In this document: positions 1 to 31,011 of the stretch, piece after piece | How positions within the stretch are numbered: position 1 is the first letter of the stretch | How the letters are laid out: each line of letters starts with the position of its first letter | Virus record (IMG/VR): IMGVR_UViG_3300013099_000057 | Coordinates: 1-31,011 of that record | Reading direction: 5' to 3' (one strand) | Length of the DNA: 31,011 nt | Source of the DNA: a virus | Program-made: the position numbers and the translations under genes | Notes under the pieces: generated by a model | What the model was told of the DNA's origin: nothing | What the model saw: only the letters and a program-made list of their open reading frames with translations | Databases searched by the model: none

Positions 1-101
1 ATCCATACGCAGTAAGTCGTGAACGCTGGCGAGTGAGTGTGCCGCTTGGCTTCGTAAGGAGGTTCGAGAGGGCAGTTGGTGGGTTCTACTGAAGTGGTGA
101 G

Positions 102-2342
102 GTGGCTCTGACATCCAAGTACGAGATTTGGTGTTTGTCAAACTGGTTGTTAGGGTCTTTGGTCGTGAGTGGTAATAAACGTGATGCAAAGGTTGGTACG
201 GAGCTGGTTTGCAGTCGTAAGGGCTGCGAGAACGTCTTCGTGAAGACCCATTGGAAGATGAGGTACTGCCCTGAGCATCGTGTGGTGAGCCAGGCGAAGC
301 CTTCGGGGGTTACGGCTAGGTGCCAAGCCCCTGGATGCCAGAGAGGTATCCCACCGAAGAGATTGTCTCATGGTGGGAACTACTGCTCCGACAAGTGTTC
401 GATGGCGGCGAGGAACCTAAAGAGGACCGAGAAGGCTCGATTGAAGAGGAAGGCAGAGCGCACAGCGCTACTAGCCGAGCAGACGGAGAAGGGTGCCCAA
501 AGGGGTGACACTTATGAGAAGCTCAAGGCAAGGCAGGACCTTGTTGCGCTCCTCAACGACGGGGCGGTGCAGCACACCTATGTTGCGCAAGTTCTATCGG
601 TCACGCCCGCATCGGTGTCTCGTGCGTGGTCGGCCATCCTCCTAGATGGATACATTGCTGAGAAGCGGAAGGACTGGGTTCCCCCGTGGCACGCTCGTGC
701 CATGCTCCCGACCTGGAAGCTGGAACGGGTCAGGGAGATGGGGCCGTCGGGTGAGGGGTCTGAGGAGTTTGAGCGACTCATTGATGAGCTGGTGGGCGCA
801 TATGCCACATTCAGCAAGTACTACTTCCGGCTAGAGGGTCGTAGACCGCTCATCGAGGAGTTCCACCTCCGGTGGATTCGTTCAATCATCGTCGCTTATG
901 CAGTTGGCGGCAAGCAACTGATTCTCAGCCCCCCTCGCCACGGCAAGTCCGAGATGTTGATTCGGTTCGTGGTGTGGGTCATTGCGATGTTCCCCAACAT
1001 CAGAATCATGTGGGTGGCAGCCTCAGCGGACGTAGCTGAAATCATGCTCGGTGCTGTGAAGGACCACCTGGAGAACAACGAAGGGCTGATTCACGACACG
1101 CTCGCACCTGGCCTCTTCTACAAGCCCGACCGCAACTCCGGCAAGAAGTGGTCCCGCAAGGAAATCAAGGTCGAGCAGCAATCCCATGTTGGACAGAAGT
1201 CCAGCTCACTCTTGGCGCTGGGTCGGACGGCGAAGATTCTGTCCCGTGATGTCGATATTCTCATCACTGATGACATCGAGGACTTCGATACGACCCGTGA
1301 ACCGTCCCAGCGCCAGTACTCCCGCAACAAGCTCGCAGAGATAGGTACCCGCAAGGAGGAGAAGACCGGCTGGCTCTACATCGCTTCACGCCAGCACGGT
1401 GACGACATCCCTCAACACATCATGCAGCTTGAGGGAACCGACCAGGCGTGGAAGACCATCGTGGATTCGGCGCACACCGACTGCGGCCTCCCTCCCGATG
1501 AGGTCGAGGGTCATGACCAGAACGGCTGCGTGCTGTTCCCCGAGATTCGTTCCTACCGCTGGCTGATGGAGAAGAAGTCCGAGATGGATGCGCTCGGCAT
1601 CCCAGGTGCCTACGAGATGCGCTACCTCAACATGCCCATCCCTGAGTCCGGCATCGTGTTCGACATCCCACTTATCCGAGAGGTAGCTCTCGACAAGAGC
1701 CGTGACCTCGGTACCGATGAGCTGCCTCTCGGAACCCTCGTTGGCGGGCTGGACCCCGCCACCCGTGGAACCCAGGCAGCCTTCTGCTGGCACTACGGGC
1801 TGGACATTCTCTCGATGGTGGACATGGAGACACAGGAGTCCGGTGGCTTCGAGGGTGCCTGGAACATCATGCGTCGGTGGCACGAGGACTACGGACTCAT
1901 GCACTGGTTCTACGAGGCCAACTCCCAGCAGAGCCAGTTCTTCGAGATGAAGGAAACGAAGCTGCTCGCCGCCGAACTCGGCCTCGTGCTCAAGCCCCAC
2001 TACACAGGGCGCAACAAGATTGACCCCGAAATCGGTATCTCAGCAATGGCCCCCTGGTACCACAGTGGGCGCATCAACCTCCCGTACGGCACAGCGAACG
2101 CACGCAAGAAGGTCAACATGCTTCTTCGTCAGTTGGAGCTGTGGACGAGCGATGGGGTCATCAGGGGGAAGAAGTCAAAGACCGACATCAAGATGGCTTC
2201 TTGGTTCCCGTTCCCGTGGATTGTGAACAAAGGGAAGCAAGAGAGAAAGCCATCCTTGCGTTCAAGTTCCGATTCGTCGTATCCTGGTATCACCAGTTTC
2301 AGCAACTCGCCGTGGAACACCCCGTACCCTGGAGGTAGATAG
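102..2342 (+). CDS. terL: Terminase large subunit with N-terminal zinc and HTH-like regions
   Basis: This is the ATPase/nuclease motor that packages DNA into the prohead through the portal. The 746-aa product carries the terminase Walker A SPPRHGKS (residues 276-283) and Walker B DILITDDIED (385-394). The nuclease half has the first acidic motif GGLDPA (D551), YEANSQ (E605) and TDIKMA (D695), as in RNase H-fold terminase nucleases. The N-terminus is atypical. It has two cysteine clusters, C37/C42/C56/H59 and C74/C79/C95/C99, then a basic helix, then an HTH-like segment around 147-185 (VAQVLSVTPASVSRAW). The GTG start at 102 has only a weak ribosome-binding site; GTG 165 is an alternative that keeps both clusters. 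The tail after residue 710 is Ser/Pro-rich. The stop overlaps the next start by 1 nt (TAGTG). Motor identity is secure; the N-terminal roles are inferred. Confidence 0.93.
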   Translation: MALTSKYEIWCLSNWLLGSLVVSGNKRDAKVGTELVCSRKGCENVFVKTHWKMRYCPEHRVVSQAKPSGVTARCQAPGCQRGIPPKRLSHGGNYCSDKCSMAARNLKRTEKARLKRKAERTALLAEQTEKGAQRGDTYEKLKARQDLVALLNDGAVQHTYVAQVLSVTPASVSRAWSAILLDGYIAEKRKDWVPPWHARAMLPTWKLERVREMGPSGEGSEEFERLIDELVGAYATFSKYYFRLEGRRPLIEEFHLRWIRSIIVAYAVGGKQLILSPPRHGKSEMLIRFVVWVIAMFPNIRIMWVAASADVAEIMLGAVKDHLENNEGLIHDTLAPGLFYKPDRNSGKKWSRKEIKVEQQSHVGQKSSSLLALGRTAKILSRDVDILITDDIEDFDTTREPSQRQYSRNKLAEIGTRKEEKTGWLYIASRQHGDDIPQHIMQLEGTDQAWKTIVDSAHTDCGLPPDEVEGHDQNGCVLFPEIRSYRWLMEKKSEMDALGIPGAYEMRYLNMPIPESGIVFDIPLIREVALDKSRDLGTDELPLGTLVGGLDPATRGTQAAFCWHYGLDILSMVDMETQESGGFEGAWNIMRRWHEDYGLMHWFYEANSQQSQFFEMKETKLLAAELGLVLKPHYTGRNKIDPEIGISAMAPWYHSGRINLPYGTANARKKVNMLLRQLELWTSDGVIRGKKSKTDIKMASWFPFPWIVNKGKQERKPSLRSSSDSSYPGITSFSNSPWNTPYPGGR

Positions 2343-2644
2343 TGGAAGCCGGACAGGTTCTCCCAGGCATGTCCAAGCAGAAGATGAGGCAGGACTACGG
2401 TGGTTCGTTCTTTGACGACCTCGTGAAGAACGGTCCTTCCAGCTCTGAAATCAACTCCCTTGCTATTCGGTCGGAACTGAACCAGCGGGTCGGTGCCGTC
2501 GTCTTCGTCCAGAACCAGGAGGCTCGCACCGATATGCGCAAGACCATCAAGTACTGGATGAAGATTGGCGAACTTCACCACGACGTTCAGGTACTCCTCG
2601 ACTTCACGATGAGTCCTGGGCAGATAAAGATTGACCGTATCTGA
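2342..2644 (+). CDS. Hypothetical protein between terminase and portal (100 aa)
   Basis: I do not recognise this 100-residue protein. It starts at GTG 2342, which overlaps the terminase stop by 1 nt. A good ribosome-binding site, GGAGGT, lies at 2331-2336 inside the terminase end, 5 nt upstream. The product is soluble and mixed alpha/beta in appearance, with no signal peptide, membrane span or cysteines. Its middle has a hydrophobic strand-like run (GAVVFVQNQEA) followed by a helix (RKTIKYWMKIGELHHDVQ). Its stop overlaps the portal start by 1 nt (TGATG). Position alone suggests a packaging or portal-associated role, but that is only context. Coding status is well supported by the tight junctions on both sides. 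Confidence 0.8.
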   Translation: MEAGQVLPGMSKQKMRQDYGGSFFDDLVKNGPSSSEINSLAIRSELNQRVGAVVFVQNQEARTDMRKTIKYWMKIGELHHDVQVLLDFTMSPGQIKIDRI

Positions 2645-4443
2645 TGAAGGACACTGACTACGTTCTTGATAGGGTCCGCACCCTCAAGGGGATGAACCAA
2701 TCTTCTGACCGTGAGCGCATTCGCTCCGTGATGAACGGTGGGGCCGCTGGGGTCCAGGCCGTGCTCAACGGTGGGGTCCCAATGCAGGGTCCAGGCTCAG
2801 GCAAGGGTGCCGACAGCAACCTCGGTGTTGACCTCCCGACCGCCAACATCATGTACTCGGGCCTCGAGAGATTGGCCCAGCGCATCGGTCGTGCACCCAC
2901 CCTCAAGACCGACATGATTCCGACCCATGACTCCAACACCGCTCGGAGCAAGGCCGAGAAGCGTGCTCGCATCGTGCGGGGCTGGGACGAAACATCCCGC
3001 ATGGAGATGCAGTACCCACAGATTGGTAGGTGGCTCCCTGGATACGGCTTCACACTCCACGTTATTCGGGAGCGAAAGTTCGGGGACACCACCTACCCAG
3101 TTGCAGAGCTGCGTGACCCGTACGATGTCTACCCAGGCTCGTGGGGCGTAGACCAGCAGCCGTCCGAGGTGGCAGTCATCCGTGCGATGAGCCGTCACGA
3201 AATCGGCGTTGCGTACCCAGGCTTCCGAGAAATCGAGAAGGCCCGCCAACCCACAGAGTATGGGGTCCCCATCATCGGGGTTACTAGTAACTGGGAGGGG
3301 CGCAAGCATTCCCCCGTCGAGGTCTGCGAGTACATCTGCGAGGACGGCACCTACGTCGTTGCGCCGGAGTACAGCTACATGCTCGACTTCATCCCCAACC
3401 CGCTCATGTCGGGTCCTGCGTTCGTGATGACGAAGCGCTTCAGCTTCGATGAGCTTCAGGGTCAGTACCACCATGTCTTCGGACTGATGGCGATGATGGC
3501 GAAGATGAACATTCTTGGCCTCATCGGTACTGAGGATTCGACGTTCCGTGAAACCAACATCGTTGGCGAGATGGTTGGTGACGAGTACGAGAGGGGCCGC
3601 TTTGCCGTCAACCTGTTCGAGCACGGGACCGATATTGTCAAGCCAACCGGCGACCAGGTGCAGCAAACCTGGCAAGCCATCAACGTGCTGGAACGGCAGT
3701 TTCGCACTGTGGCTGGCTACGACGTTGCTCAGGACGGACAATCCCCGAATAGCTTCGCTACGGGTCAAGGAATCCGTGAGCTTGGTTCGAGTGCCGACCT
3801 CAATGTACGGGAGTACCAGACGGCCATCCGTCACTCCGTAGAACTCATCGACCGCAAGCGGCTCGAATGGGAAGAGGTGATGCACCCGAGCGAGCGCAAG
3901 AAGGTCTTCTGGTTCGAGGGTGGCAATCAGTTCGAGGAGAAGTACACCCCGAAGAAGGACATCAACAAGGACTACCGGACCCAGCGGGTCTACGGGGCCA
4001 TGGCGACCTTCGACGAGAACTCCAAGATTATCGCTGGCCTCCAGATGCTCCAGGCGAAGATTATCGACCGACGCACGATGCAGGAGAACATGGACGGACT
4101 GGACAACGTGTCGCTCATCAACGAGCGCATCGACCAGGACCAGGCCAAGGAAATGCTCATCATGAGCCTTGGCAACCGAGCAGCGCAGGGCGACCCCGCT
4201 GCTGACATGGCGCTCATCGAAATCATGGACGACCCATCCAACATCATCCCAACGCTCCAGAAGCTCTTCACGCCAGAGAAGCCGGAGCCGTCGCCTGAAG
4301 AGGCGATGATGATGGCCGGAGGTGGGATGCCAGGAGGACCGCCAGGAGCTGAGGTTGGTGGTGGACCGCCACCGGCAGTCCAGACTATTCTCGCTCAGAT
4401 GGAAGCACCAGGCGGCGGCGTACAATCCGTCGGACAAATGTAG
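2644..4443 (+). CDS. Portal protein
   Basis: The portal forms the dodecameric ring at one capsid vertex that docks the terminase and later the tail. The 599-aa product lies directly downstream of terminase. It has the portal-like N-terminal helix around residues 67-90 (IMYSGLERLAQRIGR), a long mixed clip/wing/stem region and a helical segment with TGQGIRELGSSADLNVREYQ near 370-390. It ends in a flexible Gly/Pro/Met-rich tail from about residue 550 (MMMAGGGMPGG and similar). Length and position fit siphovirus/podovirus portals. The start overlaps the upstream stop (TGATG) and has no clear ribosome-binding site, so translation is probably coupled. I assign it from context and general pattern, not from one diagnostic motif. 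Confidence 0.85.
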   Translation: MKDTDYVLDRVRTLKGMNQSSDRERIRSVMNGGAAGVQAVLNGGVPMQGPGSGKGADSNLGVDLPTANIMYSGLERLAQRIGRAPTLKTDMIPTHDSNTARSKAEKRARIVRGWDETSRMEMQYPQIGRWLPGYGFTLHVIRERKFGDTTYPVAELRDPYDVYPGSWGVDQQPSEVAVIRAMSRHEIGVAYPGFREIEKARQPTEYGVPIIGVTSNWEGRKHSPVEVCEYICEDGTYVVAPEYSYMLDFIPNPLMSGPAFVMTKRFSFDELQGQYHHVFGLMAMMAKMNILGLIGTEDSTFRETNIVGEMVGDEYERGRFAVNLFEHGTDIVKPTGDQVQQTWQAINVLERQFRTVAGYDVAQDGQSPNSFATGQGIRELGSSADLNVREYQTAIRHSVELIDRKRLEWEEVMHPSERKKVFWFEGGNQFEEKYTPKKDINKDYRTQRVYGAMATFDENSKIIAGLQMLQAKIIDRRTMQENMDGLDNVSLINERIDQDQAKEMLIMSLGNRAAQGDPAADMALIEIMDDPSNIIPTLQKLFTPEKPEPSPEEAMMMAGGGMPGGPPGAEVGGGPPPAVQTILAQMEAPGGGVQSVGQM

Positions 4444-4452
4444 GAGGACGAC

Positions 4453-4590
4453 ATGGCAGACAACAAGACAGACTTCAGCCAAGGCCCAGCACAGGGCGGC
4501 AAGACTGACGACGACAAGATGGCGGTCACTCGCCAGCCCAAGGCCGAGGACCGTGCGTCCAAGGTCATGCCCGCACCGGAGGTCAAGTGA
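4453..4590 (+). CDS. Small hydrophilic protein (45 aa)
   Basis: This short gene starts at ATG 4453 behind an excellent ribosome-binding site, TAGGAGG (4441-4447), formed partly by the portal stop codon. It encodes 45 residues rich in Asp, Lys, Gln and Ala, with no hydrophobic core, so it is probably disordered. Its stop TGA shares 1 nt with the next start (TGATG). I do not recognise a family. The ribosome-binding site and the precise junctions support it as a real gene despite its size. A small virion-associated or assembly factor is possible, but nothing in the sequence shows this. Confidence 0.7.
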   Translation: MADNKTDFSQGPAQGGKTDDDKMAVTRQPKAEDRASKVMPAPEVK

Positions 4591-4916
4591 TGGCGACCGA
4601 CTCAAGGCCGTTCTGTGGTTCGTGTGGCTGGGATGCCACACGCAAGGACCTTCGTGCTGACCTCATCTGCGACTCCTGTGGTGCTGACCTAACCCGCTTC
4701 GGGTTCGTCCCGCCGTTCCCAGCTACTGGTGCAACGGAAGGCATGCCTGGTGTGTTCACACCTCCTGGCTGTGTCGTTCCGGCAGACATCTCCGCAATGG
4801 CTGGCATCGTTGCTGACCCCGCCACCGTGTGGACGGTCGGTAACTACGTCATCACCCTCGACACGAACAGCGCCTACTGGGATGGGGCCGCATGGCAGGT
4901 TGGTACTTCTCCCTGA
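4590..4916 (+). CDS. Zinc-ribbon protein, phage structural-module type (108 aa)
   Basis: The product begins with a clear four-cysteine zinc ribbon: CGSC at residues 9-12 and CDSC at 27-30. A Gly/Pro-rich linker follows, and the end is a short beta-rich module (WTVGNYVITLDTNSAYWDG) with spaced aromatics. This terminal W-x-G-x-Y-V pattern followed by Y/H-W-D/N-G is one I associate with small proteins in actinophage head/tail modules; that is from memory, not a search. I chose ATG 4590, which overlaps the upstream stop, over the GTG one codon earlier. The stop overlaps the next ATG in the same way. The zinc site could stabilise protein-protein contacts in the virion; no enzymatic function is visible. 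Confidence 0.75.
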   Translation: MATDSRPFCGSCGWDATRKDLRADLICDSCGADLTRFGFVPPFPATGATEGMPGVFTPPGCVVPADISAMAGIVADPATVWTVGNYVITLDTNSAYWDGAAWQVGTSP

Positions 4917-5086
4917 TGAGTGACCGAGCGCTTATTGCTCTCGGTATCGCTGTCGGCGTGGTCACACTGTTCGCAGTGGTGGCTTCTGCCGATGGCGGTA
5001 TCTCCATTGGTGAAGCAGAAACAGCAGGGGCATTCATCACGGGAGCAGGACTCGTCCTCCTCGTGACATACGGAAAGAAGAAGTGA
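4916..5086 (+). CDS. Small two-helix membrane protein, holin-like (56 aa)
   Basis: The 56-residue product has two hydrophobic spans: residues about 5-24 (LIALGIAVGVVTLFAVVASA) and about 36-53 (TAGAFITGAGLVLLVTYG). A short Asp/Glu-containing loop separates them, and the C-terminus is KKK. This hairpin topology with a basic tail is typical of small holins. However, the gene sits between portal and the giant virion gene, about 23 kb from the lysis cassette, so it may instead be a virion or injection-associated membrane protein. I chose ATG 4916, which overlaps the previous stop (TGATG), over ATG 4892, which would run 24 nt into the upstream gene. The membrane prediction is read by eye. Confidence 0.72.
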   Translation: MSDRALIALGIAVGVVTLFAVVASADGGISIGEAETAGAFITGAGLVLLVTYGKKK

Positions 5087-5087
5087 C

Positions 5088-5495
5088 ATGGCGCAGCCGA
5101 GAAACCCAGCAGCGGTCAGCGGGCCTGGGGCGCTGTCCCAACGAACTGACGGAGGAGCAGGAAGCTCCAAGCAGCCACTCCGAGTTCCTACAGGTGGGGC
5201 GTACGGAGAGGCCGGTGCCATGGAAGCCCAACAGAAGGGCGCTCCTATGGCAGCGGGAGGACCGGCACCTAGGGGAGCATCCCCCGCTGGTGCAGCAGGA
5301 CCTCCAGTAGAACCGGCTGGCGTATTCGGCCCGACCGAGAGGCCCGACCAGTCCATCATGGCTGGCGTGCCGCAGCAGTCCCCAATGGTGGAGGACCCGC
5401 AGGCGTTCCTGCGTGTGCTCGCAGCCAAGTACCCACACCCAGCGATTCAGCGGCTTGTTGATTGGTCAGCCGCAGGGAAGATGCCACCGAGATGA
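5088..5495 (+). CDS. Pro/Ala/Gly-rich phage structural-module protein (135 aa)
   Basis: The 135-aa product is low-complexity and probably disordered for its first 100 residues. It contains the segments LRVPTGGAYGEAGAMEAQQK and FGPTERPDQSIMAG. This pattern (RVPTGxAYG, then APM, then PTxRP and TAG/MAG) recurs in a conserved unknown protein of actinophage head modules; that recognition is from memory. The last 35 residues look helical (DPQAFLRVLAAKYPHPAIQRL). The start ATG 5088 lies 1 nt after the upstream stop with a purine-rich GAAAGAAGAAG before it. The stop overlaps the giant gene's ATG by 4 nt. Its role is unknown; a linker or assembly chaperone partner of the giant protein would fit the position. 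Confidence 0.75.
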   Translation: MAQPRNPAAVSGPGALSQRTDGGAGSSKQPLRVPTGGAYGEAGAMEAQQKGAPMAAGGPAPRGASPAGAAGPPVEPAGVFGPTERPDQSIMAGVPQQSPMVEDPQAFLRVLAAKYPHPAIQRLVDWSAAGKMPPR

Positions 5496-8400
5496 CAGCC
5501 TTCAGGACACAGGCACAGACGAACTTCCTCACCTATGCGAGGAACAGAGGGTTCAGGAATCAGGCGGCGTTCCATGCGCAGGCGACACCAGCCATTGCAC
5601 AGAACATGGTCAACTACGCCGAGCTGTACCCGAACAACTCCTCGACGCTGGGGCTTGCTTTGGCGACCGCTGGCGTGCCTGCGTCCGACCCGATGGTGGC
5701 AGATGTCGCCATGACCGAACTCAACAACCGTCAGGTGCTCGGCCCCATTGATGAGGCTGGCGGCGGGTGGTTCGACACCCTGGCCCGTGGTGTAGATGAG
5801 TTCCTCATCGACCCCATCAAGGGCACCGTCCGCTGGGGCATGATGGGCATGATGGCTCCGTACGAGATGACCATTGGCGGTACGGGAGTCCGTATGGCTG
5901 GTGGCGGCACATGGGAAGAGCAGCAGCCCTTCCTCACCCAGTCGCTCGGTGATGTCATGTCTGACCCAGGAGGCACCATCTCCTCACTGTGGAAGGAAGC
6001 GACCACCGCCGACGAGCAGCAAGCAGAGATGCACCGCTCGGGCGAACTCCAGTACACCTCCAACCAGGGTGGTGGCTGGTTCCCACAGTCCGAACTCGAC
6101 CCGACCGTGCAAGGCTCGGTCAACGAACAGATGGCTCAACTTGAGTCAGAGCTAAACCAGCTCGACATCTCCGAGAACGAGCGATACAAGCGCATGCTCG
6201 AAGCAGCGCCCGCCATGTGGGATACCGCATCGGCCACAGCTCTCCAGCGGGGACTCGGCTCTCCCATGACCCAGCAGGGTTACGCAGACCGTGAATCCAT
6301 TCTCTTCGCCGTCCCACAGCTCACGACCGGCGACAAGTTCTACACCCCGTACTCGCCTGGCCGGTTCGCCGCCGCCACGGTGTTCGAGCCAGGGACCACT
6401 TCATTCAACATCGCTTCCGGTATCGGTGACTTCGCATCGCAGGTCGTCCTCGACCCGATGAACTTCGCTGGTGCTGCGTGGGCCAAGGCTGGTGTCAGGG
6501 GCGCAACCGTCGCTGGCAAGCAGGCCAAGTTCACGAAGACGATGAACCAGATTCGTTCCGGTGCCATCAATGCCCCGTACAGCGATGTCGCCACTGGCGT
6601 TGCTCATGCCGGTGGCCCCGCCGCCAACTGGGGTGCCGACGCAGCGAAGCTCTCCATGCCTGGGCTTGAGGACGTAGGCAAGGTCGCCACCGATACGCCA
6701 CTCACGACGAAGCTCGGTCAGCCCGCCATCGTTCCGAACGTAGCTGAAGAGGCCATCCCTGTGGTGGACCAGGCCGACGAAGCGATGAACGTCATCGGCA
6801 GCGTCGTCCCTGGCTATGACTTCATGATGCCGTTCCAGGACGAGTCCGCTGCGATGATTGACAACCTCAAGATGCAGGTCGGTCCCGAAACAATGACGGG
6901 GCGCAGGCCCACTTCGGTAGAGGTGCCGCTGGTGTCTGGATTCAATCGTGGCTCCCTGCTCAGGGCCGAGGAGTACGTATTCACTGGAGGCCCACGGGGT
7001 TCCGAGGGTGTCTTCCGTTCCGGTGGACTCACGAACGACCCCATCCGTGCTCACCAGTACGCAACGGTCGCTGAGTCCAAGGAAGCTGGTAGCGGTGTCG
7101 TGTACGTCTACCGCAGGAGCGACCTGCCGGACAACATGCAAGAGATGATGGAGAAGGGCGACATCGAACAGTACGTCGCTCACGGTGAGGATGCCCTGTA
7201 CCAGGGTGAGGAGATTGGTCAGTCCGCTGGGTTCTACCGAGGGACCGAAGGCGAGTCCTTCGGGCACGTTGCCACTGTTGACGTAGCCGACTTCGGTCCG
7301 ATGGTCGATGCTGAGAAGCTGGCCTTCGACACCCTTCCCCCTTCAGCAACACCAGGACCCAAGGCTCTCCCCGTTGGTGGGCAGCGTGGTCTGCCCGCAC
7401 CTGCTGATGTCGCCATCCACATGGGTGCGCCGGAACCAGCAGCCAGAGCGAAGCCGTGGTGGTTGTCGCCGGAAGAATCTGCCAGGCGCATGCCTGGAGC
7501 CACTGACCCACCCGAGTGGGCAATCGAGGCGTACCGTCGTGCACACCAGGGCATCATCGACACCGAGGTAGTGACCTCAAGGGTCGGCGCTGGTCACTAC
7601 GTCATCGGTGGGCCAGAGGGTGGCGTGCAGAACTACGCCCTAAAGAAGGTCGGGAGCAAGTGGGCCATCTTCGACGATGCCGGTAACCCCGTCGAGGGTA
7701 TCGGTAGCGGATACCGCACGTTGACGGAGGCCGAGGCCCAGGCCAAGAAGCTGATGAAGTTTGAGGCCCGTGACCCGATGCTGGGTGGCGAGGCGATGGA
7801 TGATTTCGTAGAGCATTACGACGACCTCTGGATGGATGAGGGTGGGTCTATCCCGTTCTTCGCCAGTAGCCAGAACCCTGCGAGCCGCACGGATGGCGAC
7901 CTGCGTCACCTCATGGGCAGCAAGCCCAGGATGAACACCAAGGTTGAGAAGCCAGGTGAGAACAGTAACGCCATGGTGCGTGTCTTCGGGAAGACCATCG
8001 ACACCTCCAAGGGTGGCGGCGAGATACCGGAAGCTGCGAGGAACATCCTCAAGAGAGCTGGCAAGCTCGACAAGAACGGCTACAAGGGATTCGGTGACAA
8101 GCTGCTCGACAAGATTCCCGAGGAGCTGTACGAGTGGATGCGCAAGAACGGCTACGGCAAGATAAAGGTCGCCCAGGCTGACGGCACCAGCAAGGTCATC
8201 GTGCTCGACGACTTCGTGGGTGGCTCGTCCAAGGACCCGCTGGGCCGTGTGTGGTTCGATGATGGCAAGAAGCCGATTCAGGACCTCCCCATCGGACAGA
8301 AGGGGCCATCCCCCGACGACATGAACGGGTACCTCGACTGGATGTACGACCTGTCACGCTCGGCCATCGGTGCCGAGGACCCCATGACCGGAGCCAAGAT

Positions 8401-11400
8401 GGTCGGTGAGTTCGCTGGCAAGGACCCCGACATGGTGAAGCTCGCAGACATGATGGGGTACGAGGCCCGCTGGGATGCTCCTGGCTCGGCCATGCCTGGC
8501 ATGCGCTCGTCTGTCAACATGGACATGTTCACTGGTGAGCTGCTTGGCAAGAACGCCTCCAGGTTCGTCGATGAACTCGTGAAGGCAGCCGAGGAGGGTC
8601 CGGCGAGGGTTGACAAGATTCTCGACTACTTCTCCGGTCAGGGAATCCCCATTGACCTCGCCACACGCCGCCGCATCATCAATGCGAAGTCGTCAGATGC
8701 GATGACCCGTGCGCTGGCCCACTGGGTTGGCTCTGGTCCTGGCAAGGTGGTGCTGCCTCACTTCGGTATGGCGACGAGGTTCGGCAAGATGTCGGGTACT
8801 GGACTCGTGTCGAAGGTGACCTCACAGCCAGGCGTTGCCCGCCGCTTGTCCTCGATGCTTCCGACCAAGGAAGTGAACCTGGTCGAGGACCCCAGCCGTG
8901 CATACGAAACCCTCAACCGCATCCTCCCGAACTACGACGTTATCCGTGGGAGCGACGAGGCGGCAGAGGGAATCGAGTACGTCATCAAGGGCGAGAAGGT
9001 GACGACCCGCAAGATTGAGGACATCATGGACGACATGAGGCACCTCGAACCAGGGAACCGCACCCAGGCGTACAAGGTCATGGGTGACTACGCCGAGTAC
9101 ATCTTCGCAAAGGCCATGGACTCCTCTGGTGGTGACGCTGACCTCGCAAAGGCAGCGACCCGCTTCTGGGAGGAAGTTGGCTCCATGCACTCGTACGACG
9201 TTGGGCGCACCGGCATCACTGGTGTTGCCAGTGGACCTGGTGACTCAGCGAAGATATTCTCCAACGAAATCTTCTTCCCTGGTCCGCAGTACACCTCGCA
9301 GGCATGGTCCGGTGCGGTGGCATTCCCTGACCCGAAGACCGCTAAGAGGGTGATGAACAACTCAGACATCTTCGGGAAGACGGCGAACTTCCTCTCCTCG
9401 AAGACGGTCACGACAGAGGCGGGCAGGAAGCTCGTTGACAGGACTGGCTACCTGTGGGCGACCGGAGCAATGAACAACATCTGGAAGCCGCTCGTCCTCC
9501 TGCGTGGTGCATGGACATTCCGCATCATGCTCGATGACCAGATGCGTGTGGCCGCAGAGGGACTGGATTCGGTGTTCTCGAACCCAATGGCTCTCATTGG
9601 GTATGCGCTCTCCAGGACAGACGACTTCCGTTCTGCCTACGCCAAGGGCTTCGTTGACGTTCACGGTGTCAAGTTCGACATCAACGACATCGACGCACTG
9701 GCCCACGGTCACTTCTACAAGTCAGCCATGATGGAGCTTCCTGACGCATCGGTTGGTCCGATGGCGTTCGGGCACAAGCAGTGGGTGATGACCAAGAAGG
9801 GGCAGGCCGGATACAACGAAGGTCTGTCCACGAACCTCACACAGATGGCGGGCGACCCGCTGATGGTGCGTATGGCTGGGTCCAGCGCAGAGAACCGTGT
9901 CGATGATGCGGTGCAGTGGCTCCAGGGCAAGGGAGGCCCGCCTGGGTCCGTGCAGTCCGAGTTCGGTGTCAAGCAGCGCTTGGCTATGGCCGAGTTGTAT
10001 GTGAAGGACCCCGAGCTGTCGGCCAAGATTTCCCAGGGCGACCCGTACACGCTCAAGAAGCTGATGGAGCAGCAGGACGGGAACCTGCACCACGGTACCG
10101 GAGGCTTCGTGCTCGAAGACGACGGGTACGGGAACTGGCGCTACTTCGAGGACCGCAGTCAGGTCTACAACAACCCCGATGTCATCCCGAACCCCAAGCC
10201 GAAGAAGCCGATGGCTGACGGGACCATCGAGTCAACGCTCGTGGTCCATCAGCGTGGCGACGACGAGCTACTGGCTGTCATCAGTGACGGGCAGGGTCCG
10301 ATGAGCGGCCCGCTCCTCAACAAGAAGAAGGTCCGTGCCGACGACCCGACAGAGGTGGGAATCCCCACGACCGCTGGATACGACGAGTTCAAGACACTGG
10401 TCGGCAGCAAGGTCGAGGGTTCGGAGCTGTACCCGTCGAAGATGGGCACGCCGAACAGCGATGCCATCCCGAAGAGCGTTGGCCCCATCGACAAGGCAGA
10501 GCAGGTCAAGAACGGGTTCTTCTCGTTCTTCATGGGCAAGCCGTCCGACTGGCTCTCACGCTCCCCTGTCTTCAAGCAGGCGTACTGGCGCTCGATGGGC
10601 GAGCGGCTTCCGTTCATGGACGACGTAACTAGAGCTTCTGTACTGAAGCGTGCCCGTCAGGCCAACGTCGAGAAGGACATCCTGAAGATTGAGAGGGGTC
10701 AGACCAAGCTCTACGGCAGCATGTACGACGAGGTGGGTGGGCAAATCACTGACCTCGACCAGCTCGACGAGTACGGCAAGGCCGCTGGACTCGCCCAGGT
10801 GGAGGCAACGCTGTTCGACCTCTCGAACAAGAAGAACATCAGCGACTCGCTGAACCTCATCATGCCGTTCGCTGAGGCGTGGGGTGAGTTCATCTCCCGC
10901 TGGTCGAGGCTCATGGTGACCGGCGACAGGAATGTGCAGAACGTAAACCGGCTGCGTCAGGGCGTGAACGGACTCAGGCAGTCCGACCCGTTCGACATGG
11001 ACGGGAACCAGGGCTTCTTTCACGAGAACGACTTCGGCCAAGAGGTGTTCTCGTATCCCGCCTTCCTCACGAAGGGGACGATGGCGGTCCACAACGTCAT
11101 GAACAACCTGCCGGTCATGAACAAGATGCTCGGCCCCGACGTTGACCCGTCGATGGCCGACAACATTGATGTGACCGCATCGGTCGAGTCCCTGAACTTC
11201 GCTGCCGGTGTCATCCCTGGATTCGGGCCTGTCTTCCAGACCGCTGCAAAGGCAGTACTCCCGATGGACGACCCGTCATGGGACTGGGTGAGCAACATCG
11301 TCATGCCGTTCGGTACGGCAGGCGGCGCTGGTGCCTCCCTACTCCCTGCATGGGCGAAGCGCATGGCATCGGCCCACGGCTCCGACGACCCCGCACTCCA

Positions 11401-12478
11401 GGCGACCTACACCTCCACGGTGCAGGATGTCATGCGGACCATGATGAACGATGGTGAGTTCGCTGGCTTCAGCACTGGTGAGGAGTTCAACGCCAAGGCA
11501 GCCGAGGCCGAGGAGCGTGCCAAGGCACTGCTCATGGTGCGTGCTGCGTCTACGTTCTGGATGCCCAGCTCCCCGTCCTACACCTTCCAGAAGGAAGACA
11601 AGAATGGGTTGCTCCACTCGTACTCCTCGCTCGGCCAGGCGTATCGGGAAATCCTGTACGGCGAGGCCCAGGCGAACGACACGATGGCCTTCGACATCTT
11701 CTTGGAGCGGTACGGGTATCTCCCGACCGCATTCACAGACCCACGCTCCTACGTCATTGAGCCACACTCTCTGACAAAGGAGGGCGGGGTATTCGAGCGC
11801 AACAACATGGAGCTGTTCGAGAGGTACCCAGGCACGGCGATGTTCATTGACCCGAATGTGGGCATGCCGATAGAGGAAGCAACCTACGACCATGCTGCGT
11901 ACATCGGGCAACTCGCCCGCTCGGAGCGTGAGCAGTGGACCGCAGAGCAGATGAGCTACCTGGCTGACGACCAGCTCGGTGACATCTGGTGGGACCACGC
12001 AAACGAACTCGTTGCGAAGATGGAGCCTGCGGTGCGTGACGCTTCGCTCGCTCAGACACGCATGGAGATTCAGGCGGCACACCCGCTCTGGAACCAGCCG
12101 ATACCTGGCAAGTCGCAGGGCATCACGAACCAGCAACAGATGGCAGAAGTCAATCGCTGGATGGGGGACCCGTCAGTGACTGGCACACCGATAGCCAAGG
12201 CGACCGCCGAGTACCTGAACCTCCGCAGTCAGATACTCGCCGCAAACGAGAAGTACCTTGGGTCCACAACCATCAGTGGTTCGGAAGGTGACATCGCAGT
12301 CTACGGGCGTAAGGCACTCCGTGACCTGGCCGGTCAGCTTGAGGGTTTGTACCCCGAGTTCGGTCCATTGTGGCGCAACGTCTACGCCTCCGAGGTGTCG
12401 ATGGACCACGATGGGTACGACAAGGCTGAGTTTGAGCTGTACGGTGACAACATATTCGCAGAGACATTGGGAGTTTGA
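5492..12478 (+). CDS. Giant virion protein, probable internal/ejected protein (2328 aa)
   Basis: At 2328 residues this is by far the largest product here. It lies between portal and the wall-degrading proteins. It has a helical N-terminus, Gly/Trp-rich segments, a possible ADP-ribosyltransferase-like stretch (about 470-600) and a small beta module (about 685-760: YALKKVGSKWAIFDDAGNP then TLTEAEAQAKKL). Long helical regions follow. Amphipathic or hydrophobic stretches lie near 310-345, 1320-1350 (NNIWKPLVLLRGAWTFRIML) and 1895-1960. I see no lysozyme or transglycosylase motif. ATG 5492 overlaps the upstream stop (ATGA); the frame is open back to 5462 but would run further into the preceding gene. 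Large size, absence of tape-measure character and absence of other tail-tube genes suggest an internal protein that forms a DNA-ejection conduit. The coding call is secure; the role is inference. Confidence 0.85.
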   Translation: MTAFRTQAQTNFLTYARNRGFRNQAAFHAQATPAIAQNMVNYAELYPNNSSTLGLALATAGVPASDPMVADVAMTELNNRQVLGPIDEAGGGWFDTLARGVDEFLIDPIKGTVRWGMMGMMAPYEMTIGGTGVRMAGGGTWEEQQPFLTQSLGDVMSDPGGTISSLWKEATTADEQQAEMHRSGELQYTSNQGGGWFPQSELDPTVQGSVNEQMAQLESELNQLDISENERYKRMLEAAPAMWDTASATALQRGLGSPMTQQGYADRESILFAVPQLTTGDKFYTPYSPGRFAAATVFEPGTTSFNIASGIGDFASQVVLDPMNFAGAAWAKAGVRGATVAGKQAKFTKTMNQIRSGAINAPYSDVATGVAHAGGPAANWGADAAKLSMPGLEDVGKVATDTPLTTKLGQPAIVPNVAEEAIPVVDQADEAMNVIGSVVPGYDFMMPFQDESAAMIDNLKMQVGPETMTGRRPTSVEVPLVSGFNRGSLLRAEEYVFTGGPRGSEGVFRSGGLTNDPIRAHQYATVAESKEAGSGVVYVYRRSDLPDNMQEMMEKGDIEQYVAHGEDALYQGEEIGQSAGFYRGTEGESFGHVATVDVADFGPMVDAEKLAFDTLPPSATPGPKALPVGGQRGLPAPADVAIHMGAPEPAARAKPWWLSPEESARRMPGATDPPEWAIEAYRRAHQGIIDTEVVTSRVGAGHYVIGGPEGGVQNYALKKVGSKWAIFDDAGNPVEGIGSGYRTLTEAEAQAKKLMKFEARDPMLGGEAMDDFVEHYDDLWMDEGGSIPFFASSQNPASRTDGDLRHLMGSKPRMNTKVEKPGENSNAMVRVFGKTIDTSKGGGEIPEAARNILKRAGKLDKNGYKGFGDKLLDKIPEELYEWMRKNGYGKIKVAQADGTSKVIVLDDFVGGSSKDPLGRVWFDDGKKPIQDLPIGQKGPSPDDMNGYLDWMYDLSRSAIGAEDPMTGAKMVGEFAGKDPDMVKLADMMGYEARWDAPGSAMPGMRSSVNMDMFTGELLGKNASRFVDELVKAAEEGPARVDKILDYFSGQGIPIDLATRRRIINAKSSDAMTRALAHWVGSGPGKVVLPHFGMATRFGKMSGTGLVSKVTSQPGVARRLSSMLPTKEVNLVEDPSRAYETLNRILPNYDVIRGSDEAAEGIEYVIKGEKVTTRKIEDIMDDMRHLEPGNRTQAYKVMGDYAEYIFAKAMDSSGGDADLAKAATRFWEEVGSMHSYDVGRTGITGVASGPGDSAKIFSNEIFFPGPQYTSQAWSGAVAFPDPKTAKRVMNNSDIFGKTANFLSSKTVTTEAGRKLVDRTGYLWATGAMNNIWKPLVLLRGAWTFRIMLDDQMRVAAEGLDSVFSNPMALIGYALSRTDDFRSAYAKGFVDVHGVKFDINDIDALAHGHFYKSAMMELPDASVGPMAFGHKQWVMTKKGQAGYNEGLSTNLTQMAGDPLMVRMAGSSAENRVDDAVQWLQGKGGPPGSVQSEFGVKQRLAMAELYVKDPELSAKISQGDPYTLKKLMEQQDGNLHHGTGGFVLEDDGYGNWRYFEDRSQVYNNPDVIPNPKPKKPMADGTIESTLVVHQRGDDELLAVISDGQGPMSGPLLNKKKVRADDPTEVGIPTTAGYDEFKTLVGSKVEGSELYPSKMGTPNSDAIPKSVGPIDKAEQVKNGFFSFFMGKPSDWLSRSPVFKQAYWRSMGERLPFMDDVTRASVLKRARQANVEKDILKIERGQTKLYGSMYDEVGGQITDLDQLDEYGKAAGLAQVEATLFDLSNKKNISDSLNLIMPFAEAWGEFISRWSRLMVTGDRNVQNVNRLRQGVNGLRQSDPFDMDGNQGFFHENDFGQEVFSYPAFLTKGTMAVHNVMNNLPVMNKMLGPDVDPSMADNIDVTASVESLNFAAGVIPGFGPVFQTAAKAVLPMDDPSWDWVSNIVMPFGTAGGAGASLLPAWAKRMASAHGSDDPALQATYTSTVQDVMRTMMNDGEFAGFSTGEEFNAKAAEAEERAKALLMVRAASTFWMPSSPSYTFQKEDKNGLLHSYSSLGQAYREILYGEAQANDTMAFDIFLERYGYLPTAFTDPRSYVIEPHSLTKEGGVFERNNMELFERYPGTAMFIDPNVGMPIEEATYDHAAYIGQLARSEREQWTAEQMSYLADDQLGDIWWDHANELVAKMEPAVRDASLAQTRMEIQAAHPLWNQPIPGKSQGITNQQQMAEVNRWMGDPSVTGTPIAKATAEYLNLRSQILAANEKYLGSTTISGSEGDIAVYGRKALRDLAGQLEGLYPEFGPLWRNVYASEVSMDHDGYDKAEFELYGDNIFAETLGV

Positions 12479-12479
12479 C

Positions 12480-14246
12480 ATGGCAATGAGGGACAAGGTT
12501 CTTGATACGCTCGTTGAAGAGGGTGTGATTAGCAGAAAGCAAGCTAAGGCCATCGAGGAGCGGACCACCCCCGACTCAACCAAGAACGACGTTCTCGCTC
12601 GTGTCGCTGGTGAGTTCGACATCGAACCACAGACGATTATCGACGCACTCGCTGATACGGCAGTCGCCATCGCGGAAAGCGAAGAAGAGATTGAACCCAG
12701 GTTGCCTTCCTTCGGTGAACGAATGGGTGGTGTTGGCGAATGGGTTGGTGACGTAGCCGACAACATCACTTCGGTTGACGAAGGCGAGCAGGCGAGGGCT
12801 GAGTACAGGCAGAGGTTCATTGATGCCATAGATGATGCCGAAGAAGCTGGCACCATCACGGAAGACCAGGCGACAAAGTGGCGCAAAGAGGCCAAGTGGT
12901 CTGGAATCGAAGGTGAGAAGGTAGCGGAGGCGTACGAGGAGTTCATTGAGGCCGTACCCCAAGGAAGTGTGGATGACCTCAAAGCCGCAAACCGTGCGGT
13001 AGTTCAACCAGGGCACGAATATCTCCCCAGTTCGGAACGAGCACGGCTTGAGACTGAGCGTTCATCGTTTACTGCTGATGTGGCTGCATCACAGCTCAGC
13101 CCATCAACATGGGACGACATGCTCGACCAGGCCGGACTCATCAACGTCGATGAGGACGGCACGGTTCAGCGAGCAACCGAGGCAGCCCACATCGGGCCAG
13201 GGTGGTTCGTTGACCCAGCGACCGGACAGGTTTACTCACAGGCCGAGGTGGACTCGTACCGTGATGACATCGTTCGTGCGACCACAGAGGGTGTTGACCC
13301 GAACGTGGCTGGCTCTGCCGCTGCGAGGCTCGAAGAGGCCATCTCCATCCCGTACTACCGGAAGCCGGACCTGATGGGTGGCCTTGGCGACTACGGTCGT
13401 GCCGGAAGAATGTTGGAGATTTCTGGCCGTGACCCTGGCACTGGGCGCACCGTTGCCGGAAGGCCACAGATGCCAGGCGAAGACCTCCAGATTCCAACAC
13501 TGCTCCCTGACGACCCGTGGGAGATTCCGCTCTACGACTACCAGACCGGCCAGGCCCAGTTCATGTGGGCCAACATGTCAGTCGAGGAGCGTGACCGCTG
13601 GACGAACGACATGCTCAAGAATGGCTCCCTCGACCCTGACGAGGTATCCTCTGGCAGCATCAATGCCACGAGTCCGTACGCCATGCCTCAGATTGAGGTG
13701 CTAGAGCGGGCCATGTACCAGTCGGTCTATCACCAGGTGAACCTGCGTGAGGGGCTGAAGATTGATGGCACTGAGGTGGCTCGCATCCGTGCTGCCCAGT
13801 CCAGGGCAAACGCAGTGGCACGGGCCTTCTCAATCCCCGCATCCCTTCGTGAGATACCTGGAGACAAGACCCTCGCTCAAGAAGCGAAGGACAGATTCTC
13901 TCGAGTTCTCGGTCGTGAGGTGCTCGATGACGAGCTGACCGGATTGGTCGGTGAGCTGAAGGGGTACTACGAGGACTCCACCCAGGAGAAGATTGCTCTC
14001 TCGCTCGCCGCATTCAATGGCGACAACCAGGGACTACTCACTGGTGCCCAGCTCCAGCAGATTGAGGACCCAGGCGCAGCCACCTCCTACGACATCGAAG
14101 AGAAGTGGTCGTCAGAGATTGACCTCAACAACCGGAGGGAGTCGAACGCCGATTCCTTCTCACGCATCCTCAACGCAACGATGGGTGGACAGGTATCCGT
14201 AGCGAACAGAACAGCCGCAGGCGGCGTGAGTCAGATAGCGAGGTAG
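12480..14246 (+). CDS. Large helical virion protein, putative second ejection protein (588 aa)
   Basis: The 588-residue product begins with a helical bundle-like region (residues about 1-60: VLDTLVEEGVISRKQAKAI, then VLARVAGEFDIEPQTIIDAL). This loosely recalls the N-terminal helical domains of GspE-type ATPases, but no ATPase motif follows. Acidic helical stretches and a middle region with DWDDMLDQAG-like helices come next. The C-terminal 100 residues are again helical, ending in Ser/Ala-rich sequence. The open frame continues upstream to 12258, overlapping the giant gene. I place the start at ATG 12480, 1 nt after that gene's stop, with GGAG at 12469-12472 as ribosome-binding site. No enzyme motif is visible. 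Position between the giant protein and the M23 peptidase suggests a structural partner in the ejection apparatus. Confidence 0.8.
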   Translation: MAMRDKVLDTLVEEGVISRKQAKAIEERTTPDSTKNDVLARVAGEFDIEPQTIIDALADTAVAIAESEEEIEPRLPSFGERMGGVGEWVGDVADNITSVDEGEQARAEYRQRFIDAIDDAEEAGTITEDQATKWRKEAKWSGIEGEKVAEAYEEFIEAVPQGSVDDLKAANRAVVQPGHEYLPSSERARLETERSSFTADVAASQLSPSTWDDMLDQAGLINVDEDGTVQRATEAAHIGPGWFVDPATGQVYSQAEVDSYRDDIVRATTEGVDPNVAGSAAARLEEAISIPYYRKPDLMGGLGDYGRAGRMLEISGRDPGTGRTVAGRPQMPGEDLQIPTLLPDDPWEIPLYDYQTGQAQFMWANMSVEERDRWTNDMLKNGSLDPDEVSSGSINATSPYAMPQIEVLERAMYQSVYHQVNLREGLKIDGTEVARIRAAQSRANAVARAFSIPASLREIPGDKTLAQEAKDRFSRVLGREVLDDELTGLVGELKGYYEDSTQEKIALSLAAFNGDNQGLLTGAQLQQIEDPGAATSYDIEEKWSSEIDLNNRRESNADSFSRILNATMGGQVSVANRTAAGGVSQIAR

Positions 14247-14249
14247 AGA

Positions 14250-15041
14250 ATGGCTAACTGGATATTCCCCGTCGTAGGAGCGACCGAGTGGAGCGGCGGC
14301 TCGTGGATGCCGTACCAACAGAACCACCGTGGTCGCACCCATGCGGCTGTAGACATCTATGCGTCGAAGGGTTCACCCATCATCGCATCGGTGTCTGGCA
14401 CGGTGAAGAACTTCGGCACCGGCAACATCGGTGGGAACTGGATTCAGGTCCAGGGCAGTGACGGCAACGTGTACTACTACGCCCACATGAACTCGGCCAC
14501 GAAACTCAAGAAGGGTGCGAAGGTTGTACCTGGCACCACGCTCGGGTCCGTCGGCAACACTGGGTCTGCAAAGACGACCAAGCCACACGTTCACTTCTCC
14601 GTGAAGCGCAACGGCAAGGCCATCAGCCCCGTGGACATGCTTCGTGGTGGACTCGTGATGCCCAACGTCGGCAAGGCGCAGGGTGACGATGACATGACGA
14701 GGCCAGGCAGTACGAACGAGGACGGGACGACTGACCCGTACGCAGAGCTGAGAAAACAGGGGTTGCCAGACAGCGAGCCTGGTGACTACGACTCAGCCCC
14801 TCCCCCCTGGATTGCTCAGCTCGAAGAGTATCGAATGACGCTCGGCCAGCAACAGCAGCAACCGCAGCCCGTCAAGGAGCGTGCCCGTGCTCGCCTTCAC
14901 AAGACACTCATGGGAATGAGCGACATGGTGAGGTCGCAAGGGTTCGACACTGGCGCTGGCATGCCCGACACCGGCATCGAGGGAGTGGACGACGATACAG
15001 GACTAGCAGATGTCGGAAGAGAAGGGGTGGCCCGTGCTTAG
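14250..15041 (+). CDS. M23-family peptidoglycan endopeptidase (virion-associated)
   Basis: This 263-aa protein has a complete LytM/M23 metallopeptidase domain over residues about 1-135. The zinc ligands are H31 and D35 (RTHAAVDIYA) and H115, with H113 in PHVHFSV; a further active-site histidine, H79, lies in YYYAHM. Such enzymes cut peptide cross-bridges of peptidoglycan. The remaining 125 residues are acidic, Gln-rich (QQQQQPQP) and probably a flexible linker that ends in a helical segment. There is no signal peptide. The start ATG 14250 lies 3 nt after the upstream stop with GAGG just before it. Because it is embedded among virion genes, far from the endolysin, it is more likely a particle-borne enzyme that opens the wall during entry than a lysis enzyme. 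Confidence 0.9.
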   Translation: MANWIFPVVGATEWSGGSWMPYQQNHRGRTHAAVDIYASKGSPIIASVSGTVKNFGTGNIGGNWIQVQGSDGNVYYYAHMNSATKLKKGAKVVPGTTLGSVGNTGSAKTTKPHVHFSVKRNGKAISPVDMLRGGLVMPNVGKAQGDDDMTRPGSTNEDGTTDPYAELRKQGLPDSEPGDYDSAPPPWIAQLEEYRMTLGQQQQQPQPVKERARARLHKTLMGMSDMVRSQGFDTGAGMPDTGIEGVDDDTGLADVGREGVARA

Positions 15042-16452
15042 AAGAGGTTCGAGCGGAGATGAGGTAAAGGCGCTCCAAGAGAAGCTGAACGCCAGCGGTG
15101 CTGGTATCAGCGTCGATGGTGTCTTCGGTCCCGCAACAGAGGCAGCCCTTCGTGCGTACCAGGAGTCCCACGACCTCACGGTTGATGGCATCGCTGGTCC
15201 GAACACGTTGGGCGCACTGGCTGGCAACACCCCAGTAGTGGGCACCACCACGACATCCGACCCTGGTAACCCAGCCGACGATGCTCGTGGCTCTGAGCTG
15301 ATTGCGCCTGGCGAAGCTCGCCTCTGGCTGAACTCCGACACTGGCGAGTACTGGATTGTCTACACGGTCCCGCCCGTCACACTGGAGGACGGCACCGCTT
15401 CAGGTGAGTCCTACTACTCGTGGCGCATCGAGTCGGACGAAGACCTGGAGGCACTGGTTGGCCCCGACAAGACAGCCACCCCCGCATTCACTGGCACCAA
15501 CGCAGATTTCCAGACCCGTGGTGTTGTTGACTTGGGAAGGTTCTCTGAAGTCATCATCATGGACATGGAGGACGACCCCTTCGACACCTGGGCAGATGAC
15601 TACGCACGGGTGGCTGAGTTCGCACCATGGAAGCTCGACGATGACTGGGTAGAGCGTGCCGTCGAAATCATGTTCGAGCGTGAGGACGGCATCATGCGTC
15701 CCGAGGACCTGTGGGGCACACAGTGGTGGAAGGACCACAATCCGCAGGAACGGCTCTGGATGGAGACATTCGAGTCCGACCCCGCCGCTGCCCAACAGCA
15801 GATTGACGACAACCGAGACAACATGAGGGTGCAGCTCGCCAACGCTGGCATCGACAACGCATCGGAGGCGCTGGTCAACTGGATGTCCGACCGGACCACC
15901 ATGGGCACCTGGTCCATCACGAAGCTGACATCACAGGTCAAGGCGCTCTCTGACCCAGGCTCCGTGGACACCATTGATGATGAGCTGTTCCAGTTTCTAG
16001 CAAACAACGACATGGAGCTGGACACCACCCGCAAGGGTGAGGACACGGTGCGCAACTTGCTCAGCACTTGGCTCGGCCCGACGTTCGGTGACTGGTCGGA
16101 GACTGACATCGCCGCCAAGGCATCTCAGCTCCGCAACAACCCTGACGGCGAGATTGAGTTCGTGGAGTTCCTGAAGGACCAGCGCATGGCGATGTTCCCT
16201 GCCTACTCCGACAGGAACATCACCTACACCGCAGCGATGCAGCCATGGAAGACCTACGCCCAGTCGATGTGGGGTGTGCCGGTGGACGAGACAGACGAGA
16301 AGTTCCAAGAGATTGTGCAGATGAACGACCCAGTTGAGGCATCCAAGATGGCCCGCTCTATCGGGTTCGAGCGGGGCTACGACAAGGTTGTGAACGAGAT
16401 GACCGCAGGCATTGGGTCAGGAATGAACAAGAACGTGCGAGGTGCGGTCTGA
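15010..16452 (+). CDS. Peptidoglycan-binding-domain virion protein (480 aa)
   Basis: Residues about 7-70 form a PG_binding_1 domain: PVLRRGSSGDEVKALQEKL, then DGVFGPATEAALRAYQ and DGIAGPNTLGAL, the usual three-helix cell-wall-binding repeat. The remaining 400 residues hold no recognised domain. They are acidic, with alternating beta (about 95-150) and helical segments. The ATG start at 15010 overlaps the M23 gene by 32 nt. An alternative GTG at 15034, behind GAAGAGAAGGGG, would shorten the overlap to 8 nt but trims the domain edge (GWP). The product probably anchors the neighbouring M23 enzyme or the ejection complex on the wall; no catalytic residues are visible. The stop overlaps the next ATG (TGATG). 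Confidence 0.85.
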   Translation: MSEEKGWPVLRRGSSGDEVKALQEKLNASGAGISVDGVFGPATEAALRAYQESHDLTVDGIAGPNTLGALAGNTPVVGTTTTSDPGNPADDARGSELIAPGEARLWLNSDTGEYWIVYTVPPVTLEDGTASGESYYSWRIESDEDLEALVGPDKTATPAFTGTNADFQTRGVVDLGRFSEVIIMDMEDDPFDTWADDYARVAEFAPWKLDDDWVERAVEIMFEREDGIMRPEDLWGTQWWKDHNPQERLWMETFESDPAAAQQQIDDNRDNMRVQLANAGIDNASEALVNWMSDRTTMGTWSITKLTSQVKALSDPGSVDTIDDELFQFLANNDMELDTTRKGEDTVRNLLSTWLGPTFGDWSETDIAAKASQLRNNPDGEIEFVEFLKDQRMAMFPAYSDRNITYTAAMQPWKTYAQSMWGVPVDETDEKFQEIVQMNDPVEASKMARSIGFERGYDKVVNEMTAGIGSGMNKNVRGAV

Positions 16453-17522
16453 TGTATACGGCGCAACAGGTACTCGACCTATTCAAGGAGACAGGCACCG
16501 ACATCTACTTCGGTGCCCAGGATGGCGAGTCGGCCATTCAGCGAGCACAGCGCATCGCTGGTGAGCTGAACTCCGGTCGCAGCATGGACAACCTCATGAC
16601 CTCCCTTGAGGGGATTCGGATGAGGGGTGGCACCTACGTCATGTCCGATGCCGAGCGTGCCGAAGAGAAGGCCGAGGCCGACAAGACACTGACCGCACAG
16701 GAGCAGCGTCGTGAGCTGAGTCTGACCTACGGCTGGCTGCCTGACGAGGCCATCGAGCTGTATATCGGTGAGTACATCGAGTCGGGGAACTCCGACGCAG
16801 CGTGGGCTGTCATCCGGCAGGACTCACGTTACGAGCAGTGGTTCCCTGGCAACCTGACCGAGGATGGACGGGTGCGCTACTCGGAGGCGCAGTACGGTCA
16901 GGTCATTGCGTCGTATGACGATGTGTTCCGCAGTGTTGGCCTCAACCCCGACCTGTTCAAGGGCAACTACGGCGACCTGATTTCTGGCGATGTGTCCCCC
17001 GAGGAGCTGGAGATGAATCGCATCCAGCCCATGTACCGACGCATCGTTGAGGGGTCAACTCCCATCAAGGAGTGGTACTCGAATGAGTACGGCATCGAGA
17101 TGACGACCGAAGCGCTGCTCGCCGCAGCCATTGACCCATCCATCGGGTCGGAGATTCTCACTGGTCAAATCTCACTGGCTGAGATTGGTGGTGAGGCCGG
17201 TGAGTCCGGTTTCGACATCGACCAAGCCTTCGCCACCAGACTCTACGAGGCTGGCATGGACAGGGACTCGGCTGACAGGATGTTCCAGAAGGCCGACCAG
17301 TTCCTTCCAGTGCTCAACACGCTGGCGGCACGCCACGCCGATGCGGACGACGAGTTCGACCTGAATGAGTTCGTGGCTGCCGACCTGTTCGGTGACCCAG
17401 CGCAGCGCACACGCATGAATCGACTACTTGCGCAAGAGCGCTCGTCCTTCACGCAGAGCGCTGAACGTGACTACTTGAGGGACGAGAGAACAGGTGGAGT
17501 TGCAGGTTTGGCAGTCACCTGA
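16452..17522 (+). CDS. Helical virion protein of the ejection module (356 aa)
   Basis: I do not recognise a family. The 356-residue product is acidic and strongly helical (AEEKAEADKTLTAQEQRREL near 70-90), with Tyr/Trp-rich segments in the middle (DDVFRSVGLNPDLFKGNYGD) and a helical C-terminus. It has no membrane span or enzymatic motif. The start ATG overlaps the upstream stop (TGATG). The TGA stop at 17520-17522 forms part of a candidate extended -10 promoter for the capsid genes. It is the last gene before that leader, so it closes the block that begins with the giant protein. Co-transcription with the peptidoglycan-binding gene suggests it is another internal or tail-associated component. 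Confidence 0.78.
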   Translation: MYTAQQVLDLFKETGTDIYFGAQDGESAIQRAQRIAGELNSGRSMDNLMTSLEGIRMRGGTYVMSDAERAEEKAEADKTLTAQEQRRELSLTYGWLPDEAIELYIGEYIESGNSDAAWAVIRQDSRYEQWFPGNLTEDGRVRYSEAQYGQVIASYDDVFRSVGLNPDLFKGNYGDLISGDVSPEELEMNRIQPMYRRIVEGSTPIKEWYSNEYGIEMTTEALLAAAIDPSIGSEILTGQISLAEIGGEAGESGFDIDQAFATRLYEAGMDRDSADRMFQKADQFLPVLNTLAARHADADDEFDLNEFVAADLFGDPAQRTRMNRLLAQERSSFTQSAERDYLRDERTGGVAGLAVT

Positions 17523-17528
17523 TATAGT
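17500..17528 (+). promoter_or_regulatory. Candidate extended -10 promoter for scaffold/capsid genes
   Basis: TATAGT at 17523-17528 is one base from the sigma-70-type -10 consensus and is preceded by TGA, giving the extended -10 pattern TGnTATAGT. A partial -35, TTGCAG (17500-17505), lies exactly 17 bp upstream. The TG comes from the stop codon of the preceding gene. Predicted initiation is near 17534-17536, just before a stable stem. This is the only substantial gap in the + strand structural genes, and the most abundant virion protein follows, which makes a dedicated promoter plausible. Confidence 0.45.
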
Positions 17529-17534
17529 CCTGGA

Positions 17535-17703
17535 TACCTGGTGAGTCATCGTCCTACCTCACCGGCGTATTTAGGACAGTCTGGTTGGAGGTTCGAGTCT
17601 GGTGCTCCCTCTGCCCGTGGCTGTTTCCGAAAGCGCCAGGCCCGCCAGGAGTTTGCCCACCCACCCTCCTGCGTTGGAACACAGGTGGTGTAGTAGGAGG
17701 TAA
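17535..17703 (+). promoter_or_regulatory. Structured 5' leader of the scaffold/capsid genes
   Basis: This gap of about 180 nt encodes no recognised gene. At its 5' end, 17538-17545 (CTGGTGAG) can pair with 17558-17565 (CTCACCGG). The loop of that stem contains GTCCTA (17551-17556), which can pair with TAGGAC (17572-17577); together they make an H-type pseudoknot arrangement. At the 3' end, CCTCCT (17665-17670) is perfectly complementary to the ribosome-binding site AGGAGG (17695-17700). CCACC (17661-17665) can instead pair with GGTGG (17684-17688), an exclusive or pseudoknotted alternative. A T-arm-like GGTTCGAGTC occurs at 17590-17599, but no cloverleaf can be built. Function is inferred. 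Confidence 0.4.
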
Positions 17704-17706
17704 ATG

Positions 17707-18153
17707 ATGACTGAAGAAACAACCGACACTGGAACCGAAGAAGAGACAGGCGGCGGCCTGCGCAGGCAGCTCGAAGCAACACTCGCTGAGAACAGAACAC
17801 TGAAGGCCGACAAGCTCTCAGGTTCGTTCAAGGAGATTGGTCTCGACCCGACGACCGGACTCGGTAAGGCAATCGCCAAGGAGTACGACGGCGAGATTTC
17901 TACGGAAGCTCTCGCTGCGTTCGCTGACAGTGAGTACGGGCACAAGTTCGAGGCGCAAGCCGAGACTCACCCCCAGGCCCAGGCCATCAACCAGGGACAG
18001 GCTGCTCTCGACCAAGCTGGTCAGACCGCCGGTTCCGTCCCCACTCCTACGCAGGCAGATGTGCTCGCCAAGGCAGAGGCCGAAGGCGACTACTCGAAGA
18101 CAATGGCAATCAAGTCCGCTCAGGTTGCCGAGATGTTCCAACCAAGGAGATAA
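17707..18153 (+). CDS. Capsid scaffolding protein
   Basis: This 148-aa acidic helical protein lies immediately before the major capsid gene, the classical place for a scaffold. The N-terminus is Thr/Glu-rich and disordered, followed by a coiled-coil-like stretch (LRRQLEATLAENRTLKADKL). A segment FKEIGLDPTTGLGKAIAKEY comes next, a pattern I associate with actinophage scaffolds. The end is Gln/Ala-rich and then helical. Scaffolds direct coat assembly into the prohead and then leave or are degraded. Two ATG codons are adjacent: ATG 17707 has a 6-nt spacing from AGGAGG (17695-17700) and is preferred, while ATG 17704 has 3 nt. That ribosome-binding site is potentially masked by the upstream CCTCCT. 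Confidence 0.82.
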   Translation: MTEETTDTGTEEETGGGLRRQLEATLAENRTLKADKLSGSFKEIGLDPTTGLGKAIAKEYDGEISTEALAAFADSEYGHKFEAQAETHPQAQAINQGQAALDQAGQTAGSVPTPTQADVLAKAEAEGDYSKTMAIKSAQVAEMFQPRR

Positions 18154-18159
18154 CCCAAG

Positions 18160-19167
18160 ATGGCTAGTTACACCATCCCGACCGTGCCGGTCTCACAGAG
18201 TCCGGCCACGACCTACGACCTCCCCAACTTCGTTGGTGAGCTGTTCTCGCTCGTTCCCGCTCAGACCCCACTCCTCAACATGATTGGTGGCCTCACTGGA
18301 GGCAAGTCCGTCGTGACCAAGGAACACGTTTGGCAGGTCGAGGACAATGAGGCCGCAGCCATCAACAACGTCGCCCTCGAAGGTGACGACCCGACCGACA
18401 AGTCCATCATCCGTCAGGAAATCACCAACGTCGTTGAGATTCACCAGGAATCTGTCAACATCAGCTACTCGAAGCAGGCCGCAGTCGGTCAGCTCGGGCC
18501 GCAGGCTGCTGGCTCCCCGTTCCCAGGTGAACCCGCCGCCCCGATTCTCGGCACACAGCCGGTGCAGAGCGAAGTCTCTCATCAGCTTGAGCTGAAGATT
18601 AACAAGGTGGCTCGTGACGTTGAGCGCTCGATGCTCAACGGTGTGTTCCAGCTTCCGTCGGACAACGTGACCGAGCGCCAGATGGCCGGTGTCCTTACCG
18701 CCATCGAGACACACACTGTCGTCTACGCCTCGTCCATCCGTGAGTCCCTCAACGGGATGCTCGCTGGCATGTACGAAGACGAGATGGCCGTTGCTCCGCT
18801 CATCAACCCCGTTCTGTTCATGAACGGTACGGTGAAGACATGGCTCTCGATGGAGTACACGAACAACCTGGGCCTGGCTGACCGTAGCCGTGTCATTGGT
18901 GGCGTGAACGTCGAGACCATCGTGACGGACTTCGGTACGTTCGGTGTGGTGCTTGACCGCTACATGCCGCTCGATGAGATTGCGCTCATTGATGTCAGTG
19001 CGCTGACTCCGGTGTTCCTCCCCATTCCTGGGAAGGGTCACTTCTTCACCGAGCCGCTGGCGAAGACCGGCGCATACGACCGTGTGCAGCTCTACGGAGA
19101 GATTGGTCTGGAGTACGGCCCCGAGCAGTACCACGGACTCATCACCGGAATCCTGGCACCTGCGTAA
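18160..19167 (+). CDS. Major capsid protein, SU10/DUF5309-like HK97 fold
   Basis: The 335-residue product forms the icosahedral shell. Its opening has the helix and strand order of the SU10-type coat family (DUF5309): TPLLNMIGGLTGGKSVVTKE, then an EGDDPTD turn, then ITNVVEIHQESVNISYSKQA. The characteristic end is EPLAKTGAYDRVQLYGEIGL and EQYHGLITGI. The helix ELKINKVARDVERSML in the middle matches the spine helix position. The start ATG 18160 has AAGGAGA (18144-18150) as ribosome-binding site. The scaffold gene ends 6 nt upstream. There is no extra protease gene and no long cleaved N-terminal delta domain. The family assignment is by recalled pattern; the capsid role is well supported by size and by the scaffold neighbour. 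Confidence 0.9.
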   Translation: MASYTIPTVPVSQSPATTYDLPNFVGELFSLVPAQTPLLNMIGGLTGGKSVVTKEHVWQVEDNEAAAINNVALEGDDPTDKSIIRQEITNVVEIHQESVNISYSKQAAVGQLGPQAAGSPFPGEPAAPILGTQPVQSEVSHQLELKINKVARDVERSMLNGVFQLPSDNVTERQMAGVLTAIETHTVVYASSIRESLNGMLAGMYEDEMAVAPLINPVLFMNGTVKTWLSMEYTNNLGLADRSRVIGGVNVETIVTDFGTFGVVLDRYMPLDEIALIDVSALTPVFLPIPGKGHFFTEPLAKTGAYDRVQLYGEIGLEYGPEQYHGLITGILAPA

Positions 19168-19181
19168 CCAACACTGAGTCA

Positions 19182-19217
19182 GGGGGTGAGGGAGCCATCG
19201 CTTCTCCCTCATCCCCC
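19182..19217 (+). terminator. Strong hairpin after the major capsid gene (terminator or mRNA-stabilising)
   Basis: GGGGGTGAGGGAG (19182-19194) pairs with CTCCCTCATCCCCC (19204-19217) over 13 base pairs with one bulged T and a 9-nt loop. It begins 15 nt after the capsid stop. No T-run follows, and the next gene's ribosome-binding site (AAAGGA) is about 10 nt downstream. It therefore looks more like a partial terminator or 3'-end stabiliser that keeps capsid mRNA abundant than a full stop. Confidence 0.55.
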
Positions 19218-19237
19218 ACCTCACAGAAAGGACGGCT

Positions 19238-19630
19238 ATGGCCGACTTCACCGACCACGGGGCGCTTGAATCGCTCCAATGGATTCTCGCTCAGGCATCG
19301 CCTGTCGCCCCTGTAGAGCTGTACGTTCAGCTTCACGTTGGTGACCCTGGTGCTGACGGCCTTGGCAATCCTGCTGCGAACACAGAGCGCATGCTCATCT
19401 CGTTCGGAGCTGCTGCAAACGCCAACACTGACGGTCGTGCGCAGGCATCATCCGATGCCAACGTGTCGTGGCCTTCCGTGCCTGCCGACGAGACCTATTC
19501 ACATATCTCGATTTGGGATGCGGTCACTGCTGGTAACGCCTGGTACAAGGATGCGATGCTCGCTCCGGTTCCGGTCACCACTGGTGGTGCGTTCGTGTTC
19601 CCCATCGGGCAGACTATCGACCACGTTTAG
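19238..19630 (+). CDS. Virion structural protein with LHVGDPG motif (130 aa)
   Basis: The 130-residue beta-rich product contains LYVQLHVGDPGADGLGNPA near residues 28-46, then an Asn/Ala-rich strand region, a tryptophan (NVSWPSV) and SHISIWDAVTAGNAWYKDAM. The LHxGDPG ... NPA ... H-x-x-I/L-W-D pattern is common in small phage proteins annotated as minor tail, head-fibre or decoration proteins; that is recalled, not searched. ATG 19238 has AAAGGA a few bases upstream. It is the first gene after the capsid hairpin. A decoration or head-tail attachment protein is a reasonable guess from position, but the evidence does not choose between them. Confidence 0.75.
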   Translation: MADFTDHGALESLQWILAQASPVAPVELYVQLHVGDPGADGLGNPAANTERMLISFGAAANANTDGRAQASSDANVSWPSVPADETYSHISIWDAVTAGNAWYKDAMLAPVPVTTGGAFVFPIGQTIDHV

Positions 19631-19633
19631 CCC

Positions 19634-20872
19634 ATGCTTCTCGGCCCTGGTGCTGGGACGGGTGACACAGGCATCTGGAAAGTAGGTGTCTGGGTCGAAG
19701 CTACCGTCTACGAAGGAGCCTTCGCTACCACAGCGGAGGCTCTCTTCGGGATGTCTGGCATCCTCATGCTCGAAGGCAACTTCGCAGTAGACGGTGATGC
19801 CGAGACAGCATTCGCTGGTGGCATCCAGTACGAGGGCGAGTTCGCTGCCGAGGCAGAGGCAACGCTCGACTTCATGTCCCTGGGATTCTCCTGGGGCGTG
19901 TTCCAACTAGACGGTGAGGCCACCACCACGTTCGCTGCCGCTGCGAGCGGTAACGGTGCGTTCGCCATCGTCGGTGAGGCCGAGTATCACTCGGTCCACT
20001 TCCAGTTCATGTACGGGCTGATGCAGATTCAGGCCGACGCTCAGATGCGCTGGTGGAGGGGCCGCTTCAACGCACCTGGCGCATTCGCCATGACTGCGGA
20101 GGCATCCGGTTCGTTCCACGCATCCGAGTTCCCTTGGGGTGTGTTCGCTGTCAAGGCTGACGGCCAGATGCGATGGTGGCGTGGCGAGTTCGTGCCTGCC
20201 GGTGAGTTCGCACTTCAGGCTGACGGTGGCGTGTTCTTCCACTACCACAGCCTTGGTCACGGCACGTTTCATGGCGAGGCAGATGCTGACACGAGGCTCA
20301 TCGGCATCGGTGGCGTTGAGGGTGCCTTCGCCCTTCGTGGCGAGGCGAGCCTCGTGACCCTTGGGTTCGACAGGGACCTGGGCTACTACGCAGTCGAGGC
20401 CACCGCCGACATCTCGTTCGGTGGGCATGTCCAGTATGTGGGTGGGCTTGTTCCGATGGTGGCTGAGGGCAACGTGCGCTCGTTCGGCATCAAGGGCAGG
20501 CACTACCAGTGGTTCCATGCTGAGGCTGAGGCTGAGGTTGAGGGTTTCGAGGGTGAGTACACACCGCCCGACCAGTACGGCGCATTCGCTGTCGCTGGCA
20601 TCGCAACCCTCCGCATGTTCTGGTCGCCGGACATCTCACCAGGCACAGGCCAGGTGTGTGCGCCGGAAGACCCAGCAGATGCAGCAGGGCAGCCCGACCC
20701 AGCAGATGCAGGCTGCCAGCCGGAGCCATCGGAGGCCACTGCCGGAGGAACGCCTGACGGGGACTTCATGGGTGGCGTTCCCTCAGCGACAGACGACATA
20801 GAAGCAGCCGAAGCAATCGTTGAAGACGATGCGCCCGAGGCTAACGTAGACACCGGAAAGAAGGTTTGCTAA
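19634..20872 (+). CDS. Protein of about fourteen phased 20-residue beta repeats with an acidic tail (412 aa)
   Basis: Residues about 28-330 consist of tandem repeats with consensus G-x-F-A-x-x-(A/G)-(E/D)-A and an aromatic near position 10. The aromatic or hydrophobic anchor of the GxF motif falls at residues 30, 50, 70, 90, 110, 130, 151, 171, 192, 212, 232, 252, 272, 294 and 318, so spacing is almost always exactly 20. Two units share QMRWWRG. The last 80 residues are acidic, Pro/Asp/Ala-rich and probably disordered, ending in GKKVC. A 20-residue period fits a beta-solenoid or repeated beta-hairpin structure. No signal peptide or enzyme motif is seen. ATG 19634 lies 3 nt after the upstream stop without a clear ribosome-binding site, so coupling is likely. 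A virion surface or tail-associated role is inferred from its neighbours. Confidence 0.82.
   Translation: MLLGPGAGTGDTGIWKVGVWVEATVYEGAFATTAEALFGMSGILMLEGNFAVDGDAETAFAGGIQYEGEFAAEAEATLDFMSLGFSWGVFQLDGEATTTFAAAASGNGAFAIVGEAEYHSVHFQFMYGLMQIQADAQMRWWRGRFNAPGAFAMTAEASGSFHASEFPWGVFAVKADGQMRWWRGEFVPAGEFALQADGGVFFHYHSLGHGTFHGEADADTRLIGIGGVEGAFALRGEASLVTLGFDRDLGYYAVEATADISFGGHVQYVGGLVPMVAEGNVRSFGIKGRHYQWFHAEAEAEVEGFEGEYTPPDQYGAFAVAGIATLRMFWSPDISPGTGQVCAPEDPADAAGQPDPADAGCQPEPSEATAGGTPDGDFMGGVPSATDDIEAAEAIVEDDAPEANVDTGKKVC
19715..20623 (+). repeat. Protein-level tandem repeat array with about 60-nt period
   Basis: This marks the coding stretch for the GxFA repeats. Most units are exactly 60 nt; two are 63, one 66 and one 72. 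The DNA of the units has diverged widely, so the array is old and probably kept by structural selection. The exception is a pair of two-unit blocks around residues 134-155 and 175-196 that still share QMRWWRG. Confidence 0.7.
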
Positions 20873-21804
20873 TGGCCCGCTCGTATCTGAAGAACGCCGT
20901 CGATGTGGCTCTGGCTGAGGATGTGGGTGGCGCTGACTCGACCATCACCGTGTCCACGCCTGAGCTACTGCCCGAGGTGCCGTTCTACCTCGTCGTTGAC
21001 CCGTTCTCGAACTCGCTGCGTGAGTACATGTACTGCACGGGCGTGGTCGATGAGGTGCTGTCGGTTGACCGTAACCTCGACGGCTCGGAAGGCACCTCCC
21101 ACCTCTCCGGCGACATCGTGCGTATCACCTACATGTCGCAGCACCTCGACGACCTGTGGGATGGCATCGCTGACGTACCGCAGCAGACCTACCTTCACGA
21201 AGACCTCACCGACATTGCCCCCGACCAGCACCACGAGAGGTTCACGGAAGAGGAGGGTCACGCTATCGGTATCGTGGCTCCCCCGAACCCCGAGATTGGC
21301 ACGGTGTGGGTGAACCCCAACGAGCCACCGGAGGCCGAGTACCTGCCGCTCACTGGTGGTGTCATGGAAGGTCTTATCGCCATGGACAACCATCGCATCG
21401 AGGGGTTGCAGGACCCCATCTACCCAGGCGATGCGGTGAGCAAGAGCTACCTGGAGGACAACTCTGGCGGCGGTCAGGGCGACTGGTACCCCATAACGCT
21501 TGAAAGCGGTTGGGAGTGGTTTGGTGGCGGCTGGGCCTCACCCCGCTACCGACTGAACGACAACGGCACTGTCGATATCCAGGGGATGGTTAGTGGCGGG
21601 GAGGTTACCTCCAGCACACCCGTCTTCTACTTGCCAGCCAACATGATTCCGAACTGGGACCTTGTGGTTGTCAGCTATGCGTCCACCGGCCCGTGCCGTA
21701 TCAATGTTCGTGGCTCAACGTACGCAACCCCAGGGATGGTCCAGACAGAAGCTGGTTGGTCTCAGACCTGGACTGCCATGAACATTTCGTTCGGACTCGG
21801 ATAG
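20872..21804 (+). CDS. Tail fibre-like protein with attachment domain and LPLTGG repeat (310 aa)
   Basis: The first 80 residues form a beta domain (STITVSTPELLPEVPFYLVV, LREYMYCTG, then VDRNLDGSEGTSHLSGD) that also opens the fibre gene at 26726 and part of the adaptor-like gene at 23649. A helix naming distance to a partner (LDDLWDGIADVPQQTYLHED) comes next. The fibre motif YLPLTGGVMEGLIAMDNHRI follows, and then DAVSKSYLED, both frequent in phage fibre proteins. The C-terminal 110 residues are a Trp/Gly-rich beta domain, perhaps a receptor-binding head. I chose ATG 20872, which overlaps the previous stop (TAATG), over TTG 20866. GAAGG lies 10 nt upstream. Confidence 0.82.
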   Translation: MARSYLKNAVDVALAEDVGGADSTITVSTPELLPEVPFYLVVDPFSNSLREYMYCTGVVDEVLSVDRNLDGSEGTSHLSGDIVRITYMSQHLDDLWDGIADVPQQTYLHEDLTDIAPDQHHERFTEEEGHAIGIVAPPNPEIGTVWVNPNEPPEAEYLPLTGGVMEGLIAMDNHRIEGLQDPIYPGDAVSKSYLEDNSGGGQGDWYPITLESGWEWFGGGWASPRYRLNDNGTVDIQGMVSGGEVTSSTPVFYLPANMIPNWDLVVVSYASTGPCRINVRGSTYATPGMVQTEAGWSQTWTAMNISFGLG

Positions 21805-21813
21805 GAGACACGC

Positions 21814-22293
21814 ATGGCACGTTCACAAATATGGGATGGCTCCGAATGGGTGTCCATGACCGGAGGCGCAGGCGAGGACAGTGGCGGTGGGGAACCCACT
21901 GACGACTACCTCTTGCTCGACGGCTCGAACAACAACCCGTCGCCGTTCAACTACCTGCGTCCCATCGACGCAGACGAGCTGTACCTGTCGCTGGGTGGCG
22001 GCACACTGACGGGCATCCTGAGCCTTGACCTCAATCAGACGGCTGGCACGCTCAGTATCGTTGAGTGGTTCGGCGGCACATCGTTCAACGACACCAGTGG
22101 CTCGAAGTACCTGTCGTTCGGCGGCACCGACCCGTCAGCGTTGCTCTCCCTCTGGCCCTCACGGGCCACGTTCAACACGAGGGCTGTGTGTGTCGTGGAC
22201 AACGACCCGAACGGTCGCTCGTTTCGCAACATCACCATCGGCAACCAACCTACGTCGCAGAACCTTGGCGACATTTGGGCAACGGTGGTCTGA
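21814..22293 (+). CDS. Short tail fibre-like protein (159 aa)
   Basis: The N-terminus MARSQIWDGSEWVSMTGG has one W-D-G-x-x-W unit, as found in small tail proteins. A Gly-rich linker and YLSLGGGTLTGILSLDLNQT follow, a diverged copy of the LPLTGG fibre repeat of the preceding gene. The remaining 80 residues are beta-rich (EWFGGTSFNDTSGSKYLSFG). It starts at ATG 21814 with GGAG at 21804-21807, 9 nt after the upstream stop. The shared motifs with the flanking genes suggest a family of short fibres that expanded by duplication. Function at the tail tip or capsid surface is inferred. Confidence 0.78.
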   Translation: MARSQIWDGSEWVSMTGGAGEDSGGGEPTDDYLLLDGSNNNPSPFNYLRPIDADELYLSLGGGTLTGILSLDLNQTAGTLSIVEWFGGTSFNDTSGSKYLSFGGTDPSALLSLWPSRATFNTRAVCVVDNDPNGRSFRNITIGNQPTSQNLGDIWATVV

Positions 22294-22974
22294 ATGGCGA
22301 TGCGGTACTGGAACGGGGGAGCGTGGGAGGAGATAGGGAACTTCCGGTACTGGAACGGTGGTGCCTGGCAGGAGCTTGACACCATCTACGAATGGAACGG
22401 TTCTTCGTGGGTGCAGGTGTGGCCCGAGTCCACGCCGGAGGAGACATTCACCTACTACGCCAACTGGACACAGAGCTATGACGGCAACGTGGCGAACTAC
22501 TCGTCGTACCGTGATGTCATGTCGTATGAGGGGTACTCGTCCTACCACGGCAACGAGTCGGCGCTGTTCGGATTCGATGACGCACTGATGCGCTCCGACC
22601 TGGCTGGCCGTGACATCAAGTCAGTGGACCTGCGCCTCTCACAGCGCTGGTCGTACGCAGGCTCCGGCAAGACCTTCCACATTCAGGCCCACAACCACTC
22701 ATCGAAGCCAGGGTCGTACACGCCAGGGCCGCAGATAGCTGAGGTGTTCCTTGGTCGTGGTCAGATTGGCTCAATCACCTTGCCCAACTCGCTCGGTGAG
22801 CAGATTCGTGACGGGAGTGAGCGTGGCGTTGGGCTGCTCTACGTTGATTCCAACTGGGGTTACTGCGCCGGTATGTCCACCACCACCGTGCTGTCGTCAA
22901 GCCCCGAGTCGTACCAGGTTGTTCCGTCAGGGACGGACCAGTTGCCACGGTTGACTATCAAGGCGGGTGGATGA
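22294..22974 (+). CDS. Tail protein with WNG repeats and beta-sandwich-like end (226 aa)
   Basis: Three tandem W-N-G-x-x-W units open the protein: RYWNGGAWEEIG, FRYWNGGAWQELD and IYEWNGSSWVQVW. The first two are encoded by a 14-nt exact direct repeat (CGGTACTGGAACGG at 22303-22316 and 22345-22358). The rest is a Tyr/Ser-rich beta domain containing SALFGFDDALMRSDLAGRDI and VDLRLSQRWSYAGSG, and ending LPRLTIKAGG. This is reminiscent of jelly-roll sugar-binding modules in phage tails. The start ATG follows the previous stop directly, with no clear ribosome-binding site. A host-binding role is plausible but unproven. Confidence 0.78.
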   Translation: MAMRYWNGGAWEEIGNFRYWNGGAWQELDTIYEWNGSSWVQVWPESTPEETFTYYANWTQSYDGNVANYSSYRDVMSYEGYSSYHGNESALFGFDDALMRSDLAGRDIKSVDLRLSQRWSYAGSGKTFHIQAHNHSSKPGSYTPGPQIAEVFLGRGQIGSITLPNSLGEQIRDGSERGVGLLYVDSNWGYCAGMSTTTVLSSSPESYQVVPSGTDQLPRLTIKAGG

Positions 22975-23008
22975 CCTCTACACTCACACCCAAGCGACAG
23001 GAGAGAAC

Positions 23009-23209
23009 ATGCAAGGCATGAATGTTGACCAGACCTACATCATCGAAGTCCAACGCAGGTACATATCTGAGGGACGAAATCGTGAGGCTCTGATGGAAGC
23101 GGCCATCGAACAACTTGGCGACGAGCAGACAAAGCTCGTTGCCCGCATCGAAGAACTCGAAGACCTGGCGTACCCGCCTGTGGTTGTCGAGGGAACAGAA
23201 CAGGAGTAA
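23009..23209 (+). CDS. Small coiled-coil protein (66 aa)
   Basis: The frame is open from 22967, but ATG 23009 has an ideal ribosome-binding site (CAGGAGAG, 22998-23005) and leaves a 34-nt gap from the upstream gene. I therefore take it as the start. The 66-residue product is charged and helical (VQRRYISEGRNREALMEAAI, then LGDEQTKLVARIEELEDL), consistent with a short coiled coil. It is followed by a Val/Glu-rich tail. No family is recognised. It may be a fibre chaperone or small tail trimerisation element, judging only from its neighbours. Confidence 0.75.
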   Translation: MQGMNVDQTYIIEVQRRYISEGRNREALMEAAIEQLGDEQTKLVARIEELEDLAYPPVVVEGTEQE

Positions 23210-23211
23210 AC

Positions 23212-23652
23212 ATGCCAGCGCAGCAAGCCCAAGGTGGGGCCGTCTACTACATCGAATGGGACACAGCTCCAGACCTGGAGGCTTGTCTGCGTGACGGTAA
23301 GGGGAAGCCCATCGACCTCAGCGGGTCAGAAGTGTTCATCTCCATTGCGTTCGCAATGCCGAGAGGTGACTACTACACCAACCCGAGGAACCAGATTGTT
23401 CCGAGGGCACCCGTTACTGTTGACCCCGACCAGACAGAGGAAGGGAGGCGAGGCTGGGTGGCGTGGACTCCTGGTTCAGAGGATGATGTGGATGCTCTCA
23501 CGCCACCTGGCAAGTTCCTCTACCAGTTCTCGGTGGTCTACCCCAATGGTGGGGAACAGACCATCCCAGCCAACACCTACCTGCCGCTGGTCATCAAGGC
23601 CAAGGTCGGTGGTCGTGCCTACAACGCCAACCGGAAGCCGGTGACACCATGA
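23212..23652 (+). CDS. BppU-like tail/baseplate beta-domain protein (146 aa)
   Basis: The 146-residue product is beta-rich, with the layout of the small Ig-like domain at the N-terminus of baseplate upper proteins. In order it has LRDGKGKPIDLSGSEVFISI, then VTVDPDQTEEGRRGWVAWTP, then PPGKFLYQFSVVYPNGGEQT and a final strand LPLVIKAKVGG. The G-x-x-I-D-L-S/T-G ... W-x-x-TP ... G-x-(F/Y)-x-Y-x-(F/V)-x-V-x-Y-P pattern is the basis of the call. ATG 23212 follows AGGAG (23202-23206). The stop overlaps the next ATG by 4 nt (ATGA). It probably bridges fibres to the tail hub. Confidence 0.78.
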   Translation: MPAQQAQGGAVYYIEWDTAPDLEACLRDGKGKPIDLSGSEVFISIAFAMPRGDYYTNPRNQIVPRAPVTVDPDQTEEGRRGWVAWTPGSEDDVDALTPPGKFLYQFSVVYPNGGEQTIPANTYLPLVIKAKVGGRAYNANRKPVTP

Positions 23653-24572
23653 TTGGGGCCGGAACCGCCGAGCGCACAGTCAAGTCCATCATGGACAGGC
23701 TGTTCATACAGGTGCTCACGCCGCCCGACGACCAGGACATCCAGGCCCAGCTTGCGCAGGCCGTCAATGACAGTCAGACCGCCATCGCTCTCGGCACGTT
23801 CGCAGTGCCGGAGGATGAGGGTCTTATCCGCATCGGCACCCTGTTGGAGCTTGACCAGGAGTTGATGAGGGTCGTGAACTACATCCCCTCGACGCAGACC
23901 ATCGCTGGTGCTGCCGAGGTGACCCGTGGTGAGTACGGCACCAAGCCGGTGGCACACGAGGTGCCGCTCATGGTGGTCATCGACCCGCCGTACGCCCGTG
24001 CGGTGGTGTTCGAGGCCGTGGCCGACAACATCATCCAGCTCTTCCCTTCGCTGTCACAGGCGAAGGAGGAGATGCTGTCCCCGACGACGAGCAACGTCTA
24101 CTCCATCGGTGACGAGCTGGCCGTCGAGGTCATCTCCATCACGCCAGGCGACTTCACCGCATCGGTGCAGTTCGACGGCAAGATTGTGGACTTCCACCCC
24201 ATGACTGGTGGGCGCTCGCTCATTACGAACAGTGCGGGTGGCTCGGTGTGGCTGAGGTACCGTCGCAGGATGGGCAACGCCCTAGCCGAGACAGACCTGC
24301 TCGATGACCTGGGTGTTGACCCACGGTGGGCATCCATCGTCATGGTGGGCGCTGCGGCTGACCTCATCGTTGGTCGTGACGTACCTGCCGCACAGACCGA
24401 GTGGGTGAAGAGCGTGCTCGAAGCTGAGAACATCAGGGTCGGTAGCCGCATGTCTCTCGGTGGCGGGCTACGCCAATATCACGGCATGCTGCTGCGTGCA
24501 GCCATGAAGGAGATGAAGGCCGAGTACCGGCCTCGTGTCCACATGAGGAATGCCTTCGGTCAGGTGGTCTGA
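23649..24572 (+). CDS. Head-tail adaptor-like protein (307 aa)
   Basis: The first 110 residues contain the same beta domain seen in two fibre proteins here: ALGTFAVPEDEGLIRIGTLL, ELMRVVNY, EVTRGEYGTKPVAHEV. The second half has a helix rich in hydrophobics (AVADNIIQLFPSLSQAKEEM), a beta core (VEVISITPGDFTASVQFDGK) and a C-terminal helical part (WASIVMVGAAADLIVGRDVP, then YHGMLLRAAMKEMKAEYR). The helical end with its final basic residues resembles connector proteins that sit under the portal. In a short-tailed virion this would be the counterpart of T7 gp11. The ATG overlaps the previous stop (ATGA) and the stop overlaps the next start (TGATG). The role is inferred from layout. Confidence 0.72.
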   Translation: MIGAGTAERTVKSIMDRLFIQVLTPPDDQDIQAQLAQAVNDSQTAIALGTFAVPEDEGLIRIGTLLELDQELMRVVNYIPSTQTIAGAAEVTRGEYGTKPVAHEVPLMVVIDPPYARAVVFEAVADNIIQLFPSLSQAKEEMLSPTTSNVYSIGDELAVEVISITPGDFTASVQFDGKIVDFHPMTGGRSLITNSAGGSVWLRYRRRMGNALAETDLLDDLGVDPRWASIVMVGAAADLIVGRDVPAAQTEWVKSVLEAENIRVGSRMSLGGGLRQYHGMLLRAAMKEMKAEYRPRVHMRNAFGQVV

Positions 24573-26722
24573 TGAGCGACTTCAAGCCGCTCGCTGCGGT
24601 TGACACCTTCGATGCGAACGTCAAGTACCCAAGGGCACAGGGCTACAACATCAAGGTGGGCAAGTCGTGGTTCCGTACCGTGGCTGGGCCAGAGACACAG
24701 ATACAGCTCGGCACTCGAGACTCGCTGGCCGAGCGCATGGACAGGGCTGGCTCCATCTACGAAACCGTGCTCGACATCGGTTACGCCTGGGCACGCACTG
24801 ACCTGTCGGGTGGCGAGGGGCTTGACTGGGACCCGAGGCAGCTTGCGCTCGACCAGGACCAAGCAGCCCTCGACCAGACGAGGTACTGGGATTCGTCAGG
24901 GGTTGACGTACGCAGGCCGGACACCGCTGGTGTGCCGTACTCGCTGCGCCTGTCTCGGGCCATGGCAGTGTGGAAGGGCGACCCCGCCCACCCACTGACC
25001 AACCCCATCGACTTCGGGACCAGCGAGACACACATCTACATCGCTGACGGTGAGTCCATCTACAGGTACAACGGATGGACTGACATCTCTGCCGATGTGT
25101 TGACACCAGCGGCAGGCTTGCAAATCCGTGCCATCGCTGTGGCTCCAAACGACACGGTGCTTGCGGTGGTTGATGGCGGCGATGCCTACATCAAGACACC
25201 GCTCACCGACCTGTTTGAGAAGGCGTACACCGACAATGGCAACGACAAGCTGGAGGCTCAGGGCTGTTGGTATGTGAACGGCAGATTCCTGCTGTCCACG
25301 TTCGACAACATCGACACGGCCCAGCTCTTCGCTATCGAGTGGGACAGCACTGACTGGGAGCCTGAAGGTGCCATTGACACGGCCTCATCGCCGTTCTGGT
25401 CGGTAGTCGAGTCAGGACCGGCCATCGTCGCTGCGTGTGGTGACGGCACGGTGCGGTCGTATGCCCCAGCAGGGCAGGGCGACATGAGCCTCATCCCGTG
25501 GGGCCGGATAACAATGCCACAGGGCGAGACACCGTTCTTGCTCGGCTCGAACGCCAACGCCCTACTCATCATGACCTCCTCGAACCGGCCCGAGCTGGAC
25601 AAGGAGGAGCTGAGGGTCTACCAGGCTGAGGTGCTGGACGACAGGTATAACTACACCGTTGGTCTGTTGCAGCTACGCCGTGAATGGCTGGCGACCGAGC
25701 ACGAACCCATCGTGACCCGCAACATGGCGAACAGTCGTGACGAAATCTTCTGGTTCGTGAAGGAACTCATCAAGAACGGGTACAAGGACAGCAACGGTGA
25801 CTGGCAGCCGATATTCCTTGAGTCCCTGTGGCGCTACGACGTTGTGACGAACGGGTTGTCCCGTGTCTACACCGTGGATGTCATCGAGAACAAGACGCTG
25901 CCCAGCGGTGCGCCCGTGCAGGGTGAGCAGATTGACCTGAACGCCATCGTTGTCTATGACGACGTTCACGCAGGCATCGACTACAACAACAACGTCATCC
26001 TGCTCGCTGACACAGACACGTTCCAGAAGACTGGGTACATGATATTCCCGAACATCACGTTCGGGCTGAACACCGACATCACCTGGCTGGAGACAGTCAT
26101 CGAGGCCAGGGGGCTGGGTGACCTTGGCTCTGGCGTGGAGTTGTGGCGTAGCGAGGACCCTGCCGCCATCCTCGACTGGGACCACCCGTCATGGACGCTG
26201 GTTCAGAGGCTGTCGTCGGATGCTGCGTCGAGCAAGATATATCAGCTCACGAACGTCAAGTCGAGAACGATGTCGTTGCAGCTACGGGTCTTCGCTACGG
26301 CTGATGCGCTGGAGTCACCTCATGTGACGAGGCTCGCTATCCGTGGCATCCCGTCGCACCGTGACTTCATCATGCTGGTGCCGTTCAACGTGTCGGACTA
26401 TGTGTCCGTCCCCAACCGGAAGCCGTTGAGGTATCCAGGGCTGGGCGAGTCGTTGCACTCGCAGGTGTTGAGCTTGGTGGGTAACTCGGTGGAGGTGACG
26501 ATGCTCCGGCCCAACGTGCTGTTCCGTGGCATCGTGAACAACGTGTCGGCTCCGGTCGAGCTTGTCTCGAACCGTGGCTCGGTCACGAGGTATGCGATTG
26601 TGGAGTTCAGGGGTCAACGCCTCGTAGCGACACCACAACCAACGGGAGACTCGGGCGTTGGCCTTGGTCTGCTCGGTATGGCAATCGTCGGTGTCGGTCA
26701 AACAGGATTGGAAGAGGAGTAG
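24572..26722 (+). CDS. Large tail protein, nozzle/hub-like with beta-propeller features (716 aa)
   Basis: This 716-residue beta-rich protein follows the adaptor-like gene. From about 130 to 560 it has repeated beta-blade-like segments: HIYIADGESIYRYNGWTDI, IAVAPNDTVLAVVDGGDAYI, GRFLLSTFDNIDTAQLFAIE and IVAACGDGTVRSYAPAGQGD. The C-terminal third has beta sandwiches (VLFRGIVNNVSAPVELVSNR) and a Gly-rich end. Size, position and beta-propeller look match the tail tubular protein B/nozzle of T7-like phages (gp12, about 794 aa), although clear sequence identity cannot be judged here. The start overlaps the upstream stop (TGATG). An alternative is a receptor-binding or central tail hub protein. Confidence 0.75.
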   Translation: MSDFKPLAAVDTFDANVKYPRAQGYNIKVGKSWFRTVAGPETQIQLGTRDSLAERMDRAGSIYETVLDIGYAWARTDLSGGEGLDWDPRQLALDQDQAALDQTRYWDSSGVDVRRPDTAGVPYSLRLSRAMAVWKGDPAHPLTNPIDFGTSETHIYIADGESIYRYNGWTDISADVLTPAAGLQIRAIAVAPNDTVLAVVDGGDAYIKTPLTDLFEKAYTDNGNDKLEAQGCWYVNGRFLLSTFDNIDTAQLFAIEWDSTDWEPEGAIDTASSPFWSVVESGPAIVAACGDGTVRSYAPAGQGDMSLIPWGRITMPQGETPFLLGSNANALLIMTSSNRPELDKEELRVYQAEVLDDRYNYTVGLLQLRREWLATEHEPIVTRNMANSRDEIFWFVKELIKNGYKDSNGDWQPIFLESLWRYDVVTNGLSRVYTVDVIENKTLPSGAPVQGEQIDLNAIVVYDDVHAGIDYNNNVILLADTDTFQKTGYMIFPNITFGLNTDITWLETVIEARGLGDLGSGVELWRSEDPAAILDWDHPSWTLVQRLSSDAASSKIYQLTNVKSRTMSLQLRVFATADALESPHVTRLAIRGIPSHRDFIMLVPFNVSDYVSVPNRKPLRYPGLGESLHSQVLSLVGNSVEVTMLRPNVLFRGIVNNVSAPVELVSNRGSVTRYAIVEFRGQRLVATPQPTGDSGVGLGLLGMAIVGVGQTGLEEE

Positions 26723-26725
26723 ACA

Positions 26726-27985
26726 ATGGCTAGTGATTCAACAACTTGGAATGCGTACGAAGCAACGGGCGAGGGGGTACTTGCACCAGGCGTGAACGCC
26801 ACCGTCACCGTTGACTCGGTGTTCGGGCTGGAGCTAGGTGACCTCATCTACCTGGTCGCTGACCCTGACGACTCCGACCTGCGTGAGTGGATGCAGGCTG
26901 AGGTGAACTCGGGCAACGTGCTGAAGATGGTGAAGCGGAACCTTGCCGGTTCCGTCGGTGACCTCTCCCATGGTGGTGAGGCCAAGTACCGTGCCGTCTT
27001 CACGAAGCAGCTTCAGGATGACATCTTCAGTGACCTCATCGCCACTGAGTTGTGGGCGAACCAGCATGTGAACTCGGTGCCCGACCCGCACTCGCAGTAC
27101 CTCCTCGAATCAGAGGCGTACGGTGAGTTCCTGCCCACTACGGGTGGCCGGATGACGGGTGCTCTGTTCTTGCAGGACTCGCCGCCGACCGACGGGGACC
27201 ATGCGACCCGCAAGGTGTACGTCGATGACGGTGATGCGTCGGTAGCTGGTGACAGCGCCGATGCGCTCGACGAGCATGCTGCCCTCCCCTCCGTTCACCA
27301 CGCCAGGTACACGGATGCCGAGGCTATCGCTGCCGTCGGTGACCCGTCGGGTGGCATCTACCTGCCGTTGCATGGCACGGCTGACGCTGCACAGAAGTGG
27401 AACACACAGCGCTCGTTCAAGATGCAGCTCAGTGGCGATGCGTCGGGTCAAGTCACGGAACTGGTTGACGGCTCCGGCAGCATCACCTGGGTTATCCCCG
27501 TGGCGGTGGCGAACGACAGCCACACGCACGACACGAGGTACTACACCGAGTCCGAGTCGGACGCACGGTACGAGCCGAAGGGCACGGGCGGCGGCACCGA
27601 CTACCTACCCATCACGGGTGGCACGCTGACGGGTGCGCTCGTCTTGCCCATCTCTGATGGTGTGACCACGACGCTGAGGTGGGGTGGCATGGGCACCAAT
27701 GATGGTGCCTACGGCAACTCCGTCGAGATGTCGTTCGGGTTCGATGGCTGGCGCAGCCTCTCGATGTTCCACCCTGCCAGTGGTGGTCAGGAGCATGTCG
27801 TCCAGGCACGGTCGAACGTGCGGACCACCCGTCCGTTCAAGATGTATAACGCTGCGGCAACGTCGTCGTCAGACATCTGCTTCTCGGGGCAGTGGGGCAC
27901 CAACGTGGTCGATGTGAGCTACGGCAACCTCACGGCGCTCAATGCGCTCGCTGCGAAGGTGAACGAGCTGCTCGCACTGGTCTAA
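26726..27985 (+). CDS. Tail fibre protein (419 aa)
   Basis: The protein opens with the attachment domain shared with the fibre gene at 20872 (VTVDSVFGLELGDLIYLVAD, LREWMQAEVNSG, VKRNLAGSVGDLSHGGEA). It then has two fibre repeats, FLPTTGGRMTGALFLQDSP and YLPITGGTLTGALVLPISDG. Between them lie HHARYTDAEAIAAVG and SHTHDTRYYTESESDARY, motifs typical of trimeric tail fibres. The C-terminal 100 residues are beta-rich and end in a short helix (LTALNALAAKVNELLALV) that could trimerise. ATG 26726 has an AGAGGAG ribosome-binding site within the end of the preceding gene. This last + strand gene is followed by the bidirectional terminator. Receptor binding is the most likely role. Confidence 0.88.
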   Translation: MASDSTTWNAYEATGEGVLAPGVNATVTVDSVFGLELGDLIYLVADPDDSDLREWMQAEVNSGNVLKMVKRNLAGSVGDLSHGGEAKYRAVFTKQLQDDIFSDLIATELWANQHVNSVPDPHSQYLLESEAYGEFLPTTGGRMTGALFLQDSPPTDGDHATRKVYVDDGDASVAGDSADALDEHAALPSVHHARYTDAEAIAAVGDPSGGIYLPLHGTADAAQKWNTQRSFKMQLSGDASGQVTELVDGSGSITWVIPVAVANDSHTHDTRYYTESESDARYEPKGTGGGTDYLPITGGTLTGALVLPISDGVTTTLRWGGMGTNDGAYGNSVEMSFGFDGWRSLSMFHPASGGQEHVVQARSNVRTTRPFKMYNAAATSSSDICFSGQWGTNVVDVSYGNLTALNALAAKVNELLALV

Positions 27986-27996
27986 GGCAAACAGAA

Positions 27997-28024
27997 AGGC
28001 ACCTAGAGGGCGGTCTAGGTGCCT
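27997..28024. terminator. Bidirectional intrinsic terminator between convergent operons
   Basis: AGGCACCTAGA (27997-28007) and TCTAGGTGCCT (28014-28024) form a perfect 11-bp stem with the loop GGGCGG. On the + strand TCTCCT follows, and on the - strand CTGTTTG follows, which is moderately T-rich. It starts 12 nt after the tail fibre stop and lies 41 nt beyond the endolysin stop, so it can end both converging transcripts. Confidence 0.85.
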
Positions 28025-28064
28025 CTCCTATGTCGTGGGCGGGGGGAAACGCCCTACGGCAGTC

Positions 28065-28985
28065 TCATGCGTCCTGTCGGTACGCTCTCTCCTCGAGAGA
28101 TGCGACCTCTTTGCCGAACCGATACAGCCCGCTGTCGATGAGCTTGTCGAGCGTGAACTCGGTCATGTTGGTCAGCTCACCGATGTAGGCGAAGTCCTCT
28201 GCCTGCACTTGACGGGGGTCCGTCTTCCATGGGAGGGCAGCGGTGATTTGTGAACTGTTGCCGTTCGGGTCCACCACCCCACCCTTCATCATGTAGAGCA
28301 ACCAAGAGATTGACTCGTACTCGGGCCTATTGTCTCCGACGTAAAAGTGTGTGAACACGCTTTCTCCCATCTGTTCCCGTAGCTGAATGATTGTCTCGTC
28401 GTAGTCTGCGTAGAGGCCGTTCCACAGGTCAATCTTGCGACCCGTGTGGTGGCCGTGACCGATGTGCATGAAGGGGGTCCAGCCCATGAGCTGGTTCTGC
28501 ACCTGTGACACCGTGAGCATCATCGCCCACACTGCTGGGTCTACTGGTGAGCCGGTTCCGTCGAGGATGTACTCGGTGTTCCAGTAGTGGGTGTTGCCGT
28601 ACCAGTCGTAGGTGTCTGGTCCTGGCCTGCCCGTGACCTCGATGCCAGCCCGCACCTTGTCGAGCACGTTGCGGTCACCCGTACCCGAGCTGATGGGTGC
28701 GGGATAGGCGTTGGCGATGGTGTAGACCGGAACGCCGCCGCCGTAGTTCTCTTGCGCCAGCCGAGCCGAGCCACCGTGTGACAGCCCAGCGTATCCGTTG
28801 GCCTTGTCCCTGTTCGGGGTGTACTCAGTGGTGGCAGTGTGGTGGTGCATGTGCCCCGCCGGTTCACCGTTCGGCTCACGGTAGAGGTAGGTGCCGCCCT
28901 CGTGAGCGTTCTCCCACCCGTCGAGTGTGCGGACGTTGACCCCTGCTTCTTCGAGCCTTGCTGGTAGTTCGAGCATCTTGGTCAT
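28065..28985 (-). CDS. Endolysin, N-acetylmuramoyl-L-alanine amidase (amidase_2)
   Basis: This 306-aa enzyme should cut the bond between muramic acid and L-Ala of the stem peptide. It has the amidase_2/PGRP signatures: the zinc ligand motif HHHTAT (47-52), a tyrosine at 55, GIEVTG (114-119), a helix with YWNTEY and MLTVSQVQNQLMGW, and IGHGHHTGRKIDL (175-187) with the second zinc His (H177) and the TGxKxD motif. The last 70 residues have no obvious wall-binding domain. The frame is open to 29108, but ATG 28985 is preceded by GAAGGAGGTCAC, an ideal ribosome-binding site, so I start there. There is no signal peptide, so it needs a holin. A structured 187-nt leader lies upstream. Confidence 0.9.
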   Translation of the reverse strand: MTKMLELPARLEEAGVNVRTLDGWENAHEGGTYLYREPNGEPAGHMHHHTATTEYTPNRDKANGYAGLSHGGSARLAQENYGGGVPVYTIANAYPAPISSGTGDRNVLDKVRAGIEVTGRPGPDTYDWYGNTHYWNTEYILDGTGSPVDPAVWAMMLTVSQVQNQLMGWTPFMHIGHGHHTGRKIDLWNGLYADYDETIIQLREQMGESVFTHFYVGDNRPEYESISWLLYMMKGGVVDPNGNSSQITAALPWKTDPRQVQAEDFAYIGELTNMTEFTLDKLIDSGLYRFGKEVASLEERAYRQDA

Positions 28986-29012
28986 GTGACCTCCTTCGGT
29001 AAGTGTAGCGGC

Positions 29013-29058
29013 GGTGGCCCCTGGCCCATGTATGCGAGTAAACAAACCAGGGACCACC
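29013..29058 (-). promoter_or_regulatory. 12-bp inverted repeat in the endolysin leader
   Basis: On the - strand GGTGGTCCCTGG (29058-29047) can pair with CCAGGGGCCACC (29024-29013) over 12 bp with a single G-U pair and a 22-nt loop. It ends 27 nt before the endolysin start and close to its ribosome-binding site. As RNA this would be a stable stem; as DNA it could be a protein-binding site. The loop is A/T-rich but shows no convincing promoter. Confidence 0.4.
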
Positions 29059-29065
29059 AAATGTT

Positions 29066-29171
29066 GGGCCGCACTGAGGGATGAGGGCTGCTGGTAAGCA
29101 AGCACCATCTGGATGCTCTACCTTCGCCCCTCAGCGTGGCTTCCACCGCTTGGGTGATGCGGTGACGGCCC
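29066..29171 (-). ncRNA. Candidate structured RNA element upstream of the endolysin
   Basis: The stretch between the 81-aa gene and the endolysin leader stem holds nested complementarity that fits a junction. Outer stem: GGGCCG (29066-29071) with CGGCCC (29166-29171). Second stem: CTGAGGG (29074-29080) with CCCTCAG (29128-29134), enclosing a smaller hairpin AGCACC/GG-A-TGCT (29101-29117). Third stem: CACCGC (29144-29149) with GCGGTG (29159-29164). The element starts 1 nt past the stop codon of the 81-aa gene. It is not a tRNA: the arms have the wrong sizes and no anticodon arm can be placed. Function is unknown; the strand is inferred from flanking genes. Confidence 0.35.
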
Positions 29172-29172
29172 T

Positions 29173-29418
29173 TTACGCAGTCGAACCTACGACTGCTGGT
29201 TCTCCACCCCACCACTCAGGCCAGCACTGCCAGGTGCGGTCAAGTGTTGATGGGGTAATCTCGTTCATCTCACGGTCGAGCGCCCTCATCCGGCATTCGA
29301 GTTCCGGCTTGATGTGTGAGCAGTCACGGTCTGTGATGGCGACCATGGCTGAGCCGCCGTACTCCTTGCCTCGCCACCACTGCTTCACGATGACGATGTA
29401 GAAGTCTGGGTCAGTCAT
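29173..29418 (-). CDS. Hypothetical protein (81 aa)
   Basis: I do not recognise this 81-residue product. It is soluble, with an aromatic-rich N-terminal strand (DFYIVIVKQWWRGKEYGGSA), a Cys-containing centre (TDRDCSHIKPELECRMRALD) and a Trp-rich end (WQCWPEWWGGEP). ATG 29418 has GAGG about 7 nt upstream and overlaps the end of the 34-aa membrane protein gene by 8 nt. Its final codons form a perfect 6-bp palindrome (GCAGTC/GACTGC, 29177-29196). Position between small membrane proteins and the endolysin suggests a lysis-associated or host-interaction protein, but nothing in the sequence shows which. Confidence 0.7.
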   Translation of the reverse strand: MTDPDFYIVIVKQWWRGKEYGGSAMVAITDRDCSHIKPELECRMRALDREMNEITPSTLDRTWQCWPEWWGGEPAVVGSTA

Positions 29419-29515
29419 CCCATCGCCTCACGATGTAGCGTGCGATGGTGATGCCTGCGATGACGAGAGCCACCACTACGGCGACCATCCCTCCGATGAT
29501 GAATCCTTCACTCAT
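29411..29515 (-). CDS. Single-span small membrane protein (34 aa), holin/antiholin candidate
   Basis: ATG 29515 has a strong ribosome-binding site (GGAGGTCGCA) within the end of the upstream 31-aa gene. The 34-residue product begins MSEGFIIGGMVAVVVALVIA, giving one hydrophobic span over residues about 5-26, and ends in basic and acidic residues (ARYIVRRWDD). It overlaps both neighbours, by 4 nt upstream and 8 nt downstream. A single-span peptide directly upstream of an endolysin is a candidate holin or antiholin. Short length limits certainty, but the ribosome-binding site and overlaps support real coding. Confidence 0.6.
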   Translation of the reverse strand: MSEGFIIGGMVAVVVALVIAGITIARYIVRRWDD

Positions 29516-29607
29516 TGCGACCTCCGTCTGTATGCCAGGAACCTGCCAGCAGCTATAGCGAATCCGAAGTAAGCGACACCGGCCAGAATCCAGCAGCAGC
29601 TACCCAT
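29512..29607 (-). CDS. Single-span small membrane protein (31 aa)
   Basis: ATG 29607 follows AAGGAGGCCGACG, an excellent ribosome-binding site. The 31-residue product starts MGSCCWILAGVAYFGFAIAA, one hydrophobic span with two adjacent cysteines near its start, and ends with a very basic tail (YRRRSQ). The positive-inside pattern puts the tail in the cytoplasm. The stop overlaps the next ATG (ATGA), and the start overlaps the end of the 88-aa gene by 8 nt. It pairs with the similar-sized gene that follows; the two may act together in membrane lesion formation or its timing. This role is inference. Confidence 0.6.
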   Translation of the reverse strand: MGSCCWILAGVAYFGFAIAAGRFLAYRRRSQ

Positions 29608-29866
29608 CGTCGGCCTCCTTGTCCATCAGCCTGCCTACCGGCGTGGCCCCGAGCACACGGTCACGCATCTCCCGACCGGCGAGCTTGTCACGCAGGTCGA
29701 GTATCTCTTGGTTCGACTCTTGCATCATCTCGACATGCTCGGTGTTCAGGTCAAATACCCGCTGCTGGTAGAACCAGGTCGAGAGGGCGAGCGTCAATAG
29801 GATGACCACCGTGATGATGATGGTTGCGAGTAGCCAGTTGATGTCGTATGTGCATGCCTCAGTCAT
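29600..29866 (-). CDS. Membrane-anchored coiled-coil protein (88 aa), lysis-cassette member
   Basis: The 88-residue product has one strong membrane span at residues about 11-32 (WLLATIIITVVILLTLALST) followed by a coiled-coil-like helix (VEMMQESNQEILDLRDKLAG) and a charged end. This layout is that of i-spanin-like or holin-associated proteins. In a Gram-positive host a spanin would be unexpected, so a holin regulator is the better guess. ATG 29866 is preceded by GGAGCGGCAAGG and overlaps the upstream zinc-finger gene by 8 nt. Its own end overlaps the next small membrane gene by 8 nt. It opens a run of three consecutive small membrane proteins. Confidence 0.72.
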   Translation of the reverse strand: MTEACTYDINWLLATIIITVVILLTLALSTWFYQQRVFDLNTEHVEMMQESNQEILDLRDKLAGREMRDRVLGATPVGRLMDKEADDG

Positions 29867-30017
29867 CCTTGCCGCTCCTTGCTGGTGATGGATGGGTGTC
29901 CATCTCGTGGTCCCTCAGAGGATAGCCGCAAAGCTCGCACTTCAGCAACCCCCTCCCTCTCGGGTAGCCGCCACCCATCATGCGCTTCTTGCGAGCGCCT
30001 AGTTTCTTCGCTGTCAT
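29859..30017 (-). CDS. Small zinc-finger protein (52 aa)
   Basis: The 52-residue product has a basic N-terminus (KKLGARKKRMMGGGYPRGRG) and a single zinc-finger-like motif C27-x2-C30-x6-H37-x4-H42 (CELCGYPLRDHEMDTH). The frame is open to 30050, but ATG 30017 is chosen. It overlaps the HNH gene stop by 4 nt (ATGA) and has GAGGAGCAAGG upstream. A DNA- or RNA-binding role is plausible from the basic tail plus zinc site. It could act with the adjacent HNH nuclease or regulate the operon; neither is shown. Confidence 0.65.
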   Translation of the reverse strand: MTAKKLGARKKRMMGGGYPRGRGLLKCELCGYPLRDHEMDTHPSPARSGKDD

Positions 30018-30412
30018 TCCTTGCTCCTCTCTTTGACGCAGGTCCGGCAATGCCGACGACCGGAGTACCTATACGCATCCTCTAGTGAGTGGCCTCGCTT
30101 GCAGTGGGTTTGGTTCTTACGCTTTCCGGCGAAGCCGAACCCACGCAATGCGTTCTCCCTTACCGTCACCATCTCTAGGTGGTCGGGGTTGACACACCCT
30201 GGATTGCGGCATAGGTGGTCGGTAACCAACCCTTCAGGGATGGGGCTGACGAGAGCTTCGTACACCTGTCGGTGGATAAGACCATCAGCGTTATGCCCGT
30301 AACCGGCGCTGTTCTTACCACCTGTCCAGTGCCAGCAATCACCAACCTCAATCTGTTCTGCGATTGATGGTTGGTGTCCCCACCTACCCCTCGGTGCGAA
30401 GAGGTCAATCAT
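30014..30412 (-). CDS. HNH endonuclease (132 aa)
   Basis: The 132-aa product is a typical phage HNH nuclease. It opens with CWHWTGGKNSAGYG, then the tyrosine-containing helix HRQVYEAL. The catalytic core is TDHLCRNPGCVNPDHLEMVT (residues 64-83), with D65-H66, the zinc or structural cysteines C68 and C73, N75 and H78. A second zinc cluster, C104/H108 and C122/C125, closes the protein. It overlaps the nuclease gene upstream (ATGA) and the zinc-finger gene downstream by 4 nt each. HNH proteins of this kind can be homing enzymes, or nickases that assist terminase. Here it lies among nucleic-acid genes upstream of the lysis genes. No intron is evident nearby. Confidence 0.9.
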   Translation of the reverse strand: MIDLFAPRGRWGHQPSIAEQIEVGDCWHWTGGKNSAGYGHNADGLIHRQVYEALVSPIPEGLVTDHLCRNPGCVNPDHLEMVTVRENALRGFGFAGKRKNQTHCKRGHSLEDAYRYSGRRHCRTCVKERSKE

Positions 30413-30774
30413 CTCTTGCCCGCCAGCGTCAGCAGGAGTTCCAGTGTGTCGATACCCATGCAGACAACAATCTTCTGGCCGTCAGGGGTGCGGCGCTTCT
30501 GGCCTTTCGTTTTCGTAAGCCTCTTCCAAATCAGTAGTGTCATCACTCCGTTGCCCGACTTGGACCTCGCCTTCTCTGTCTCTCTCGTGACGTTCAGCAC
30601 CTCACGAGCCTTCGCCTCGACAATGAAGGTCATGCCGTTGTCGAGCACCACCTCCAGGTCGCCAAGGTCAAGGCTCCCGCCTTCAGGTAGGCGGCGAGAG
30701 AACAGCCCGATGCGCTTGAAGTTGTTCACCAACCATGTCTCGAACGATGTACCGGCCATCTTCGGTTTGTTCAC
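30409..30774 (-). CDS. PD-(D/E)XK nuclease, Holliday-junction-resolvase-like (121 aa)
   Basis: The 121-residue product has the small PD-(D/E)XK fold signature. E12 lies in the first helix (GTSFETWLVNNFKRIG), D39 in LDLGDLEV, and E53-A-K55 in FIVEAKAR, followed by a helix and the strands VMTLLIWKRL and KIVVCMGI. Size and motif spacing match phage and archaeal-type Holliday junction resolvases, which cut branched DNA so that it can be packaged. The family could also hold other structure-specific nucleases. The GTG start at 30774 overlaps the upstream stop (GTGA); ATG 30759 is an alternative that keeps E12. No motif residue is missing. Confidence 0.8.
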   Translation of the reverse strand: MNKPKMAGTSFETWLVNNFKRIGLFSRRLPEGGSLDLGDLEVVLDNGMTFIVEAKAREVLNVTRETEKARSKSGNGVMTLLIWKRLTKTKGQKRRTPDGQKIVVCMGIDTLELLLTLAGKR

Positions 30775-31004
30775 GCCGACACCTCGATGTATCCCATCAT
30801 GTTGTTGACCACCTGGCCGAGTCGCTTGCCGAACGGTGAGCGGCGCAGCATCTTCACTGGCACGCCCTCAAGGTGGAGGGGTACGTTCTCACGATTGAAG
30901 TAGCGGTTGTCCTGTGCTGCGTTCGCATTGAGTTCGAGGCAGTAGCTGTTGCCCGCTGGTGTGACTCGGTGGTGTCCGAAGTCTTGCCCGCAGTGCGTAC
31001 ACAC
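30771..31004 (-). CDS. Zinc-binding hypothetical protein, probably cut by the window edge
   Basis: The visible 77 residues start CTHCGQDFGHHRV, a C-x2-C zinc knuckle with histidines and a further cysteine (SYCLELN). A basic region follows (VKMLRRSPFGKRLGQVVNNM). The frame has a possible GTG at 31004 but stays open to the end of the window (31011), so the true start may lie outside. The stop overlaps the nuclease gene start (GTGA). I do not recognise the family; a small DNA-associated protein would fit its neighbours. Confidence 0.6.
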   Translation of the reverse strand: MCTHCGQDFGHHRVTPAGNSYCLELNANAAQDNRYFNRENVPLHLEGVPVKMLRRSPFGKRLGQVVNNMMGYIEVSA

Positions 31005-31011
31005 CTGGTGC

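Follow-up and report, generated by a model that had tools for sequence, protein, structure and literature searches.

A tandem 20-residue repeat protein beside a gp80-type gene is the probable string of a beads-on-a-string phage fibre

In fibre I of the Ralstonia podophage GP4, five gp80 dimers are reportedly joined by an elongated 'rope' protein, as described in a 2023 paper on this phage. GP4 chain 8JOU_g has been described as a dimeric fibril joining an adhesin to a collar (PMC13243795). In Sf14, the neck whiskers (gp30/gp31, PDB 9C39) are threaded by a single gp30 chain (PMC11821841). These whiskers likewise contain a gp80-fold dimer, but the assembly is short. In the Sf14-related SeKF_13, the gene adjacent to the bead is also short (164 aa) and lies upstream, while the bead is followed by a protease and not by a repeat protein. 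Bead chains of dimers are further known from A511 (gp105) and from the garlands of Milano and 7-7-1. Each gp105-type dimer of A511 is traversed by an extended chain, 'like beads on a string', and for the Milano garland the string is reported as unknown (PMC10811340). However, these chains belong to a baseplate network. Finally, Anabaena phage A-1(L) has five bead-chain neck fibres of about 100 nm (PMC10966104). These consist of gp82, gp81 and gp80 trimers, the number shared with GP4 gp80 being a coincidence of naming. With trimeric beads and no rope, A-1(L) was set aside as a direct relative.

Here, we describe a locus in which a gene of the GP4 bead family is directly followed by a gene for a tandem repeat protein. 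The window, i.e. the whole stretch of DNA analysed, comprises 31,011 nucleotides of an IMG/VR virus record (IMGVR_UViG_3300013099_000057), and the features of the locus are listed in the table. The order of the genes is major capsid (SU10 family), bead and string. The bead belongs to PF23140, titled 'Podophage GP4 fiber I protein gp80', and its assignment is based on profile, PDB sequence and fold alike. AlphaFold2 predicts it confidently (pLDDT about 95), and the model matches 9c39_K, the Sf14 neck chain, at Z 11 and 8jou_a at Z 10, with a weaker fold match to A511 gp105 and the 7-7-1 garland protein (Z about 7). In PHROGs, as in many mycobacteriophage records, genes of the gp80 family carry the label 'head protein'.

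Features of the bead and string locus in the window
Feature	Position	Strand	Evidence
Bead: gp80-family protein, 130 aa	19238..19630	+	PF23140 E 9e-23; PHROG 240; 8JOU chain a E 4.4e-7
Probable string (rope) protein	19634..20872	+	412 aa; tandem 20-residue repeat z 5.5-6.5; syntenic homologue in L002
Putative N-terminal anchor motif GPGAGTGDTGIWKVGVW, residues 1-27	19634..19714	+	common to L002 homologue
Fifteen repeat units, residues 28-335	19715..20638	+	unit table; autocorrelation
Acidic C-terminal tail, residues 336-412, Cys 342, 361, 412	20639..20872	+	
Downstream fibre-like protein, candidate adhesin or fibre partner	20872..21804	+	PHROG 5339 (virion structural protein, E 6e-6); PHROG 38058 (tail fibre, E 0.005)

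The junction of bead and string genes reads TAG CCC ATG (19628-19636), so that the string starts in the same frame three bases past the stop of the bead, and the stop of the string overlaps the start of the next gene (TAATG). Given these two junctions, the three genes are probably co-translated. In L025-L036 and L075-L120, bead and string are often in one frame with one or two stop codons between them, an arrangement which would allow read-through or re-initiation. The position of the fibre-like gene next to the string suggests that its product is a partner of the fibre.

Several other genes of the window are worth recording. Past the fibre-like gene, at 21814-22974, two genes start with W-x-G-x-x-W motifs (WDGSEW; YWNGGAW twice, EWNGSSW) of weak similarity to DUF2510, perhaps a shared attachment tag. 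A 2,338-aa protein (5462-12478), encoded between the capsid gene and the portal region, matches nothing in Pfam or PHROGs and could be an internal or ejection protein. Two overlapping genes at 14250-16452, likewise upstream of the capsid gene, encode a Peptidase_M23 protein and a protein with a peptidoglycan-binding domain; both are likely virion-associated cell-wall proteins. An HNH endonuclease (HNH_3) is located on the minus strand at the right end of the window (30014-30412).

The reading frame of the string is open throughout. Its units follow the pattern G-x-F-A-x-x-A/G-E/D-A-x-x-x-F and start at residues 28, 48, 68, 88, 108, 128, 149, 169, 190, 210, 230, 250, 270, 292 and 316. The spacing is exactly 20 residues in 10/14 steps; in order, five steps of 20 are followed by 21, 20, 21, four of 20, 22 and 24. 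Units were counted from anchored motifs, as a free unit-fitting script over-extends into the tails. In a BLOSUM62 autocorrelation of residues 26-330, z reaches 6.5 at lag 40 and 5.5 at lag 20, while the highest value in 500 shuffles at any lag from 5 to 69 was 4.1. At the DNA level there is no tandem repeat, thus the repeats are old and maintained at the protein level. The tail comprises 77 residues, among them 18 D/E and two K/R, and a cysteine is the last residue of the protein. The N-terminal motif may serve as an anchor. Sequence searches with the string gave no match in INPHARED, IMG/VR, Pfam or PDB; a weak match to PHROG 25953 (E 0.089) was dropped. A preliminary description of this DNA, made from the letters alone, had already noted a tandem repeat with exact 20-residue spacing in most steps, a long acidic tail ending in Cys and no recognisable family, all of which hold; its estimate of about fourteen units becomes fifteen with anchored counting.

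A syntenic homologue was found in a relative, the phage locus L002. Here, a 373-aa protein in the same position contains twelve near-perfect units of 20 residues, each made up of GxFxLxAxADVxFAG and a polar linker. It is far more regular than the window string, with z = 17 at lag 20. The two proteins are 30% identical over 264 aa, and the match scores 81 bits compared with at most 24 bits for 150 shuffled versions. The N-terminal motif GIGNAPVGLWLLGV is common to both, as are three tail cysteines.

Could the repeats fold on their own? The preliminary description had proposed a solenoid. Under this explanation about 15 coils of the repeat region would stack into a rod, either a beta-solenoid or a beta-helix, and form a fibre shaft which the bead merely caps or joins. 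AlphaFold2 was run on bead and string as one chain, with TAG read as Q, for the window and for the relative L093; in the first run one L002 row of the alignment was misplaced. A beta-helix is indeed drawn over the window repeats, with Z about 14 to the P22 tailspike, and the near-constant length of the units would suit the coils of a solenoid. However, the confidence is low, with pLDDT about 45-73 in these repeats and 30-43 in the string part of L093, and we regard the model as unreliable. Moreover, steps of 22 and 24 residues are present, and many related strings are rich in Gly/Ser/Thr with few large hydrophobic residues. A similarly poor beta-helix in a string-like region was suspected to be a hallucination by the authors who described LSH1 (PMC13243795). 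A self-standing solenoid is therefore not supported, and we consider it unlikely. In the same read-through models, each with one copy of the bead, no string segment was confidently placed beside the bead.

The pairing of bead and string recurs in other phages. Loci with a gp80-type gene were gathered from IMG/VR and INPHARED, and redundancy was removed for a test of the next gene. A strong period of 20 or 21 residues is present in the gene directly after the bead in 25/57 non-redundant loci but in only 8/296 other plus-strand genes of the same loci (odds ratio 28, p = 5e-16). Among these eight control positives are several strings of bead loci, located two or three genes farther along. Within 4 kb downstream, a lag-20/21 protein occurs in 21/39 bead clusters, an undercount as greedy gene calling missed some strings (L015, L019), compared with 0/34 upstream. 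Among loci of GP4/Bcep22-like podophages, the next gene has z > 3 in 29/31, a figure obtained at a lax threshold from a set not reduced for redundancy, in which the ORF in L157/L158 looks to be in the wrong frame. The strings of these GP4-like loci have a different conserved start, ALNxxPINGW. A lag-20 signal is also seen in cluster L mycobacteriophages, where it lies in a minor tail protein encoded after the bead (Rumpelstiltskin gp23). A scan of actinobacterial prophages added few clear cases. In BcepIL02, bead and string are each annotated as virion-associated, and in JC1 virion proteomics lists the bead (gp53) and not the string (gp54) (PMC9144972). In L106, a few genes after the bead, an aromatic-rich repeat of about 20 residues of another kind is present (SxFG...GYGxAxLPA; 9963-10384).

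These counts also bear on a second explanation, in which the protein has nothing to do with the bead: short beta segments would repeat to form the shaft of a trimeric tail fibre, and the gene order would only reflect that tail genes usually cluster. Phage fibres often have repetitive shafts, the neighbours in the window are fibre-like genes, and about half of the bead genes are not directly followed by a gene for a 20-residue-repeat protein. However, clustering alone would not explain an association which is specific to the position after the bead, nor a period of 20 or 21 residues in groups which otherwise lack sequence similarity; such a shaft is in our judgement quite improbable. It should be noted that the string groups are linked by period and context, not by sequence. 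Pairwise BLAST between strings of different phage groups stays at noise, and a 20-column HMM built from the L002 units gave no score on other strings. Common descent is thus not established, and the shared period could be convergent.

The preliminary description had also considered a capsid-surface protein. The gene order capsid, bead, string could point to such a protein or to a decoration protein, and both PHROG 240 and PHROG 19041 (the latter including the neighbour of the GP4 bead, see below) are filed under head and packaging. However, the partner gene belongs to the family of the GP4 fibre I bead and not to a decoration protein, the solved member of this family is part of a tail-vertex fibre according to the title of 8JOU, and the cluster L pair lies at a distance from the capsid gene, amid genes for minor tail proteins. 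We give this explanation very little credence.

A length-setting role, also raised in the preliminary description, is plausible and gains support from phages with near-identical beads. The beads of L075 and L077 are 100% identical, while the strings are 452 and 412 aa long. The same is seen for L040/L043 (beads 97% identical; strings 318/278 aa), L025/L030 (93%; 237/257 aa), L111/L126 (91%; 255/175 aa, with two 40-residue gaps) and L026/L027 (87%; 273/294 aa). The differences of 20, 21, 40 and 80 residues correspond to whole units. Not all pairs follow this; the strings of L039/L043, for instance, differ by 17. Whole-unit differences are expected of a unit-counting string, but simple gain and loss of repeats fits too, so the variation supports a ruler role without proving it.

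The gene beside the GP4 bead itself is of the same type. The bead encoded in L137 (61,129 bp) is 100% identical to 8JOU chain a across all 140 residues, hence L137 is GP4 or a very close relative. The gene directly after it (2206-3183) encodes a 325-aa protein with period 20 (z about 5) and about 11 units, counted by eye. It belongs to PHROG 19041, a 'virion structural protein' family which also includes BcepIL02 gp56 and DC1 gp54. The members share with the window string the position after the bead and the 20-residue period; however, the N- and C-terminal motifs differ, the window string does not match the PHROG 19041 profile, and no sequence similarity was detected between the L137 string with its 11 or so units and that of the window with 15. 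When the strings were searched in the PDB, including this one, no chain matched. We infer that this gene makes the GP4 rope. As 8JOU contains 10 gp80 chains, about 11 units suggest approximately one unit per bead subunit, a numerical hint and not a proof.

A prediction set beforehand concerned LSH1, whose adhesin-like gp34 has a poorly predicted, beta-helix-like domain left unexplained by the authors and whose neighbouring gp35 resembles 8JOU_g (PMC13243795). We predicted that this domain is a 20-residue repeat and tested it in the related Alishewanella phage Slicko01. Here, a 1,843-aa protein (L225:5570-11101) was taken as the gp34 relative because it has two copies of a domain, as in PMC13243795. 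The prediction held, with z = 12 at lag 20 for residues 1051-1500. Much of the C-terminal half of this adhesin-like protein consists of 20-residue repeats, which indicates that strings can be fused to adhesin domains. A bead-like gene two genes away matches PHROG 240 (E 1.7e-9), while its PF23140 score of 18 bits is under the curated cut-off of 27.

Taken together, the gp80 family of the bead, the recurrent pairing, the whole-unit variation and the string-type gene beside the GP4 bead lead us to suggest that the window protein is probably the string (rope) of a beads-on-a-string virion side fibre, with the gp80-type protein encoded upstream as its bead and the number of units setting its length. 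The upstream protein would form dimers as in GP4. Each 20-residue unit would be a mostly extended beta segment docking on a bead subunit, with its variable end as the linker to the next unit; most likely one bead subunit (or dimer) would be held per unit by strand addition. The unit count would then fix the number of strung beads and hence the fibre length, which for a fully extended chain would be at most about 100 nm (15 x 20 x 3.3 Angstrom). Such a fibre may attach at the head-tail collar and carry a receptor-binding protein at its far end. As to the direction of the string, the adhesin-like domain precedes the repeats in some relatives (Slicko01), while others have short conserved motifs at both ends. 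The binding of string to bead, its stoichiometry and the position of the fibre are deduced from this comparison. The preliminary description had spoken of a new type of phage fibre; a fibre component it probably is, but 'new type' is too strong, as bead-and-rope fibres are known in GP4. What appears to be new is the sequence identity and the breadth of the rope.

More broadly, we see about an even chance that podo-, sipho- and myophages contain a widespread and so far unrecognised class of such 'ruler-strings', tandem 20-residue proteins which thread gp80-type bead dimers in a fixed register, with one unit per subunit, and set length by gain or loss of whole units. If so, this would account for the GP4 rope without a PDB sequence, for the poorly predicted C-terminus of LSH1 gp34 and, possibly, for the string of Milano-type garlands. 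Bead-chain side fibres are seen repeatedly in cryo-EM of phages, but the string of GP4 has had no sequence on deposit and that of the Milano garland no identity. If our reading is right, the string would be recognisable from sequence alone, by a 20-residue period beside a gp80-type gene. Many repeat proteins annotated as 'minor tail' or 'hypothetical' would then gain a function, the label 'head protein', carried by several hundred mycobacteriophage relatives of gp80, would become suspect, and the length of the fibre would become countable.
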